A stretch of 64,000 bases of DNA from Amycolatopsis antarctica (GTDB lineage: Bacteria; Actinomycetota; Actinomycetes; Mycobacteriales; Pseudonocardiaceae): contig NZ_NKYE01000001.1 of the NCBI RefSeq assembly GCF_002262875.1, positions 248,001-312,000 of the forward strand, given 5' to 3'. A program made the position numbers and the translations under genes. Of the stretch, positions 1-64,000 are shown piece by piece. The notes below the pieces were generated by a model, which was not told the DNA's origin, made no database searches, and worked only from the letters and a program-made list of their open reading frames with translations. How positions within the stretch are numbered: position 1 is the stretch's first letter; each line of letters opens with the position of its first letter.

Positions 1-339
1 AAGCGCGAGGACGTCGAGCGTGGCCAGGTCGTCGTGAAGCCGGGCACCACCACCCCGCACACGGAGTTCGAGGGCTCGGTCTACATCCTGTCCAAGGACG
101 AGGGCGGACGGCACACGCCGTTCTTCAACAACTACCGCCCGCAGTTCTACTTCCGTACCACGGACGTGACCGGCGTCGTGACCCTCCCCGAGGGCACCGA
201 AATGGTCATGCCGGGCGACAACACCGACATCTCGGTGACGCTGATCCAGCCGATCGCCATGGACGAGGGCCTTCGCTTCGCCATCCGTGAGGGTGGACGG
301 ACCGTCGGTGCCGGCCAGGTCACCAAGATCAACAAGTAG
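1..339 (+). CDS. tuf: Elongation factor Tu, C-terminal part (partial)
   Basis: The reading frame is open from base 1 and ends at TAG 337-339. It encodes the last 112 residues of EF-Tu, the GTPase that delivers aminoacyl-tRNA to the ribosome. Only domain 3 is present; signatures include [13 protein letters not shown], the [13 protein letters not shown] block that contacts tRNA, and the C-terminal run [18 protein letters not shown]. The G domain lies upstream of the window. Position directly before rpsJ is the classical str-S10 order. A hairpin with a T-run follows, so tuf probably ends its own transcript here. The identification is very secure; only the start is missing. Confidence 0.98.
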
Positions 340-383
340 TTCCTGAGCCGGGGCGGCCGTTCGTCGGCCTCCCCGGCACTCGG

Positions 384-430
384 GCCCGGACCCGGAGGTG
401 GAAACACCCCCGGGTCGGGCTTGAATTTTT
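384..430 (+). terminator. Intrinsic terminator after tuf
   Basis: GC-rich arms at 384-400 and 405-420 pair around a GAAA loop with a one-base bulge. They are followed by TTGAATTTTT, a rare T-run in this GC-rich DNA. This is the classic form of a Rho-independent terminator. A smaller inverted repeat (GCCGGGG...CCCCGGC, about 349-377) lies just before it. Confidence 0.8.
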
Positions 431-452
431 GGGTATGCGAGACTATTAGGGT
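421..452 (+). promoter_or_regulatory. Candidate promoter of the S10 operon
   Basis: TTGAAT (421-426) could be a -35 box. It is followed after 17 bp by TATTAG (444-449), or after 20 bp by TAGGGT (447-452), which fits the actinobacterial TANNNT -10 pattern. The -35 overlaps the T-run of the tuf terminator. Transcription would start about 458-462, placing the 462-524 hairpin at the very 5' end of the mRNA. The assignment is by pattern only. Confidence 0.4.
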
Positions 453-461
453 TGCTCGTCG

Positions 462-524
462 CGGGGTGGCTGATTCTGCCGGAAACGGCAGCGCTGTTGT
501 ATTTCGGCAGAATCAGCCACCCCG
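462..524 (+). promoter_or_regulatory. Long perfect hairpin in the rpsJ leader
   Basis: Bases 462-481 and 505-524 are perfectly complementary over 20 bp around a 23-nt loop (arm CGGGGTGGCTGATTCTGCCG). It lies about 280 bp before rpsJ, downstream of the candidate promoter. There is no following T-run, so it looks more like a structured leader, mRNA stabiliser or protein-binding site than a terminator. The remaining leader (525-802) has no gene that I can support. It contains a stretch near 660-700 (GCGACACGCCCGACCGCGTGG) that I recall as similar in other actinobacterial rpsJ leaders. Confidence 0.6.
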
Positions 525-802
525 GCGCGAGTAGCCGGGGCCACCAGCCGCTGCATCGCGCGGAGGTTGTGGTCGATGGGAACAGCCGAGACGGATGGCT
601 TTCCCAGGCACGTTGAAGACCTCTGGCAGAGCGAGGATCCTGCGGGATCCGTCTGCGCACCGGGCGCGACACGCCCGACCGCGTGGACCGGAGTCGAGGT
701 TCTGACGTGCGGAAACCAGGGCCGCGCGGCTCACAGAGCCGTTAGCGAGAGCTCCGGCGATCGAGAACAGCGGCACGAGACGACAAGGAACGAGCAGCCA
801 CC

Positions 803-1108
803 ATGGCGGGACAGAAGATCCGCATCCGGCTCAAGGCCTACGACCACGAGGCGATCGACACCTCGGCGCGCAAGATCGTCGAGACGGTCACGCGTACCGG
901 CGCCCGTGTTGTCGGGCCGGTGCCGCTGCCCACCGAGAAGAACGTTTACTGCGTCATCCGCTCGCCGCACAAGTACAAGGACTCGCGCGAGCACTTCGAG
1001 ATGCGCACACACAAGCGTCTGATCGACATCCTCGACCCGACGCCGAAGACGGTCGACGCGCTCATGCGCATCGACCTGCCGGCGAGCGTCGACGTAAACA
1101 TCCAGTAG
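803..1108 (+). CDS. rpsJ: Ribosomal protein S10
   Basis: S10 (NusE) is a 101-residue component of the 30S head that also takes part in transcription antitermination with NusB. The sequence is recognisable throughout, for example [15 protein letters not shown] at the N-terminus and [10 protein letters not shown] in the middle, with the usual length. ATG 803 is chosen because it gives the family start [11 protein letters not shown]. It is the first gene of the S10 cluster, behind a 460-bp leader with a strong hairpin. rplC follows after 33 bp. Confidence 0.98.
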
Positions 1109-1141
1109 ACGCGGCGGGTACGAGGCGGAGATAAGAGACTC

Positions 1142-1798
1142 ATGTCTGACAGGCAAGTTAAGGGCATCCTGGGCACCAAGCTCGGCATGACCCAGGTGTT
1201 CGACGAGAACAACCGGATCGTTCCGGTGACCGTCGTCCAGGCCGGGCCGAATGTCGTCACCCAGGTACGCAACCAGCAGACCGACGGTTACACGGCCGTG
1301 CAGCTGGCCTTCGGTTCGATTGACCCGCGCAAGGTCAACAAGCCGGGCACCGGTCACTTCGACAAGGCCGGCGTGACGCCGCGGCGTCACCTCGCCGAGC
1401 TGCGCACGACCGACTCCGAGACCTACGAGGTCGGCCAGGAGATCACCGCCGAGGTGTTCGAGACCGGCGCCGTGGTCGACGTGACCGGAACCAGCAAGGG
1501 CAAGGGCTACGCCGGTGTCATGAAGCGTCACGGCTTCAAGGGCCAGGGCGCGAGCCACGGTGCGCAGGCCGTGCACCGCAAGCCGGGTTCCATCGGTGGC
1601 TGCGCCACCCCGGGCCGCGTCTTCAAGGGCGTCCGGATGGCCGGCCGGATGGGCAACGATCGCGTCACCACGCAGGGCCTCACCGTGCACGCCGTGCGTG
1701 CCGACGACGGCCTGCTGCTGATCAAGGGCGCGGTCCCCGGCCCCAAGGGCGGCGTCGTGTTCGTCCGCAACGCCGTGAAGGGTGGTGCTTCCGAATGA
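1142..1798 (+). CDS. rplC: Ribosomal protein L3
   Basis: L3 is an early assembly protein of the 50S subunit whose central extension reaches toward the peptidyl-transferase centre. The 218-residue product carries the family signatures [12 protein letters not shown] near the N-terminus, [20 protein letters not shown] and [15 protein letters not shown]. Its ATG lies 33 bp after rpsJ. Its TGA overlaps the rplD start in an ATGA junction, so the two genes are probably translationally coupled. Nothing about the protein is unusual. Confidence 0.98.
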
Positions 1799-2481
1799 CC
1801 AGCCTCGAGCTGAAGACGCCGGCAGGCAAGGCCGACGGCACCGTCGACCTCCCGGCGGACATCTTCGACGTGCAGGCCAACGTGCCGCTGCTGCACCAGG
1901 TCGTGACGGCCCAGCTGGCCGCCGCTCGCCAGGGCACGCACTCGACGAAGACCCGCGGCGAGGTCGCCGGCGGTGGCAAGAAGCCGTACCGCCAGAAGGG
2001 CACCGGCCGCGCCCGCCAGGGCTCGATCCGCGCCCCGCAGTTCACCGGCGGTGGCACGGTCCACGGACCCACACCGCGTGACTACAGCCAGCGCACCCCG
2101 AAGAAGATGAAGGCCGCCGCTCTGCGTGGCGCCCTCTCCGACCGGACCCGCGCCGGCCAGCTGCACGTCGTCACCGAGCTGGTGACCGGCGACAAGCCGT
2201 CCACCAAGGGTTTCAAGGCCGCGATCGCCGCGGTGTCCAGCGCGAAGCGCGTTCTCGTGGTGCTGCACCGCGACGACGAGCTCACCTGGCTCTCGGCTCG
2301 CAACCTGGACAACGTGCACCTGATCACGCCGGACCAGCTCAACACGTACGACGTGCTGGTCAACGACGACATCGTGTTCACCAAGTCCGCGTACGACGTG
2401 TTCGTCGCCGGCCCCGCCCGGGGCAAGGCCGCGAAGGCCAGCGCGCGTTCGAGTGAGGTTGAGGGGAGTGACGAGCAGTGA
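1795..2481 (+). CDS. rplD: Ribosomal protein L4
   Basis: L4 is a 50S protein whose long loop lines the exit tunnel; in enterobacteria it also represses the S10 operon. The 228-residue product shows the L4 core [29 protein letters not shown] (written across residues about 48-76) and [15 protein letters not shown] near the end. There is a short charged C-terminal tail. It overlaps rplC by ATGA and rplW by GTGA. Whether it autoregulates through the 462-524 leader hairpin cannot be judged from sequence. Confidence 0.98.
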
Positions 2482-2789
2482 GCTCCGTGGCCATTCCCGA
2501 CTACCGCGACATCTTGCTCGCGCCGGTGATCTCCGAGAAGTCCTACGGGCTGCTCGAGGACCACAAGTACACGTTCCTGGTCCGTCCGGACGCCAACAAG
2601 ACCCAGATCAAGATCGCGGTCGAGAAGGTCTTCGGCGTCAAGGTGGTCAGCGTGAACACGCTGAACCGTCAGGGCAAGCGCAAGCGCACCCGGACCGGTT
2701 TCGGTAAGCGCAAGGACACCAAGCGCGCCGTCGTGACTCTGTCGGCTGAGAGCAAGCCGATCGAGATCTTCGGCGGACCCGCCGCGTAA
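2478..2789 (+). CDS. rplW: Ribosomal protein L23
   Basis: L23 sits at the tunnel exit and is the docking point for trigger factor and the signal recognition particle. The 103-residue product contains [29 protein letters not shown] and the basic [17 protein letters not shown] stretch expected of the family. The start is GTG 2478, overlapping the rplD stop (GTGA); the next in-frame GTG would truncate the domain. rplB follows after 14 bp with an upstream purine-rich site. Confidence 0.97.
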
Positions 2790-2803
2790 AGGACTGAGCA
2801 GAC

Positions 2804-3637
2804 ATGGGCATCCGCAAGTACAAGCCGACAACGCCTGGCCGGCGTGGCTCGAGCGTCTCCGACTTCGCCGAGATCACTCGGACGACGCCGGAGAAGTCGC
2901 TGCTGCGTCCGCTGAGCGGCAGTGGCGGTCGTAACTCGTCCGGCAAGATCACCACCCGGCACAAGGGTGGCGGTCACAAGCGCGCGTACCGGCTGATCGA
3001 CTTCCGCCGGAACGACAAGGACGGCGTGCCGGCCAAGGTCGCGCACATCGAGTACGACCCCAACCGTTCCGCACGCATCGCGCTGCTGCACTACGCCGAC
3101 GGCGAGAAGCGCTACATCATCGCGCCGGAGAAGCTGAAGCAGGGCGACCGGATCGAGAACGGCCCGCGGGCCGACATCAAGCCGGGCAACAACCTGCCGC
3201 TGCGCAACATCCCGGTCGGCACCGTGGTGCACGCGATCGAGCTCCGCCCCGGTGGCGGCGCGAAGATGGCGCGCTCCGCCGGTGCGAAGGTGCAGCTCGT
3301 CGCCAAGGACGGTCCGTACGCCCAGTTGCGTCTCCCCTCGGGCGAGATCCGCAACGTGGACGTGCGCAACCGCGCCACCATCGGCGAGGTCGGCAACTCC
3401 GAGCACGCCAACATCAACTGGGGCAAGGCCGGCCGTAACCGCTGGCGGGGCAAGCGCCCGACCGTCCGTGGTGTCGTCATGAACCCGGTCGACCACCCGC
3501 ACGGTGGTGGTGAGGGTAAGACCTCCGGTGGTCGCCACCCGGTGAACCCGAACGGTAAGCCGGAGGGTCGTACCCGCCGCAACAAGCCGAGCGACAAGTT
3601 GATCGTCCGCCGCCGCCGTACCGGCAAGAAGCGCTGA
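2804..3637 (+). CDS. rplB: Ribosomal protein L2
   Basis: L2 is a core 50S protein required for subunit association and peptidyl-transferase function. The 277-residue length is normal. Signatures visible are [20 protein letters not shown] at the start, [15 protein letters not shown], and [20 protein letters not shown], whose histidine is the highly conserved residue near the catalytic centre. It lies within the uninterrupted S10 series between rplW and rpsS. Confidence 0.98.
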
Positions 3638-3655
3638 GCAGGGAGGTAAGAAAAC

Positions 3656-3937
3656 ATGCCACGCAGCCTCAAGAAGGGCCCGTTCGTGGACGACCACCTG
3701 CTCAAAAAGGTGGACGTACTCAACGAGTCCGGCAAGAAGACGGTGATCAAGACCTGGTCACGCCGCTCCACGATCATCCCGGATTTCCTGGGACACACGA
3801 TCGCGGTGCACGACGGCCGCAAGCACGTCCCGGTGTTCGTCACCGAGTCGATGGTGGGTCACAAGTTGGGCGAGTTCGCTCCGACGAGGACCTTCAAGGG
3901 CCACATCAAGGACGACCGGAAGTCGCGCCGCCGCTGA
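3656..3937 (+). CDS. rpsS: Ribosomal protein S19
   Basis: S19 belongs to the 30S head and contacts the A-site tRNA and L5 across the subunit bridge. The 93-residue product begins [19 protein letters not shown] and contains [21 protein letters not shown], both diagnostic. ATG 3656 follows a good ribosome-binding site (GGGAGGT, about 3641-3647). Order rplB-rpsS-rplV is the standard one. Confidence 0.98.
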
Positions 3938-3968
3938 GCGGGCACCACAGAGAGCAAGGGAACTAGCG

Positions 3969-4393
3969 ATGAACGCCCAGAACGACGCAACGGCGACGGC
4001 AGACGCTCTGCCGACGGCCGTCGCGCGGGCTCGCTTCGTCCGGGACTCGCCGACCAAGGTGCGCCGGGTGATCGAGCTGATCAAGGGTCGCAGCGCCACC
4101 GAGGCCCTGGCCGTGCTCCGGTTTGCGCCGCAGACGGCCAGCGAGCAGCTCGCGAAGGTGCTCGCCAGTGCGATGGCCAACGCCGAGAACAACCTCGACC
4201 TGGACCCAGACACGCTGTGGGTCAAGAACGCGACCGCCGACGAGGGCCCGACCCTCAAGCGCATCCGGCCGCGTGCGCAGGGTCGCGCGTACCGGATCCG
4301 TAAGCGGACCAGCCACATCACGGTCGTCGTCGAATCACGGCCGAAGACCGCGGCGAAGTCCAACAGCGGCAAGAAGAAGGCAGGTGGCCGGTA

Positions 4394-4394
<1 letters not shown>
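3969..4394 (+). CDS. rplV: Ribosomal protein L22
   Basis: L22 spans all domains of 23S rRNA; its beta-hairpin lines the exit tunnel and is a site of macrolide resistance mutations. The 141-residue product has [19 protein letters not shown], the hairpin block [20 protein letters not shown], and a basic tail. An N-terminal extension of about 15 Ala/Thr-rich residues precedes the conserved domain, as in many actinobacteria. Its TAG shares one base with the rpsC GTG. Confidence 0.97.
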
Positions 4395-5254
<860 letters not shown>

Positions 5255-5255
5255 C

Positions 5256-5675
5256 GTGCTCATCCCACGCAGGGTCAAGCACCGCAAGCAGCACTCTCCG
5301 AAGCGTGGCGGCGCCGCGAAGGGCGGCACCAAGGTCACCTTCGGTGAGTACGGAATCCAGGCGCTTGAGCACAGCTACGTGACCAACCGGCAGATCGAGT
5401 CCGCTCGTATCGCCATCACCCGGCACATCAAGCGTGGCGGCAAGGTGTGGATCAACATCTTCCCCGACCGCCCGCTGACCAAGAAGCCCGCCGAGACCCG
5501 CATGGGTTCCGGTAAGGGTTCGCCGGAGTGGTGGGTCGCCAACGTGAAGCCCGGTCGGGTGATGTTCGAGATGAGCTTCCCGAACGAGCAGACGGCCCGC
5601 GAGGCGCTCCGCCGCGCGATCCACAAGCTGCCGATGAAGTGCCGAATCGTGACCCGTGAAGGTGGTGAGTTCTGA
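5256..5675 (+). CDS. rplP: Ribosomal protein L16
   Basis: L16 helps position the A-site tRNA on the 50S subunit. GTG 5256, two bases after the rpsC stop, gives the family start [19 protein letters not shown] and a normal 139-residue protein. The frame stays open far upstream, but that extension overlaps rpsC and shows no similarity to the family. Conserved blocks [16 protein letters not shown] and [17 protein letters not shown] are present. Confidence 0.97.
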
Positions 5676-5926
5676 TGGCGAAGGCTGAAGCCGCTGTGTC
5701 CTCAGAACTGCGTGAGCTCACTGGAGAGGAGCTCGTGCTGCGCCTCAAGGAGGCGAAGGAGGAGCTGTTCAACCTCCGCTTCCAGATGGCCACCGGGCAG
5801 CTGGACAACAACCGGCGGCTGCGCACGGTTCGCACCGACATCGCGCGGATCTACACCGTGATGCGCGAGCGCGAACTCGGCCTGTCCGTTTCCCCCGACG
5901 ACGCCGAGAGTGAGGGCGCGGCATGA
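5675..5926 (+). CDS. rpmC: Ribosomal protein L29
   Basis: L29 is a small helical 50S protein beside L23 at the tunnel exit. The 83-residue product has the two-helix pattern [21 protein letters not shown] and [18 protein letters not shown], then an acidic tail typical of high-GC Gram-positives. The ATG shares one base with the rplP TGA and the end overlaps rpsQ (ATGA), so the three are tightly coupled. Confidence 0.97.
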
Positions 5927-6216
5927 GTGAGCAGATCACCGAGCCGGTGCAGAAGAAGGACTCCGGGCGTAACTACCGGAAGGTCCGTGAGGGCCTGGTC
6001 GTCTCGGACAAGATGGACAAGACCATCGTCGTCGAGCTCGAGGACCGCAAGAAGCACCGTCGTTACGCCAAGGTCCTGCGCTCCACCACCAAGGTGAAGG
6101 CGCACGACGAGCAGAACACGGCCGGCAAGGGCGACCGCGTGCTGTTGATGGAGACCCGGCCGCTGTCCGCCACCAAGCGCTGGCGGCTGGTCGAGATCCG
6201 CGAGAAGGCCAAGTAA
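5923..6216 (+). CDS. rpsQ: Ribosomal protein S17
   Basis: S17 is a primary 16S rRNA-binding protein with an OB fold. Residues from about 20 onward match the family: [38 protein letters not shown] and [18 protein letters not shown]. About 20 residues of N-terminal extension precede it. It is the last gene of the S10 segment; an 87-bp gap with no clear terminator separates it from rplN, the start of the spc segment. Confidence 0.97.
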
Positions 6217-6304
6217 ACCGGGGATTTCTTCGAATCCCTATCCGTTCCGCAAGGCTCAGCGCGGGAACACCGGCTGAGAACCGGCGAGACATACAGGAGT
6301 TGAC

Positions 6305-6673
6305 GTGATCCAGCAGGAGTCGCGACTACGAGTCGCCGACAACACGGGTGCCAAGGAAATCCTCTGCATCCGCGTGCTCGGCGGGTCGGGGCGGCGCTAC
6401 GCGGGTATCGGCGACATCATCGTCGCCACCGTGAAGGACGCCATCCCGGCTGCCGGGGTGAAGAGGGGCGACGTGGTCAAGGCCGTCATCGTCCGCACGG
6501 TGAAAGAGCGTCGGCGTCCCGACGGCTCATACATCCGCTTCGATGAGAACGCCGCCGTGCTCATCAAGCCCGACAACGAGCCCCGGGGTACCCGCATCTT
6601 CGGTCCGGTCGGCCGCGAACTTCGCGACCGGAAGTTCATGAAGATCATCTCGCTTGCGCCGGAGGTGCTGTGA
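6305..6673 (+). CDS. rplN: Ribosomal protein L14
   Basis: L14 forms an intersubunit bridge and binds the silencing factor RsfS. The 122-residue product starts from GTG 6305 behind an AGGAG site and reads [20 protein letters not shown], with [19 protein letters not shown] and the C-terminal [19 protein letters not shown]. These are diagnostic. Its TGA overlaps the rplX ATG by one base. Confidence 0.98.
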
Positions 6674-6987
6674 TGAAGGTGAAGAAGGGCGACACGGTCG
6701 TCGTCATCGCCGGCAAGGACAAAGGCGCCAAGGGCAAGGTCATCCAGGCCTACCCGGAGCGTGAGCGGGTGCTCGTCGAAGGCGTGAACCGGATCAAGAA
6801 GCACACCCGGATCTCCCAGACCCAGCGCGGCGCGCAGTCGGGCGGCATCGTCACGCAGGAGGCTCCGATCCACATCTCGAATGTGCAGGTCGTGGACTCC
6901 GACGGCAAGCCGTCCCGTATCGGTTACCGGTTCGGCGAGGACGGCAAGAAGGTTCGCGTCTCGCGCAGGAACGGTAAGGACATCTGA
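6673..6987 (+). CDS. rplX: Ribosomal protein L24
   Basis: L24 is an assembly initiator of the 50S subunit with a KOW motif. The 104-residue product reads [20 protein letters not shown], where the KOW glycine is visible, then [24 protein letters not shown] three bases upstream (6670) would add one residue; ATG 6673 is preferred because it matches the family start and forms a TGATG junction with rplN. It abuts rplE in the same way. Confidence 0.96.
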
Positions 6988-7550
6988 TGACCACCACCGA
7001 GAAGGCCGCGCCGCGGCTGAAGACCCGCTACCGCGAGGAGATCGCGGGCGAGCTCCGGGAGGAGTTCGCCTTCGAGAACGTCCACCAGATCCCGGGCGTG
7101 GTGAAGGTCGTCGTCAACATGGGTGTCGGCGACGCCGCCCGCGACAGCAAGCTCATCCAGGGTGCGATCACCGACCTGGCGATCATCACCGGGCAGAAGC
7201 CCGAGGTGCGCAAGGCCCGGAAGTCGATCGCGCAGTTCAAGCTGCGCGAGGGCATGCCGATCGGGGCGCGCGTAACGCTGCGCAACGACCGCATGTGGGA
7301 GTTCCTGGACCGGCTGCTCACCATCGCACTGCCGCGTATCCGCGACTTCCGCGGGCTCTCGCCCAAGCAGTTCGACGGCAACGGCAACTACACCTTCGGT
7401 CTCAACGAGCAGTCCATGTTCCACGAGATCAACCCGGACGCCATCGACCGCCCCCGCGGCATGGACGTCACCGTTGTCACCACCGCCACCACGGACGACG
7501 AGGGCCGCGCGCTGCTTCGCAAGCTCGGCTTCCCGTTCAAGGAGAACTGA
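6987..7550 (+). CDS. rplE: Ribosomal protein L5
   Basis: L5 binds 5S rRNA and contacts P-site tRNA. The 187-residue product has normal length and shows [58 protein letters not shown] (split here to the first part) and [15 protein letters not shown]. The ATG shares its first base with the rplX stop. The type Z S14 gene follows after four bases. Confidence 0.98.
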
Positions 7551-7554
7551 GCCG

Positions 7555-7740
7555 ATGGCCAAGAAAGCGCTGATCCACAAGGCCGCGAAGAAGCCGAAGT
7601 TCAAGGTGCGCGGCTACACCCGCTGCCAGAAGTGCGGACGTCCGCACTCGGTGTACCGCAAGTTCGGTCTGTGCCGGGTGTGCCTGCGCCAGATGGCGCA
7701 CGCGGGCGAACTGCCCGGTGTCAGCAAGTCCAGCTGGTAA
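7555..7740 (+). CDS. rpsZ: Ribosomal protein S14, zinc-binding type Z
   Basis: This is the 61-residue zinc form of S14, placed between rplE and rpsH. Two CXXC pairs ([20 protein letters not shown]) form the zinc site. Actinobacteria often carry a second, cysteine-free S14 induced under zinc limitation; it is not in this window. ATG 7555 gives [21 protein letters not shown] 116-bp spacer follows before rpsH. Confidence 0.97.
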
Positions 7741-7856
7741 GGCTCGAATCTCTCCCCACAGTGGCGGTAGACCCGCCACGACGTGGGCCCATCCCAGTTC
7801 GCCACAGGCCCTGCCCCCGGGCAGGGAACCAGGGCGAGAAAGGTTGACAGGTCACC

Positions 7857-8255
7857 ATGACGATGACCGACCCGATCGCAGACTTCTTGACTCGTCTGCG
7901 TAACGCGAACTCGGCGTACCACGACGAGGTCGTGCTGCCCCACTCGAAGCTCAAGGCGCACATCGCCGAGATCCTCCAGCGTGAGGGCTACATCTCCGGC
8001 TTTCGTGACGAGCCGGGCGAGAAGCACAAGAACCTCGTCGTAGAGCTGAAGTACGGCCCCAACCGTGAGCGCAGCATCGCCGGTCTCCGGCGCGTGTCGA
8101 AGCCCGGCCTGCGGGTGTACGCAAAGTCCACTGACCTGCCCAACGTTCTGGGTGGCCTCGGCGTCGCGATCATCTCGACGTCCTCCGGCCTGCAGACCGA
8201 CCGGCAGGCCAAGCGCAACGGCGTGGGCGGCGAAGTCCTCGCCTACGTCTGGTAA
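7857..8255 (+). CDS. rpsH: Ribosomal protein S8
   Basis: S8 is a primary 16S-binding protein and, in enterobacteria, the translational repressor of the spc operon. The 132-residue product shows [20 protein letters not shown] near the start and [20 protein letters not shown] followed by a GGEVLAYVW end, all standard. ATG 7857 and ATG 7863 are both possible; the difference is two residues. The spacer before it (7741-7856) may carry regulatory signals, but no clear hairpin repeat was seen. Confidence 0.97.
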
Positions 8256-8269
8256 GGGAGGGAACAGGT

Positions 8270-8809
8270 ATGTCACGTATCGGAAAGCTGCCGGTTCCCG
8301 TCCCCTCCGGGGTCGAGGTGACCATCAACGGTCAGCACATCTCGGTCAAGGGCCCGAAGGGCACGCTCGAGCACACCATCGCCGAGCCGATCACCGTCGA
8401 GCGGGACGAGAGCGGCACGCTGGCGGTGAAGCGCCCGGACGACGAGCGCGAGAGCCGCTCGCTGCACGGTCTCACCCGCACACTGGTGAGCAACCTGGTC
8501 GTCGGCGTGACCGACGGCTACACCAAGAAGCTCGAGATCCACGGCGTCGGTTACCGCGTGCAGGCGAAGGGTTCGGACCTCGAGTTCGCCCTCGGCTACA
8601 GCCACCCGGTGAAGATCGCCGCACCGGAGGGCATCACCTTCACGGTGGAGAGCCCGACCCGGTTCTCGGTCTCCGGTATCGACAAGCAGAAGGTCGGCCA
8701 GACGGCGGCGGTCATCCGCAAGCTGCGCCGCCCCGACCCTTACAAGGGCAAGGGCTTGCGCTACGAAGGTGAGCGCATCCGCCGCAAGGTCGGAAAGACG
8801 GGTAAGTAA
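8270..8809 (+). CDS. rplF: Ribosomal protein L6
   Basis: L6 lies near the factor-binding site of the 50S subunit and has two similar alpha/beta domains. The 179-residue protein starts [20 protein letters not shown] and carries the [21 protein letters not shown] block and the C-terminal [16 protein letters not shown] signature. A purine-rich site (GGGAGGGAA, about 8256-8264) precedes ATG 8270. rplR begins three bases after its stop. Confidence 0.98.
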
Positions 8810-8812
8810 CCA

Positions 8813-9223
8813 ATGGCTGAAACGCGCTCTACACCGACGCAGAAGAAGAAGCCGGTCGGCAAGGACGTCTCGACCAAGCGTCGCGTGTCCAAGGCTCGTC
8901 GGCACTTCCGTCTCCGCAAGAAGATCAGCGGGACCCCGCAGCGGCCTCGCCTGGTCGTGAAGCGGTCCTCGCGGCACATCGCCGTGCAGCTCGTCGACGA
9001 CCTGGCCGGCCACACGGTGGCCGCCGCGTCCTCTGTCGAGGCGGACGTGCGGGCTTTGGACGGCGACAAGAAGGCCAAGGCCCAGAAGGTCGGCTCACTG
9101 CTGGCGGCCCGCGCCAAGGACGCGGGCGTCACGAGCGTGGTGTTCGACCGTGGTGGCAACGCCTACCACGGCCGGATCGCCGCGCTGGCCGACGCCGCCC
9201 GCGAGGCGGGGTTGGAGTTCTGA
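8813..9223 (+). CDS. rplR: Ribosomal protein L18
   Basis: L18 binds 5S rRNA together with L5 and L25. The 136-residue product contains [40 protein letters not shown] and the C-terminal [20 protein letters not shown]. About 20 basic residues precede the conserved region, typical of actinobacterial L18. It sits in the normal place between rplF and rpsE. Confidence 0.97.
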
Positions 9224-9251
9224 TCATGAACTACAAGGGAAGGAACGCCTG

Positions 9252-9905
9252 ATGCCGGGACGTACACGGCAATTCGGCGGCGGTCAGCAGCAGGGCGGCC
9301 CGGGCGGTCAGGGCGGCAACGACCGCAACGACCGTCGCGGTGGCGGTCGCGACCGTCGCGATGGGGGCCGTGGCGGGGCGGCCCAGGACAAGACCCCGTA
9401 CATCGAGCGTGTCGTCGCGATCAACCGCGTCGCCAAGGTCGTCAAGGGTGGTCGGCGCTTCAGCTTCACCGCGCTGGTCGTCGTCGGCGACGGGGACGGT
9501 CAGGTCGGCGTCGGCTACGGCAAGGCCAAGGAAGTTCCCGCGGCCATCGCCAAGGGTGTCGAGGAAGCGAAGAAGAACTTCTTCCGCGTTCCCCGCATCG
9601 CCGGCACCATCCCGCACCCCATCCAGGGTGAGGACGCGGCCGGTGTCGTGCTGCTCCGTCCGGCCAGCGCCGGTACCGGTGTCATCGCCGGTGGGCCGGT
9701 TCGCGCGGTGCTGGAGTGCGCGGGCGTGCACGACGTGCTGTCCAAGTCGCTCGGTAGCGACAACGCGATCAACATCGTGCACGCGACCGTTGCCGCGCTG
9801 AAGGGTCTGCAGCGTCCCGAGGAGGTGGCCGCGCGTCGTGGCCTGCCGCTCGAGGACGTCGCTCCGGCCCGGATGCTGCGTCAGCGCGCGGGGCAGGGGG
9901 TCTGA
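9252..9905 (+). CDS. rpsE: Ribosomal protein S5
   Basis: S5 maintains decoding accuracy and mRNA helicase activity at the 30S entry site. ATG 9252 is chosen because it lies 28 bp after rplR behind an AAGGAA site; the frame is open upstream but overlaps rplR. The N-terminal 45 residues are a Gly/Arg/Asp-rich tail ([12 protein letters not shown]). They are followed by the S5 domains with [20 protein letters not shown] and [15 protein letters not shown]. The protein is 217 residues. Confidence 0.97.
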
Positions 9906-9906
9906 C

Positions 9907-10092
9907 GTGGCTCAGCTCAAGGTTACTCAGATCAAGAGCAAGATCGGCACCAAGCAGAACCACCGGGACAGCCTGCGCACCCTCGGGCTGCGCAAGATCC
10001 GGCAGTCTGTGGTGCGTGAGGACACTCCCCAGAACCGCGGCCTGATCCACACGGTTCGCCACCTGGTGGAGGTCGAGGAGGTCAAGTCATGA
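9907..10092 (+). CDS. rpmD: Ribosomal protein L30
   Basis: L30 is a 61-residue 50S protein. GTG 9907, one base after the rpsE stop, yields [20 protein letters not shown] followed by [20 protein letters not shown], both typical. The frame continues upstream inside rpsE, but that part is not L30-like. Its stop overlaps the rplO start as ATGA. Confidence 0.97.
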
Positions 10093-10535
10093 CGGCCATC
10101 AAGATCCACCACCTGCGTCCGGCTCCCGGATCCAAGACCGACAAGATTCGCGTCGGCCGTGGTGAGGGTTCCAAGGGCAAGACCGCTGGTCGCGGTACCA
10201 AGGGAACGAAGGCTCGCAAGAACGTGCCCGCCCGCTTCGAGGGTGGGCAGATGCCTCTGCAGATGCGTCTGCCGAAGCTGCGCGGCTTCAAGAACCGGTT
10301 CCGCACCGAATACCAGCCGGTGAACCTGGGCGACATCGCCCGTGTGTTCGCCGACGGTGGCACGATCGGTGCCGAGGAGCTCGTCGCGAAGGGACTCGTT
10401 CGCAAGGGCAAGCTCGTCAAGGTGCTCGGCAACGGCGACCTCAACGGCGTCAAGCTGAACATCACTGCTGACGGTTTCTCCGCCTCGGCGCGGGAGAAGC
10501 TCGAAGCTGCCGGTGGTTCCGCCACCGTCAACTGA
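10089..10535 (+). CDS. rplO: Ribosomal protein L15
   Basis: L15 is a late-assembly 50S protein. The 148-residue product has [20 protein letters not shown], the glycine-rich [20 protein letters not shown] and [20 protein letters not shown], all diagnostic. It is the last gene of this ribosomal run; a strong hairpin 45 bp downstream probably ends the transcript, so secY is likely transcribed separately here rather than as part of one spc operon. Confidence 0.98.
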
Positions 10536-10579
10536 GCGTCACCACGATCGACACCGGCCACCAAGCCGGCAGATCACCT

Positions 10580-10627
10580 CGAAACGGCCCGCCCGCATCC
10601 CGCAAAGGATCCAGGCGGGCCGTTTCG
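10580..10627 (+). terminator. Hairpin terminator after rplO
   Basis: Arms 10580-10593 (CGAAACGGCCCGCC) and 10614-10627 are perfect complements over 14 bp around a 20-nt loop, 45 bp after the rplO stop. There is no long T-run, as is usual for high-GC actinobacterial terminators. Confidence 0.8.
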
Positions 10628-10650
10628 CGTTTCCGTCCGGCCCGGGTAGC

Positions 10651-10671
10651 GCCTTTAGCGGGCTGAATGTC
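10651..10671 (+). repeat. TTTAGCGGGCT element, asymmetric type (copy 1)
   Basis: GCCTTTAGCGGGCTGAATGTC in two parts: core TTTAGCGGGCT and tail GAATGTC. It is flanked by GGCCCGGG (10639-10646) and CCCGGGCC (10673-10680). The same 21-mer occurs, reverse-complemented, at 50168-50188, and with one change inside truA. Confidence 0.8.
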
Positions 10672-10759
10672 GCCCGGGCCCGTCCCGCCAACGCAACCGG
10701 CACGGATCGCTACCCGTCACTCGTCCGCCCCGCCGTCCGGGTTCCCTGGTGTCGACCGC

Positions 10760-10780
10760 GCGTTTAGCGGGCTGAATGTC
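10760..10780 (+). repeat. TTTAGCGGGCT element, asymmetric type (copy 2)
   Basis: Second copy 109 bp downstream of copy 1 in the same orientation. Its 21 bp are the exact reverse complement of the copy at 14275-14295. Confidence 0.8.
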
Positions 10781-11320
10781 GTGCGCCGGTAGCCCCGTAG
10801 GCAGGTGCGAGGCGTCAGTGCGGCGTCGGCTCATCGTTGGAGGCGCTGCTCTCTGTTCGCCGAGACGGCACCGGGTTGCCGCGAGCGGGTTCGCGGACGG
10901 CTGCGACTCGGGCCGGCTTCGTCGCCCCGCACCGCTCCGACGAGCGAGCGCTTGCCGCGGACGTCGTGTCCACGCTCCGTCCGGACCGACCGTTCACCCG
11001 AAGGGTCGCCGAGTACGCCGCACAACCGCGACGTACAGCCTTGCCGTCGCGGCGACGAGCAAACGCCGGGACCACCTCGCCGCCTGCCCACCGTGACGCC
11101 CCGCCCGGTCAACCCACCTGCCGTGCGCCGATCGCGCATGAGCCCGTGTCGCGCCCCTAGACGTACCGGGCAAGGAGGCATTGCACGGCAGTGTTCCCGC
11201 TGGGCGGGGACGTCTTCGCGCAACCCTCCGAGGGGGCCGAAATTGATCGCTGTCGGCGGAATCAGAACCACCTGGACCGACGTCCGTCGGTAAATGCCGC
11301 ACGCCGTGTGGCTGCCCTCA
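10781..11320. other. Non-coding stretch before secY
   Basis: About 540 bp with no supported gene. Several short frames are open on both strands, but none has a ribosome-binding site, recognisable domain or codon pattern like the neighbours. No tRNA-like fold or long inverted repeat was seen. It may be a decayed gene or a long upstream region of secY. Confidence 0.5.
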
Positions 11321-11330
11321 AGGGTGCTGT

Positions 11331-11336
11331 TAGAGT
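11331..11336 (+). promoter_or_regulatory. Candidate -10 box upstream of secY
   Basis: TAGAGT in the context GCTGTTAGAGTCGG fits the actinobacterial TANNNT -10 pattern. It lies about 140 bp before the secY GTG and downstream of the rplO terminator. No convincing -35 was seen. Confidence 0.4.
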
Positions 11337-11472
11337 CGGCGACACGCTTCAGGGCCGGTGTGTCCTGGAGCGCTCCTGGCTTGCCCGCCAGTGAATATCG
11401 TGTTCCTGCCGGTTCACCCCGGCCAAGCCGATCGTCGGTGCGAGAACCGGCGACGCCGAGGAGGTCCCCCGC

Positions 11473-12780
11473 GTGCTCAGCGCCTTCCGCTCGGCTCTCG
11501 CTACGCCTGATCTGCGCAAGAAGATCTTCTTCACGTTGATGGTGGTGGCCGTCTACCGAATGGGTGCGGTCACTCCCGCTCCCGGGGTTTCCTACCCGAA
11601 CGTGCAGGCGTGCCAGGCGCAAGTCGACGACCAGGGCATCTACTCGCTGCTGAATCTGTTCAGTGGCGGGGCGCTCCTGCAGTTGTCGATCTTCTCGACC
11701 GGCATCATGCCGTACATCACTGCCAGCATCATCGTTCAGCTCCTCACCGTCGTCATCCCGCGGTTCGAGGAGCTGAAGAAGGAGGGCCAGTCCGGCCAGG
11801 CGAAGCTGACGCAGTACACCCGGTACCTCACGATCGCGCTCGCGATCCTGCAGGCCACGGGTGTCGTCGCACTCGCCGACCGCGGCCAGCTGTTCCAGGA
11901 CTGCACCGAGCCGGTGCTCCCGGACAACAGCGTCTGGACGCTGGCGATCGTCGTCATCACGATGACTGCCGGCACGGCGGTCATGATGTGGCTCGGTGAG
12001 CTCATCACCGAGCGTGGCATCGGCAACGGCATGTCGATCCTGATCTTCCTGAACATCGCGGCCCGGATCCCGGCCGAGGGTGCGAACATCCTCGAGTCGC
12101 AGGGAGGCCTGGTCTTCGCCTTCGTCTGCCTTCTCGGCCTGGCGATCATCGCCAGCGTCATCTTCGTCGAGCAGGGGCAGCGCCGGATCCCGGTGCAGTA
12201 CGCCAAGCGGATGATCGGCCGTCGCATGTACGGCGGCACGTCGACGTATCTGCCGATCAAGGTCAACCAGGCCGGTGTCATCCCGGTGATCTTCGGTTCG
12301 TCGTTGCTCTACCTGCCGCAGTTGCTCAGCCAGCTCATCGGAGACCCCAACGAGGCATCCGGCTGGAAGGTCTTCCTGCAGAACTACATCGTCAACCAGT
12401 CCAGCTGGCTGCACATCCTGCTGTACTTCGCGATGATCATCGGCTTCACGTACTTCTACATCTCGATCACGTTCAACGTGGACGAGCGTGCGGAGGAGAT
12501 GAAGAAGTTCGGTGGGTTCATCCCGGGCATCAGGCCGGGGCGCCCCACCGCGGAGTACCTCAGCTTCGTGCTCGGCCGGATTACCCTGCCCGGCTCGCTG
12601 TACCTGGGCATCGTCGCGATTCTGCCGAACTTCTTCCTGTCGATCACCGGCCAGGGCAACAACCAGAACTTCCCGTTCGGTGGCACTGCTGTGCTGATCA
12701 TGGTCGGTGTCGGTCTGGACACCGTGAAGCAGATCGAAAGCCAGCTGATGCAGCGTAACTACGAAGGGTTCCTCCGATGA
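11473..12780 (+). CDS. secY: Preprotein translocase subunit SecY
   Basis: SecY is the membrane channel of the general secretion pathway. The 435-residue product has the ten-helix pattern. Family signatures include [20 protein letters not shown] (the plug region after TM1), [20 protein letters not shown] and [23 protein letters not shown] 11473 follows an excellent AGGAGG site at 11459-11464. Its TGA overlaps the adk ATG, so secY-adk-map are coupled as in most actinobacteria. It has a long, otherwise empty upstream gap. Confidence 0.98.
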
Positions 12781-13331
12781 CGCGTCTGGTTCTCGTCGGC
12801 CCTCCTGGTGCCGGCAAGGGCACCCAGGCGGTCGCGCTGTCCGAGCGCCTCAGCATCCCGCACATCTCCACCGGCGATCTGTTCCGTGCCCATGTTGGGG
12901 AGCAGACGCCGCTCGGGCAGGAGGCCAAGCGTTACATCGACTCCGGTGAACTGGTGCCGGACTCGGTGACCAATGAGATGGTCCGTGAGCGTCTGGCCGA
13001 GCCGGACGCCAAGGCGGGCTTCCTGCTGGATGGCTTCCCGCGCAACACCAAGCAGGCCGACGTGCTCGGTCAGATGCTGGTCAACGCGGGAACGAAGCTG
13101 GATGCGGTCATTCAGTTGGAGGTCGCCGAGGACGTCGTCGTCGGACGGCTGCTCTCCCGTGGGCGCTCCGACGACAAGGAAGACGTCATCCGCCGCCGCC
13201 AGCAGGTCTACCGCTCGGAGACGGCGCCGCTGCTCGAGTACTACGGCGGCATCCTGATCGCCGTTGACGGTGTCGGCGAGGTCGGCGAGGTGTCCACCCG
13301 CGTGCTGGACGCCCTCCGCGACCGCTCGTGA
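12777..13331 (+). CDS. adk: Adenylate kinase
   Basis: Adenylate kinase interconverts ATP plus AMP with two ADP in the cytoplasm. The P-loop [11 protein letters not shown] lies at residues 7-17, followed by HISTGDLFR and LDGFPRN, which bind AMP. At 184 residues it is the short form: the LID is reduced to [17 protein letters not shown] without the zinc-binding insertion. This is usual in mycobacteria and relatives. It overlaps secY (ATGA) and map (GTGA). Confidence 0.98.
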
Positions 13332-14152
13332 ATCTGAGCGGTCTGAAAGGGCTCCGGTTCTTGAAGCGTGGGCGAATGATCGAGATCAAGACCTGTGGCG
13401 AGATCGAGGCCATGCGCGCCGCCGGCCTTGTCGTCCGGCGCACGCTGGACGCCGTGACCGAAGCGGCGAAGGTCGGTGCGACCACCGCGGATCTCGACGA
13501 GCTCGCCGAGCAGACGATCCGGAGTGCTGACGCCGTGCCGTCGTTCAAGGGCTACCACGGTTTCCCGGGATCGATCTGCGCTTCGGTCAACGAGGAGATC
13601 GTGCACGGGATCCCGTCCTCGGCTCGGGTGCTCGACGATGGAGATCTGATCTCGGTCGATTGCGGTGCGATCCTCGATGGCTGGCACGGGGACGCCGCCG
13701 TGACCATCCTGGTTGGCGAGGTCTCGGCCGCCGATGTGGCACTGTCCGCCGCCACCGAGGCGGCCATGTGGGCGGGGATTCGCGCTGTGGCCGCGGGCGG
13801 AAGGCTCACCGACATCTCGCACGCTATCGAGACCGAGGCGCTGCGAGCCGCCGCTGCGGACGGCGTGGATTACGGGATGATCGCCGAGTACGGCGGCCAT
13901 GGCATCGGCACCCAGATGCACATGGATCCGTTCTTGCCGAATCTCGGTAAGCCCGGCAAGGGACCTCGGCTGAAGGTCGGCATGGCGCTCGCGATCGAGC
14001 CGATGCTCACCGGCGGAACAGGGGAGACGGTCGAACTCGAGGACGGCTGGACGGTCGTGACCGCCGACGGCTCCCGTGCCGCGCACTGGGAACACACCGT
14101 CGCGATCACCGACGACGGCCCGTGGGTTCTGACCGCCCCCGAACACGACTGA
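13328..14152 (+). CDS. map: Methionine aminopeptidase, type I
   Basis: The enzyme removes the initiator methionine from nascent proteins. Metal ligands are visible: Asp in [17 protein letters not shown] (two Asp), His in GHGIGTQMH, Glu in AIEPML and Glu in [11 protein letters not shown] 13328 overlaps the adk stop (GTGA) and adds 16 basic residues (ending FLKRGR) to a 258-residue core that could also start at ATG 13376; coupling favours the upstream start but this is not decisive. Two TTTAGC-type elements follow its 3' end. Confidence 0.97.
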
Positions 14153-14191
14153 TACTGACGCCGTACCGCCTGGCCTGGGTGACCGCCTAGC

Positions 14192-14211
14192 GCGTTCAGC
14201 GGGCTAAACGC
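14192..14211 (+). repeat. TTTAGC-type element, palindromic (copy 3)
   Basis: GCGTTCAGC-GG-GCTAAACGC: 9-bp arms with one mismatch around a GG centre, 40 bp after map. Confidence 0.75.
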
Positions 14212-14274
14212 GCTCGGTGCGGCCGTCGGGACCCGCGATACCGGACACATCGGACCCCCCGAGGCGACGGCGAC

Positions 14275-14297
14275 GACATTCAGCCCGCTAAACGCAC
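14275..14297 (-). repeat. TTTAGC-type element, asymmetric (copy 4)
   Basis: GACATTCAGCCCGCTAAACGC is the exact reverse complement of the copy at 10760-10780. It lies 85 bp from copy 3 in the opposite orientation, between map and infA. Confidence 0.75.
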
Positions 14298-14391
14298 TCT
14301 GCCGGTGGCGTACGCTGGACGTCGACGGGGCCGAGGCGTGGCGTGTACTACCACGTGCGGCCCCGGTTCGCGCGGTGCGAAACGGCCTGCG

Positions 14392-14397
14392 TACACT
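14392..14397 (+). promoter_or_regulatory. Candidate -10 box upstream of infA
   Basis: TACACT, matching TANNNT, lies about 134 bp upstream of the infA ATG and beyond both repeat elements that end the map unit. The -35 region is not recognisable. This stretch (14298-14530) has no other supported gene. Confidence 0.4.
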
Positions 14398-14530
14398 GTC
14401 AAGTCGGCGTACTCATGACGTCGATCCCAGCGCGCTTGCGAAGTTTCTGGAGCATCGGATCGGCGTACGTGTGCGTCGAGTATCGCCAGGCAAGCACTCA
14501 ACGCTCAACCAATCACGAATTGCGGAGTAC

Positions 14531-14752
14531 ATGGGCAAGAAAGACGGGGCCATCGAGGTCGAAGGCCGCGTAATCGAGCCGCTCCCCAACGCGATGTTCC
14601 GAGTCGAGTTGGAGAACGGCCACAAGGTCCTTGCACACATCAGCGGCAAGATGCGGCAGCACTACATCCGCATTCTGCCGGAGGACAGGGTCGTCGTAGA
14701 GCTGTCGCCCTATGACTTGTCCCGTGGTCGCATCGTCTACCGCTACAAGTGA
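14531..14752 (+). CDS. infA: Translation initiation factor IF-1
   Basis: IF-1 is a 73-residue OB-fold protein that occupies the ribosomal A site during initiation. It reads [20 protein letters not shown], then [20 protein letters not shown] and ends [10 protein letters not shown], diagnostic throughout. The frame is open about 150 bp upstream, but the family start is ATG 14531. It begins the infA-rpmJ-rpsM-rpsK-rpsD-rpoA-rplQ block. Confidence 0.98.
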
Positions 14753-14789
14753 TCACGGCGAGCAGAGGCCAAGCAGGAGAGCAGGAGAC

Positions 14790-14903
14790 GTGAAGGTTCA
14801 GCCGAGCGTCAAGAAGATCTGCGACAAGTGTCAAATCGTCCGGCGTCACGGCCGGATCATGGTGATCTGCGACAACCTGCGGCACAAGCAGCGGCAGGGC
14901 TGA
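14790..14903 (+). CDS. rpmJ: Ribosomal protein L36, zinc-binding form
   Basis: L36 is a 37-residue 50S protein. It reads [20 protein letters not shown] and keeps the zinc ligands Cys11, Cys14, Cys27 and His32 (C+ form). The start is GTG 14790 behind an AGGAGA site. It is separated from rpsM by 206 bp, an unusually long spacer in which I see no gene. Confidence 0.95.
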
Positions 14904-15109
14904 TCACCGCTCTCGTCACAGAGCGGATTGACGGTTAAGACGAAGCCTCCCCGCACCTCCCGGGTCGCGCGAGCGACCCGGTACACCCCCGGACTTCAGG
15001 CCGGGGCCGGGACACCGGTCGTGAAAGCGGCCGGGACGACATGCGAGTCGGTCCCGGAATGGTCGGGGAGCAGACCTGAAGCGAAGTCCAGACAAGGAGC
15101 ACACCAGCA

Positions 15110-15490
15110 ATGGCACGACTCGCTGGCGTGGATCTCCCCCGCGAGAAGCGGTTGGAGATCGCGCTGACTTACATCTTCGGTATCGGCCGGACCCGGTCCG
15201 TGCAGATGCTCGCCGCCACGTCCGTCGACGGCAATCGCCGCGTCAAGGACGTCAACGACGAGGACATCGCGAAGCTGAAGGATTACCTCGAAGAGCACTA
15301 CAAGGTCGAGGGTGACCTCCGCCGCGAGGTGAACGCCGACATCCGGCGCAAGATCGAGATCGGCTGCTACGAGGGCCTTCGTTGGCGTCGTGGGCTTCCC
15401 GTCCGCGGGCAGCGCACGAAGACCAACGCTCGCACCCGTAAGGGCCCGAAGAAGACGGTCGCCGGAAAGAAGAAGGCCGGCAAGAAGTGA
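15110..15490 (+). CDS. rpsM: Ribosomal protein S13
   Basis: S13 binds 16S rRNA in the 30S head and contacts P-site tRNA. The 126-residue product begins [20 protein letters not shown], contains [20 protein letters not shown], and ends in a Lys-rich tail. ATG 15110 follows an AAGGAG site. The gap to rpsK (204 bp) is longer than usual. Confidence 0.98.
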
Positions 15491-15694
15491 GCATCCAGGG
15501 CAGGAAGGTCGTGCACATCGCAGGCGCGCAGCGCCGCGGTACGGCTTCGTGTGTTTCGCCCAAGGCGCTCTATGCCCGCCCGATGGCGCTGCGCCAGCTC
15601 TACACCGACGCCGGTTCCGTGATCCGGCGCGGGCAGCGGGAAGCAGCAGTCGCTCACCAAGAGAACTCGCGCTAACGAGGAGAATCACCCAGAA

Positions 15695-16096
15695 ATGCCA
15701 CCGAAGACTCGCGCGGGGGCCAAGAAGGTCCGCCGCAAGGAAAAGAAGAACGTCGCTCACGGGCATGCCCACATCAAGAGCACGTTCAACAACACGATCG
15801 TTTCGATCACCGACCCGACCGGTGCGGTGATCTCGTGGGCGTCGTCCGGCCACGTGGGCTTCAAGGGCTCCCGTAAGTCGACGCCGTTCGCGGCGCAGAT
15901 GGCCGCCGAGAACGCTGCCCGCAAGGCCGCCGAACACGGCATGAAGAAGGTCGACGTGTTCGTCAAGGGACCGGGTTCCGGTCGCGAGACCGCGATCCGC
16001 TCGCTGCAGGCGGCCGGCCTCGAGGTCGGCACCATTCAGGACGTGACCCCGCAGCCGCACAACGGCTGCCGCCCGCCCAAGCGGCGCCGGGTCTGA
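15695..16096 (+). CDS. rpsK: Ribosomal protein S11
   Basis: S11 forms part of the 30S platform near the E site. The 133-residue product has [40 protein letters not shown] and the C-terminal [13 protein letters not shown], all typical. A GAGGAG site precedes ATG 15695. rpsD follows after 23 bp. Confidence 0.98.
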
Positions 16097-16119
16097 GGAA
16101 CGGGGAGGAGTAAGAAGAA

Positions 16120-16725
16120 ATGGCTCGTTACACCGGACCCGCGACTCGTATCTCGCGTCGCCTCAAGGTCGACCTCATCGGCGGCGACCAGGCTTTCGAG
16201 CGTCGCCCCTATCCGCCCGGCCAGCACGGCCGTGGGCGGATCAAGGAGTCCGAGTACCTTCTGCAGCTCCAGGAGAAGCAGAAGGCTCGTTACAGCTACG
16301 GAATCCTCGAGCGCCAGTTCGTCCGCTACTACAAGGAAGCCGCACGTCGCACCGGCAAGACCGGTGACAACCTGCTGCAGATCCTTGAGTCGCGTCTGGA
16401 CAACGTGATCTACCGCGCCGGCATCGCCCGGACTCGCCGGCAGGCGCGTCAGCTCGTCAGCCACGGCCATTTCATGGTCAATGGCAAGAAGGTCAACGTG
16501 CCGAGCTTCCAGGTCTCGAAGTTCGACATCATCGACGTCAAGCCGAAGTCCGCCGGCACGCTGCCCATCGTGGCTGCCAAGGAAGCACTCGGCGAGCGTC
16601 CGGTCCCGGCGTGGCTGCAGGTCGTGCCCTCGACACTCCGTGTTCTCGTGCACCAGTTGCCCGAGCGCGCACAGATCGAGATTCCGGTCCAGGAACAGCT
16701 CATCGTCGAGCTCTACTCGAAGTGA
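16120..16725 (+). CDS. rpsD: Ribosomal protein S4
   Basis: S4 is a primary 16S rRNA-binding assembly protein. The 201-residue product has MARYTGPATRISRRLKVDLI, YPPGQHGRGRIKESEYLLQL and the S4 RNA-binding domain ARTRRQARQLVSHGHFMVNG. The N-terminus has no cysteines, so it is the zinc-free form, in contrast to the zinc forms of S14 and L36 in this window. Two tandem hairpins separate it from rpoA. Confidence 0.98.
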   Translation: MARYTGPATRISRRLKVDLIGGDQAFERRPYPPGQHGRGRIKESEYLLQLQEKQKARYSYGILERQFVRYYKEAARRTGKTGDNLLQILESRLDNVIYRAGIARTRRQARQLVSHGHFMVNGKKVNVPSFQVSKFDIIDVKPKSAGTLPIVAAKEALGERPVPAWLQVVPSTLRVLVHQLPERAQIEIPVQEQLIVELYSK

Positions 16726-16731
16726 TCACAC

Positions 16732-16788
16732 CCGGGCCTTCCTGGCCCGGATGCGATCGGGCGGCGGCGCCCCGAGTGCGCCGCCGCC
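16732..16788 (+). terminator. Tandem hairpins between rpsD and rpoA
   Basis: The first hairpin has 7-bp arms CCGGGCC/GGCCCGG (16732-16738 and 16744-16750). The second has 11-bp arms (16760-16770 and 16778-16788, GGCGGCGGCGC) around a 7-nt loop. There is no T-run. They may attenuate transcription between ribosomal genes and rpoA, or act as a processing site. Confidence 0.55.
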
Positions 16789-16843
16789 TCGCCATCCCTT
16801 TCGGCGTCAAATGGCGGATGCCGGCAGGAAACGGAGATAGAAA

Positions 16844-17917
16844 GTGCTGATTTCCCAGCGACCGGCCCTCGGCGAGGAGACGGTCAACGAGACGCGTTCC
16901 CGGTTCACCATCGAACCGCTGGAGCCCGGTTTCGGTTACACGCTCGGCAACTCGTTGCGGCGCACGCTGCTGTCGTCCATCCCGGGCGCGGCGGTCACCA
17001 GCATCCGCATCGACGGTGTCCTGCACGAGTTCACCACCGTCCCCGGGGTGAAGGAGGATGTCACCGACATCATTCTGAACCTGAAGGAGCTGGTCGTGTC
17101 CTCCGAGGAGGACGAGCCGGTCACCATGTACCTGCGCAAGCAGGGCCCTGGTGAGGTCACGGCGGCGGACATCGTCCCGCCCGCCGGTGTCACCGTGCAC
17201 AACCCGGACCTTCACATCGCCTCGCTGAACGGCAAGGGCAAGCTGGAGATCGAGCTGGTCGTCGAGCGCGGCCGCGGTTACGTGCCCGCCCTGCAGAACA
17301 AGCAGGCCGGTGCCGAGATCGGCCGGATTCCCGTCGACTCGATCTACTCGCCGGTGCTGAAGGTGACCTACAAGGTCGAGGCCACCCGTGTCGAGCAGCG
17401 CACCGACTTCGACAAGCTGATTCTGGATGTGGAGACGAAGCCGTCGATCACGCCGCGGGACGCCGTCGCGTCGGCCGGAAAGACGCTGACGGAGCTGTTC
17501 GGTCTGGCTCGCGAGCTGAACATCGACGCCGAGGGCATCGAGATCGGCCCGTCGCCGCAGGAGGCGGACACCATCGCCGCCTACGCGATGCCGATCGAGG
17601 ACCTGGACCTCACCGTCCGGTCGTACAACTGCCTCAAGCGCGAAGGAATCCACACGGTTGGCGAACTGGTCTCGCGCAGCGAGGCCGACCTGCTCGACAT
17701 CCGCAACTTTGGCGCGAAGTCGATCGACGAGGTCAAGCTCAAGCTCGTCGGCCTCGGTCTCGCGCTGAAGGACAGCCCTCCCGGGTTCGACCCGACCGCC
17801 GCCGCGGCCAGCTACGACGGCGAGGGTTGGTCCGAGGGTGTCGACGGGATCGCCGACAGCATTTCGGACAACGGCCACGACGATGGCCAGGATTACGCAG
17901 AGACGGAGCAGCTGTAA
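16844..17917 (+). CDS. rpoA: RNA polymerase alpha subunit
   Basis: Alpha nucleates assembly of RNA polymerase and contacts activators and UP elements. The 357-residue product has the N-terminal dimerisation domain ([20 protein letters not shown], about residues 26-45), KRTL-type [18 protein letters not shown], and the C-terminal DNA-binding domain with [20 protein letters not shown]. An acidic tail of about 40 residues ends the protein. GTG 16844 gives [14 protein letters not shown], the usual actinobacterial start. Confidence 0.98.
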
Positions 17918-17930
17918 GGCCAGCGCTGGT

Positions 17931-17958
17931 GGTCCACAGTGGACATCCACTGTGGACC
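17931..17958. repeat. Perfect 28-bp inverted repeat between rpoA and rplQ
   Basis: Arms GGTCCACAGTGGA (17931-17943) and its complement (17946-17958) are separated by CA. Each arm contains the palindrome TCCAC(A/T)GTGGA that recurs elsewhere in the window. It could be a short hairpin in the mRNA or a protein-binding site. Confidence 0.6.
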
Positions 17959-17997
17959 GCTTGGTCTCACGGCTTGTGAGCTGAACTAGGAGAATCG

Positions 17998-18699
17998 ATG
18001 CCCACCCCCACGAAGGGCGCCCGTCTCGGCGGGTCGCCGTCGCACGAGCGGTCGATGCTGGCGAACCTCGCCACGTCGCTGTTCGAGCACGGTCGCATCA
18101 CCACGACCGAGGCCAAGGCCCGTCGGATGCGCCCGCTCGCCGAGAAGCTGATCACCAAGGCGAAGCGCGGTGACCTGCACAACCGGCGTGAGATCCAGAA
18201 GGTCATCCGCGACAAGGCCGTCGTGCACAAGCTGGTCGAAGAGATCGGACCGTTCTTCTCCGACCGCAACGGTGGCTACCTGCGCATCACCAAGGCGATG
18301 CCCCGCAAGGGCGACAACGCTCCGATGGCGGTCATCGAACTGGTTTCCGAGAAGACCGCCACCGCCGAGGCCGAGGCCGCGCGCAAGACCAAGTTCGCCA
18401 AGGACGCCCCGAAGGCCGAGGCACCCAAGGCTGAGGAGGCCCCGGCCGACACGGCTGACGCCACCGAGGCCGATGCCGGCATCTCGTTCGGCGAGGGCAG
18501 CCACGCGGCGCTGGAAGACGGTTCGCAGCCGGATGGTTTCCCGATCAAGGGTAACGCCAGCTCGAAGCTGTACCACGTGCCGGGGAGCTCGCACTACGAC
18601 CGCACGGTCGCCGAGGTCTGGTTCGCCAGCGCCGAAGCCGCGGAGGCCGCGGGCTTCCAGTTGCCGCCGTCGCAGCGTGAGTCCGAGGACGAGTCCTGA
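17998..18699 (+). CDS. rplQ: Ribosomal protein L17 fused to a C-terminal 'sunset'-like domain
   Basis: Residues 1-120 are L17 ([60 protein letters not shown]). A linker rich in Ala, Glu and Pro (about 125-160) leads to a second conserved module, residues about 180-220. That module reads [20 protein letters not shown] then [18 protein letters not shown]. It resembles the small actinobacterial domain NCBI calls the sunset domain (recalled, not searched). At 233 residues it is about twice the enterobacterial L17. A hairpin lies just after its stop. Confidence 0.95.
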
Positions 18700-19610
18700 C
18701 GGCTGTCGATTCACCGAACGAGCCCGCCACTCCCTACGGGGAGGGCGGGCTCGTTCGTCTGCGTCTGGACGTAAGTTACGACGGCACGGACTTCTCCGGG
18801 TGGGCGCGGCAACCAGGCCGCCGTACCGTTCAAGGCACCCTCGAAGAGGCGCTCGCGAAGCAGCCCCCCGGCGCCGCCGTGCCGCGCTCGGTAGTCGTCG
18901 CCGGACGTACCGATGCGGGGGTGCACGCCTCGGGACAGGTGCTGCACGTCGACGTGGCGCCTTTAGCGGGCGGAATGTCGTCGGGACGGCTCCCAGTCGA
19001 TGGGCAAGGCATTCCGGACCTGGAACGGATGCGGCACCGTTGGAACCGGTACTTGCCGGGGGACGTTCGGGTCCTGGACGCGAGCGTGGCTCCGGATGGG
19101 TTCGACGCGCGCTTTTCCGCGATCCGCAGGCGCTATCGCTACCAGGTCGCCGATGCCCCGTGGGGAGTGGATCCACTTCGACGGCACGACACGTTGGCGT
19201 GGCGGCGAGCGCTGTCCGTCGACGCCATGAACGCGGCATCAACGATGCTGCTGGGATTGCGCGACTTCGCTGCGTTCTGCAAACAACGTGAGGGCGCGAC
19301 GACAATCCGGGAGCTGCAGGTTTTCCACTGGAGCCGAGTCGGGCGGCATGACGTCCACGTATCGGTGTCAGCAGACGCCTTCTGTCACTCGATGGTGCGC
19401 AGTCTTGTCGGTGCGATGTTGCTGGTGGGCGACGGTCGTCGCCATGTCGACTGGCCGGCAAAACTACTTCACGACGGTGTGCGTGACAGCGCGGTGGCGC
19501 CGGCTCATGGTCTGACCCTGGCCGGCGTCGACTACCCTCCGCCCGAGGAGTTGGCGGCCCGCGCAGACCAGACCAGAAATGTCCGCGAACTCCACGAACC
19601 ACGCAGTTAG
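18696..19610 (+). CDS. truA: tRNA pseudouridine synthase A, probable CTG start
   Basis: TruA makes pseudouridine at tRNA positions 38-40. The frame covers [20 protein letters not shown] and the catalytic Asp in [12 protein letters not shown]. No ATG, GTG or TTG exists in frame between the upstream stop (18678) and GTG 18879, which is too late because it would lose the SYDGT and W motifs. CTG 18696 overlaps the rplQ TGA (CTGA) and has GAGGA six bases upstream, giving 304 residues. A repeat element encodes about residues 88-95, in a loop longer than usual. Its TAG stop comes from another repeat copy. Confidence 0.85.
18715..18757 (+). terminator. Strong hairpin after rplQ, inside the truA 5' coding region
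   Basis: Arms 18715-18728 (CGAACGAGCCCGCC) and 18744-18757 are perfect 14-bp complements around a 15-nt loop. It sits 15 bp after the rplQ stop, where a terminator is expected. Yet the truA frame runs through it if CTG 18696 is the start. It may work as an attenuator between the ribosomal operon and truA. Confidence 0.7.
18959..18979 (+). repeat. TTTAGC-type element inside truA (copy 5)
   Basis: It differs by one base from the 21-mer at 10651-10671 and is read through in frame by truA as PLAGGMS. This is the only copy seen well inside a coding region. Confidence 0.75.
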
Positions 19611-19624
19611 CGGGCTAAATGCGC
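19603..19624. repeat. TTTAGC-type element shared by two stop codons (copy 6)
   Basis: GCAGTTAGCGGGCTAAATGCGC in two halves. TAG at 19608-19610 stops truA. CTA at 19615-19617 is TAG on the minus strand and stops the convergent gene. The element therefore ends both genes within 10 bp. Confidence 0.8.
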
Positions 19625-20514
19625 CGCACGGCATCCGAGACGGCCCGCACGATCGCCTCGTAGTCCCTAGCGAGCTGCTCCGCCGTGATGACGACGAATC
19701 GCCACCCCTCGGCCACGATCCTGGCCCGGCGTTCGCGATCCCGGGCGGCCTGGTGCGGGGCAAGGTGCCACCGTCCGTCGTACTCGATCGCGACCTTGAC
19801 CTCCGGTATCGCGAGGTCGAGCCTGCCGAGCAGTCGTCGCCGATATCGAACGTTGAACTGTGGGGTCACGCGGAAACCCGCCGTTGCAAGTACGACGCGC
19901 AGCTCTGATTCGGGCGGAGATTCCGCCCGTGGATCCGCGAGGTCCAAGGCACACCTCGCCAACCGTATGCCTCGATTCCGGCGCCGCAGCAGACTTCGCG
20001 CGAGTGCCGCACGCCGAACAAGTCCCGCGCGCAGGAACGCGTCGACGTCCGGAACCGCGATACGAAGTCGCCTGATCCAGCCGTGTTTGCGTGGCGAGAG
20101 CCGCAGCATGAGGTCCAGTGCGATTCGGCTGGGCCGCGCGATACGAATGCCGTTCCATGTGCGTGTTTCCGTGCGGTGTATCGCAGTTCGGCGGACTCGG
20201 ATGCCATCGACAGGTCCGAAACGGAACTTCTCCGGTACGACGAACTCGATCGGATCATTGGGTGTGGCGAGGTGGACGCCGAGCACGGTGGCGGCGGAGC
20301 GCCCGGTCACTACCGCTTGGGGCGGCACGATCAACGCCGCGCCGCGGCATCGGAGTTCGTGGGTGACCGTGATGTCGGCAGGTACGTAGACATCCTGGAA
20401 CAGTCGGCGGAACGATGGGCCTCGGAGCTGGCCCGCGGTGACGAGACCGGCTCGTCGGGCCTCGGACCCACGGAACACGTTGGTGAGACCACTCGTGTTG
20501 GCTTTCGGCGTCAC
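19615..20514 (-). CDS. DUF559-type endonuclease-like protein
   Basis: A 299-residue protein of a family common and multicopy in actinobacteria. The N-terminal half resembles the AbiEi-like winged-helix region (VTAGQLRGPSFRRLFQDVYV). The C-terminal 110 residues match the DUF559/Vsr-like nuclease fold: ESELRVVLATAGF, LDLAIPEVKVAIEYDGRWHL with the acidic residues of the nuclease core, and WRFVVITAEQL. Cellular role is unknown; no partner gene suggests a restriction or toxin-antitoxin system. It converges on truA, and two DnaA-box-like sequences lie just upstream of its start. Confidence 0.8.
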   Translation of the reverse strand: MTPKANTSGLTNVFRGSEARRAGLVTAGQLRGPSFRRLFQDVYVPADITVTHELRCRGAALIVPPQAVVTGRSAATVLGVHLATPNDPIEFVVPEKFRFGPVDGIRVRRTAIHRTETRTWNGIRIARPSRIALDLMLRLSPRKHGWIRRLRIAVPDVDAFLRAGLVRRAALARSLLRRRNRGIRLARCALDLADPRAESPPESELRVVLATAGFRVTPQFNVRYRRRLLGRLDLAIPEVKVAIEYDGRWHLAPHQAARDRERRARIVAEGWRFVVITAEQLARDYEAIVRAVSDAVRRI

Positions 20515-20574
20515 CGAACCAGATTCGTACTGTCCACCGACGGTTCGCGCGATTCGCCGTCACGAATGCCTGAG

Positions 20575-20601
20575 TTGTCCACAGGCGCCTGGTTGTCCAC
20601 A
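20575..20601 (+). promoter_or_regulatory. Two tandem TTGTCCACA boxes
   Basis: TTGTCCACA occurs at 20575-20583 and 20593-20601, same orientation, 18 bp start to start. This equals the actinobacterial DnaA-box consensus. They lie 60-90 bp upstream of the minus-strand DUF559-type gene and next to the IS. They may be DnaA-titration or regulatory sites, or only part of that gene's promoter region. Confidence 0.5.
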
Positions 20602-20663
20602 GCCGAGGAACGGGACCCTTGCCGGACGTATTGATTGAAATAGCTGGACGACTTTCCCTCGAT

Positions 20664-20675
20664 CTGGTGCATTTA
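20664..20675. repeat. Left half of a TTTAGC-type element cut by the IS (copy 7, left)
   Basis: CTGGTGCATTTA ends exactly at the IS left end. Joined to 21555-21572 it rebuilds a 30-bp palindromic copy with 14-bp arms and one mismatch. Confidence 0.75.
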
Positions 20676-21551
20676 GAGCGTGTCTTACGTGGTGTTTGGC
20701 CGTTGATGCGCCATGATCTCGGTCTTGGTTGATCGTTTGTCGCTCCGTTTGGTGCCGGATGAGTTGTGGGAGTTGGTGGAGCCGTTACTCCCGGGGTTCG
20801 AGTCGCGTCCGCAGGGTGGTGGGACGGCGGTGGTGGACGCGCGGTCGGTGTTCACCGCGATCGTGTATGTGCTGACCAGTGGGTGTGCTTGGCGTGACCT
20901 GCCGCCCTCGTTTGGGGTGTCGTTCCAGACCGCGCATCGCCGCTTCACCCAATGGACCCGGGCCGGGCTCTGGCGTGACCTGCACCGTGTGCTGCTCGAC
21001 GAACTCGGTAGTCGGGGGTTGCTCGACTGGAGTCGCGCGATCGTGGACGGTGCCTGTGTTCGCGCGAAAAAAGGGGATCGCTGACCGGGCCCAGCCCGGT
21101 TGACCGAGGCAAGCCCGGCTCGAAGATCCATGTCCTGTCCGAGCGAGGCGGGCTGCCGCTGACGGTCGCGATCTCTGCCGCCAATACCCACGACTCTGCC
21201 GCATTGAAGCCCCTGGTGATGGCGATCCCGGCGGTGAAGTCCCGCCGTGGTCCCCGACGGGGCAGGCCGGCGAAGCTGCACGCGGACAAGGCCTACGACC
21301 AGACTGCTCTGCGACGCTGGGTACGTGATCAGGGCATCGCGGTGCGGATCGCCCGCAAGGGTATCGAATCCACCGACAAGCTCGGCATACACCGCTGGGT
21401 CATCGAGCGAACCATGGCCTGGCTCACCGGATACCGACGCCTGACCCTGCGCTACGAACGCAAAGCCCACCATTTCCTCGCCTTCCTCACTCTCGGAGCC
21501 ACCCTGACCTGCTGGAAAAATCTCCGAAAACACGCCACATGAGACAAGCTC
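20676..21551 (+). mobile_element. IS5-family insertion sequence, 876 bp
   Basis: The terminal inverted repeats are GAGCGTGTCTTACGTGGTGT (left) and, read inward from the right, GAGCTTGTCTCATGTGGCGT; 16 of 20 match. A 3-bp direct repeat TTA flanks it (20673-20675 and 21552-21554). It encodes a two-frame DDE transposase. The target was a TTTAGC-type palindromic element. Complete ends and open frames suggest a recent or still active copy. Confidence 0.88.
20713..21542 (+). CDS. IS5-family transposase, two frames joined by a -1 frameshift
   Basis: Frame 1 (20713-21084, 123 residues) holds LVPDELWELVEPLLPGFESR, GCAWRDLPPSFG and the first catalytic Asp in AIVDGACVRAKK. It meets TGA after A6G4 (21067-21076). 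A -1 slip on the A-run continues as RGSLTGPSPVDRGKPGSKIH into the second frame, open to 21542. That frame has the second Asp in LHADKAYDQ and the Glu in HRWVIERTMAWLTGYRR. This layout is typical of IS427-like members that use programmed frameshifting. A simple inactivating indel is the alternative. Confidence 0.85.
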
Positions 21552-21572
21552 TTAGCCCGCTAAACGCACCAG
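21552..21572. repeat. Right half of the IS-split element (copy 7, right)
   Basis: TTAGCCCGCTAAACGCACCAG begins with the TTA target duplication and carries the rest of the palindrome. A further degenerate copy (AGCCCGCTAA, 21596-21605) follows before the minus-strand gene at 21621. Confidence 0.75.
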
Positions 21573-21620
21573 GGAGGCCACGAGGAGGCGCAACCAGCCC
21601 GCTAACGGCGCTGGAGGGGT

Positions 21621-22343
21621 TCAGTCCCCCCGCGTGATCGCACCGATGAGCTGCTTCTCCTTGGCTGTGGTCACCAGGCGGAGCGGTCGCCAGAGATTGG
21701 GGCCGAGCGCGACGACCTGGTCGTCCTTCAAGCCTGTCAGTTGCCGCATCATCTGCGGCGGCAACCGCCAGATACGCGCGGCGAGCTCGGCCTGCCCGGC
21801 CGGCAGACGCTGCATCAGTACGAGATCGGCGGCGTTGGCCGTCGCACTCGCCTGCGGGTGCAGGTACGGCAGCACGTACACCGTCGTCTGCCACGGCGAA
21901 CGCGGCGGGAACAGATCCTGCGGGGTGGGCCCGCCGTCGTGGATCACCAGCAGTGGCGCGTCTTCCGACGGGCGCGGTAGCTCCACGGGCGACAGCCTGC
22001 GGATCTGCACCAACGGTGACGGCCCGCCGTTAGGGCCGCTCCCGGCGGCCTTCGACAGCAGTTGCCAGGCTGCCGGACGTCCTGTCGCGACGACGATCCA
22101 CGCCCCGACGGCCATCGCACGCAGGGCGACCTGTCGTGCGAGGTAGAGCCCGCCGACAAGGACGATGCGTGTCGGTGTCGACCGCAACGCGGAGATCGTT
22201 AGCGGCTCACCCTGAAGACCGGAACCCAGCACGATGCCGCCACGGTCACCCGACGGACTGACCGCGTCGAGCATCGCCGGGTCAACGGTGAACTCCGGTG
22301 CGACGCCGGTCTGCTGGCCGGCGTCACGCACACGCGAGGTCAT
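21621..22343 (-). CDS. Conserved hypothetical of the type VII secretion locus
   Basis: A 240-residue protein with no signal peptide that overlaps eccE by ATGA, so it is surely co-translated with it. It has a Rossmann-like feel (TPTRIVLVGGLYLARQVALR, GAWIVVATGRPAAW) and a C-terminal PNLWRPLRLVTTAKEKQLIG. I recognise it as a usual companion of eccE in Pseudonocardiaceae-type ESX loci but know no function. A cytosolic accessory of the secretion membrane complex is a guess from position. Confidence 0.75.
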   Translation of the reverse strand: MTSRVRDAGQQTGVAPEFTVDPAMLDAVSPSGDRGGIVLGSGLQGEPLTISALRSTPTRIVLVGGLYLARQVALRAMAVGAWIVVATGRPAAWQLLSKAAGSGPNGGPSPLVQIRRLSPVELPRPSEDAPLLVIHDGGPTPQDLFPPRSPWQTTVYVLPYLHPQASATANAADLVLMQRLPAGQAELAARIWRLPPQMMRQLTGLKDDQVVALGPNLWRPLRLVTTAKEKQLIGAITRGD

Positions 22344-23857
22344 GCGGTGCCTCCCATCGGGAGGGTGGCGGCGAGCCCGGCGATCTGCCGACCGCGCAAC
22401 TGCGTCAGCGTCACCCCTAGGTTGTTGGCGATGTTGGTGAGACGTTCGTCGGCGGCATCGAGTTCGCGAGGGTTGCGGGCGCTGAGCCGCACGACGCCGC
22501 GGAGGCCGATCTTGCCCTCGTCGGACGCGGGGGAGATCGCCATGGCCACGGTGGCGGACAGCGCGCGCACGCTCGTCAGCGCGTTGAGGCTGCTGGTGAT
22601 CTTGCCCTTCGGCCAGGCACTGATGGCGTAACTCGCGTGCCCGATTCCCGCGGCGGTGACACCCGTCCAGCGTTCCTGCAGAGTCACCTTCGACCCGGAA
22701 CCGGCGACACCCGTCAGTTCGGCGGCGGAGACGCCCGCACGAAGCAACTCGTCCGGGTTCAACGGCCGGGTGGGGACCCCGCGTGACTCCAGTGCGTTGC
22801 GGACGCGGGAGAGGGCCCCGATCAACGCGCGATGCGCGCCGACGACGCCGCCGCCGCGCTCACGGATCGCGGACGGACACCTACGCGGGTCGAGTCGGAT
22901 GGCGACCCAGGTCGTGCGCCGGGCGGCCGCGGGCAGCGGCCCCAGAACCTCCATGTACGAGGCCAGCGCCGGCGAGTCGGACGGCAGCGCCGCGCTGCCC
23001 GGGTAGCAGTGCCAGATCATCTGGATGGAGTCCAGCACCACGCCGCGGTCTTCCAGGCACGGGGCGAGCGCCGACAGAGGCAGGCTCGGTGCACTGCCCG
23101 CCTGGCTGATCAACGCGGGAGCCGGCTCGACGAGGAGCACCGCCGTCCAGGTTCCGTCGTGCCAGGCGAGGCCGACCTGCTGACGTTCGTGATCGACGCC
23201 GTGCGCCACGACCAGGTCCGGGACGGCGAGGCGCAGCAGGCTGACGCGCTCGTCGTCGGGACCGGTCACGGCCTCGTCGTCGGTGGCGATCGACTCGAGA
23301 CTCGCGGGCGGCGTGGGTTCCGCTACCCGATCATGCGATCGCAAGGTGTACTGCGAGGTAAGTCCAACCCATTGGGTGAACCATTGGCCGCGCAAGCGAA
23401 GGAAGGCGATCACCAGTGCGATAAGCAGAACGGCGGCCGAGACGTACAGCAGCGAGTCGTTGATCGCCAGGAGGATCAGCCCGATGGCGAGGCCGATCTC
23501 GAGAACGATGAGGTTGCTGACGGGCAGCGGCCCGATGCTCGCGCCGAGTGTCCGGCGGCGTGACGGCGGTGCCATGCGTGGCGGGGTGGGAGCGGGACTC
23601 GCACCACCACTCGGCCGCGGGGGCGGGCCCGCCGGAGGACCGCCAGGGCCTCCAGGCCCACCTGGCCCACTGGGGCCACCTGGGCCTCCAGGACCGCCGG
23701 GCCCACTGGGTCCGCCCGGCCCTCCACGCGGCGGGCCTCCGCCGGGACCGCCGGGTCCGCCACCGGGACGCTGCGGCGGGCCGGGAGGACGACCTCCCGG
23801 CGGGGGCGGTGAGCCCGGCGGAGGTCCACCCGGACGTGGAGGAGTGGTGACGGACAT
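22340..23857 (-). CDS. eccE: Type VII secretion protein EccE
   Basis: EccE is the peripheral subunit of the ESX core complex EccBCDE. The first 115 residues are a Pro/Gly tract with GGPGGPSGPGG repeats, likely disordered and cytosolic. Two membrane segments follow (about residues 125-165: NLIVLEIGLAIGLILLAI and LYVSAAVLLIALVIAFLRL), then the conserved region with LRGQWFTQWVGLTSQYTLR and a long soluble domain. It is divergent from eccB. M. tuberculosis ESX-4 is usually described as lacking EccE, so its presence supports a complete ancestral system. Confidence 0.85.
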   Translation of the reverse strand: MSVTTPPRPGGPPPGSPPPPGGRPPGPPQRPGGGPGGPGGGPPRGGPGGPSGPGGPGGPGGPSGPGGPGGPGGPPAGPPPRPSGGASPAPTPPRMAPPSRRRTLGASIGPLPVSNLIVLEIGLAIGLILLAINDSLLYVSAAVLLIALVIAFLRLRGQWFTQWVGLTSQYTLRSHDRVAEPTPPASLESIATDDEAVTGPDDERVSLLRLAVPDLVVAHGVDHERQQVGLAWHDGTWTAVLLVEPAPALISQAGSAPSLPLSALAPCLEDRGVVLDSIQMIWHCYPGSAALPSDSPALASYMEVLGPLPAAARRTTWVAIRLDPRRCPSAIRERGGGVVGAHRALIGALSRVRNALESRGVPTRPLNPDELLRAGVSAAELTGVAGSGSKVTLQERWTGVTAAGIGHASYAISAWPKGKITSSLNALTSVRALSATVAMAISPASDEGKIGLRGVVRLSARNPRELDAADERLTNIANNLGVTLTQLRGRQIAGLAATLPMGGTA

Positions 23858-24016
23858 CCGCTCGTTCTCTTCCCCTCGTTACGTACTCGTTCAGGCCGGG
23901 AAAGCCGGTCCCGGAGAGTCAGACATTAGTCCGGCTTGGTAGAAACCCACACCAGACGGTCCCCATACGACTATCGTGCGGAACCGTACCGCGACTGGGA
24001 GAGCTGTAGGTCGAGA

Positions 24017-25639
24017 ATGCCCTCAACACCGACGACTAAGTCTCAAGTCCAGGCGTACCAGTTCGTTCTGCGTCGCATGCAGTCCGCGCTGGTCCGCCGG
24101 GACGCAGTGATGCTGCACGATCCGATGCGCACGCACTCGCGCGCGACGATCGTGGGTGTCGTGCTCGGCGCACTCGGCATGCTCGCCTTTGTCATCGTCG
24201 GTTTCTTCAGCCCCAAGCCGAAGCCGCCCACGGACGGCGGCATCATCGTCGCCAAGGAGTCCGGCGCCGTTTACCTGATGAGCGCCAACCCGCAGGCGCT
24301 GACGCCGGTGTTCAATCTCGCGTCGGCCCGCCTTCTGCACATGGCACAGGCGCAGCAGGGCGCTCAGGGAGGCCAGGCCCCGGCTGCCGGCTCCGCTCCA
24401 CCGGAGACCAGGGTCATCCCGGAGGAACAGCTCAAGGACATCCCGCGGTTGCAGAAGATGGGAATCCCGGACGCGCCGGAGATGCTTCCCGGCAAGGACA
24501 AGCAGATCTCACCCAACTGGGCGGTCTGCGACGAGATCCAGCTCGACTCGAGCCTGAACGAGGGCGCGGCGATCCAGCGGGCGCAACGCGAGACCACCGT
24601 TCTGGGCGGTGTTCCCGATCTCGGGCCGGAGTTGCCGCGCGAGCAGGGCCTGCTCGTCACCGCGGACAACGACGAGTCCTACCTCGTGTACCGCTTGGCC
24701 GACAACCCGAACCGTTCCAGTAGCGAGACCGTCAAGGCGAAGGTCGACCTGGGGAACAACGCTGTCAGGTCGGCGCTCGAGCTGTCCGGGAACCCGGAGC
24801 GCACGGTCTCGACCGGCCTGCTCGACACGATTCGGGAGGTGCCCGACCTCGAGGCACCGGATGTGGCGGGCAAAGGCGAACCGAACAGCCTCGGACTGAA
24901 CCAGCTCAACGTCGGCGAGGTCTTCTCCGTCTCGCGGGCGGGTGAGACCGTCCCCGACTTCTGGCTGATTCACAAGGACGGTATCCAGAAGGTGTCCGCG
25001 TCGGTCGCGGACCTGGTTCGCTTCGACCGGCAGCGCGGTGCCGAGGTGCCCAAGATCAGCCCCGACAGGCTCGCCGAGATCAGGACCATCGAGCCGCCCG
25101 AGGGCGCGGACATCGACGAGTATCCGCCGATGATCCCCGAGATCCTCAGCCCGTTGCAGGCGCCCGTCACGTGTCTGGGCTGGAAGGTCGTCGGCGAAGG
25201 GGAGAACCGGGACGGCGAGACGACGCTGCACGTCGGTCCGTCCATGCCGGGGCCGAAGAACGGCCCGGACGGCAAGCTGCGGTCGTTGGACATCGGTCAG
25301 GCGAACCCGGACGGCTCGAAGGTCGACAAGTTCTATATGCAGCCCGGGCTCGGTGCAGTCGTCCGTTCGGCGACGGGCAAGGACACGTTCGACAGCGGCC
25401 TCATCTACGTCATCTCCGATCGTGGCCTCCGTTACGGCATCCCGGACGTGGCGACGGCGCAGGGGCTCGGGCTGACGGACATGCAGCCCGCGCACGATCC
25501 GATCGTCCGATTGTTGCCGACCGGTTCGGAATTGACGACCAGCGAGGTTCTGCGCACCTACGACCGAGTGCCGATCGATCCCAACGCGGGAACGTTCCCG
25601 ACCGAGCAGCCGCAGGCCGCGAACCCCGGCGGCGGCTGA
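24017..25639 (+). CDS. eccB: Type VII secretion protein EccB
   Basis: EccB is the mostly periplasmic ATPase-like subunit of the ESX core complex. ATG 24017 gives MPSTPTTKSQVQAYQFVLRR, the family start; an upstream in-frame extension to 23936 is unlikely. One membrane helix (about residues 46-66, ATIVGVVLGALGMLAFVIVG) is followed by DGGIIVAKESGAVYLM and the R1-R4-like periplasmic repeats, ending with ALVRS-type VVRSATGKDTFDSGLIYVIS. The length of 540 residues is normal. A perfect terminator hairpin follows. Confidence 0.93.
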   Translation: MPSTPTTKSQVQAYQFVLRRMQSALVRRDAVMLHDPMRTHSRATIVGVVLGALGMLAFVIVGFFSPKPKPPTDGGIIVAKESGAVYLMSANPQALTPVFNLASARLLHMAQAQQGAQGGQAPAAGSAPPETRVIPEEQLKDIPRLQKMGIPDAPEMLPGKDKQISPNWAVCDEIQLDSSLNEGAAIQRAQRETTVLGGVPDLGPELPREQGLLVTADNDESYLVYRLADNPNRSSSETVKAKVDLGNNAVRSALELSGNPERTVSTGLLDTIREVPDLEAPDVAGKGEPNSLGLNQLNVGEVFSVSRAGETVPDFWLIHKDGIQKVSASVADLVRFDRQRGAEVPKISPDRLAEIRTIEPPEGADIDEYPPMIPEILSPLQAPVTCLGWKVVGEGENRDGETTLHVGPSMPGPKNGPDGKLRSLDIGQANPDGSKVDKFYMQPGLGAVVRSATGKDTFDSGLIYVISDRGLRYGIPDVATAQGLGLTDMQPAHDPIVRLLPTGSELTTSEVLRTYDRVPIDPNAGTFPTEQPQAANPGGG

Positions 25640-25661
25640 AACGCGACACACGATGGACCTC

Positions 25662-25700
25662 CGGTGGCCCTGGCAGTCGATCCGACTGCCAGGGCCACCG
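25662..25700 (+). terminator. Terminator hairpin after eccB
   Basis: Arms 25662-25679 (CGGTGGCCCTGGCAGTCG) and 25683-25700 are perfect over 18 bp with an ATC loop, 22 bp after the eccB stop. Because it is symmetrical it could also serve the convergent mycP transcript. Confidence 0.85.
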
Positions 25701-25804
25701 TCGTATCTGGCCCCGGGGAACTCGGGGAAACCCTCGGACTGATCGGTCAGGTCTCGCCGACTGGACGTTCGGTCGAGCGCTGCCGTGTGAGGGGTAGCCG
25801 GGAA

Positions 25805-25828
25805 GTGCGTTTAGCCCGCTAAACGCGC
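25805..25828. repeat. TTTAGC-type element, palindromic (copy 9)
   Basis: GCGTTTAGC-CC-GCTAAACGC has 9-bp perfect arms at 25807-25826. It lies 125 bp from copy 10, both between convergent eccB and mycP. The DNA between 25701 and 25977 has no gene. Confidence 0.8.
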
Positions 25829-25929
25829 GCGGTGGGTGCCGTCGCACCAAGACGAACGGGTTGGACGTGATCGAGGGGAGGCCCCCAACGAGGGGCCAGA
25901 AGGTCTGGGGCGGTCGAGGGGGCGGAAGG

Positions 25930-25967
25930 CCGGGTGGCGCGTTTAGCCCGCTAAACGCGCCACCCGG
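25930..25967. repeat. TTTAGC-type element with 18-bp arms (copy 10)
   Basis: Arms CCGGGTGGCGCGTTTAGC (25930-25947) and complement (25950-25967) flank a CC centre, 38 bp in all and perfect. It ends 10 bp before the mycP stop on the opposite strand, so it is placed like a bidirectional terminator. Confidence 0.85.
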
Positions 25968-25977
25968 AGGGCCTCGG

Positions 25978-27675
25978 TCAGGCAACCTTCCGGCTCGGAG
26001 CCGGCCCCTCGGCGCGGCTGCGGCGGATGGTGTGCACCACGAACAGTGTGATTCCGAGTGCGACCAGGGCACCGGCCGCACCGGCGAGCGCCACGATCAT
26101 CGGCGTCGAGCTCGCCTCGTTGAGCGGCGGAAGCCCGGACGGGAGCGCCTCGCTCTTGGCGGGCGCCAGGCCGTTCTCCCCCGGGACGATCGACGTCAGG
26201 GCGGCCATCGGGTTGATCGGGCCGTAGCCGACAAGGTTGTCTCGGCCGCCGACGGCACCCGGATGCTGCGCCGTCTTCTCGATCCGGTTGATCACCTGCT
26301 TGGCGTCGAGCTCCGGGTACTTCGCCCGGACCAGCGCCGCGAGGCCGGCGACGTAGGGGGCCGCGAAACTGGTGCCCTGGATCTCCGCAGGGTCCTGGTT
26401 GCCTTCCTTGGTCAGGTTGGCGAGCTTGTCCGAACCGGCGGCGGGGTCGAGCGAGATGATCTCGGTGCCGGGTGCGGCCACGCTGACCCAGGGACCGCGC
26501 AGGCTGAATTCGGCCACGGCCCCGTCCCGGCCGATCGCCGCGACCGACAGCACGTAGTCCGAGAACCACGGCGGCGTGACGATGCTGACCGGTTTCTTCG
26601 GGTCCGGGCCGACGTTCTGCGGACAGCTCTCCCCGATGTTGCCTGCGGCCGACACGACGACGACGTCCCGTTCCTCGACGGCGAACTTCACCGCGGCGTG
26701 CAGGTCGTTCTCCTCGGGGGAACTGCGGCCGTCCGCGGGGCGGCACGAATTGATCGAAATGTTCATCACCTGCACGCCCTGGTTGGCCGCGTTCATGACG
26801 GCCTTCGCCAGCGTGCCGAGATCCCCTGCGGAACCCTCGAGGCCCTGCTTCCTGCCGTCGCCTTCCTGGCTTCCCTGTGACGGCGCCGTCCCGTCGCCGG
26901 AGCCGGGTGCGCGCAGGGCTTCGGGCTGTTCGGCGGGCGGTTGCTCACCTTCGGGGGGCGCGGGCTGCTCGCCCTCGGGCGGAGCGGGAGCCCCTTCCGC
27001 GGGAGGCGCCTCGCCCTCCGGCGGCGCGGCCGGCGGCGGCGCGGCCTGCGGCGGGGGCGCGTCGGGGACCGTGTAGTTCTCGCTTGACTGCCGGATCGAC
27101 AGGATCCTCGCTTCGGGCGCCATCCCGACGAAACCGATGTTGGGGTCACCTGGCTGCCCGGCGATGATGCCGGCGACCTCGGTGCCGTGGCCGTCGCAGT
27201 CCTCCAGGCCGAGCCCGCCCCCGGTGTTCTTGACGTAGTCGCCGCCGCCGAGCACGCGCCCCTGGAAGAACGGGTGCTGGGTGACGCCGGTGTCGATCAC
27301 GGCGACCTTGGTCTCCTGGCCGTCGATGGTGCCGCCGAGTCCGCCGGTACTGGACTTCATCAGCGCGTGCACCTCGTCCAGGCGCAGGAAGTCCTGCGCC
27401 CACGGACGGTTCGGCAGCAACGTCTGGTCCTTGACGTCGAGGTTGTCGTCGCGCTGCACGCAGTCGATCGTCTTCTCGTACGCCTCGTCCGGCATCCCGT
27501 CGTCCTCCGGCGGGGCGGCCGACGGTGGCGGAGGCGTGGCGTAGTAGCCGCCCTGTTCGGGCGGGACCGGATCCTGCGCCGACGCGGTCAGCGGGTGGAT
27601 CCCCGGAGCGAGAACACCCACCGCGGTCGCGAGCAACAAGGCGGCTGCGCGCCGTGAGGTCGGTTGCGGACGCAC
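25978..27675 (-). CDS. mycP: Mycosin, type VII secretion subtilisin-like protease
   Basis: Mycosins are membrane-anchored serine proteases required for ESX function. GTG 27675 is preferred over ATG 27702 because GGAGG lies five bases upstream. The protein has a signal peptide (AAALLLATAVGVLAPGIHPL) and the triad Asp in VAVIDTGV, His in DGHGTEVAGI and Ser in GTSFAAPYVAGLAALV. It ends with a C-terminal membrane helix ([20 protein letters not shown]) and a basic tail. A Pro/Glu-rich insertion of about 55 residues (PPEGEAPPAEGAPAPPEGE) sits after the His block. Confidence 0.93.
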   Translation of the reverse strand: MRPQPTSRRAAALLLATAVGVLAPGIHPLTASAQDPVPPEQGGYYATPPPPSAAPPEDDGMPDEAYEKTIDCVQRDDNLDVKDQTLLPNRPWAQDFLRLDEVHALMKSSTGGLGGTIDGQETKVAVIDTGVTQHPFFQGRVLGGGDYVKNTGGGLGLEDCDGHGTEVAGIIAGQPGDPNIGFVGMAPEARILSIRQSSENYTVPDAPPPQAAPPPAAPPEGEAPPAEGAPAPPEGEQPAPPEGEQPPAEQPEALRAPGSGDGTAPSQGSQEGDGRKQGLEGSAGDLGTLAKAVMNAANQGVQVMNISINSCRPADGRSSPEENDLHAAVKFAVEERDVVVVSAAGNIGESCPQNVGPDPKKPVSIVTPPWFSDYVLSVAAIGRDGAVAEFSLRGPWVSVAAPGTEIISLDPAAGSDKLANLTKEGNQDPAEIQGTSFAAPYVAGLAALVRAKYPELDAKQVINRIEKTAQHPGAVGGRDNLVGYGPINPMAALTSIVPGENGLAPAKSEALPSGLPPLNEASSTPMIVALAGAAGALVALGITLFVVHTIRRSRAEGPAPSRKVA

Positions 27676-27705
27676 GTGTCCCTCCGTATTCCGGGGCGTC
27701 ATCGG

Positions 27706-29100
27706 TCAGCTCAGGTCGAGGCCGCGGAGCGTGGCGTAGAGATCCATCACGGCCAGCGCCAGCGGCAGCACCGTGGCGATGCAGATGGCCTCGATGATCT
27801 CCACGGTACGGCGCATCGGCGGCGAGAAGCGCTGGTCCGGGAAGATCACGCCGACGACCAGCGTGCCCGCCGCGATGAGGATCAAGCCGCCGAACACCCA
27901 CAGCAGCCTGCCGAAGGTGTCCTCCGTCCACAGCCAGCCCAGCAGGATCCCGGCCGCGGAGACGATGCCGGTGGTGAGCAGTGCGACGGCCTGGCTGCCG
28001 TTCGCGTAGACGCGGGCACGCAGCAACAGCACCAGCGTCACGACGACACCGAGGATGACGCCGAAGACGCCGGGAGCGCTCGCGGCGATGATCGCGCAGA
28101 CCGCCGCGGTGGCCCCGCAGCCGACAAGCAGGCCGGTCATGTAGTTGTGCGCGACGCTGGTGCGGCGTTCGATCGCCGCGTAGTCCGGGAACCCGGAGTC
28201 CTCCTTGAGTTCCTCCGCGCTGCCGGGAACGTTCGGCAGTGGCAGTTTCGCCAGCCAGATCGTCGCCCTCGGCAGCATCGAGATGACGGCCAGCGCGATC
28301 GCGGCGGTGCCCGCGGCGATACCGGCGGCCGGGTGCGCGATGAGCGTCGCGATCAGGAACGCGATCGTGCCGAGCGTCGCCGCCGTGGCAGCCGCGATGA
28401 ACGTGGTGATCCCGGCACCGATCAGCATGATCGCCGCCGCCGCCACGATGATCACCAGCACGGCGCCGAGAAGCAGGTTCGCCCGGACGGAGACACCGGG
28501 AACGATGTGGAAGCCGCTGACGAACGCCAACGGCAGGCCACCGGCCGCGGCGATGAGCACGCCGGTGTCCGCCGCGTCGTAGACCTTCGCCAGCGTGGCG
28601 CCGAGCGCGATGCACGCGATGGCGCCCACGCCGCCCGCGACCGCCGCCGCGATCTGGCTGCCGCCGAACAACGAGCCGCCCATGAACAGCGCCAGAGCCG
28701 CGGTGAACAGCGCCAGTCCGCCGCCGATGTGCCCGATCCGGCGCGCGGTCTCTTTCGTCCACGGCCGGAAACTGTCCGGATCGGACTCGGCGATCGCGTC
28801 GACCACGTCGTCGTAGAGCGGAGGCGGCGGGTTCTCGTTGCGCTTGCGCAACTGCAGGAGCTCACCGTCGATGACACCGAGGGACGCCAGGGTGCGGCTC
28901 GGGTCGAGCGGGGCGTCACCGAGCTTCGCCAGCGCCCAGCCACCGTGCCGGGCGCCGCCGTCCGGCGTCGCCTCCTTCGCCATCTCCAGCAGCATCGGCA
29001 ACAGATCGGCGACCGCCACATCCGCCGGAAGCGCGACGTCGATCCGGGTTCTCGGTGCCACCACCGTCACCCTGCTGAAAACCGTCGTGCCCGTTGCCAC
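27706..29100 (-). CDS. eccD: Type VII secretion protein EccD
   Basis: EccD forms the membrane vestibule of the ESX complex. The N-terminal 90 residues are the ubiquitin-like domain (RVTVVAPRTRIDVALPADVA, LASLGVIDGELLQLRKRNEN). About eleven membrane helices follow from residue 135, rich in Ala, Gly, Val and Ile. The 464-residue length fits. The start is GTG 29100 behind a GGGGG-type site. It is 30 bp upstream of mycP, same operon, and divergent from eccC. Confidence 0.92.
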   Translation of the reverse strand: MATGTTVFSRVTVVAPRTRIDVALPADVAVADLLPMLLEMAKEATPDGGARHGGWALAKLGDAPLDPSRTLASLGVIDGELLQLRKRNENPPPPLYDDVVDAIAESDPDSFRPWTKETARRIGHIGGGLALFTAALALFMGGSLFGGSQIAAAVAGGVGAIACIALGATLAKVYDAADTGVLIAAAGGLPLAFVSGFHIVPGVSVRANLLLGAVLVIIVAAAAIMLIGAGITTFIAAATAATLGTIAFLIATLIAHPAAGIAAGTAAIALAVISMLPRATIWLAKLPLPNVPGSAEELKEDSGFPDYAAIERRTSVAHNYMTGLLVGCGATAAVCAIIAASAPGVFGVILGVVVTLVLLLRARVYANGSQAVALLTTGIVSAAGILLGWLWTEDTFGRLLWVFGGLILIAAGTLVVGVIFPDQRFSPPMRRTVEIIEAICIATVLPLALAVMDLYATLRGLDLS

Positions 29101-29324
29101 CTGCTTGCCCCCTACCTGGAGAGATTGCTGCGGGTACTTATACCGAACGCCGCGTGTCCATCATCGCCCGCCCGGTCCGCATCCCGGCCCGGCAGGTTCA
29201 CCGAACGGCCCCACGCGTTCCGCCGGCCGCCCTAGTATTAACGCACCGGACGCGACCGTGGGGTCACTTCCGGCCAACCGGTCGCGCCCGGGTGCGTCCG
29301 CGCCGGGCGGGGCCCGGTGTTCGC

Positions 29325-29330
29325 TACGGT
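29325..29330 (+). promoter_or_regulatory. Candidate -10 box for eccC
   Basis: TACGGT (TANNNT) lies 72 bp upstream of GTG 29402 in the divergent eccD-eccC gap (29101-29401). No -35 match is evident. The rest of the gap shows no gene. Confidence 0.35.
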
Positions 29331-29401
29331 GTGGGCCGGTCTCCGGCCGGGTCGTCCGTGCGGCTTGAATTGTCATTGCCGAGTTGAAGAGGGGTCTTTC
29401 G

Positions 29402-32400
29402 GTGAGCACGCTGCAGTTCAAGCGATCGCCGCGACTGGCTGCTCCCCGCCCGCCGGGCGGGGAGGTGCACCTGGAGCCACCGCCCGAGGTACCGCGCACC
29501 ATCCCGGGCAACGTGCTGATGAAGCTGCTGCCGGTCGTGATGATGGTGGCGATGCTCGGCATGGTCGTCTTCATGTTCACCAGCCGGGAGCCGGGCCAGG
29601 GCGCGCCGAGCCCGATGATGCTGATGTTCCCGATGATGATGGTCATGTCGATGGTCGGCATGTTCGCCGGCGGCGGGGGCAAGGGCGGCGGCGCCAAGAA
29701 GGCCGAGATGAACGAGGACCGCAAGGATTACCTGCGTTACCTCGGCCAGATGCGTGACCGCGCTCGCGAGGCGATGGTCGACCAGCGCGCGGCACTCGAA
29801 TGGGTGCACCCCGACCCGCAGACGCTGTGGTCACTCGCCACCAGCCGCCGGATGTGGGAACGCCGCCAGAACGACCAGGACTTCCTGCACCTTCGCGTCG
29901 GCCGTAGTTCGCACCGGCTGGCCACTCGGCTGGTGCCGCCGCAGACCGGGCCGGTCGACGAACTGGAACCGATCGCGACCCTCGCGCTGCGCCGGTTCGT
30001 GCGCGCGCACTCGATCGTGCCCGACCTGCCCACCCAGATCACCCTGCGGGGTTTCGCCGCCGTCAGCATGCAGGGCGACCGGGAACTCACCCGCGGCCTG
30101 ACCCGGGCGATGATCGCCCAGATGGTCACCTTCCACAGCCCCGACGACGTGCTGGTCGCGGTCGCGACCGCGGGCCGGGCCAAGGAGGACTGGGAGTGGG
30201 CGAAGTGGCTCCCGCACGCTCAGCACCCCACCCTGTCCGACGGCATCGGGCAGCTCCGGATGATGGCCGGCTCGCTCGCCCAGGTCGAGGCCTGGCTCGA
30301 CGACGAACTGCGCGACCGCCAGCGGTTCTCTCGCAACGCGACGCCCGCCCCCGACCAGCCGCACGTCGTCATCATCATCGACGACGCGGAGGTCACCAGG
30401 GAGGAGCAGATCATCCTGGAGGAGGGCCTGGTCGGTGTCACGCTGATCGACCTCTGCGACTCCACCGGGAACCTCGCCGCCCGCCGCGGACTCCGGCTGG
30501 TCGTCGAGGAGGACCGGCTCGGCGCGCGCAGCGCGGGCGGGGTCGAGTGGTTCGGCCGTCCGGACACGCTCAGCGTCGTCGAGGCGGAAGCGTTGTCGCG
30601 CAAGCTTTCCCCGTACCGGGTGGGCTCCGCCGCGCAGGAGGCGAGCGAGGACGAGCCGCTGCTGTCCAACCCCTCGCTGCTCGAACTGCTCGGCATCCCC
30701 GGCGACCCGATGACCTTCGACGTGCAGCAGGCCTGGCGTCCCCGGCCCATCCGCGACCGGTACCGCGTCCCGTTCGGGGTCGGTGAGTACGGTCAGCCCG
30801 TCGAACTGGACATCAAGGAAGCGGCGATGGAGGGCATGGGGCCGCACGGCCTGTGCATCGGCGCCACCGGTTCCGGTAAGTCCGAGTTCCTGCGCACGCT
30901 GGTGCTCGGCATGCTCGCGACGCACTCCTCCACGACGCTCAACTTCATCCTCGTCGACTTCAAGGGTGGTGCGACGTTCCTCGGTCTCGACCAGTCGCCG
31001 CACGTGTCCGCGGTGATCACCAACCTCGCCGACGAGGTCACGCTGGTCGACCGCATGAAGGACGCACTGGCCGGTGAGATGAACCGCCGCCAGGAAGCGC
31101 TGAAGAACGGCGGCAACTTCAAGAACGTCTGGGAGTACGAGAAGGCCCGCGAGAACGGTGCCGACCTCGACCCGCTGCCCGCGTTGTTCATCGTGGTCGA
31201 CGAGTTCTCCGAACTCCTGTCCGCGAAGCCCGACTTCATCGAGCTGTTCGTCGCCATCGGCCGGCTGGGACGTTCGCTGCAGATGCACATGCTCCTCGCC
31301 TCGCAGCGTCTGGAGGAGGGCAAGCTGCGCGGCCTGGACACGCACCTGTCCTACCGGATCGGCCTCAAGACGTTCTCCGCCGCCGAATCCCGCGCCGCGA
31401 TCGGCGTGCCGGACGCGTTCGAACTGCCGTCCGTCCCCGGTGGTGGCTACCTCAAGTACGACACCTCGACGATGGTGCGGTTCAAGGCGTCCTACGTGTC
31501 CGGGCCGTACCGCCCGGCAGGCATCAAGGCGGCCGCTCCCGGATCCGCGGTGGTCCGGGCCGACAAGCGCCCGCAACTGTTCGTACCGGACTTCGTCGAA
31601 CTGCCCCGGGAACCAGAACCGGAACAGGTCGTCGAAGAAGCGCCGCAGCAACCGCAGCAGTCCGAGGAAGCGGTCGAGCCGAGCGAACTCGACGTGATCG
31701 TGAACCGGCTGATCGGCCAGGGCCCGCCCGCGCACGAGGTCTGGCTGCCGCCGCTGAAGGAACCCAGCTCCCTCGACACTCTGCTGCCGAACCTCAACCC
31801 CACCGAGGACCGCGGCCTCTCGCCGGTGAACTTCTTCGCCAACGGACGCCTGCAAGTACCGCTGGGACTGGTGGACCGGCCATACGAGCAGCGCCGCGAT
31901 CCGCTGTGGGCCGACTTCTCCGGAGCCGCGGGGCACGGCGTCATCGTCGGCGGTCCGCAGTCGGGCAAGTCGACGATGCTGCGCACGCTCGTCATGTCCA
32001 TGGCACTGACGCACACCCCGGAGGAAGCGCAGTTCTACTGCGTCGACCTCGGTGGTGGAACGCTCGCCGGCCTCGCCGAGCTGCCGCACGTCGGTGGCGT
32101 CGCCGTCGCCCGCCGTGAGCCCGACAAGGCCCGCCGGATCGTCGCCGAGCTCAGCGCGCTGGCGAACGACCGGGAAGGCCGCTTCGGGGCGATGGGCATC
32201 GACTCGATGGCGGAATTCCGCAACCGCAAGCGTCGCGGCGAGATCACCGCCGAACAGGATCCGTTCGGCGACGCGTTCCTGATCGTCGACGGCTGGCGTG
32301 CACTGCGTGACGACTTCGACGAACTGGAACCACTGATCACCAAGCTGGCGGTGCAGGGCCTCACCTACGGCGTGCACGTCGTCATCGCCTCCAACCGGTG

Positions 32401-33427
32401 GGCCGACATCCGCCCGGCGATCAAGGACATGCTCGGTACCCGGTTCGAACTGCGGCTCGGTGACCCGAGCGAGTCCGACATCGACCGCCGGGTTGCCGTG
32501 AACGTGCCCGCAGGGCGCCCCGGCCGAGGGCTCACCCGGGACAAGCTGCACATGCTCACCGGTCTGCCGCGCATCGACGGCTCCAGCAATCCCGAGGACG
32601 TCGGCGCCGGCGTCGGTGACGCGGTGGCCAGGATCAAGGCCTCGTGGAAGGGACGTCCCGCGCCGCAGGTCCGCCTGCTGCCGGAAATGCTGTCGTACGA
32701 GGACCTGCTCGCGCAGGACGCGCACCGTGGCACCAAGCTCGTCCCGATCGGCGTCAACGAGGAGACGCTCAGCCCCGTCTACCTCGACTTCAACGCGGAA
32801 CCGCACTTCGTGGCGTTCGCCGACGGCGAGTCCGGCAAGACGAACCTGCTGCGGCAGATCGCCCGCGGCATCACCGAGCGGTACACCAAGAAGGAAGCCG
32901 TGATCGTGCTGGTCGACTACCGGCGCACGATGCTCGGTTTCGTCGAGGGAGACCAGCTACTCGGATACGCCGTGTCGTCCAACCAGCTCGACGGGATGAT
33001 CAAGGACATCGCCGGGTCCATGGCGAAGCGGCTGCCCGGCCCGGACGTCACCCCGCAGCAGTTGCGCGACCGTTCGTGGTGGAACGGCCCGGAGCTGTTC
33101 GTGCTCGTCGACGACTACGACCTGGTCGCCACGCAGGCGAACAATCCGCTGCGGCCGTTGTCGGAGTACCTCGCGCAGGCGAAGGACGTCGGGCTGCACA
33201 TGATCGTCGCCCGGCGTACCGGTGGTGCGATGCGTGCCTCGATGGACCCGATCATCGGCAAGCTCAAGGAGATCGCGGCACCCGGCATCGTGATGAACGG
33301 TTCCAAGGACGAGGGGCAGTTGCTCGCCAACGTCAAGCCCGGCCCGATGCCCCCGGGGCGTGGAACGCTCGTCAGCCGCAAGGTAGGCAAGCAGCTCATG
33401 CACATCTCCTGGATCCAGCCCGAGTAA
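29402..33427 (+). CDS. eccC: Type VII secretion FtsK/SpoIIIE ATPase EccC
   Basis: EccC is the motor that recognises WXG100 substrates. GTG 29402, eight bases after AGAGGGG, gives MSTLQFKRSPRLAAPRPPGG; a TTG 18 bases upstream is less likely. Two membrane helices are at about residues 38-85. Three ATPase domains follow, with Walker A at about residues 487 (GATGSGKS), 850 (GGPQSGKS) and 1140 (ADGESGKT). Matching Walker B blocks are LFIVVDEFSEL, AFLIVDGWRAL and LFVLVDDYDLV. As a single 1341-residue chain it is not split into EccCa and EccCb, as in ESX-4. Confidence 0.96.
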   Translation: MSTLQFKRSPRLAAPRPPGGEVHLEPPPEVPRTIPGNVLMKLLPVVMMVAMLGMVVFMFTSREPGQGAPSPMMLMFPMMMVMSMVGMFAGGGGKGGGAKKAEMNEDRKDYLRYLGQMRDRAREAMVDQRAALEWVHPDPQTLWSLATSRRMWERRQNDQDFLHLRVGRSSHRLATRLVPPQTGPVDELEPIATLALRRFVRAHSIVPDLPTQITLRGFAAVSMQGDRELTRGLTRAMIAQMVTFHSPDDVLVAVATAGRAKEDWEWAKWLPHAQHPTLSDGIGQLRMMAGSLAQVEAWLDDELRDRQRFSRNATPAPDQPHVVIIIDDAEVTREEQIILEEGLVGVTLIDLCDSTGNLAARRGLRLVVEEDRLGARSAGGVEWFGRPDTLSVVEAEALSRKLSPYRVGSAAQEASEDEPLLSNPSLLELLGIPGDPMTFDVQQAWRPRPIRDRYRVPFGVGEYGQPVELDIKEAAMEGMGPHGLCIGATGSGKSEFLRTLVLGMLATHSSTTLNFILVDFKGGATFLGLDQSPHVSAVITNLADEVTLVDRMKDALAGEMNRRQEALKNGGNFKNVWEYEKARENGADLDPLPALFIVVDEFSELLSAKPDFIELFVAIGRLGRSLQMHMLLASQRLEEGKLRGLDTHLSYRIGLKTFSAAESRAAIGVPDAFELPSVPGGGYLKYDTSTMVRFKASYVSGPYRPAGIKAAAPGSAVVRADKRPQLFVPDFVELPREPEPEQVVEEAPQQPQQSEEAVEPSELDVIVNRLIGQGPPAHEVWLPPLKEPSSLDTLLPNLNPTEDRGLSPVNFFANGRLQVPLGLVDRPYEQRRDPLWADFSGAAGHGVIVGGPQSGKSTMLRTLVMSMALTHTPEEAQFYCVDLGGGTLAGLAELPHVGGVAVARREPDKARRIVAELSALANDREGRFGAMGIDSMAEFRNRKRRGEITAEQDPFGDAFLIVDGWRALRDDFDELEPLITKLAVQGLTYGVHVVIASNRWADIRPAIKDMLGTRFELRLGDPSESDIDRRVAVNVPAGRPGRGLTRDKLHMLTGLPRIDGSSNPEDVGAGVGDAVARIKASWKGRPAPQVRLLPEMLSYEDLLAQDAHRGTKLVPIGVNEETLSPVYLDFNAEPHFVAFADGESGKTNLLRQIARGITERYTKKEAVIVLVDYRRTMLGFVEGDQLLGYAVSSNQLDGMIKDIAGSMAKRLPGPDVTPQQLRDRSWWNGPELFVLVDDYDLVATQANNPLRPLSEYLAQAKDVGLHMIVARRTGGAMRASMDPIIGKLKEIAAPGIVMNGSKDEGQLLANVKPGPMPPGRGTLVSRKVGKQLMHISWIQPE

Positions 33428-33480
33428 AGCCGCCACGCCCGGCATGCCCTCCGGGGGCGGGGTGACGGTGTGGTGGGACG

Positions 33481-33512
33481 CCGAGCGCGTTTAGCGGGCT
33501 AAATGCGCTCGG
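33481..33512. repeat. TTTAGC-type element with 15-bp arms (copy 11)
   Basis: CCGAGCGCG-TTTAGC-GG-GCTAAA-TGCGCTCGG: 15-bp arms with one G/T mismatch. It lies between eccC and the next gene on the same strand, so it may reduce read-through. Confidence 0.85.
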
Positions 33513-33586
33513 CGGGTGCGAGGCGTGCGGCGACGTCTGAGAGAGTGCCCGGTACGGAATTCGACGGTGATGGGTGGGAGCGGCTT

Positions 33587-35470
33587 GTGAGTCTCCGGGT
33601 GGCGGTGGACTTCGGGACATCGAGCACCTGTGTCGTCGCATCGATCAACGGCAGGGAACCGCAGATCGTCGTCGTGGACGGTCAGCCGCTGATGTCGTCC
33701 GCCGTATACGCGGCCGCCGACGGCACCGTGTTCGTCGGGCAGGAAGCCGAACGCCAGGCCGCCGTCGACCCGTCGCGCTACGAACCGAATCCGAAGCGTC
33801 GCATCGACGAGGGTGAACTGCTTCTGGGCGACACGGTGATCGGCGTGCTCGACGCCGTACACGCTGTGCTGCGCCGGGCGGTCACCGAGGCACGTGGCCT
33901 GGCGGGCGGTGCGGAGGTGGACCTTCTGGTCCTCACCCATCCGGCTGACTGGGGCGCGGTCCGTACCCGGTTGCTGAGGCAGGCGGCGGGGCGGCTGGCC
34001 CACGAGGTCGCACTTGTCCCTGAGCCCGTGGCGGCGGCGGTCTTCCACGCCGCCACGTATGCCCCTGCCGAGGTGACCAGGGACCGGACGGTCGAGTTCA
34101 GCGGACGGCCCGGCGACACCCTCGCCGTACTGGATGTCGGCGGTGGCACGGTCGACGTCAGCGTCGTCCGGCGCAGCCCGGCGGCCGGCCCGGTCGCGCG
34201 ACGCGGCGGTTTCGAGGTGCTGGCCACGCGCGGCGATCCCAGTTTCGGTGGCGCGGACATCGATCAGGTGCTGCTCGAGCACGTCGGTTCGCTGGTGTCC
34301 AAGGCGGACCCGGAGGCGTGGCTCGGGCTGGTCGGCGGCCGGGCGATGGCCGAACGCCGGCGCAGGCGCGTGCTGCGGCAGGACGTCCGCGGCGCCAAGG
34401 AGACCTTGTCCCGGCACGCCTACACCGACGTGCCGATGCCGCCGCCGTTCGCCGACGCGCACGTCACCCGTGAGGACCTCGAACGCCTGGTCGCTCCGCA
34501 ACTCGGCCGCGCGGTGGAACTGACCTCGGCCGCGATCGAGGAGGCGGGGCTACGGCCGCAGCAGCTCACCGGGATCTTCCTCGTCGGCGGTTCGAGCCGG
34601 ATCCCCATGGTGTCCAGACTCGTGCACGAACGCACCGGTGTCGTCCCGACGACACTGGACCAACCGGAAACGGTCGTCGCCAGGGGAGCGCTACGGGCGG
34701 TTCTGGTGGAGGCGGACCGGACCGGTGCGCTCGCGGGTTCGTCGCCCGCCCGGCCCGGTCTGCCGCGTCCGGTGGGCGAGCAGCGCACCCAGGTTGTCGG
34801 TCCGGCGGATGCGAACCGTCCGCCGCGGCAGGCGCCACCTCGTCGCATGCCGCCACCTCCGCGGCAGCCGGTGACGCCCGCGCCCGCACGTCCGATGCCC
34901 CCTCCGATCGCGGCGCCCGCGCACCCGGCGCACTCCCCGCCCACGGGACGCGGCAAGAAGGTTCCCTGGCTGGTCGCGGGCGCGGTGGTCGTCCTCGCCG
35001 CTGCGGTGACCGGAGGTTTCCTGTTTTTCGGTGGGGAGAAGGGGAAGACCTTCGCCCAGTACGACTACCAGTTCGTGGCCCCGGAGGACTGGACCCAGAC
35101 CGGTGACAACGTCGCCGCCCGGCAGGTGGTGGTGAAGCCGGCGGACGCGCTGGACGCCGACGATCTGGTCGTCGTGCAGGAGTACCTACTCGGCTACGAC
35201 GGGGTGACCGAGCGCGACCGCTTCGTCGGCGAACTTCGGCAGAAGGTCGCCGACAAGGGCACCACCCACTCGGACTTCAACCCCGGTACGAGCTACGCGG
35301 GCAAGGACGTCATCTCCTACCGGGAGAAGGCGGGCAGCCTGGTCATCTCCTGGTATGTGGTGGCGAAGGGCGATGTAGAGGTGGCCGTGGGCTGTCAGGT
35401 CGCCGACGGCCAGGCCAGGGTGGACGGGGCCTGCCAGCAGATCGTCCGCACCCTCGAGATCACCAAGTGA
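33587..35470 (+). CDS. Hsp70-like ATPase fused to a type VII secretion-associated domain
   Basis: GTG 33587 (site GGGAG upstream) gives MSLRVAVDFGTSSTCVVASI. Residues 1-380 are an actin/Hsp70-type ATPase with phosphate-1 motif VDFGTSST, phosphate-2 VLDVGGGTVDVSVV and adenosine motif GIFLVGGSSRIPMVSRLV. The substrate-binding domain is replaced by a Pro-rich linker (PPRRMPPPPRQPVTPAPARP), a membrane helix at about 460-480, and an extracellular domain. That domain resembles the T7SS-associated family of Rv3446c (TIGR03931, recalled). An ATP-driven envelope accessory of ESX-4 is inferred from position. Confidence 0.85.
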   Translation: MSLRVAVDFGTSSTCVVASINGREPQIVVVDGQPLMSSAVYAAADGTVFVGQEAERQAAVDPSRYEPNPKRRIDEGELLLGDTVIGVLDAVHAVLRRAVTEARGLAGGAEVDLLVLTHPADWGAVRTRLLRQAAGRLAHEVALVPEPVAAAVFHAATYAPAEVTRDRTVEFSGRPGDTLAVLDVGGGTVDVSVVRRSPAAGPVARRGGFEVLATRGDPSFGGADIDQVLLEHVGSLVSKADPEAWLGLVGGRAMAERRRRRVLRQDVRGAKETLSRHAYTDVPMPPPFADAHVTREDLERLVAPQLGRAVELTSAAIEEAGLRPQQLTGIFLVGGSSRIPMVSRLVHERTGVVPTTLDQPETVVARGALRAVLVEADRTGALAGSSPARPGLPRPVGEQRTQVVGPADANRPPRQAPPRRMPPPPRQPVTPAPARPMPPPIAAPAHPAHSPPTGRGKKVPWLVAGAVVVLAAAVTGGFLFFGGEKGKTFAQYDYQFVAPEDWTQTGDNVAARQVVVKPADALDADDLVVVQEYLLGYDGVTERDRFVGELRQKVADKGTTHSDFNPGTSYAGKDVISYREKAGSLVISWYVVAKGDVEVAVGCQVADGQARVDGACQQIVRTLEITK

Positions 35471-35841
35471 CCTTCTCCGCCGCCCCGGGTTCCGCAAGTT
35501 CCGATTCCCTTTAGGAAATTCGCGCTCACACGTCTGTGCGTACCCTCACACGGGTGAGAATGCGCGAGCGGAAATGTTGGGCGAGCGGAGACCGGAGGCG
35601 AGCGACTGCCCTGCGCTACCTCGAGAAAACCCTTGGTGCGTAAGGGATTCGCCAGGTTGTCGCAGTGTTCCGGCGATCGGTGGCCGCAGGCTTCCAGCGC
35701 GGTTCCCACGGACGACATTTCCGCTAGCAACTACTTGTACGCAATCGGCGACATCGCGGAACCGAACATGGCAGGGTCGTCGTCGTAGGGCCAGTACAAA
35801 CGAAAAGCACTGGCAACCACGAGCGAAGGGGGTCACACCCA
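35471..35841. other. Gap before the WXG100 pair
   Basis: 371 bp without a supported gene and with lower GC than its surroundings. A purine-rich site (GAAGGGGG, about 35824-35831) serves the first WXG100 gene. No convincing -10/-35 pair or long inverted repeat was found. The separate transcription of the esx pair from the ATPase gene is therefore inferred only from the length of the gap. Confidence 0.5.
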
Positions 35842-36156
35842 ATGGCAGGCTTTCAGGGAACACCGGAAGACTTTGCGAAGGCCCACGGCGATGTGTCCGA
35901 CACCAAGGTGTCGATGGACCAGAACCTGCAGCAGCTCCGCAGCAACATCGAGGCCACGCAGGCCGGCTGGGACGGCGACGCCGCCCGCCTCTTCCAGAGC
36001 GTGATGGAGCGCTTCAACGAGAAGTCGTCGAAGCTGAACAACGCCCTGCAGGACATCGCCGATCTGCTGCAGTCCTCCGGTGTCCAGTACGACACCCAGG
36101 AGTCGAACGTCAACGACACCATCAGCAAGCTCGGCGCGACTCTCGACGGCAACTGA
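35842..36156 (+). CDS. WXG100 family secreted protein (EsxT/EsxU-type)
   Basis: A 104-residue helical-hairpin protein with the turn motif WDG (W-x-G) at about residues 46-48 (AGWDGDAARLF). The C-terminal secretion signal Y-x-x-x-E is YDTQE, about residues 84-88. These are the hallmarks of ESX substrates. It pairs with the next gene, probably as a heterodimer exported by the EccBCDE complex encoded upstream. Mycobacterial ESX-4 has esxU-esxT in the same position beside rplM. Confidence 0.93.
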   Translation: MAGFQGTPEDFAKAHGDVSDTKVSMDQNLQQLRSNIEATQAGWDGDAARLFQSVMERFNEKSSKLNNALQDIADLLQSSGVQYDTQESNVNDTISKLGATLDGN

Positions 36157-36208
36157 GCGGTCCTGAACTTCCCTACATCGCAGACTTCATCACCCAAGGA
36201 GGACAATC

Positions 36209-36496
36209 ATGCCGGGTGGCATCAAGGTTGATTACGCAACGATCCAGCAGGCGGCCGACGACTGCAACAGGACTGGCGGCGAGCTCGACGCGCTGTTCGA
36301 GCAGCTCAAGTCCCAGATGGCTCCGCTGACCAATGGCTGGACCGGTCCCGCCATGGAGGCGTGGGAGCAGAAGCAGATCGCCTGGAACCAGGCCCTGGAC
36401 GAGATGAAGCAGCTTCTCGCGCAGATCGCCACCGCCCTGCCGCAGATCGCGGACGGCTACCAGCAGACCGACAGCTCGATCCAGAAGATGTTCTGA
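36209..36496 (+). CDS. WXG100 family secreted protein, ESAT-6-like
   Basis: A 95-residue WXG100 protein: WTG at about residues 45-47 (NGWTGPAMEAWEQ) and the export signal Y-x-x-x-D as YQQTD (86-90) at the C-terminus. A strong AAGGAGG site (36197-36203) precedes ATG 36209, suggesting high expression. It lies 52 bp after its partner gene and is followed by a perfect terminator, so the two form a bicistronic unit. Confidence 0.93.
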   Translation: MPGGIKVDYATIQQAADDCNRTGGELDALFEQLKSQMAPLTNGWTGPAMEAWEQKQIAWNQALDEMKQLLAQIATALPQIADGYQQTDSSIQKMF

Positions 36497-36513
36497 TCGC
36501 TGTCGCGAACTGA

Positions 36514-36549
36514 CGAGCGGGCCCCGGCATTCGTGCCGGGGCCCGCTCG
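36514..36549 (+). terminator. Terminator after the WXG100 pair
   Basis: Arms 36514-36529 (CGAGCGGGCCCCGGCA) and 36534-36549 are perfect over 16 bp with a TTCG tetraloop, a very stable hairpin. It sits between convergent transcripts and may serve both. Confidence 0.9.
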
Positions 36550-36562
36550 CGTACGTGTGATT

Positions 36563-37234
36563 CTATTTCGGCGCGCCGACCTCGAACTCGGGTTTGTCGT
36601 TCAGCACCCGGATGGCCACGTTCTTCGGCTGTCCGGCCACGTCGACCGTGCACTCGAACGTCGTGCCGTTGGCCACGGGCTGGTCGTCCGGGCACTGGGC
36701 GTTCTTCACGTCCTGCTCGCCGTAGTTGTCGCGCAGCACCGAGGTGACCCCGTCCTGCAGCGAGTTCTGGTCGAGAACCGGACCGCGAAACGCGCCCAGG
36801 AGCCAGGCCGCGACGACGCCGCCCACCAGAACGAGCCCCACGGCTCCGCCGACCAGCAGCGGCTTCTTCGACCGTTTCGGCTTCTGCTGCTCGCTCTCGC
36901 CGTAGGCGCCGAGCCCACCGTAGGACGAGGGCTGATAGCCACCCCCGTAACCGGCTTGCTGGTTCGGTTGCTGCGCGTACTGCTGTGGATAGGGCTGTCC
37001 GGCGCCTGGGGTCGCGGGCCACTGCTGCTGGGGCACCGGTTGTGACTGCGGACCCTGCTGATGCGGAGGTACCTGCTGGTGCGGAGGTATCTGCTGGTGC
37101 GGTGGTGCTTGGCGTTGCTGGTATCCCTGGGCCTGCTGGGGCGGGGGCGTCTGCTGTTGCCAGCCCTGCTGGCCTGCCTGGTCGTCGGCGGGCGGCTGCC
37201 ACCAGCCCTGCGGCGGGTTGGGCGGTTGGTTCAT
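36563..37234 (-). CDS. DUF4333-type membrane protein with Gln/Pro-rich N-terminus
   Basis: A 223-residue protein. Residues 1-118 are Gln/Pro/Gly-rich with repeats of PPHQQ (three in a row, I/V/G next). One membrane helix follows (about 126-148, LLVGGAVGLVLVGGVVAAWL). The rest is an extracellular domain with two Cys (NAQCPDDQPVANGTTFECTV) that fits DUF4333, common in actinobacterial envelope proteins. No function is known. It converges on the esx pair. Confidence 0.8.
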   Translation of the reverse strand: MNQPPNPPQGWWQPPADDQAGQQGWQQQTPPPQQAQGYQQRQAPPHQQIPPHQQVPPHQQGPQSQPVPQQQWPATPGAGQPYPQQYAQQPNQQAGYGGGYQPSSYGGLGAYGESEQQKPKRSKKPLLVGGAVGLVLVGGVVAAWLLGAFRGPVLDQNSLQDGVTSVLRDNYGEQDVKNAQCPDDQPVANGTTFECTVDVAGQPKNVAIRVLNDKPEFEVGAPK

Positions 37235-37273
37235 CGTGCGGGTACCTCGTCGGTCGGGTGGTGGCCAGTGCGG

Positions 37274-38155
37274 TCAGCGGTCTTGGATCTCGCCCATGCG
37301 GTCGTAGAAGTCGGCGACGGCTGCCTCGTCGGGGAGGTTCGTCACCTGTGATGGGTCCGGGATCTTGGGGAGGTCGTTCTCGGTCGGCGGTTCGAGGATC
37401 CGGTAGTTCATCCGTACTTCCACCTCGTGACCGTCACCCTTGATCAACCCTGTCATCTCAATGCTCCGCAGCTTGCCAAGGCCGTCGAGCACGATCTTGC
37501 TGGCGACCGGTTCCTGCTTCATCTCCTCGTTGACGTCGGTGAGGAGCCGTTCGGGGAACACGATCACTCTCTTGTCCAGGAATACGCCGAGGGGGATCTC
37601 GGCGAGTAGTTCGACGCTTCCGTCCGGCAGGCTCTTCGCCTGTTTCGCCGCCGCACCCTTGTCGACGGCCGCGGACACGGCGTCGAGCATCTTGCAGACG
37701 TCCTGGTAACCCTCCCAGAAACAGGCGTTGAGGGTTCCGCCGTCGTAGGGCATCGATACCCAGGGGGTCGGTGCGAGGCTGGAGTAGACGGGTCCCAGCA
37801 GGCCGTATTCGATTGGGCTGCCCGCCGGGTGGAAGAAGTCCAGGTACTCGTTGGAATCGCGTTTGGAATGGTTTTTCGCGAGGCGTGCCGGTGGGCGACC
37901 GACCTGTACGGCCTCGATCAACTGGTCGGATTTCTTGTCGTCGATGCGCCCGAACTTCTCGAGCGAACTCTTCCGCGCCTCGTTGCCGGTGAAGTCCTCG
38001 CCGAGGACCTTCAGCTTCTCCGCGAACTTCGCCGTGACGTAACTGGCAGCGTCGTCACCGTCGGGGATGGCGGTCGCCGTCTTCCCTTGTGCGCAAGATG
38101 AGAGGAGTAATGCTGTCAAACCCAATGCCAACAGCGTATATCGGCGTTTGTGCAT
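37274..38155 (-). CDS. Putative lipoprotein, paralogue of the next gene
   Basis: A 293-residue protein with a lipoprotein signal peptide and lipobox LLSSC (Cys21). The mature part begins AQGKTATAIPDGDDAASYVT and shares a long pattern with the neighbouring lipoprotein: IPDGD(D/E)A near the start, YGLLGPVYSSLAPTPWVS versus YIRLGPFYSSLAPTPWVS in the middle, and a closing I/LPDEAAV.DFYDR. No known domain is recognised. Anchoring outside the membrane beside the ESX-4 locus suggests an envelope role, but nothing more can be said. Confidence 0.8.
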   Translation of the reverse strand: MHKRRYTLLALGLTALLLSSCAQGKTATAIPDGDDAASYVTAKFAEKLKVLGEDFTGNEARKSSLEKFGRIDDKKSDQLIEAVQVGRPPARLAKNHSKRDSNEYLDFFHPAGSPIEYGLLGPVYSSLAPTPWVSMPYDGGTLNACFWEGYQDVCKMLDAVSAAVDKGAAAKQAKSLPDGSVELLAEIPLGVFLDKRVIVFPERLLTDVNEEMKQEPVASKIVLDGLGKLRSIEMTGLIKGDGHEVEVRMNYRILEPPTENDLPKIPDPSQVTNLPDEAAVADFYDRMGEIQDR

Positions 38156-38168
38156 GCCCAGTCCTCTG

Positions 38169-39068
38169 TTACTCGACGAGCTTCCCTCGTCGACTGTTGA
38201 AATCGTCGATCGCTGCCTGGTCGGGAAGTAGGGTCACTTGGTCTGCGGGTGGCGCTGCTGGTATCTCGTCTGCTCGTGGTGCGGCCAAAATCTGATAGTG
38301 GAACAAGAGTTCCATGGTAAACGGCTTATTCGACGTTGTGGTACCTGAAATGACACCCTCCAATCGTGCGTTCTGCAGTTGTGATTCAGGCGTCAAGACG
38401 ATGGTCGCTTCCAGGTGTTGCTCCAACGCTGCGGCGGGGAGTTTCTCGAAGTAGACCTCGTCATCTCCGAGTAGTCGGTTGCGTAAAAATGTTTCCAATG
38501 TGACTCCGACGTTGAGCACTGTCCCGCCGTCGGAGAGGCTCTTGGCTTCCATGTCGCCCCCCGTGGCTGTCGAAGCCCGAATCGACTTGATCATTCGGCA
38601 CTGAATGAGGTTCTCCGCAAGAGAGCAGGGGCCGATTCCCGGGTCCGGGTCAGCTCGAGAGACCCAAGGCGTCGGAGCCAGGCTGGAATAGAATGGGCCG
38701 AGGCGGATGTATTGAAGATCAGAACCGGGTGGTCTGAGGTATTCGAGATTGTCGTCTGGGTTCTCGTTGGACCGCTCGCGGCTGACGACGCCGATGGGAT
38801 CCCCCACCTGTGTGGTTGTCGTCTGCTGATCCAGTGTGATCTCGTTCACGCGCACACGTTGGTCGAGAACTGTCTTGCGTGGCGTGTTGGCGGTGAAGTC
38901 CGACTCAATGTTGTCCAGCGCTCCGCTGAACTTGGCTGACACGTGTTCGGAGGCCTCGTCGCCGTCCGGGAGGGCTGTGCCCGCTCGTGTATCCGCGCAC
39001 GCTGTCAGTGTCAGTCCGGCGCACGCCGCCAGCGTCATCAGCCGGATGCCCCTGCCACGCTTCGTCAC
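38169..39068 (-). CDS. Putative lipoprotein, paralogue of the preceding gene
   Basis: GTG 39068 is chosen because it has a purine-rich site and gives a normal signal peptide ending in the lipobox LTAC. Starting at 39113 would add 15 basic residues. The 299-residue product shares ALPDGDEASEHVSAKF and YSSLAPTPWVS with its paralogue, 13 bp away on the same strand. Its base composition is clearly lower in GC than the rest of the window, so it may be acquired or fast-evolving. Function unknown. Confidence 0.8.
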   Translation of the reverse strand: MTKRGRGIRLMTLAACAGLTLTACADTRAGTALPDGDEASEHVSAKFSGALDNIESDFTANTPRKTVLDQRVRVNEITLDQQTTTTQVGDPIGVVSRERSNENPDDNLEYLRPPGSDLQYIRLGPFYSSLAPTPWVSRADPDPGIGPCSLAENLIQCRMIKSIRASTATGGDMEAKSLSDGGTVLNVGVTLETFLRNRLLGDDEVYFEKLPAAALEQHLEATIVLTPESQLQNARLEGVISGTTTSNKPFTMELLFHYQILAAPRADEIPAAPPADQVTLLPDQAAIDDFNSRRGKLVE

Positions 39069-39256
39069 CCTCGTCCCCCCGGAGAGTCGTCGTCGCGGTC
39101 CGATGCCGCGCACCCTAGTATGGAGGTCAGCGGTACCCCCCGCTTTGACCCTCCGTCGAGCGTCCGGGTATCTTCAATCGCTGTTGTGCGCTGCGGCGCG
39201 TATACGCGCTAGGCCCGCACGGAACCCACACGCAATGTTGACGACGAGGTAGTCCC

Positions 39257-39709
39257 TTGCCCACGTACAGCCCCAAGCCCGGCGACGTCACTCGTGCCTG
39301 GCACGTGATCGATGCCGAGGATGTCGTGCTCGGCCGGCTCGCGACCGAGGTCGCCACGCTGCTGCGCGGCAAGCACAAGCCGACCTTTGCTCCCCACGTG
39401 GACACCGGTGACTTCGTCATCATCGTCAACGCCGAGAAGGTCGCGCTCACCGGTAACAAGCGCGAGCAGAAGTTCGCGTACCGCCACAGCGGTTACCCCG
39501 GTGGTCTGCGCAAGCGTTCGTTCGGCGAGCTGCTCGACACCAAGCCCGAGCGCCTGCTCGAGAAGGTCGTCAAGGGCATGCTGCCGAAGAACAAGCTCGG
39601 CCGCGCGCAGGGAAAGAAGCTCAAGGTCTACGCAGGCCCTGAGCACCCCCACAGCGCTCAGCAGCCCACGACGCGCGAGATCACCAAGATCGCTCAGGTG
39701 ACCAAGTGA
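39257..39709 (+). CDS. rplM: Ribosomal protein L13
   Basis: L13 is an early-assembly 50S protein. TTG 39257 gives [20 protein letters not shown], the actinobacterial start, and a 150-residue product with [39 protein letters not shown] and [11 protein letters not shown]. The weak TTG start is preceded by GACGAGGTAG. Its stop overlaps rpsI (GTGA). Confidence 0.97.
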
Positions 39710-40254
39710 GTGAGGAACAGTCTGTGACCAGCACCGAGACCGAGACCCCCGAGGTCGAGGCCCCTGTGACCGAAGCCCCGGCAACGGAGGCCCCGGCCGC
39801 CGAAGCCACCGAGGGTGCCGTCGCCACCAGCGAGTCCCCGGCCGAGGAGCGCCCTTCCCGTGCCGCCGGTGGCAACGCCCAGACCGTCGGCCGCCGCAAG
39901 GAAGCCGTCGTCCGCGTTCGGCTCGTCCCGGGCACCGGCGAGTTCAAGCTCAACGGCAAGAGCCTCGAGCAGTACTTCCCGAACAAGGTGCACCAGCAGC
40001 TCATCCGTGAGCCCCTGGTGACCGTGGAGAAGCCGGACTCGTTCGACATCTTCGGCAACCTGCACGGTGGCGGGATCTCCGGCCAGGCCGGTGCGCTGCG
40101 CCTGGCGATCGCTCGTGCGCTCGTCGAGGTCGACGCGGACGACCGCCCCGTTCTGAAGAAGGCCGGCTTCCTCAAGCGGGACGCGCGTGCCGTCGAGCGG
40201 AAGAAGTACGGCCTCAAGAAGGCCCGCAAGGCGCCGCAGTACAGCAAGCGCTGA
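39706..40254 (+). CDS. rpsI: Ribosomal protein S9 with acidic N-terminal extension
   Basis: S9 contacts P-site tRNA through its basic C-terminal tail ([10 protein letters not shown]). The conserved domain starts near residue 64 ([20 protein letters not shown]). The preceding 60 residues are an Ala/Glu/Pro/Thr-rich extension, possibly disordered, making 182 residues in all. GTG 39706 couples it to rplM; GTG 39724 is a possible alternative. Confidence 0.97.
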
Positions 40255-40271
40255 TCCGCGCCCGAGCATCC

Positions 40272-40312
40272 CACGGAAGCGCTCATCCGGTCTCCGGGTG
40301 GGCGCTTCCGTG
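40272..40312 (+). terminator. Terminator after rpsI
   Basis: Arms 40272-40290 and 40294-40312 pair along 19 positions with one mismatch around TCT (outer part CACGGAAGCGC, perfect). It lies 17 bp after the rpsI stop. Confidence 0.85.
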
Positions 40313-40357
40313 CTGTTCGGGGTCCCCGCGTCGCCTTGCCCCACGTTGCGACCCCGC

Positions 40358-40387
40358 CGAGTGCGTTTAGCGGGCTAAATGCACTCG
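40358..40387. repeat. TTTAGC-type element with 14-bp arms (copy 12)
   Basis: CGAGTGC-G-TTTAGC-GG-GCTAAA-T-GCACTCG: the arms pair except for one G/T position. A degenerate copy (TTCGCCCGCTGAA, 40420-40432, copy 13) lies about 60 bp further on. Confidence 0.82.
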
Positions 40388-40473
40388 ACGGGAGCCACCC
40401 CGGGGCGTGCGCGTGACAGTTCGCCCGCTGAACGCGAACGCGGGGGCACGGTTCCGTCGACTCGGCGGGCCGC

Positions 40474-40479
40474 TACGTT
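40474..40479 (+). promoter_or_regulatory. Candidate -10 box for glmM
   Basis: TACGTT (TANNNT) lies 32 bp before the glmM ATG, just downstream of the repeat elements. A GGAGGT site (about 40499-40504) follows. No clear -35. Confidence 0.4.
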
Positions 40480-40510
40480 GTCGGGGTTGTTCGCACACGG
40501 AGGTGTACAG

Positions 40511-41845
40511 ATGGCTCGCCTGTTCGGTACGGACGGAGTGCGTGGCCTCGCCAACGCCGAGCTCACGCCGGAGCTCGCCATGTCACTGTCGGCGAGTGCC
40601 GCGCGCGTGCTGGCGGCGCACGACCGTTCCCACCGTCCCGTCGCTGTGGTGGGGCGTGATCCCCGGGCCAGCGGCGAGATGCTGGAGGCGGCCGTGGTGG
40701 CCGGCCTGGCGTCGGCGGGGGCGGACGTGCTGCGCGTCGGGGTGATCCCCACGCCCGGCGTCGCCCATCTCGTCAGCACGCTGGAAGCGGATCTCGGCGT
40801 GATGATCTCCGCTTCGCACAATCCCATGCCGGACAACGGCATCAAGCTTTTCGCCGGCGGTGGGCACAAGTTGCCGGACGGTCTCGAGGACGAGATCGAG
40901 GCGGGCCTGACGCCTCCGGCGACCCGTCCGACCGGTGCGGAGATCGGCCGGGTTTCCGATGTCGACGACGCTCTCGACCGGTACACCGCGCACCTGCTGG
41001 CCGTGACCCCGCATTCGCTGGCGGGGGTGCGCGTGGTCGTCGACTGTGCGAACGGCGCTGCCTCGTCGGCCGCTCCGGAGGTCTACCGCAAGGCCGGCGC
41101 CGAGGTGATCGCCATCCACGCCGATCCGGACGGGGTGAACATCAACTCGGACTGCGGTTCCACGCACATGGAGCAGGTGCGTGCGGCGGTCCTGGAGCAC
41201 GGCGCGGACCTGGGGATCGCTCACGACGGCGATGCCGACCGGTGTCTTGCCGTGGATGCCGCGGGTGAGCTGATCGACGGTGACCAGATCCTGGCCGTGC
41301 TGGCGCTGGCGATGGCGGAGGCCGGTGAGCTCACCAACGACACGCTGGTCGCGACCGTGATGAGCAACCTGGGCCTGCACCTGGCGATGCGTGAGCACGG
41401 CGTCGACCTCCGGACCACGGCGGTCGGTGACCGGTACGTGCTGGAGGAGTTGCGCGCCGGCGGGTTCTCCCTCGGTGGCGAGCAGTCGGGGCACGTCGTG
41501 CTGCCTGCGCACGCGACGACCGGTGACGGCCTGCTGACCGGGTTGCGCCTGATGAGCCGGATGGCGGCCACCGGACGTTCGCTCGCCGATCTGGCCGGGG
41601 TGATGCGCCGGTTGCCGCAGGTGCTGGTGAACGTCCGGGTCGCGGACAAGTCGGCGGTGGCGACCTCCGCGGCGGTCCGTGACGCCGTGGACGCGGTCGA
41701 GGCGGAGCTGGGCGCGGAGGGCCGGGTGCTGCTGCGCCCTTCGGGCACCGAGCAGCTCGTGCGCGTGATGGTGGAGGCGCCCGCGGAGGAGATAGCGCAG
41801 GCCGCTGCCGAACGTCTCGCGGGCGTCGTGTCCTCGGCCTCGTAG
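40511..41845 (+). CDS. glmM: Phosphoglucosamine mutase
   Basis: GlmM converts glucosamine-6-phosphate to glucosamine-1-phosphate on the way to UDP-GlcNAc for the cell wall. ATG 40511 (site GGAGGT) gives [20 protein letters not shown]. The phosphorylated catalytic serine is in [19 protein letters not shown] (about residue 101). The metal loop DGDADRC and the sugar-phosphate loop [13 protein letters not shown] near the C-terminus are intact. The frame is open upstream but not homologous. It works with glmS, 8.4 kb downstream; the cassette genes lie between them. Confidence 0.97.
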
Positions 41846-42008
41846 GCGGTTTCCTGCGGTGGGTTCGGCGCGCCCGGTGGCGGCGCCGAGCGGTGCCCGG
41901 GATTCGGTGTGCTCCCGATGGCGGCGGTTATCCTCGCTGACGTCTTCGTAGCATCCGGTGCTCGGTCGTGAACCCGGTGGAGTTCCTGCGCGGGCGTGCC
42001 ACGATCGG

Positions 42009-42025
42009 TACATTCCGTATACGGA
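42009..42025 (+). promoter_or_regulatory. Candidate promoter/operator of cassette A
   Basis: TACATT (42009-42014) is a TANNNT -10 box and runs into the perfect 12-bp palindrome TCCGTATACGGA (42014-42025). The sequence TACATTCCGT resembles TACATTCAGT before cassette B (45557). The remaining gap from glmM (41846-42008) shows no gene. Confidence 0.45.
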
Positions 42026-42077
42026 CGGACCGGCACAGTGGTCACGTCCGCACCATCAGGTCCTGAAGGGGGAACCC

Positions 42078-42398
42078 GTGCCAGAGGGCGGCTACACAGC
42101 CAGTTCGGACTCGATGGCGGCCGCGCAGGAGCGGTTGCGCCAGGCCGCCGAGGATCCTGCCGCCCAGGCCTCGCTCGTCGCACCGCCGAAGGTGACGCAG
42201 GAGCAGTTCGGCCGGGTGCACGGGGGGCACTTCGCCGCGTATTCGGCCGGTGTCGAGCAGGTGGGTGCCGCGTTGACGGGGTTGTCCGGGGAGCTGAACG
42301 CTCTCGGTGGCGGCATCGGCGCGGGCGGTCAGGCCTACGCCGAGCAGGAGGCCTCCACCTCGTCGGCCGTCGCGGCGCACGACCCGGGGACCGTGTGA
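42078..42398 (+). CDS. Small T7SS-substrate-like helical protein (cassette A)
   Basis: GTG 42078 (site GAAGGGGG) gives a 106-residue, Ala/Gly/Gln-rich, probably helical protein with no signal peptide. The centre reads FGRVHGGHFAAYSAGVEQVG and the end carries YAEQE, which fits the Y-x-x-x-E/D export signal. It lacks a WXG turn and looks more like the EspC-type or WXG100-like small partners. Its TGA overlaps the next ATG. Rv3440c, as I recall, holds the same position in M. tuberculosis. Confidence 0.7.
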   Translation: MPEGGYTASSDSMAAAQERLRQAAEDPAAQASLVAPPKVTQEQFGRVHGGHFAAYSAGVEQVGAALTGLSGELNALGGGIGAGGQAYAEQEASTSSAVAAHDPGTV

Positions 42399-45007
42399 TG
42401 GCCGAGCTCGGGCCGATGCTGGCCATGGTGCCGCCGGACAAGCGCGATCGGGTCAACGAGATCTTCGACAGCCCGTACGCCACCCCTGAACAGAAGCGCG
42501 AGGTCATGAAGGCCGCGTTGCCGCCGATGTTCGGTGGCGGGGATTTCGACGCGAAGTACGAGAGCGCGCGCAGCACCATCCAGCGCAGCTCGGCGAGCGA
42601 TCGGCGGGTGCAGGACGCGGCCGGCCAGTCCAAGCAGCAGTTGGACGCCATGCGCCCGCCCGCCCCGGGCGGTGCGGGCGTGACGGCGTCCGACGAGGTA
42701 CTGGACCTGGCGAAGCCCACGCTGGACTTCCTGTGTAGCTGGATCAACCAGGTGTGGAATCCGATGCCGGACTCGCCGGGCCAGATCGACTACATGGCCC
42801 GCATCTGGGATTCCTTCTACCGCAACGCCGGCATCGATTTCCGCAACTTCCTCGCTGACGCCGACGAGTTCGGCAAGGCGCACGGGATCGTCGAGACGAC
42901 GCTGGGCGACTGCCGCAATCACATGAACACCTTGTTCGGTGAGTGGACGGGTCCGGCGGCGACCGCGGCGAGCGTCAAGTTCAACGAGGCGATCCTGCCG
43001 GACGGTCAGGCGCTGCTCGACCATCTCAAGGGAGCGTCCGAGCTGGTCCCGGAGACCGTCACGGCTGTCTACGACACGGTCCGGGCCCAGGTCGACGAGG
43101 TCCTGCCGCTGTTCACGCCGACGATCGCGAACGCGACCCTGGCACAGGCCACCCGGGTCGTCGCCGTCGCCAAGGGCGAGTCGACCGAGACCGAGGACAT
43201 CGCCACCGTTTTCGCGGTCTTCGGCTCCGAGGTGTCACCGACGGAAGCGTCGTCGCTCGCGATCCTGCCTAATCTCCATTTCGATATCGCCATCGATTTT
43301 GCCAAGAACTGGGTATCCGCGTTCACCAACGAGTTCGCGGGCATCCTCGACGCCTTCGACACGCTGTGCGAACAGGCGGTCAAAGCCGTCGACGAAAAGT
43401 GGTTCGCCCTCGGCGAGTACATGAGCGGGTACGCGAACAAGTTCACCGAGAGCGCCGGTGCCCCGTCCGCGCCTGGACCCGCGCCGATGCCCGCCAGTGG
43501 CGGAACGGCGTCGCCACCAGGTGGTTCCGCCCCGTCCCCGGGCACCGGCGGTCCGCCGCCGGCGCCGTCCACCGCCGCTGGCGCTCCGTCGATGCCGGCA
43601 CCGCCCGCACCGCCGGAACCACCCGCCGCTGAACCCGCGGCCACGACCGAATCGGCCGCCGTCCCGGCACCCCCCGTACCTGAAACGGCTGCCGGGACGA
43701 ATCCGGTGGCCGGCGCGGAACTGGAGCGGGACCCGGAGACCGGCGAGGCGTTCGCGATCGACCCGGAGACGGGCGAGTCGGTACCGGACGCGGCGGCGGA
43801 GCAGGACGTCACGACCGTGCGCAGGGGGGACAACGAACTGTCCCTGACCGCGCCGGGACCGGACGGCCGGGGCGCGTTGTCCGTGCAGGGCGCCGACGGC
43901 GAGGCCCGCGAGTACATGCTCGACTTCGGTTCCGCCGACGCTCCCGTCCCTGATGGCGAGGCCCCTGATGGCGAGCAGGCCCAGGCCGGTTCGCAGGACG
44001 TGGCGGAGCCGGACGAGGCGGGACAGGACGGCCAGGACGACGGAACCGGTGCCGCGAACCGCACGGTGGTCACCCCCGGCGAGGACGGCGCGATCCGGAT
44101 CACCGACGGCGACCTGGAGATCGTCGCCGAGCGGCCGGACGGCCCGGACGGCCCGACGGTGGTGACCGTCGACGACGGCTCCGGCGAACCCACGACGTAC
44201 ACCCTCGGAGAGCAGGACACCGAAGCGCCGGACGCGGAGGCCCTCGCGCCGGGTGACGCCGGCGGGCTCGCCGACTCCCCGGAGGTGGCCGCCGCGCCGG
44301 TCACCGGCGAGACCGTGGGTGAACCCGCCACCGACGCGTCTTCCGGGATCGAGACCGACGATGCCGAGACCGGCGTACCGCTCGCCGGGGAAGCCGGGCA
44401 GCCGGAGTCGGTGACGCCCGCCGCCGAGACGGCCGCACTCGCCGGCGCCGAATCCGCCGAGACGCCTGTCGCCGCGACGGGGGCTCCGGAACCGCCCGCC
44501 GAGGCCGTGACCTCGCCTCCGGACAGCGCCGCGACATCGCCCGCGGAGAGCGTGCCGTCCGCCAACGGAGCGGTACCGGCCGATGTCGTAGACGCGCCGA
44601 GTTCCGGTTCCCTCCCACTCGACGACGCCGGTGCGGACTTCGCCGACGAGCCCGGGCAGCGCACGACGCCCTCGGCCGCGATCGGTAGCGGCGTGGACGG
44701 TGTCGCGGGCGAGGACGTCGATGCCCGCGAATCGGCTGCGGCCGGGTCCACGACGCCTGCCGACACCGGTGGTGCCCAGCTCGGCAGCGCCCCCGGCGGT
44801 GCGGAGGCCGCGACGGCAGGCGCCGGAGTGGGCGGCATGATGGGCGGCATGGGCGCCGCGGGTGGTGGCAACTCCGGTGACCAGGAACGTGGTTCCAGCC
44901 CGTGGCGTACCGGCGGCGACCTGTTCGACACGAGCGGTGTCGGTGGCCGGATCAGCGGTTCGCTCGACGACGGACCGGACCGTCCCGGCGCCTGGCTCGA
45001 CCGGTGA
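42398..45007 (+). CDS. Large WXG-containing protein with acidic tail (cassette A)
   Basis: An 869-residue protein without a signal peptide. Residues 1-350 are helical, with a WXG-like turn at 183-185 (LFGEWTGPAATAASVKFNEA). A Pro/Ala linker follows, then a segment shared with the cassette B protein: AGTNPV.G, DPETGEAFAIDPETGES, GPTVVTVDDGSGEPTTYTLG. A long Ala/Glu/Asp region leads to the C-terminal motif GGMMGGMGAAGG...DLFDTSGVGGRISGSLDD. The layout suggests a PPE-like or EspI-like type VII substrate or envelope protein. Function unknown. Confidence 0.75.
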   Translation: MAELGPMLAMVPPDKRDRVNEIFDSPYATPEQKREVMKAALPPMFGGGDFDAKYESARSTIQRSSASDRRVQDAAGQSKQQLDAMRPPAPGGAGVTASDEVLDLAKPTLDFLCSWINQVWNPMPDSPGQIDYMARIWDSFYRNAGIDFRNFLADADEFGKAHGIVETTLGDCRNHMNTLFGEWTGPAATAASVKFNEAILPDGQALLDHLKGASELVPETVTAVYDTVRAQVDEVLPLFTPTIANATLAQATRVVAVAKGESTETEDIATVFAVFGSEVSPTEASSLAILPNLHFDIAIDFAKNWVSAFTNEFAGILDAFDTLCEQAVKAVDEKWFALGEYMSGYANKFTESAGAPSAPGPAPMPASGGTASPPGGSAPSPGTGGPPPAPSTAAGAPSMPAPPAPPEPPAAEPAATTESAAVPAPPVPETAAGTNPVAGAELERDPETGEAFAIDPETGESVPDAAAEQDVTTVRRGDNELSLTAPGPDGRGALSVQGADGEAREYMLDFGSADAPVPDGEAPDGEQAQAGSQDVAEPDEAGQDGQDDGTGAANRTVVTPGEDGAIRITDGDLEIVAERPDGPDGPTVVTVDDGSGEPTTYTLGEQDTEAPDAEALAPGDAGGLADSPEVAAAPVTGETVGEPATDASSGIETDDAETGVPLAGEAGQPESVTPAAETAALAGAESAETPVAATGAPEPPAEAVTSPPDSAATSPAESVPSANGAVPADVVDAPSSGSLPLDDAGADFADEPGQRTTPSAAIGSGVDGVAGEDVDARESAAAGSTTPADTGGAQLGSAPGGAEAATAGAGVGGMMGGMGAAGGGNSGDQERGSSPWRTGGDLFDTSGVGGRISGSLDDGPDRPGAWLDR

Positions 45008-45035
45008 TCGCCTACCCGACGCCCAGGGGGTGCGC

Positions 45036-45485
45036 ATGAGTGCCGAAGGCAGGCTGGCCGCGGCGCGCGAGGCGCTCGCGGCCGTCTCCCGCGAGGAGCA
45101 CGAGCAACGCGGCCTGCGCGAGCGCCGCCTCGCCGAGGTGCGGGCGGCGACCGCGACCGGCCTCGAGGCGGACGCCCTCCGGGCCGCCGAGCGGATCGAG
45201 GAGGAGAAAGAGGTCCAGCGGCGCGCGGAGGCATCGGGCGGCTGGGTCACCGACAGCACGTACGCGAAGAAGGACGCCGAGGACTCGTTCGGCTTCGAGG
45301 AGGACGACGGTTCGGCCGAGGAGCCGCCACCTGCCGGGCCACCGTCCCCGTTCCCGCCGCCGTCCCCACACCCCGTGCACGACCCGCCCGCCGAGCCCGC
45401 CCCGGAGCGACCACAGGCGCGGCACGCACGCCGGGCAGCCGTGGACGACGAGGACTTCGCACACACCGACTGGACGGCGGACTGA
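45036..45485 (+). CDS. Small charged protein with RHARR tail (cassette A)
   Basis: A 149-residue soluble protein starting at ATG 45036, 28 bp after the large gene. The first 70 residues are a highly charged helix (AAVSREEHEQRGLRERRLAE), likely a coiled coil. The middle is Pro-rich, and the end reads RHARRAAVDDEDFAHTDW. The same closing pattern, RHARR-x2-DD-D-[FY]-x4-W, ends the cassette B homologue. It may be a chaperone or adaptor for the large protein; that is inferred from the repeated gene pairing only. Confidence 0.7.
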   Translation: MSAEGRLAAAREALAAVSREEHEQRGLRERRLAEVRAATATGLEADALRAAERIEEEKEVQRRAEASGGWVTDSTYAKKDAEDSFGFEEDDGSAEEPPPAGPPSPFPPPSPHPVHDPPAEPAPERPQARHARRAAVDDEDFAHTDWTAD

Positions 45486-45556
45486 CCGCCTGAGCAGGAC
45501 GTACCGCGTTCGCGTAGGTAAATCCCGGAGCCGGTGCGGGCAGGGTCCCCGCTGAG

Positions 45557-45562
45557 TACATT
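45557..45562 (+). promoter_or_regulatory. Candidate -10 box of cassette B
   Basis: TACATT followed by CAGT matches TACATTCCGT before cassette A in nine of ten positions. It lies 91 bp upstream of the first cassette B gene. Confidence 0.45.
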
Positions 45563-45652
45563 CAGTGTGCAGATGCGACGGCACCGAATCGCGTCCACCT
45601 GCGTCTGAAGGTGAACGTGACGATCCGAGCCTTCTCGACAGGGGGAGAACAC

Positions 45653-45964
45653 ATGCCGAATGGTGGTGGCCACAAGGCCGACCCGGGGCAGTTGAACGCG
45701 GGTGCCCAGGCGTTCAACCAGGAGGGCACCGAGTTGACTCAGGCCTCTGGCAAGCTCACCCCCAACGTCGCCGCCGGGCAGGTCGGCACGGCGTGGCAGG
45801 GCGTGGCAGAGCCGTACACCCAGGCGTTCACCAGGTTCAAGGACGGCACGGCGAAGTACGGCACCGCCGCCACCCAGTTCGGCGGGCAGCTCTCCAACGC
45901 GGCGAGCACGTACTCGACGAACGAGGAGAACCAGCAGCAGGCCATCAAGAACGCGGAGGGCTGA
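45653..45964 (+). CDS. WXG100 family protein (cassette B)
   Basis: ATG 45653, after an AGGGGGAGAA site, yields a 103-residue WXG100 protein. The turn motif is WQG (about residues 44-46, GTAWQGVAEPYTQAF), and the export signal Y-x-x-x-E is YSTNE near the C-terminus. An upstream in-frame start would add 14 residues and is less likely. It begins cassette B and is three bases from the large gene, so the two are surely co-expressed, probably as secretion partners. Confidence 0.85.
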   Translation: MPNGGGHKADPGQLNAGAQAFNQEGTELTQASGKLTPNVAAGQVGTAWQGVAEPYTQAFTRFKDGTAKYGTAATQFGGQLSNAASTYSTNEENQQQAIKNAEG

Positions 45965-45967
45965 TCG

Positions 45968-48652
45968 ATGGCCGAAGAAGTGAGCACCCAGGAACAGCGC
46001 GAACTCCTCGACGACCCGAACGTCTCGCCGGAGGTGAAGAAGCTCCTCCTCCGCGGTCTCGCCGCGGACGGCGCGCTCACCGACGAGGAGCAGTGGAACT
46101 ACGCGAACCAGCTCGGCATGCAGTTCGAGGCGATTTTCGGGGACCTCGAAAGCAACCCGCTCGGGCTGGGGATCCCGCAGCAGATGGCGCAGGCCGCCGC
46201 GCTCGAGGGACGTGAGCAGCAGCGGGCCGCGGAGACCTCGCAGGCCCTCGGCGACAGCTGGAACCGGCTCAACGAAGGCGGTTTCGCCAACTCCGACGAG
46301 ATCATCGACCAGGGTGACGTCGGCCTGAAGATCTTCGACGAATTCCATCCCCGCTACACCGAGGCGGGCGGCCAGGGCGGCGTCACCGGCGGCGACGCGC
46401 GGGGCGGCGGCGTCGACCCGGAGAGCCTGCGGGCGGCGACGGCCGAGTTCCGCGGTATCGACTTCACCGCGTTCCGGGCCGACGCCGAGCTGCTCACGCA
46501 GAACGGCAAGACCGTCACCGAGTCGTCCCAGCAGCTCGACCAGGCCTGGGGCACGCACATGTCCGGCTGGGAGGGTGCGGGCGCGACGGCGGCGAGCCAG
46601 TTCAAGGGCAAGCTCGACGGTGCGTCAGCCACGCTGGCGCAGTCGCTGGACGCGGCCCCGGGCGTCATCACCGAGGGCATCGCCGCGGTGGAGCAGCAGG
46701 TCGTCGACTTCGCGAAGCTGGTGCACAACCAGTGGGGCGACGGCCGGATCGCGGAGATGACCCCGTCCGACGTCGACGCCATGATCGAGGGCCGCAACGA
46801 GCTGCCCGGCGTGATCTCCGAGCTCGAGAACAAGATCCAGGAACTCAACGACCGGAACGCGCTGGAGAAGGGGCTCGACTTCCTCGGCAACATGGCCGCC
46901 GGGGCGCTCGGATTCCTGATCGGTGGCCCGATCGGCGCGATCGCCGCGGTCGCGGGGCTCAACTTCGCGAAAGAGATCACCGAGGACAACATCGAGGAGG
47001 AGTGCGCCAAGTACAAGCAGGCGCTCGCCGACTGCGAGGCGAAGCTGGAGCAGTTCGTCGGCGAGTACGAGGCGAAGGCCTCGTCCGTTCACGAACAGGC
47101 GCAGACCGCCAAGGACGGTGTGCAGCAGACCTACGACGCGATGATCGCCCAGCTCGGCAAGGAGCTGGAGCAGGATCCGTTCGCCGAGGTCGGTTCGCCT
47201 GACCTGCAGGGTGGCGACAAGGACGGTGGCAAGGACGGCGGTGGCCAGGACTCCGGCGGCGGCCAGGACTCCGGCGGGGGTCAGGATTCCGGTGGCGGTC
47301 AGGACAGCGGTGGCGGCGGCCAGGACTCCGGCGGTTCGGGCTCCGGATCCGGTTCGGGGGCGGGCGCGGGTTCCGGTTCCGGCGGAGCACCCAGCGGTGG
47401 CGGAGGCAGCGGTTCCGGCGCGGAGCCGCCGGCGGAGGCGGGGACGAACCCGGTGACCGGCAAGCCGCTGGAGGTCGACCCCGCCACCGGCGAGCCGTAC
47501 CCGATCGACCCGGAGACCGGCGAGGCCGTCAAGGACGGCAGGGACACGGTCACGGTCGAGAAGGGCGACAACAAGATCACCATGACCGAGCCGGACGAGA
47601 GCGGCGACATGGAGATCTCCGTCGACGACGGCTCGGGCGCGGCGAAGGACTACCAGCTCGACTTCGGTACCGGCGAGGACGACAAGCCGGGCGCGGAGGG
47701 CACCGACCTCGCGGCCGGCGACAAGCCCGGTGACCAGGTCTACCGCCCCGGCCCGGACGGCAAGATCCACATCGAGGACGGCAACCTCAAGATCACCGCC
47801 GAACAGCCGCAGGGACCGGAGGGCCCGACCGTGGTGACCGTGGACGACGGCACCGGCGAGCCGACCACGTACACGCTCGGCGAGGAGAAGCCCGCCGGTG
47901 GCGCGGAAAGCCTGATCGGACGCGGCGAGCGTCCGGAGAGCCTGGGCGGGCCGGCCGGGGAACGGATCGAGACGAAACCCGAACCCGCCGCCGCACCGGC
48001 TGCCGGCACGTCCGCCGGACCGGCGGGTGCCGGATTCGAGGCGCCCGGCGGGGTGGAGATCGGCGAATCGGCGCCGGCAGGTGGCGGTGGCGGAGGTGAC
48101 GCCGCGGGCGTGGCGACCGGCGAGGCCGCGATGCCTGCCGTGGACGGTGCTGCCGCCTCCGGTGTCGCTGTGGACGGTGCCGCTGTGGACGGTGGTGGCG
48201 GAGCCGGTGGTGCGGGCGATGGAACCGGTGGCGCCAGTACGTCACCGCAGGCCGTCTCCGGTGAGGTCGGTGCCGGGGTCGGAGCGTCCGCCGGTGGAGA
48301 GGTCGGCGCTGGTGCCGCCGCCACCGCGGAACCGCTCGGCATGGGAGCCCAGTCCGGATCCGCGGCACCGCAGCCGACCGCGGCGGGCGCCTCGCTGGGC
48401 GTCGCGCCCGGCTCGGACACCGCGGGTGCCGTAGCGTCCGGCGCTTCCGGCGCCGCCGGCGGCATGGGCGGCGGGATGATGGGCGGCATGGGCGCGATGG
48501 GTGGCGCGGGTGGCGGCCAGAACCAGGACGAGGAACGGACCGCCAGCAGGTACCGCGTCGACGGCGGCATCTTCGAGACCTCCGGCGCGGGCGGCCGGAT
48601 CAGCGGTTCACTCGACGACGACGCGGACCGCTCCGTCCGCTACGACCGTTGA
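45968..48652 (+). CDS. Large WXG-containing protein with Gly-rich tail (cassette B)
   Basis: An 894-residue paralogue of the cassette A protein. Residues 1-420 are helical with WEG at 201-203 (MSGWEGAGATAASQFKGKL) and a Gly/Ala hydrophobic stretch at about 300-335 (FLGNMAAGALGFLIGGPIG). Repeats of GGGQDSGGGQDS follow (about 425-455). Then comes the shared segment AGTNPVTGKPLEVDPATGE, IDPETGEAV, GPTVVTVDDGTGEPTTYTLG, and the shared C-terminus GGMMGGMGAMGG...GGIFETSGAGGRISGSLDD. No signal peptide. Likely exported through, or attached to, the ESX-4 apparatus; function unknown. Confidence 0.78.
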   Translation: MAEEVSTQEQRELLDDPNVSPEVKKLLLRGLAADGALTDEEQWNYANQLGMQFEAIFGDLESNPLGLGIPQQMAQAAALEGREQQRAAETSQALGDSWNRLNEGGFANSDEIIDQGDVGLKIFDEFHPRYTEAGGQGGVTGGDARGGGVDPESLRAATAEFRGIDFTAFRADAELLTQNGKTVTESSQQLDQAWGTHMSGWEGAGATAASQFKGKLDGASATLAQSLDAAPGVITEGIAAVEQQVVDFAKLVHNQWGDGRIAEMTPSDVDAMIEGRNELPGVISELENKIQELNDRNALEKGLDFLGNMAAGALGFLIGGPIGAIAAVAGLNFAKEITEDNIEEECAKYKQALADCEAKLEQFVGEYEAKASSVHEQAQTAKDGVQQTYDAMIAQLGKELEQDPFAEVGSPDLQGGDKDGGKDGGGQDSGGGQDSGGGQDSGGGQDSGGGGQDSGGSGSGSGSGAGAGSGSGGAPSGGGGSGSGAEPPAEAGTNPVTGKPLEVDPATGEPYPIDPETGEAVKDGRDTVTVEKGDNKITMTEPDESGDMEISVDDGSGAAKDYQLDFGTGEDDKPGAEGTDLAAGDKPGDQVYRPGPDGKIHIEDGNLKITAEQPQGPEGPTVVTVDDGTGEPTTYTLGEEKPAGGAESLIGRGERPESLGGPAGERIETKPEPAAAPAAGTSAGPAGAGFEAPGGVEIGESAPAGGGGGGDAAGVATGEAAMPAVDGAAASGVAVDGAAVDGGGGAGGAGDGTGGASTSPQAVSGEVGAGVGASAGGEVGAGAAATAEPLGMGAQSGSAAPQPTAAGASLGVAPGSDTAGAVASGASGAAGGMGGGMMGGMGAMGGAGGGQNQDEERTASRYRVDGGIFETSGAGGRISGSLDDDADRSVRYDR

Positions 48653-48674
48653 CCAGCGGCGGGGAGGGCAGACG

Positions 48675-49127
48675 ATGAGCAACGTTGATCCGCGGGTGAA
48701 GGACACCTTCGCCACGATTGTCGCCGGCACCAGGGCGAAGGCCGCCGAGATCACCGACCGCGTCACCGCGAAGCAGCGGGAGAACGCCGACGCGTCGCAG
48801 CGAATGCGCGAGGCGAACGAGAAACTGACCAAGCAGCTCGACGAGCGGGCGCGCGGAAACGCCGAGCGCAACGCCGACCCACACGCGAACGACGAGTGGC
48901 GCAAACCGGTGAAGTCGCGATCGACGACGTTCTCGTTCGGACCGGCGGAGGAGCAGACCGAGGCCGCGGGCGAACAGCCGGTGGCCGCCGAGCCGGAGCG
49001 GCCCGCTGCCGAGCGGGCCGTGCCGGAGACGACCGAGCCTGAGGCCACGCCGCGGCCGTCCGGCAGGCACGCGCGCCGGGACGAGTTCGATGACGACGAC
49101 TACTCCAACAACAGCTGGATGAAGTAG
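48675..49127 (+). CDS. Small charged protein with RHARR tail (cassette B)
   Basis: A 150-residue paralogue of the 45036 product. The N-terminal 70 residues form a charged helix (ITDRVTAKQRENADASQRMR, EKLTKQLDERARGNAERNAD). A Glu/Pro/Ala-rich linker leads to the closing motif RHARRDEFDDDDYSNNSW. ATG 48675 follows a GGGAGGG site, 22 bp after the large gene. It ends 18 bp from a convergent hydrolase gene and closes cassette B. Confidence 0.72.
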   Translation: MSNVDPRVKDTFATIVAGTRAKAAEITDRVTAKQRENADASQRMREANEKLTKQLDERARGNAERNADPHANDEWRKPVKSRSTTFSFGPAEEQTEAAGEQPVAAEPERPAAERAVPETTEPEATPRPSGRHARRDEFDDDDYSNNSWMK

Positions 49128-49145
49128 CCGAGGGGAGCGCGCCGA

Positions 49146-49967
49146 TCAGACGTCGGCGTGCTTCTCCGCGGGCGGCAGCGTCGCGGCCTTGAGGTCGGCC
49201 TCCAGCAGCGGGCGGTATGCGTCCGTCCTGGTCAGGTGCGTCAGGAAGAACGCGGTGAACAGCGCCCGGGTGACGCGCTGCGTCCGGTGGTGTGGCTTGC
49301 CGTGCAGGACGAGCTGGCTCCAGTGCTTGCCTTCGGTGACGCCGAGGTGTGTCGACTTGCCGATCGTGCGGAACTGAACGTCCTCGTCACCCCAGGCATG
49401 AGTCATCGCCTCGGAGTTGCCCAGTGCCGGGGCCACCAGGTCCTCTTCGGCGGCCAGGTGCAGCCCGGGAACGTGCACGTCGCGCGCGGCCTCGGTGGCC
49501 GGCGGCATCGTCTGCGCGGCGGCGATCGTCGCCACGGCACGGATCTTGGGCCGGTCCGCCTTGTCCGCCGCGGCGAGCACTGCGGCGCCGCCACCGATGG
49601 AGTGCCCGGCGACGCCCAGCTTCCCCGGATCGACGCTGATGCCGTCGGCGCCCAGCCGTACGCCGGTGACGATGTCGAGCGAGGTGCGCAGGTCGGAGGC
49701 GAACAGCCGGTGCGAAGGCAGCGGGCCGCTCTGGGTGGCGGGGGCCGCCGCGACGATGCCCCAGCTCGCCAGGTGCCGCAGCAGCTCGCGGTAGCGCGTC
49801 GGCGGCTGGAGCCAGCCGTGGCCGAACGCGATCGCCGGCAGGTTGAGTCCGGCGCTGGGGGTGAACACGACGCCGGGGAGGCCGACGAGCGCGAGGTTGC
49901 CGTGCAGCACCTCGTGCGGGCCGGGATGGGACAGCTCGTCGAGTATCTGCTTGGGCTTCGCCGCCAT
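49146..49967 (-). CDS. Alpha/beta hydrolase (dienelactone hydrolase-like)
   Basis: The 273-residue protein has the nucleophile elbow GHSIGGGAAVLAAADKAD (Ser in GHSIG) and an oxyanion-type GHGWLQPP. An Asp/Glu in AAEEDLVAP and a His in KSTHLGVTEGKH may complete the triad. ATG 49967 is chosen: TACGCT lies six bases upstream, consistent with a leaderless mRNA, and the upstream 21 codons are not conserved-looking. M. tuberculosis Rv3438 occupies the same place between the glmM and glmS genes (recalled). The substrate is unknown. Confidence 0.85.
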   Translation of the reverse strand: MAAKPKQILDELSHPGPHEVLHGNLALVGLPGVVFTPSAGLNLPAIAFGHGWLQPPTRYRELLRHLASWGIVAAAPATQSGPLPSHRLFASDLRTSLDIVTGVRLGADGISVDPGKLGVAGHSIGGGAAVLAAADKADRPKIRAVATIAAAQTMPPATEAARDVHVPGLHLAAEEDLVAPALGNSEAMTHAWGDEDVQFRTIGKSTHLGVTEGKHWSQLVLHGKPHHRTQRVTRALFTAFFLTHLTRTDAYRPLLEADLKAATLPPAEKHADV

Positions 49968-49973
49968 GGCGCG

Positions 49974-49979
49974 AGCGTA
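49974..49979 (-). promoter_or_regulatory. Candidate leaderless -10 box for the hydrolase gene
   Basis: TACGCT on the minus strand ends six bases before ATG 49967, so transcription would start at or next to the start codon. There is no Shine-Dalgarno sequence. Confidence 0.45.
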
Positions 49980-50090
49980 GCCGAGGCGGGCCATGCCGGC
50001 CGACCGGCCATAACAGCCAGCCCCATCCACGCAACGTCACCTTAACCGCTTGATCGGTGACCCTCTGTGCTTATCGGTACCTCTCCGGCG

Positions 50091-50112
50091 ACATTTAGCC
50101 CGCTAAACGCGC
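50091..50112 (-). repeat. TTTAGC-type element, intermediate form (copy 14)
   Basis: ACATTTAGCCCGCTAAACGCGC: it has the GACAT flank of the asymmetric type with the perfect TTTAGC-CC-GCTAAA core. It lies in the divergent gap between the hydrolase gene and glmS. Confidence 0.78.
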
Positions 50113-50167
50113 ACGGTGGGCTCGCGCCCCTCCCGGCCGGCATCAAACGGCCCGGGGGTGACCGGAC

Positions 50168-50188
50168 GACATTCAGCCCGCTAAAGGC
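50168..50188 (-). repeat. TTTAGC-type element, asymmetric (copy 15)
   Basis: Exact 21-bp reverse complement of the copy at 10651-10671, 40 kb away. It lies 64 bp upstream of the glmS start. Confidence 0.8.
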
Positions 50189-50238
50189 GCACGCCGACCC
50201 CGGAGGCGTACCGGCCGAGCCCGCCGGCACCGTCTGGT

Positions 50239-50244
50239 TACGCT
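50239..50244 (+). promoter_or_regulatory. Candidate leaderless -10 box for glmS
   Basis: TACGCT is followed after seven bases by GTG 50252, fitting leaderless initiation, which is common in actinobacteria. GGTGGG between them could instead act as a weak ribosome-binding site. Confidence 0.45.
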
Positions 50245-50251
50245 GGTGGGC

Positions 50252-52114
50252 GTGTGCGGAATCGTGGGATATGTGGGTCACCGGCAGGCACTCGACGTCG
50301 TGCTGGGCGGTCTGCGTCGGATGGAATACCGGGGTTACGACTCGGCGGGTGTCGCGGTGCTCGACGGCACGGGCGGCCTGCACGTCGAACGCAAGGCGGG
50401 TCGCCTGGCCAACCTCGAGGCGGAACTGGAGACCTCCGACGGGGGCGTGCGCAACGGCACCGCCGGCATGGGGCACACCCGCTGGGCGACCCACGGTCCG
50501 CCGGTTGACCGCAACTCCCACCCGCACCGGGACGCCACCCAGCGGGTGGCCGTGGTGCACAACGGCATCATCGAGAACTTCACCGCGTTGCGTTCCGAGC
50601 TGGAGGCCGACGGCGTCGAGCTGACCAGCGACACCGACACCGAAGCCGCCGCGCATCTGGTGGCCCGTGCCTACGCGGCGGGTGAGACGGCCGGGGACCT
50701 CGCGGCGAGTGTCCGTGTGGTGTGCCGCAGGCTGGAGGGCGCGTTCACGCTCGTGGTGACGCACGCCGACGTGCCGGACACGATCGTCGCGGCCCGCCGT
50801 TCGTCCCCGCTGGTGGTCGGTGTCGGCGAGGGGGAGACCTTCGTGGCCTCGGACGTGGCCGCGTTCATCGAGCACACCCGTGAAGCCGTGGAGCTCGGCC
50901 AGGACCAGCTCGTGGTGATCACCCGCGAGGGCTACGAGGTGACGGATTTCGCGGGTGAGCCCGCCCAGGCGAAGCCGTTCACCGTGGACTGGGATCTGTC
51001 GGCCGCCGAGAAGGGCGGCCACGAGTACTTCATGCTCAAGGAGATCGAGGAGCAGCCGGAGGCGCTGGCCAACACCTTGCGCGGGCACTTCGCCGGTGGC
51101 CGCATCATTCTCGACGAGCAGCGCATCTCCGATCAGGACCTGCGCGATGTGGACAAGGTCTTCGTCGTCGCCTGCGGTTCGGCTTACCACTCGGGCCTGG
51201 TGGCGAAGTACGCGATCGAGCACTGGTGCCGTCTGCCGGTCGAGGTGGAGCTGGCCAGCGAGTTCCGTTACCGCGATCCGGTGCTGGACCGTGCGACGCT
51301 GGTGGTCGCGGTGTCCCAGTCCGGCGAGACGGCGGACACGCTCGAAGCGGTTCGCCATGCCCGGGAGCAGAAGGCGCGCGTGCTGGCCGTGTGCAACACC
51401 AACGGCGCGCAGATCCCCCGCGAGTCGGACGCCGTGCTGTACACCCACGCGGGCCCGGAGATCGGTGTCGCGTCGACGAAGGCGTTCCTGGCGCAGATCG
51501 CCGCCAACTACCTGGTGGGCCTGGCCCTTGCGCAGGCGCGTGGCACGAAGTACCCGGACGAGGTGGCGCGCGAGTTCGCCGAACTGGAGGCCACGCCGGC
51601 GGCTGTCCAAAAAGTACTGTCCACTGTGGAGCAGGTGCGGGATCTCGGGCGGCGCATCGCCGATTCGAAGGCGGTGCTGTTCCTCGGCCGCCATGTCGGG
51701 TTCCCGGTGGCGCTGGAGGGCGCGCTCAAGCTCAAGGAGCTCGCCTACATGCATGCCGAGGGTTTCGCGGCGGGTGAGCTCAAGCACGGGCCGATCGCGC
51801 TGATCGAGGAGGGTCTGCCCGTCGTCGTGGTGATGCCCTCGCCGAAGGGGCGTGCGGTACTGCACTCGAAGCTGGTGTCGAACATCAGTGAGATCCAGGC
51901 GCGTGGCGCGCGGACCATCGTGATCGCCGAGGAGGGGGACGAGACGGTGCGCCCGTTCGCTGACGAGCTCGTCGAGATTCCCGCGATGCCGACTCTGCTG
52001 CAGCCGCTCGTGTCGACGGTGCCGTTGCAGGTGCTGGCCGCCGAGATCGCGAAGACGCGTGGGTACGACGTGGACAAGCCGCGCAACCTGGCCAAGTCCG
52101 TGACGGTGGAGTGA
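50252..52114 (+). CDS. glmS: Glucosamine-fructose-6-phosphate aminotransferase
   Basis: GlmS makes glucosamine-6-phosphate from fructose-6-phosphate and glutamine, the first step to UDP-GlcNAc. GTG 50252 is required because it places Cys directly after the initiator Met (CGIVGYVG), giving the N-terminal nucleophile of the glutaminase domain; GTG 50246 would not. The 620 residues hold the glutaminase half (GHTRWATHG) and two SIS domains (VACGSAYHSGLVAKYAIEHW, KLKELAYMHAEGFAAGELKH), ending DKPRNLAKSVTVE. A TCCACTGTGGA palindrome lies at 51620. Confidence 0.97.
   Translation: MCGIVGYVGHRQALDVVLGGLRRMEYRGYDSAGVAVLDGTGGLHVERKAGRLANLEAELETSDGGVRNGTAGMGHTRWATHGPPVDRNSHPHRDATQRVAVVHNGIIENFTALRSELEADGVELTSDTDTEAAAHLVARAYAAGETAGDLAASVRVVCRRLEGAFTLVVTHADVPDTIVAARRSSPLVVGVGEGETFVASDVAAFIEHTREAVELGQDQLVVITREGYEVTDFAGEPAQAKPFTVDWDLSAAEKGGHEYFMLKEIEEQPEALANTLRGHFAGGRIILDEQRISDQDLRDVDKVFVVACGSAYHSGLVAKYAIEHWCRLPVEVELASEFRYRDPVLDRATLVVAVSQSGETADTLEAVRHAREQKARVLAVCNTNGAQIPRESDAVLYTHAGPEIGVASTKAFLAQIAANYLVGLALAQARGTKYPDEVAREFAELEATPAAVQKVLSTVEQVRDLGRRIADSKAVLFLGRHVGFPVALEGALKLKELAYMHAEGFAAGELKHGPIALIEEGLPVVVVMPSPKGRAVLHSKLVSNISEIQARGARTIVIAEEGDETVRPFADELVEIPAMPTLLQPLVSTVPLQVLAAEIAKTRGYDVDKPRNLAKSVTVE
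51620..51630. repeat. TCCACTGTGGA palindrome in glmS
   Basis: One of six exact TCCAC(A/T)GTGGA copies. The others are at 17933, 17946, 52492, 57681 and 63350; single-mismatch forms are at 54945 and 63854. Here it uses TCC-ACT-GTG-GAG, with the rare ACT codon. Confidence 0.6.
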
Positions 52115-52156
52115 TTCGCTCGCGCTGATCGGACGCCGTCGCGAGGAAGGTGCGGG

Positions 52157-53599
52157 ATGCGGGGAATCTGGACCACGGAACGGATCCGCTCGGCGGAGGA
52201 GCGTCTGCTGGCCCGCGTCGCGGACGGTGCCCTGATGCGGACGGCCGCGTTCGGGGTGTCGGTGCGTGCCGCGCGGATTCTCGCGGAGCACGCCGGTGCC
52301 GTTGCCGGGCGCCGGGTCGCCCTGCTCGTCGGGGCGGGGAACAACGGTGGTGACGCGCTCTGGGCCGGGGCTTTCCTGCGCAGGCGCGGGGTGGCGGTGG
52401 CCGCGGTGCTGCTGGCGCCCGACCGGACCCACGCGCAGGGGCTTGCCGCGTTGCGCCGGGCCGGTGGCCGTGTCGTGTCCGTTGTGGATGGTCCACAGTG
52501 GATCGAGGCGGCGGATCTGGTGGTGGACGGCATCGTCGGTCTCTCGGCCAGGGGGCCGCTGCGCCCGGAGGCCGCGGAACTGGTCCGTCACATCGCCGCA
52601 CCGGTGCTCTCGGTGGATCTGCCCAGCGGGGTCGACCCGGACACCGGCGTGGTGGACGGTCCCGCCGTGCGCGCCGATCACACCGTCACCTTCGGTGCGC
52701 GCAAACCCGTGCACGTAATGAATCCGGGCCGGTGCGGTGCGGTCTCGCTGATCGATTTCGGTCTGGGCACGGAACTCGGTGAGCCGGACCTGCACCTGCT
52801 CGACGGTGTGGATGTGGCGGCGGCGTGGCCGATGCCCGGCATGGTCGACGACAAGTACACACAGGGGGTCACCGGGATCGCGGCCGGGTCGGCGACCTAT
52901 CCGGGTGCCGCGGTGCTGGCGACCGGTGCCGCGGTACTGGCCACCTCCGGCATGGTGCGGTACGCCGGGCCCGCCGCGGACGTCGTGCGTTCCCGTTGGC
53001 CGGAGGTGGTGGCCACCGGTGCGGTCACCGACGCGGGCCGGGCGCAGGCGTGGGTGGCGGGCCCCGGGATCGGCACCGGGCACGAGGGACGCCAGGTGCT
53101 GCGGCATGTGCTGGGGCTGGGCGTCCCGGTGTGTGCGGACGCCGACGCCATCACCATCCTGGCGTCGAACCCCGAGGTGCTCGATGCCCGCGATCCCGGC
53201 ACACCACTGGTCCTCACCCCGCACGACCGCGAGTTCGCCCGGATCGCCGGTGCCGAACCTGGCGCGGATCGGGTGACGGCGGCGCGGGAGCTCGCGTCCC
53301 GTGTGGACGCCGTCGTGCTGCTGAAGGGGCACTCGACGATCGTGGCCGCGCCGGACGGACGCGCGCTGGTGAACGTGCCGGAGGGTTCGTGGCTGGCGAC
53401 GGCCGGTACCGGCGACGTGCTCGCCGGGCTGGTGGGTGCCCTGCTGGCCGCCGGCCTCGATCCGTGGCTGGCGTGCGGAGCGGCGGCGTACGTGCATTCC
53501 CTCTCGGCGAGGCTGGCGGCCGAGGGCGCACCGGTGTCCGCCTCCGGTGTGCAGGCCGCGATCCCCGCCGCGATCCGCGCGGTGCGCTCGTTGAGCTGA
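52157..53599 (+). CDS. nnr: Bifunctional NAD(P)H-hydrate repair enzyme
   Basis: Nnr repairs hydrated NAD(P)H: the N-terminal epimerase interconverts R and S forms and the C-terminal dehydratase restores NAD(P)H using ADP. Visible are VALLVGAGNNGGDALWAGAF (about residues 55-74, epimerase), DLPSGVDPDTG, KGHSTIVAAPDGRALVN and the dehydratase signature WLATAGTGDVLAGLVGALLA. At 480 residues it is a normal fusion. It lies between glmS and alr, the same order as in mycobacteria. A TCCACAGTGGA palindrome is at 52492-52502. Confidence 0.95.
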   Translation: MRGIWTTERIRSAEERLLARVADGALMRTAAFGVSVRAARILAEHAGAVAGRRVALLVGAGNNGGDALWAGAFLRRRGVAVAAVLLAPDRTHAQGLAALRRAGGRVVSVVDGPQWIEAADLVVDGIVGLSARGPLRPEAAELVRHIAAPVLSVDLPSGVDPDTGVVDGPAVRADHTVTFGARKPVHVMNPGRCGAVSLIDFGLGTELGEPDLHLLDGVDVAAAWPMPGMVDDKYTQGVTGIAAGSATYPGAAVLATGAAVLATSGMVRYAGPAADVVRSRWPEVVATGAVTDAGRAQAWVAGPGIGTGHEGRQVLRHVLGLGVPVCADADAITILASNPEVLDARDPGTPLVLTPHDREFARIAGAEPGADRVTAARELASRVDAVVLLKGHSTIVAAPDGRALVNVPEGSWLATAGTGDVLAGLVGALLAAGLDPWLACGAAAYVHSLSARLAAEGAPVSASGVQAAIPAAIRAVRSLS

Positions 53600-53658
53600 C
53601 CCTTTCGTGGTGAGTGTCTCCCTCACCGAGCGGGACGCTGTGGGAAACTGAACCGGTC

Positions 53659-54789
53659 ATGAGCGATACCGCCACGCCCCGCGCCGAGGCCGTGATCGAT
53701 CTCGGATCGATCCGGCACAACGTGGCGCTGCTCGCCGGCCGGGCGGCCGGTTCGGGCGCCGCGACGATGGCCGTGGTGAAGGCGGACGGCTACGGGCACG
53801 GGGCCGTGCCGGTCGCCAGGGCCGCTCTCGACGCGGGAGCCACCTGGCTGGGCGCCTGTTCCGCGGCCGAGGCGATCGCGTTGCGCGAAGCCGGGATCGA
53901 CGCCAGGATCCTGAGCTGGCTGGACACTGCGGACACCGATCTGGCCCCGGCGATCGCCGCCGGAGTCGACGTCTCGGTGAGCTCCGCCGCCGAACTCGCC
54001 CGCGTCGCCGCGGCCGCGGGCCGGGTGGGCGGCGTCGCCGAGGTGCACCTGAAGATCGACACCGGACTGTCGCGCAACGGCTGCCCGCCCGCTCTCTGGC
54101 CGGATCTGGTCGCCGCGGCGGCGGCGGAGCCGCGCGTGCGGATCGCCGCTGTCTGGTCACATCTCGCCTGCGCGGACGAGCCGGGACATCCGTCGATCGA
54201 CGCGCAGGCAGCCCGTTTCGCCGAGGCGTACGCGACGGCCACGGCGGCCGGACTGTCCCCGTTGCGGCACCTGGCGAACTCGGCGGCCACGTTGACCCGC
54301 CCGGACCTGCACCTGGACCTGGTAAGGGTCGGCATCGCCATGTACGGGCTGAATCCGGTGCCACAGAAGGAAGACCTGCGGCCGGTGATGACCTTCCGGT
54401 CCGCCGTGGCGCTGTGCAAACGGATCGCTGCCGGCGAGTCCGTCTCCTATGGACACACGTGGACGGCGGATGTGGCGACGACGCTCGCGCTGGTGCCGGT
54501 CGGCTATGCCGACGGGGTGCCGCGCACCCTGTCCGGCCGGATGGATGTGTGGCTCGGCGGTCGGCGCAGGCCGGTAGCCGGACGGGTGTGCATGGACCAG
54601 CTCGTCGTCGACTGCGGTGGGGACGAGCCGGAGCCGGGAAGTGAGGTCGTGCTGTTCGGTACCGGTGCGGCCGGGGAACCCACGGCGCGCGAGTGGGCTG
54701 ACACGATCGGCACCATCGACTACGAGATCGTCACCGGGATGTTCCGGCCGCGGGTTCGCCGCCGGTATGTCGGAGAGGGCGTGCGGTGA
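53659..54789 (+). CDS. alr: Alanine racemase
   Basis: A PLP enzyme that makes D-alanine for peptidoglycan. The PLP lysine is in AVVKADGYGHGAVPVA (about residue 40) and the catalytic Tyr in SVSYGHTWTA (about residue 265). CMDQLVVDCG and a typical ARVLSWLD-like ARILSWLDTADTDL are also present. ATG 53659 gives 376 residues; the in-frame upstream extension is not conserved. It forms a TGATG junction with the next gene. Confidence 0.96.
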   Translation: MSDTATPRAEAVIDLGSIRHNVALLAGRAAGSGAATMAVVKADGYGHGAVPVARAALDAGATWLGACSAAEAIALREAGIDARILSWLDTADTDLAPAIAAGVDVSVSSAAELARVAAAAGRVGGVAEVHLKIDTGLSRNGCPPALWPDLVAAAAAEPRVRIAAVWSHLACADEPGHPSIDAQAARFAEAYATATAAGLSPLRHLANSAATLTRPDLHLDLVRVGIAMYGLNPVPQKEDLRPVMTFRSAVALCKRIAAGESVSYGHTWTADVATTLALVPVGYADGVPRTLSGRMDVWLGGRRRPVAGRVCMDQLVVDCGGDEPEPGSEVVLFGTGAAGEPTAREWADTIGTIDYEIVTGMFRPRVRRRYVGEGVR

Positions 54790-55886
54790 TGGTGTCGCGA
54801 CGGTTGCTGGGTATCGCGGGCGGGGTCGGCGCGGTGGCGACGGGCAGCGCGGCGGCGGCGCTCGCCGTGGCCAGCCGCAATCGCAGACAGGTGGCGGATC
54901 CGTTCACGATGGAACCGATCGGGCAGGTGCAGCCGAGCCGGACGTCCACTGTGGCCGCCGATGATGGGACTCCGCTGGCGGTCGAGGAGATCGACCCCGC
55001 CGACGGCGGCGAGGCGTTGCTGACGGTCGTCGGCGTGCACGGCTTCGCGGTGTCCCGCCGAAGCTGGCACTTCCAGCGGGGTGCGCTCGCCTCGCTCGCC
55101 CTGCCGGGCGTCCGGCAGGTGTACTACGACCACCGCGGCCACGGCCTTTCCGGCGCTTCGGATGCCGACACCAGCACCATCGAGCAGCTCGCCGTCGACC
55201 TGGACGCGGTACTGCGCGCGGTCGCCCCGGAGGGCCCCATCGTCCTCTTGGGACATTCGATGGGCGGCATGGTCATCATGGAACTGGCGAGCAGATTCCC
55301 TGACCTGTTCGGCGATCGTGTCCGCGGCGTCGCGCTGATCGCCACCGCGGCCGGCGAGCTCGGCGCGCGTGGCCTGCCGAGATCGTTGTTGTCGAAGTAC
55401 AACCCACTGACCCGTGGGGTGGGCGAGCTGGCCGGCTGGCAGCCGGGGCTGGTGGAGTTCGTCCGGGCGGCGGGAGGGCAGCTCACCCGGCAGGCCGTGC
55501 GCAGGCTCGCGTTCGGCAGCCGGGACGTGAGCCCACGACTGGTCGACTTCATGCTGGAGATGCTGGGGAACACCTCGGTGCGGCAGCTCGTGCATTTCGT
55601 CGACACCCTCGGCAGTCACAACCGGTACGCCGCGCTGGCCGGGCTCAAGCACGTGCGGGTGCTGGTGGTCGGTGCCGACGCCGACCGGCTGACGCCGTAC
55701 TCGCACGCGGAACGGATCGCCGCGGAGCTGCCGGACGCGGAACTCGTGCGGGTGCGCGGCGCCGGGCACATGGTGCAGCTCGAACAGGCGGAACTGGTGA
55801 ACAGTCACCTCATCGACCTGCTCCAGTACTGTTCCGGACTGGACGGTCACCATGCGCGGCGTTGGGGGTTGTGGTCGTGGCGTTGA
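54789..55886 (+). CDS. Alpha/beta hydrolase, membrane-anchored
   Basis: A 365-residue hydrolase whose N-terminus (RRLLGIAGGVGAVATGSAAA) is a hydrophobic anchor or uncleaved signal. The core shows VYYDHRGHGLSGAS, the nucleophile elbow LLGHSMGGMVIM, a possible acid in VVGADADRLTPYSHAE, and the His in RVRGAGHMVQLEQ. Position between alr and tsaE is conserved in many actinobacteria, but the substrate is unknown. ATG 54789 shares a base with the alr stop; GTG 54786 is an alternative. Confidence 0.88.
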   Translation: MVSRRLLGIAGGVGAVATGSAAAALAVASRNRRQVADPFTMEPIGQVQPSRTSTVAADDGTPLAVEEIDPADGGEALLTVVGVHGFAVSRRSWHFQRGALASLALPGVRQVYYDHRGHGLSGASDADTSTIEQLAVDLDAVLRAVAPEGPIVLLGHSMGGMVIMELASRFPDLFGDRVRGVALIATAAGELGARGLPRSLLSKYNPLTRGVGELAGWQPGLVEFVRAAGGQLTRQAVRRLAFGSRDVSPRLVDFMLEMLGNTSVRQLVHFVDTLGSHNRYAALAGLKHVRVLVVGADADRLTPYSHAERIAAELPDAELVRVRGAGHMVQLEQAELVNSHLIDLLQYCSGLDGHHARRWGLWSWR

Positions 55887-56341
55887 CGGAACTGCGCACC
55901 GCGGACGACACCATCGGTTTCGGGCGGACGCTGGGCGCCTCGCTGCGTACCGGGGACCTGGTTCTGCTGGCCGGGCCGCTCGGTGCCGGGAAGACGACAC
56001 TGACCCGTGGTATCGCAGACGGACTCGGGGTGGGTGGCAGGGTCAGCTCGCCGACGTTCGTGCTCGCTCGCGTCCATCCGGCGGGCGAGTCCGGGGTCCC
56101 GCTGGTTCACGTCGACGCCTACCGGCTCGGTGGCGATCTGTCCCAGCTGGACGATCTGGACCTCGACGCGGACCTGGAGCGTTCCGCGGTGGTCGTCGAG
56201 TGGGGTGAGGGCACGGCGGACCGGCTCTCGCAGGACTACCTGGTACTGCGGCTGGACCGGCGTGCGGACGACGTGCGGACGCTGGCGTTCGAGCCGCACG
56301 GTTCCTGGCGGGACCGCGTGGCGGACGTCGTCCCGACCTGA
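55877..56341 (+). CDS. tsaE: tRNA threonylcarbamoyladenosine biosynthesis ATPase TsaE
   Basis: TsaE is the ATPase that supports TsaB-TsaD in making t6A37 of ANN-decoding tRNAs. The P-loop is GPLGAGKTTLTRGI (about residues 33-46), with SSPTFVLARVH and the Walker B-like HVDAYRLG. The start is uncertain: GTG 55877, GTG 55871 or TTG 55883 (overlapping the previous stop as TTGA). GTG 55877 gives MALTELRTADDT and 154 residues. Its partners tsaB and tsaD lie 5.4 kb downstream, beyond the malonate genes. Confidence 0.93.
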   Translation: MALTELRTADDTIGFGRTLGASLRTGDLVLLAGPLGAGKTTLTRGIADGLGVGGRVSSPTFVLARVHPAGESGVPLVHVDAYRLGGDLSQLDDLDLDADLERSAVVVEWGEGTADRLSQDYLVLRLDRRADDVRTLAFEPHGSWRDRVADVVPT

Positions 56342-56440
56342 CCCTCGATCGAAACCGGATTCGTGCCCGCGTCCGGCGGTCCGGTTCCCGGCCGCGTGAA
56401 CGGACCGTTCGTACGGCCAGGGGCCCCCTTTCTTCACACG

Positions 56441-57775
56441 TTACCGCGGGCCACCGACGATTCCGTTCACGACACCGAGTTCGAGCAGGTCGGCGGGTCG
56501 CAGCCGGAGCCGGTCGGCGATCGCCGGCACCTCGTCCGTCTCGCGTTTCAGGATCGCCGCTGCCGCCTCCGGCGAGGTGACCGTGAAGTAGCCGTCGGGG
56601 GTCACCCAGGTTCGCCCCGGCGTGGCCAGCGCCAGCGCCCCACCGGATCCGCCCTCCCCGATCACCAGCGTGGTGACCGGCACCGCCGCCGACGCGATCA
56701 CCTCGAACAGTCCGGCTATCGCCGCCCCGGCACCGGCCCGTTCGGCCGCGCCGTCATTGGCGGCACCCGGAGTGTCCACAATGGTCAGTACTGGAATTCC
56801 GAGCCGGTCGGCCAGCCGGACCAGCCGCGCCAGCGTGCGGAATCCGGCCGGCTCGGTGGCGGTGCCGCGTTGCGCGGCGAACGCCACCGCACCACCGTCG
56901 CGCACCCCGAATCCGCACAGCACGCCGGGATCCACGCCACCACAGCGGTCACCACTGATCACCACCCGCCCCGACACATAGGCGTCCACATAGGAGTCGG
57001 CGCGGGGGCGCGCCGGCGCGCGGGCCGCGAGTACCGCCTCCCAGCCCGTCTGGGCAGGCTCGGTGCCACCCAGCGCCTCCGGCAACGGTGCCTCGTCGAG
57101 CCGTGGCCCGGCCAGCACCCGCAGCCACCGCAACAGCGCGGCGGCCAGGTCGGCACCGTCCACCACCTCGTCCACCTGCCCGGTGTCACGCTGGGACTCG
57201 GCGGTGTAGGCGAGATCGTCACCGGGTGGACGCACCCGCGAACCCGCGAAGCCGACCTGTGCCCCGGGCAGGGCCAATGTGACGTCCGCGCCCGCACCCA
57301 GCGTGGCCCATCCGCCGCCGGTCGACGGATCGCGCAACACCGAAACATGTGCCAGCCCGGCCGACCGGTGCAGGGCGAGTTGCCGGGCGACGCGCTGGAG
57401 TTGGGTCAGCGCCCGCATGCCCTCCTGCATCCGGCTGCCTCCGGTGGCGACGAGGGACACCACCGGCAGACGGTTCTGCCGCGCGTATCCGAAGCCGGAT
57501 TCCAGTAGTGCGCCCGTCCGGCCACCGATGGAACCGCCGAGGAAGCCGAACTCGAACGCGATCACGACCGCCCGGACACCGCCGAACGTCGCCGTGCCGC
57601 ACAGAACGGACTCCCGCTCGCCGGTTCGTTCCGCGGCGCCCGCGTGTGCGGCGTCGTAGCCGGGCCAGCCGATCGGCCCGTCCACAGTGGACGGCTCGTC
57701 CGGCGGTGCGGGGAGGTCGGCGAAGCTGTCGCAGACACTGTCGACGACGGCGCGTGCGGACCGGTTGTCAGCCAC
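56441..57775 (-). CDS. Fused carboxyltransferase, AccD/AccA-like
   Basis: A 444-residue protein with two crotonase-like carboxyltransferase halves. The N-terminal half has FGFLGGSIGGRTGALLESGF and VATGGSRMQEGM (beta-type). The C-terminal half has GIPVLTIVDTPGAAN and VIGEGGSGGALALATPGRTW (alpha-type). There is no four-Cys zinc ribbon at the N-terminus, unlike AccD of proteobacteria. The gene overlaps matB by eight bases and takes the place of matA in a typical malonate operon. It could be an acetyl-CoA carboxylase subunit or act on malonyl-CoA; the sequence does not decide. Confidence 0.82.
   Translation of the reverse strand: MADNRSARAVVDSVCDSFADLPAPPDEPSTVDGPIGWPGYDAAHAGAAERTGERESVLCGTATFGGVRAVVIAFEFGFLGGSIGGRTGALLESGFGYARQNRLPVVSLVATGGSRMQEGMRALTQLQRVARQLALHRSAGLAHVSVLRDPSTGGGWATLGAGADVTLALPGAQVGFAGSRVRPPGDDLAYTAESQRDTGQVDEVVDGADLAAALLRWLRVLAGPRLDEAPLPEALGGTEPAQTGWEAVLAARAPARPRADSYVDAYVSGRVVISGDRCGGVDPGVLCGFGVRDGGAVAFAAQRGTATEPAGFRTLARLVRLADRLGIPVLTIVDTPGAANDGAAERAGAGAAIAGLFEVIASAAVPVTTLVIGEGGSGGALALATPGRTWVTPDGYFTVTSPEAAAAILKRETDEVPAIADRLRLRPADLLELGVVNGIVGGPR
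57681..57691. repeat. TCCACAGTGGA palindrome in the carboxyltransferase gene
   Basis: Extends to CGTCCACAGTGGACG (57679-57693), a 15-bp palindrome around A. Lies in the variable N-terminal coding part. Confidence 0.55.
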
Positions 57776-59228
57776 CGAGCGACCGCTTCAGCAGCTTGCC
57801 CATGTCGTTGCGTGGCAGGGATTCGAGGAAGTGCACCACGCGGGGCCGTTTGTGCGGGGAGAGCAGGCCCGCGACGTGATCGGCCAGTTCCGCCGGCGTC
57901 GGCGGCTCGCCGGCAGGCACCACCCAGGCCACCACCCGCTCACCCAGGTCCGGGTCCGGCTCGCCGGTCACCGCGGCCTCGGCGACGCCGGGATGCTCCA
58001 GCAGCGCGTTCTCGATCTCCCCGGCACCGATCTTGTACCCGCCGCTCTTGATCAGATCCGTCGCCTTGCGGCCGACGATGCGCACGTACCCGTCGGCGTC
58101 GAGGACCGCCATGTCGCCGGTGCGGAACCAGTCGCCGTCGAACGCTTCCTCGGTCGCGTCCGGACGGTTGAGGTACTCGGTGAACAGGTTCGGCCCGGTC
58201 ACCTGGATCTCGCCGACGGTCTCGCCGTCGCCGCCCTCGATCCGAACACCGGCCTCGTCGACCAGCCGCACCCGCACGCCCGGCAGGGCAACGCCGACCG
58301 TGCCGGGCCTGCGTTCGCCGTCGGCGCGGACACTGGTGTTCATCAGCGTCTCGGTCATCCCGTATCGCTCCACCACCCGTGCCCCGGTCGCCGCGGTGAT
58401 CCGGGTGTGGTCGTGCACCGGCAGCGCCGCCGAGCCGGACACCAGCAGTCGTGCGCCACTCAGCGCGTCCGCGAGCCGCCGGTCCGCATCGACCTCGCCC
58501 GCGATTCGGTGGTACATGGTGGGAACGCCGAACATCATCGTCGCGCCCGCGTGCAGTTCGGCGGTCAGCGCGTGCGTGTCGAACCGGCCGAGGTGCCGTA
58601 CCGAACCACCCCGGCGCAACGGCCCCAGGATGCCGAGGATCAGGCCGTGCACGTGGAACAGCGGCAGCGCGTGCACGAGAACGTCCGCCGAGGTCCATTC
58701 CCAGGCGTCCGCGACGGCGTCCAGGGTGCTGCTGATCGCGCGCCGGGGCAGCACGACACCTTTCGGCGCACCGGTGGTCCCCGAGGTGTAGACGATCAGC
58801 GCGGGGGCTTCCGGGTCGGGCTCCACCCCGTCCTGCCCGTCGGAGAGGTCGTTGGCGGTCACCTCGATGTCGTTGCGGGGCAAGGTGTTGAGCGCGTCCG
58901 GCAGGTCGGCGCCCGGCGCTGCGAGTACCAGCGACGGTGCGCTGTCGCCGACGATGTGTTCCAGTTCCCGGCTGCCGATCTTCGGATTGACGGGCACCGC
59001 GGGAACACCGGCGAGCAGCGCTGCCACCACGGCCACGCTCGTCTCCAGGGTCGGTGTCGCCCACACGGCGACGCGCGTGTGCCCGCGCAGCCGCCGGGCC
59101 AGGCCGCCCGCCGCGGCGGCGAGTTCGGCATAGGTCAGACCGCGGTCGCCGAAGCGCAGTGCGTCCCGCCGAGCGACGCCGGTGTCCGCGTCGTGCAACG
59201 CCGGGAAGAGATGTGCGGACTCGTTCAC
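57768..59228 (-). CDS. matB: Malonyl-CoA synthetase
   Basis: MatB ligates malonate (and often methylmalonate) to CoA with ATP, supplying malonyl-CoA extender units. The 486-residue sequence closely follows the Streptomyces MatB pattern I recall: LFPALHDADTG at the start, ALRFGDRGLTYAELAAAAGG and the AMP-binding loop LIVYTSGTTGAPKGVVLPRR. Also present are HALPLFHVHGLILGILGPLR, RYGMTETLMNTSVRADGERR and the catalytic Lys near the end in PRNDMGKLLKRSL. It is in one operon with matC and the carboxyltransferase gene. Confidence 0.95.
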   Translation of the reverse strand: MNESAHLFPALHDADTGVARRDALRFGDRGLTYAELAAAAGGLARRLRGHTRVAVWATPTLETSVAVVAALLAGVPAVPVNPKIGSRELEHIVGDSAPSLVLAAPGADLPDALNTLPRNDIEVTANDLSDGQDGVEPDPEAPALIVYTSGTTGAPKGVVLPRRAISSTLDAVADAWEWTSADVLVHALPLFHVHGLILGILGPLRRGGSVRHLGRFDTHALTAELHAGATMMFGVPTMYHRIAGEVDADRRLADALSGARLLVSGSAALPVHDHTRITAATGARVVERYGMTETLMNTSVRADGERRPGTVGVALPGVRVRLVDEAGVRIEGGDGETVGEIQVTGPNLFTEYLNRPDATEEAFDGDWFRTGDMAVLDADGYVRIVGRKATDLIKSGGYKIGAGEIENALLEHPGVAEAAVTGEPDPDLGERVVAWVVPAGEPPTPAELADHVAGLLSPHKRPRVVHFLESLPRNDMGKLLKRSLGG

Positions 59229-59258
59229 GAGTTCTCCTTCACGTCACGGGCGTGCCGG

Positions 59259-60563
59259 TCAGCCGAAACCGGGTACCACCAGGATGAGCCATACGATGGC
59301 GGGCACGACGGCCACCACCACGCCGCCGTAGATCAGCAGTTGGCGGAAGAACCGGTCGCGGTCGACGTCCTTCGCGTTGGCGAGCACGAGCGCGCCGTTG
59401 GTGGAGAACGGACTCACGTCGACCACCGTCGCCGACACCGCCAGCGCCGCGATCATCCCGATCGGGCCGATGGTGCCCTGCATCAGGAACGGCACGGCCA
59501 GCGGGATCAGCGCACCCATGATCCCCACCGAGGACGCGAACGCGGACACGATCGCACCGATGTAGCAGAGCAGCAGCGCCGCCAGCAGCGGGACGCCGAC
59601 CCCGCTCACCGCGTTGCCCGCGTAGTCGATCGTGCCCAGTTCCTCCAGCACGCCGACGTAGGTCAGCACACCGCAGATCAGCAGCACCGTCGACCAGGTG
59701 ATCTCGTTGATCGCGCGTTTGCCCGCGTCCGCCCAGACGATGTTCAGCAGCACGGCAAGCGAGATCGCCGTCAGGCCGACGTCGAGATCGAACACCAGCG
59801 TGCCGACGACGAGACAGGCCAGGCTCACCAGTGTCGCGATACGGGCGGGGTTCAGCCGGATGACCCCGCTCGTATCGGTCTCCGGCTCGTCGCTGCCACC
59901 GGTCTCGCTGTCGCCGCTGCCACTGGTCGACGCGCCCACGCGGCTCGCGGTACGCGTCCTGGCCAGTTTGAGTCCGCCGAACAGCACGTAGACGACGGCG
60001 GCGATCACCAGGTTCACCCCCAGACTCGCCAGGAACAACACGATCTCGTTGCCCGCCAGGTTCTCCCGCGACACGATGCTGTTCACCGTCGAGCCGTAGA
60101 TGCTGATCGGTGAGAAGCCGCCCGCCTGCGCGCCGTGTACCACCATCGCGCCCATCAGCAGCGGACTGATGCCGTGCCGGGCGGCGAGACCGAGGGCGAT
60201 CGGAGCGACGATGGCGACCGCCGCCGGGCTGACGGCACCGATCGCGGTGAGTACCGCGGTGATGCCGAAGACCACCCACGGGATCAGCGCCAGCCTGCCG
60301 CCGACCATCCGGATCGCCGCGTTCACCAGCCAGTCGGTGGTGCCGTTGGCTCTGGCGATGGCGAACAGGTACGTGACACCCACCAGCACGACGAACAGGT
60401 CCCCGGGGAAGCCGGCGAAGATGCCGTCGGCGTCCAGCCCGCCGGCGAGTGTGCCGACACCGAACGCCGCGGCGAAGGCGAGCACGCCCATGTTGATCGA
60501 CTTCGTCGTGGCGATCACGAAGATCGCCACGAGCACGAGGATCGAGATCAGTTGTGCCGACAT
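59259..60563 (-). CDS. matC: MatC-type dicarboxylate/malonate carrier
   Basis: A 434-residue membrane protein with about eleven or twelve helices in two repeats, separated by a cytosolic loop rich in Ser/Glu (GSGDSETGGSDEPETDTSG). GGFSPISIYGSTVN and DVSPFSTNGALVLANAKD fit the SLC13/MatC family. ATG 60563 lies behind a GGGAG site and gives MSAQLISILVLVAIFVIATT. Position upstream of matB indicates that it imports malonate for MatB. Confidence 0.88.
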   Translation of the reverse strand: MSAQLISILVLVAIFVIATTKSINMGVLAFAAAFGVGTLAGGLDADGIFAGFPGDLFVVLVGVTYLFAIARANGTTDWLVNAAIRMVGGRLALIPWVVFGITAVLTAIGAVSPAAVAIVAPIALGLAARHGISPLLMGAMVVHGAQAGGFSPISIYGSTVNSIVSRENLAGNEIVLFLASLGVNLVIAAVVYVLFGGLKLARTRTASRVGASTSGSGDSETGGSDEPETDTSGVIRLNPARIATLVSLACLVVGTLVFDLDVGLTAISLAVLLNIVWADAGKRAINEITWSTVLLICGVLTYVGVLEELGTIDYAGNAVSGVGVPLLAALLLCYIGAIVSAFASSVGIMGALIPLAVPFLMQGTIGPIGMIAALAVSATVVDVSPFSTNGALVLANAKDVDRDRFFRQLLIYGGVVVAVVPAIVWLILVVPGFG

Positions 60564-60690
60564 GGCTGGCTCCCGCCGTTGGTCGCCGAGGTGCGCGGAA
60601 CCCTGCCGTCGAACTCGCGGATCGGGTTCGCCCGGACCGCGCGCCGACCAGGCGTGTCGACGGTGACCCAGAGCACATTGGGTGAGTGGC

Positions 60691-60780
60691 CAGACCACTT
60701 TGCGGTCTGTTTGCTCGGAGTGTCAAGGGTCTGGTGGCAAATTGGCTCCGTGGCAGAGTGGACTGACCAATCGACCAATC
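60691..60780. promoter_or_regulatory. Candidate operator region between matC and its regulator
   Basis: The divergent gap 60564-60854 holds CAGACC-ACTTTGC-GGTCTG (60691-60709, 6-bp arms) and a direct repeat GACCAATC-GACCAATC (60765-60780). TTGGCT (about 60742-60747) and AGCCAA (60780-60785) form an inverted repeat around the latter. Such sites suit a GntR-type dimer. The gap has no other gene. Confidence 0.45.
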
Positions 60781-60854
60781 AGCCAACGGGTCACTCATCC
60801 GGCCGGCTGTTAACCTCCGAACGAGGGGAAGTCGCCGAGAGCAGGGGGTCCGAC

Positions 60855-61574
60855 GTGTCCGACGCACTGCGCCCGGTCGCCCGGGCCCGCCTGTACGAGC
60901 AGGTGGTGGAACGGATCCGGGAGTATGCCACCGATCGCGGCCTCGGCGCCGGCGACCGGTTGCCACCCGAACGCGAACTCGCCCAGCGGCTGGGCGTCAG
61001 CAGGGCATCGGTGAAACAGGCCATCGTGGTGCTCGACGTGCAGGGCCTGGTCGAGGTCCGGCATGGCGGCGGCACCTACCTCGTCACCGACACGCTGGAC
61101 ATCGAACCGGTGGAACGCCTCGTCGAACGTCGCCGAATCCTCCCGGACGTGCTCGACGCCCGGGAGGCGCTGGAGACCAAACTCGCCGAACTCGCCGCCG
61201 AGCGCCGGACGAAGGCCGACCTGGACGCGATCGAGGCCGCCATCGAGTACATGGCCGAGGAGATCCGCGCCGACGCGCACGGCGTCGAGGGCGACCGGCG
61301 GTTCCACGCCGCCGTCACGGCCGCCGCGCGCAACCCGCTGCTGGCCGACTTCATGCGCTCGATCGACGAGCAGGTCACCGAGAGCCGTACCGAGTCGTTG
61401 CGCCAGCCCGGCAGGCCCAGCCGTTCGCTGGCCCAGCACCAGCGGATCCTCGACGCCATCCGGATGAGCGATCCCAAGGCGGCGGCCGCGGCGATGCGCA
61501 GGCATCTGCGCACGGTCGCCAAGGTCCGGCTGCTCACCTGGAACCCCGACGACGAACCCGAGGACGTCCGGTAG
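60855..61574 (+). CDS. GntR-family (FadR subfamily) transcription regulator
   Basis: A 239-residue regulator. The N-terminal winged helix-turn-helix reads GAGDRLPPERELAQRLGVSR then ASVKQAIVVLDVQGLVEVRH. The C-terminal FCD ligand domain has DVLDAREALETKLAELAAER and metal-type His residues (RRFHAAV, LAQHQRILDAI). GTG 60855 follows AGGGGGT. It diverges from matC-matB and is therefore the likely malonate-responsive regulator (MatR-like), by analogy to known mat operons. Confidence 0.9.
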   Translation: MSDALRPVARARLYEQVVERIREYATDRGLGAGDRLPPERELAQRLGVSRASVKQAIVVLDVQGLVEVRHGGGTYLVTDTLDIEPVERLVERRRILPDVLDAREALETKLAELAAERRTKADLDAIEAAIEYMAEEIRADAHGVEGDRRFHAAVTAAARNPLLADFMRSIDEQVTESRTESLRQPGRPSRSLAQHQRILDAIRMSDPKAAAAAMRRHLRTVAKVRLLTWNPDDEPEDVR

Positions 61575-61697
61575 CTTCTCGCGCCACGCACCCACCCGCC
61601 GTGCCCGCACGAGCCGCCACCCGAACGTCACCGGGCCCCGGGCGGCGTCAGGTGGCCCGAGTCCGGACCGAGCGACCGGCGGGTCCGGGGCTGGTCG

Positions 61698-61703
61698 TAG
61701 CCT
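61698..61703 (+). promoter_or_regulatory. Candidate leaderless -10 box for tsaB
   Basis: TAGCCT is followed after seven bases by GTG 61711 with no ribosome-binding site, the same arrangement as at glmS and the 49146-49967 gene. Confidence 0.4.
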
Positions 61704-61710
61704 GGACGGC

Positions 61711-62370
61711 GTGCTCGTACTGGCCATCGACACCTCCACCCCCGCGGTGACGGCGGGAGTCCTCGCGCTCGGCGAGGACGTCCGCGTGCTCGCCGAGCGC
61801 GTCACCATCGACCCGCGCGCCCACGGCGAACTGCTCACCCCGCACGTCCGGGACGCGCTGCGCGAGGCGGGAACGTCCCTGCAGGAGCTGGACGCCATCG
61901 TCTGCGGAGTCGGGCCCGGCCCGTTCACCGGCCTGCGGGCCGGCATGGCGACCGCCGCTGCCTTCGCGCACAGTCTCGCCATCCCGGCCTATCCGGTGTG
62001 CGGTCTCGACGCCATCGCCGCCGCTGCCCCGGGCGGTGAACCGTTCCTCGTCGTCACCGACGCCCGCCGCCGCGAGGTGTACTGGGCCGCCTACGACGAG
62101 GCGGGTGCCCGTACCGACGGCCCGCACGTGGCCCGTCCCGGTGACATCGGCACCCACGTCCGCTCCGCCGCGGGTCACGGTGCCGCGCTGCACGCCCTCG
62201 CCCTCGGCCTCGACGTCCTCGACCCGCCGTACCCGGCGCCCGCGGGCCTGACCGCCGTGGCACGGGACGAGGTGCTGGCCGCCGCCCCGCCTGCCCCGCT
62301 GATCCCGCTGTACCTGCGCAGGCCGGACGCGGTCGAACCCGGAGCGCGCAAGCGGGTGACCGCGCCGTGA
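61711..62370 (+). CDS. tsaB: tRNA threonylcarbamoyladenosine biosynthesis protein TsaB
   Basis: TsaB is the inactive paralogue that scaffolds TsaD in t6A synthesis. The ASKHA fold shows VLAIDTSTPAVTAGVLALGE at the start and VCGVGPGPFTGLRAGMATAA, with no metal-binding His pair, as expected of TsaB. 219 residues. GTG 61711 seems leaderless. Its stop overlaps the rimI GTG (GTGA). Confidence 0.95.
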   Translation: MLVLAIDTSTPAVTAGVLALGEDVRVLAERVTIDPRAHGELLTPHVRDALREAGTSLQELDAIVCGVGPGPFTGLRAGMATAAAFAHSLAIPAYPVCGLDAIAAAAPGGEPFLVVTDARRREVYWAAYDEAGARTDGPHVARPGDIGTHVRSAAGHGAALHALALGLDVLDPPYPAPAGLTAVARDEVLAAAPPAPLIPLYLRRPDAVEPGARKRVTAP

Positions 62371-62864
62371 CCACCGAGGCTACGTTCCGGCTGGAACCCT
62401 TGCAGCGCAAGGACGTTCGTCGCTGCGTGCAGATCGAGAAGGTCCTCTTCCCCGGTGACGACCCGTGGAACGCGTGGGCGTTCAACTCCGAACTCGACTC
62501 CGGTGCCTACTACGTCGGGGCCTACCTCGACGACGGTGAGCTCGCCGGCTACGGCGGCCTGGCCGTCGCCGGGCCCAGGGGCGACGAGGAGACCAGCGTG
62601 CACACCATCGGGGTCGCGCCCGAGTATCAGGGACGCGGGATCGGCAAGGCCCTGCTGCGGGCACTTCTCGATCGTGCCGACGAGCTGAACGCCCCGGTCT
62701 TCCTCGAGGTGCGCACCGACAACGAGGTGGCCATCACGCTCTACGAGCGGCACGGCTTCGCCCGGCTCGGCCTGCGCAAGCGGTACTACCGGCCGTCCGG
62801 CGCGGACGCCTACACGATGGGACGCCCGCGTTCGGCCGGCGCGGGCACGGGGGAGGCGCGGTGA
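62367..62864 (+). CDS. rimI: Ribosomal protein S18-alanine N-acetyltransferase
   Basis: A GNAT-fold acetyltransferase of 165 residues that acetylates the N-terminus of S18. The acetyl-CoA loop is [20 protein letters not shown], followed by [20 protein letters not shown]. It overlaps tsaB and tsaD by GTGA at each end, a conserved actinobacterial trio. In this trio RimI may have wider substrates than S18. Confidence 0.94.
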
Positions 62865-63910
62865 CGGCACGCATCGTCATGGGCATCGAGAGTTCCTGCG
62901 ACGAGACCGGTGTCGGCATCGTGCGCCTGCACGGCGACGGCGCCGTCGAACTGCTCGCCGACGAGGTGGCCTCCAGCGTCGAGCAACACGCCCGGTTCGG
63001 CGGGGTGGTGCCCGAGGTCGCCAGCCGGGCGCACCTGGAAGCCATGGTGCCCACGGCCACCCGCGCGTTCGAGACCGCAGGACTCACACTGTCCGATGTG
63101 GACGCCATCGCGGTCACCGCGGGTCCGGGACTCGCCGGGGCGCTGCTGGTCGGCGTCGCGGCGGCGAAGGCGTACGCGACGGCGCTGGACGTCCCCCTCT
63201 ACGGTGTCAACCATCTCGCCGGGCACATCGCCGTCGACACCCTCCAGCACGGTCCACTGCCCGCGCCCTGCCTCGCGCTGCTCGTCTCCGGTGGGCACAC
63301 ACAACTGCTACGTGTCGACGACATCGCGAGCTCCATCACCGAACTGGGATCCACTGTGGACGATGCCGCCGGTGAGGCCTACGACAAGGTCGCCAGGGTG
63401 CTCGACCTGCCCTACCCCGGCGGCCCGCCGATCGACAGGGCCGCCGCCGACGGCGATCCCACGGCGATCGCGTTCCCGCGCGGCATGACCGGCCCGCGTG
63501 ACGCGCGGTACGACTTCTCCTTCTCCGGGCTCAAAACCGCCGTCGCCCGCTGGGTCGAGGGTGCGCAGCGGCGCGGCGAGACCGTACCGGTCGCCGACGT
63601 CGCGGCATCGTTCCAGGAAGCGGTGGCGGACGTGCTGACCCGCAAGGCGATCCGGGCCGCCGGTGACGCGGGCATCGGCACCCTGGTGATCTCCGGTGGG
63701 GTCGCCGCGAACTCCCGGCTGTCCACATTGGCCGCCCAGCGCTGCGCCGAGGCCGGGATCGAACTCCGCGTGCCGCGACCGCGGCTGTGCACGGACAACG
63801 GGGCCATGATCGCCGCCCTCGGCGCGCACCTCGTCGCCGCCGGAGCAGCACCGTCCACTCTGGACATGTCGGCGAACCCCGCGCTACCCGTGGGCACCGT
63901 TTCCGTCTGA
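62861..63910 (+). CDS. tsaD: tRNA N6-adenosine threonylcarbamoyltransferase TsaD
   Basis: TsaD transfers the threonylcarbamoyl group to A37. The start reads [20 protein letters not shown]. The metal ligands are the H-x-x-x-H of [11 protein letters not shown] (about residues 114-118) and Asp in [30 protein letters not shown] and the phosphate-binding [12 protein letters not shown] are also present. The 349-residue length is normal. A terminator follows; groES is not next in this window. A TCCACTGTGGA palindrome lies at 63350-63360. Confidence 0.97.
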
Positions 63911-63912
63911 CG

Positions 63913-63950
63913 CCGCGGTGGTGGGCGCCTCGTGCCGCCCACCACCGCGG
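63913..63950 (+). terminator. Terminator after tsaD
   Basis: Arms 63913-63926 (CCGCGGTGGTGGGC) and 63937-63950 are perfect over 14 bp around a 10-nt loop, three bases after the tsaD stop. A convergent frame ends six bases beyond it, so it may act in both directions. Confidence 0.85.
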
Positions 63951-63955
63951 CCCGG

Positions 63956-64000
63956 TCAGGCCCTGCGCAGCACCGGATCCCCGTCCCGCACCACGAAACC
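63956..64000 (-). CDS. Possible 3' end of a convergent gene (partial)
   Basis: On the minus strand the sequence reads GFVVRDGDPVLRRA then TGA (63956-63958), open to the window edge. The composition looks coding and the shared hairpin fits a convergent gene pair. Only 14 residues are visible, so no family can be named. Confidence 0.4.
   Translation of the reverse strand, partial: GFVVRDGDPVLRRA

Follow-up and report, generated by a model that had tools for sequence, protein, structure and literature searches.

Two three-gene cassettes, A-B-C (42078–45485 and 45653–49127), lie in the glmM–glmS interval downstream of an ESX-4-like locus, and we propose, with a probability of about two in three, that each encodes a type VII substrate pair together with an accessory protein, the two cassettes representing two old, insulated types. 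This explanation draws on observed gene anatomy, motifs, coupled genes, distribution, placement in a tree and a predicted model of the N-terminal domain (N-domain) of B; from these we infer pairing, export, the machine, the role of C and membrane entry. In each cassette, a protein of about 100 residues with a YxxxE motif (A) is followed by one of about 880 residues (B), which has a single WxG turn and, towards its C-terminus, a conserved domain of beta-repeats, and by a small protein whose tail is acidic and aromatic (C). The features in the window, i.e., the whole 64,000-nucleotide stretch of DNA that was analysed, are:

22340–36496, no single strand: T7SS locus read as ESX-4, with EccE (minus), EccB, MycP (minus), EccD (minus), EccC, an Hsp70/T7SS_Rv3446c protein and two WXG100 proteins
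40511–41845, plus: glmM, which bounds the interval on the left; a longer reading frame begins at 40379
42078–42398, plus: A1, 106 aa, GTG start, YxxxE as YAEQE at residues 87–91, no WxG
42398–45007, plus: B1, 869 aa; N-domain (residues 1–342 modelled, WxG at 183), then a linker rich in Pro/Ala, the beta-repeat domain and a conserved tail
43694–44221, plus: beta-repeat domain of B1; it belongs to group bA, which typifies glmM-proximal cassettes
45036–45485, plus: C1, 149 aa, charged start, tail ...DDEDFAHTDWTAD
45653–45964, plus: A2, 103 aa, WXG100-like, WxG at 48, YxxxE as YSTNE at residues 87–91
45968–48652, plus: B2, 894 aa; N-domain (WxG at 201), then a linker rich in Gly, the beta-repeat domain and a conserved tail
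47366–47893, plus: beta-repeat domain of B2; it belongs to group bB and comprises two related repeats with four predicted strands each
48675–49127, plus: C2, 150 aa, tail ...DDDDYSNNSWMK
49146–50030, minus: gene for a PET hydrolase-like alpha/beta hydrolase, located between C2 and glmS
50273–52114, plus: glmS, which bounds the interval on the right; a longer reading frame begins at 50246

The small/large/small gene order, which the initial annotation had described as occurring twice in tandem, holds at these coordinates. Its placement of the cassettes between glmM and glmS also stands, but the interval additionally contains the minus-strand hydrolase gene, which is called in many related intervals as well. 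Genes in the compared loci were labelled by our own gene finder and by BLAST against window and locus proteins, so that some may have been missed. Simple scans of the region returned no sigma-70 promoter and one terminator-like site, which did not score above shuffled sequences.

The cassette proteins are probably type VII substrates, because A carries YxxxD/E and B carries WxG, a split between partners that is described for the EspC/EspA and PE/PPE pairs. YxxxD/E occurs within the last 40 residues of 109 of 117 A proteins, the window pair included (shuffled controls: mean 15.7, maximum 28 in 200 runs), and WxG is kept in 116 of 122 B proteins. The WXG-like turns noted earlier are both present, as W183 in B1 and W201 in B2; the YxxxE motifs, said to end the small proteins, are real but lie near the ends of A1 and A2 rather than at them. 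WxG is absent from A1 and present in A2. By profile, A2 passes PF06013 (WXG100; 28.3 bits, cut-off 27.3) and A1 has no match in Pfam or NCBIfam at E ≤ 1, while B1 matches TIGR03930 with an E value of 8e-6, below the cut-off, and B2 likewise stays below the cut-offs. No LXG domain is found among the Pfam matches of B at E ≤ 1, and no toxin family among the Pfam or NCBIfam matches at that threshold. The N-domain model of B1 (residues 1–342) has a pLDDT of 91.7.

The proposal that the cassettes form a secretion or envelope module is supported as regards their substrate-like make-up, with the motifs split between the A and B families, but its description of the module as duplicated is not. The segments given as common to B1 and B2 are indeed found in both, and the C-terminal domains share 47% identity (E 4e-37). 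Their N-terminal WXG stretches share about 30% (E 0.002), a score reached by none of 1000 shuffles; the same holds for C1 and C2, and the A1/A2 similarity is weak (8 of 1000 shuffles reach the score). In the N-domain tree, B1 groups with the first-place cassettes of loci L062 and L136 (SH-aLRT 99) and B2 belongs to a separate 13-row clade (SH-aLRT 100); the tree was built by a quick method with no bootstrap and carries a long-branch warning, with B1 among the long branches. We therefore rejected recent tandem duplication: the two N-domains come from separate clades of a genus- and family-wide array. The earlier suggestion of two diverged paralogues, possibly forming different complexes, agrees with N-domains, beta-domains and C tails that fall into distinct types by sequence. 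The beta-domain and C tail mostly track the place in the array, unlike the N-domain types, and comparison of N-domains with beta-domains points to exchange between 5' and 3' halves. Much of the B2 clade has a hydrophobic Gly-rich insert, seen in B2 itself at about residues 310–331. The last 120 residues of B2 are 82% identical to those from A. arida, and C tails are conserved among relatives (C-tail counts exclude C1 and C2). The B set comprised 139 proteins, reduced to 122 by removal of repeats, with two short ones and L200–L218 also outside the trees; the structure alignments used 78 of 112 and 59 of 105 locus rows, plus two window rows each, and eight loci were absent from the first list of the rows offered for them.

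An ESX-4 apparatus had been reported upstream of the cassettes; the locus at 22340–36496 is a T7SS machine locus, with EccB, EccC, EccD, EccE and MycP all above NCBIfam cut-offs, as is T7SS_Rv3446c. We take it to be ESX-4 by gene order, and its two WXG100 proteins to be EsxT and EsxU by position. The cassettes keep their place beside EsxT-EsxU-RplM-RpsI-GlmM in all 19 loci retrieved from 13 other genera, which were chosen by a B-domain match. The beta-domain is found in 195 of 249 family genomes and has two matches in the own genome, both in the window; no gene labelled A, B or C is found in the other T7SS loci of this genome (L240–L242). Some relatives have B proteins longer than 1100 aa. Judged by place only, ESX-4 is the likeliest machine for the cassettes, but no more than a candidate, because the genome holds four full-length EccC matches.

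We propose that A folds with the N-domain of B, which bears WxG, in the manner of EspC/EspA or PE/PPE, and that the YxxxE signal of A would direct the pair to an EccC ATPase, the most probable one being that of the adjacent ESX-4 locus. The long flexible linker of B would then place the beta-repeat domain and conserved tail in the envelope or outside the cell. C, whose position resembles that of the chaperone EspD next to EspA/EspC, probably acts as a cytosolic partner matched to the C-terminal half of B. In cassette 1 the N-domain belongs to the lineage that, among relatives, is mostly accompanied by a dedicated acyl-ACP supply, which was not found here; the N-domain of cassette 2 has a hydrophobic insert with which it may enter a membrane.

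New here are acyl-ACP gene sets beside B genes of the B1-related clades, absent from the B2 clade and one further clade. In the former, 67 of 73 B genes adjoin an ACP accompanied by a FAAL-like ligase or, in most cases, by a ketosynthase pair; in the latter, none of 34 does. The beta-presence flag of this clade tabulation relies on a loose pattern: in L110, the first B is scored as lacking the domain, yet it was aligned. FAAL and ACP genes show an overlap or come close to one (median −11 nt in 67 pairs), and in 66 of 67 no more than 250 nt separate the ACP from A, some genomes being counted twice in both figures; the unit stays joined at other chromosomal places. The ligases pass Pfam AMP-binding, and their best NCBIfam matches, the fatty-acid/fatty acyl-AMP ligase and FadD32 models, have E values of 1e-127 or lower yet stay below the cut-offs. 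No acyltransferase was recognised beside the cassettes. These sets lie outside the window on which the initial annotation was based. In the own genome, neither a FAAL-ACP nor a ketosynthase set was detected for the cassettes: the FAAL-type ACP has no match (found in 21 of 21 same-genus genomes searched), and there is no CLF (found in four of four control genomes). One 36% match to the KS-type ACP (E 8e-7) is read as housekeeping; all 11 genomes searched have a match, and the weak ones are alike. FAAL-like matches in the own genome reach 42% identity across most of the query; the two with retrieved surroundings (L238 and L239) were rejected as cassette partners, since they lie in a biosynthetic, NRPS-like setting without A-B-C.

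The link hints at an unrecognised lipid step in type VII export. Taken further, A-B-C could be a lipid-handling export unit, in which an acyl chain on a private ACP (FAAL-loaded or built by the ketosynthase pair) would be passed to A-B, as covalent or bound cargo, before or during export, and the beta-domain with its matched C would define two parallel, non-mixing channels; here the acyl supply would apparently have been lost, cassette 2 having a membrane-entering N-domain instead. We regard this extension as tentative and rather doubtful. That the acyl-ACP genes are hitchhikers with no function in export is unlikely in our estimate: cassettes of clades II and III, like the window pair and three shortened clade I relatives, manage without them, their presence has changed state at least four times on the tree, and an ACP alone is called in L174, but the division by clade, the two unrelated kinds of acyl supply, the tight spacing and the joint occurrence at other chromosomal places argue against it.

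An array of polymorphic antibacterial effectors, with B as a T7SS-delivered toxin with exchangeable parts and C as its immunity protein, would account for the array form, the small gene directly after B, the exchange between 5' and 3' halves and the hydrophobic insert; we consider it improbable, as the C-terminal domain is conserved rather than hypervariable and widespread in the family, C tails are conserved too, and the Pfam and NCBIfam matches at E ≤ 1 include no toxin family. Alternatively, B might never be secreted and might serve as an envelope scaffold, spanning from cytosol or membrane to wall near glmM and glmS for the supply of cell-wall amino sugars. The fixed place, the insert of the B2 clade and the low-complexity linkers fit such a scaffold, which nevertheless seems hardly likely given the split of YxxxD/E and WxG between A and B and the clade V units (20 of 21 with FAAL/ACP) in stretches that contain neither glmM nor glmS, which imply that glm linkage is not needed.

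The mycobacterial ESX-1 trios EspA/EspC/EspD and EspE/EspF/EspH consist of a small YxxxD/E partner, a larger WxG partner and a third, pair-stabilising protein, as described in PMC6107294. A-B-C resembles them in make-up, C being the putative counterpart of the third protein, and one relative of A (L082) weakly matches the EspC family PF10824 (20.9 bits, cut-off 23.5). It differs from these trios in that A1 and A2 have no PF10824 match at E ≤ 1, there is a beta-repeat domain in B, Pfam does not identify C as YbaB-like, the gene order is A-B-C and the place is linked to ESX-4 rather than ESX-1. Unlike PE/PPE heterodimers such as PE25-PPE41, the cassette proteins do not reach PF00823 (A2 18.7 bits, cut-off 26; A1, B1 and B2 without a match at E ≤ 1).

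Activation of RTX toxins of the HlyC type uses acyl-ACP. The cassettes of relatives would resemble this arrangement in that a putative secreted protein is encoded beside an acyl-ACP source, and differ in the absence of a recognised acyltransferase and in the secretion route. Our open-access literature search, with subscription papers mostly outside its scope, found no paper linking acyl-ACP systems to type VII export, and none on Rv3439c together with ESX-4. If functional, the association of one cassette superclade with two unrelated acyl-ACP kinds would tie a lipid step to such export. For abscessus, PMC11791044 states that substrates of ESX-4 other than EsxU/EsxT still await identification; an array of cassettes that adjoins ESX-4 across many genera of a single family and encodes coupled EspC/EspA-like pairs offers concrete candidate ESX-4 substrates in harmless soil bacteria.

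A second family (f8) holds a simpler arrangement, in which a 93-aa EspC-family protein, above the PF10824 cut-off (35.0 bits, cut-off 23.5), and a 428-aa WXG protein are encoded between glmM and glmS (L222); L232 has such a pair in the same place, less clearly. Both are in line with the initial annotation's mention of Rv3440c-Rv3439c, the mycobacterial pair in the equivalent place. The L222 pair differs from A-B-C in being single, with no C gene called and no beta-domain match, and its large protein resembles B only over 81 residues around WxG (hhalign E 1.5e-4, probability 52%).

The small/large/small gene order described in the initial annotation does occur twice in tandem between glmM and glmS. 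Each cassette encodes A (about 100 residues, with YxxxE), B (about 880 residues: an N-domain with WxG, a linker, a C-terminal beta-repeat domain and a conserved tail) and C (small, with an acidic aromatic tail).

33587-35470: protein combining an Hsp70 ATPase part with a C-terminal T7SS_Rv3446c domain, inside the ESX-4 locus
ending at 41845: glmM, left edge of the cassette interval
42078-45485, + strand: A1-B1-C1, between glmM and glmS
45653-49127, + strand: A2-B2-C2, between glmM and glmS
49146-50030, - strand: alpha/beta hydrolase, after C2 and before glmS

The claimed relatedness of the large proteins stands for the C-terminal domain common to B1 and B2 (47% identity, E 4e-37) and is weaker for the WXG stretch (E 0.002). 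C1 and C2 are related, their similarity score being reached by 0 of 1000 shuffles, and A1 and A2 weakly so (8 of 1000).

The proposal that the cassettes are a duplicated module had to be abandoned. In a tree of 120 B N-domains, built by a quick method with SH-aLRT support only and with long branches flagged, B1 and B2 fall in separate clades (SH-aLRT 99 and 100), which argues against a simple, recent tandem duplication of the two cassettes. B1 groups with the first-place cassettes of two relatives, L062 and L136 (99), inside a 74-row superclade (98); B2 lies in a clade of 13 rows (100), together with A. taiwanensis, A. acidicola, A. xylanica, Saccharomonospora, Prauserella and A. arida's first-place cassette. 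A hydrophobic stretch is present in 8 of 13 members of the B2 clade (mean hydropathy 1.56-2.09). Mean hydropathy is 1.96 at 313-331 of B2 versus 1.09 in B1, and outside this clade it exceeds 1.5 only in the first B of L136 (1.65), a member of B1's own subclade.

The beta-domain tree conflicts with the N-domain tree in its placement of B2. The nearest neighbour of the B2 beta-domain is the one in the second A. arida cassette (pair support 92; 82% identity across the final 120 residues), yet the N-domain of that cassette belongs to another clade than B2's. Beta-domains fall into two groups, bA and bB (support 88), and in complete two-cassette arrays, window rows included, 19 of 20 first-place cassettes are bA and 19 of 19 second-place cassettes are bB. 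The exceptions are bB first-place cassettes in L174 and in L162 and L169, the last two being arrays cut by their stretch and counted apart. Among bA rows that have a C, 21 of 25 carry a TDW-type tail, and 73 of 74 bB rows carry an NSW-like one; the rows are not independent, the classes were set after the tails had been inspected, with NSW-like as the default, and the window's C1 and C2 stand outside the count. These two agree with the pattern, C1 ending in DFAHTDWTAD (TDW type) and C2 in DYSNNSWMK (NSW-like). Because beta-domain groups and C tails track array place, the 3' half (beta-domain and C) appears mostly to follow place and the 5' half (A and N-domain) to be exchanged. We read the two cassette types as two putatively insulated B-C pairings, and infer from one moderately supported split that recombination may have occurred between 5' and 3' halves.

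Related cassettes are accompanied by acyl-ACP enzyme genes. In many intervals, genes for an AMP ligase that best resembles FAAL/FadD32 models and for an ACP (PP-binding, Pfam) stand before the glmS-proximal cassette. Another set comes after this cassette in A. arida, several Prauserella, Qaidamihabitans and two loci of genus g53: an ACP, a FabF-like ketosynthase and a further protein resembling a ketosynthase. The ketosynthase Cys and His motifs are kept in 8 of 8 cases, and in all 9 partner proteins the Cys motif is absent, as in a chain-length factor (CLF). Enzyme presence changes state at least four times along the N-domain tree. FAAL/ACP genes are found in 28 of 33 members of clade I (with B1) and 29 of 30 of clade V, an ACP follows C in 10 of 10 of clade IV (ketosynthase pair called in 8, the remainder being L174, with ACP only, and L132, a short contig on which no ketosynthase is called), and acyl-ACP enzyme sets occur in 0 of 12 members of clade II (with B2) and 0 of 22 of clade III. 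In two-cassette arrays, a FAAL-ACP pair between cassettes was counted with the cassette after it; stand-alone FAAL-ACP-A-B-C units back this rule, as do 15 clade II and III intervals with a single cassette, where no such enzyme was called.

Of 21 clade V units in stretches that have neither glmM nor glmS, 20 have FAAL/ACP. FAAL and ACP genes overlap in most of 67 pairs (median -11 nt) and the ACP lies no more than 250 nt from A in 66 of 67, some genomes being counted twice in both figures; in L176 (3701-7762), FAAL and ACP are fused as one 627-residue protein directly before A-B-C. In three clade I relatives that lack the enzymes (L064, L068, L069), the second B proteins are short (448-543 residues), with neither the beta-repeat domain nor a neighbouring FAAL-ACP. 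Neither a FAAL-type ACP nor a CLF was found in the genome of the window (6.3 Mb, 64 contigs), where a search with the ketosynthase-type ACP gave a weak match only; four control genomes were positive for CLF. Just upstream of the L176 fusion, a 516-residue protein and a 206-residue partner resemble, by eye, a T7SS effector pair.

Within the family, the profile of the B C-terminal domain (profile A2) matched 195 of 249 genomes, which represent 39 of 46 genera; in a 249-genome sample of the order, 39 of 39 positives lie in the family, the family of 190 negatives not being given. A scan of named genomes, with the best 80 of 112 relatives kept, yielded 74 loci, mostly of Amycolatopsis and Prauserella, with Saccharomonospora, Qaidamihabitans, Thermocrispum, Actinophytocola and MAGs. 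The suggested association with a type VII locus was borne out in the loci compared: in 19 of 19 loci from 13 other genera, picked by their B-domain match, cassettes with 1-3 B genes lie downstream of EsxT-EsxU-RplM-RpsI, adjoining GlmM. The array can cross glmM, as in L216, with one B gene and a small partner between rpsI and glmM and two more B genes after glmM.

GlmM served to fetch a further 19 loci, from 12 other families of the order; of these, only L222 clearly has an A-B-like pair (93 and 428 residues) in the glmM-glmS interval. Its smaller protein belongs to the EspC family (35.0 bits, cut-off 23.5) and the larger aligns to the B profile around WxG (hhalign E 1.5e-4, probability 52%). 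In L232, of the same family (f8), small genes lie downstream of GlmM along with a fragment that matches B weakly (E 0.007); no GlmS was called there. This family is probably Mycobacteriaceae and the L222 pair probably Rv3440c-Rv3439c. A long T7SS locus in another family (f2; L081, 8442-17595) carries 104- and 786-residue WXG genes after an EsxU-like gene; by eye the larger protein has two beta repeats like those of the window's B, and profile A2 has no match in that genome.

The T7SS locus upstream of the cassettes is complete, with EccE, EccB, mycosin, EccD and EccC each above the NCBIfam cut-off and two WXG100 proteins above that of TIGR03930; from the gene order we take it to be ESX-4 and the two proteins to be EsxT and EsxU. 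By place, ESX-4 is the natural machine for A-B, although three other full-length EccC matches exist in the genome, on contigs C8, C64 and C11. A and B would be produced as a coupled pair, which an EccC may recognise through YxxxE for export, and C would assist B, matched to its C-terminal half. In enzyme-bearing relatives, the substrate probably receives or carries an acyl chain from the private ACP; this part of the scheme is the weakest, since no acyltransferase was identified. In the window genome, the A-B pair may persist without acyl supply, or general fatty acid synthesis could provide the chain.

ESX-4 and type VII substrate pairs are already known. For Pseudonocardiales and other orders, PMC4791881 notes one to four ESX-4 clusters in each genome; the words glmM, EspC and Amycolatopsis do not occur in it. 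The Pseudonocardiaceae array, the two-type order and the acyl-ACP link were not found in the literature surveyed, including PMC11217815, PMC4791881, PMC11791044 and PMC11004387.

Genes similar to that of the Hsp70/T7SS_Rv3446c protein occur in many loci of the family. The minus strand between esxU and rplM (36563-39113) encodes a DUF4333 protein together with two putative lipoproteins related to each other (293 and 314 residues); the group recurs at this place in many Amycolatopsis loci, where the lipoprotein is present in one to three copies. In another Amycolatopsis genome (L094, 9245-10644), two genes sit between eccB and mycP of ESX-4, one encoding 105 residues and the other a short B-like protein with WXG (361 residues); no such pair was called in the window's ESX-4 locus. 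Beside another T7SS of the window's genome (contig C11; L242, 14232-15607), neighbouring proteins of 215 and 232 residues have a long acidic segment in common (...NWDHDDNVTDYQIDENGITDEVNG...) and are possibly a duplicated substrate.
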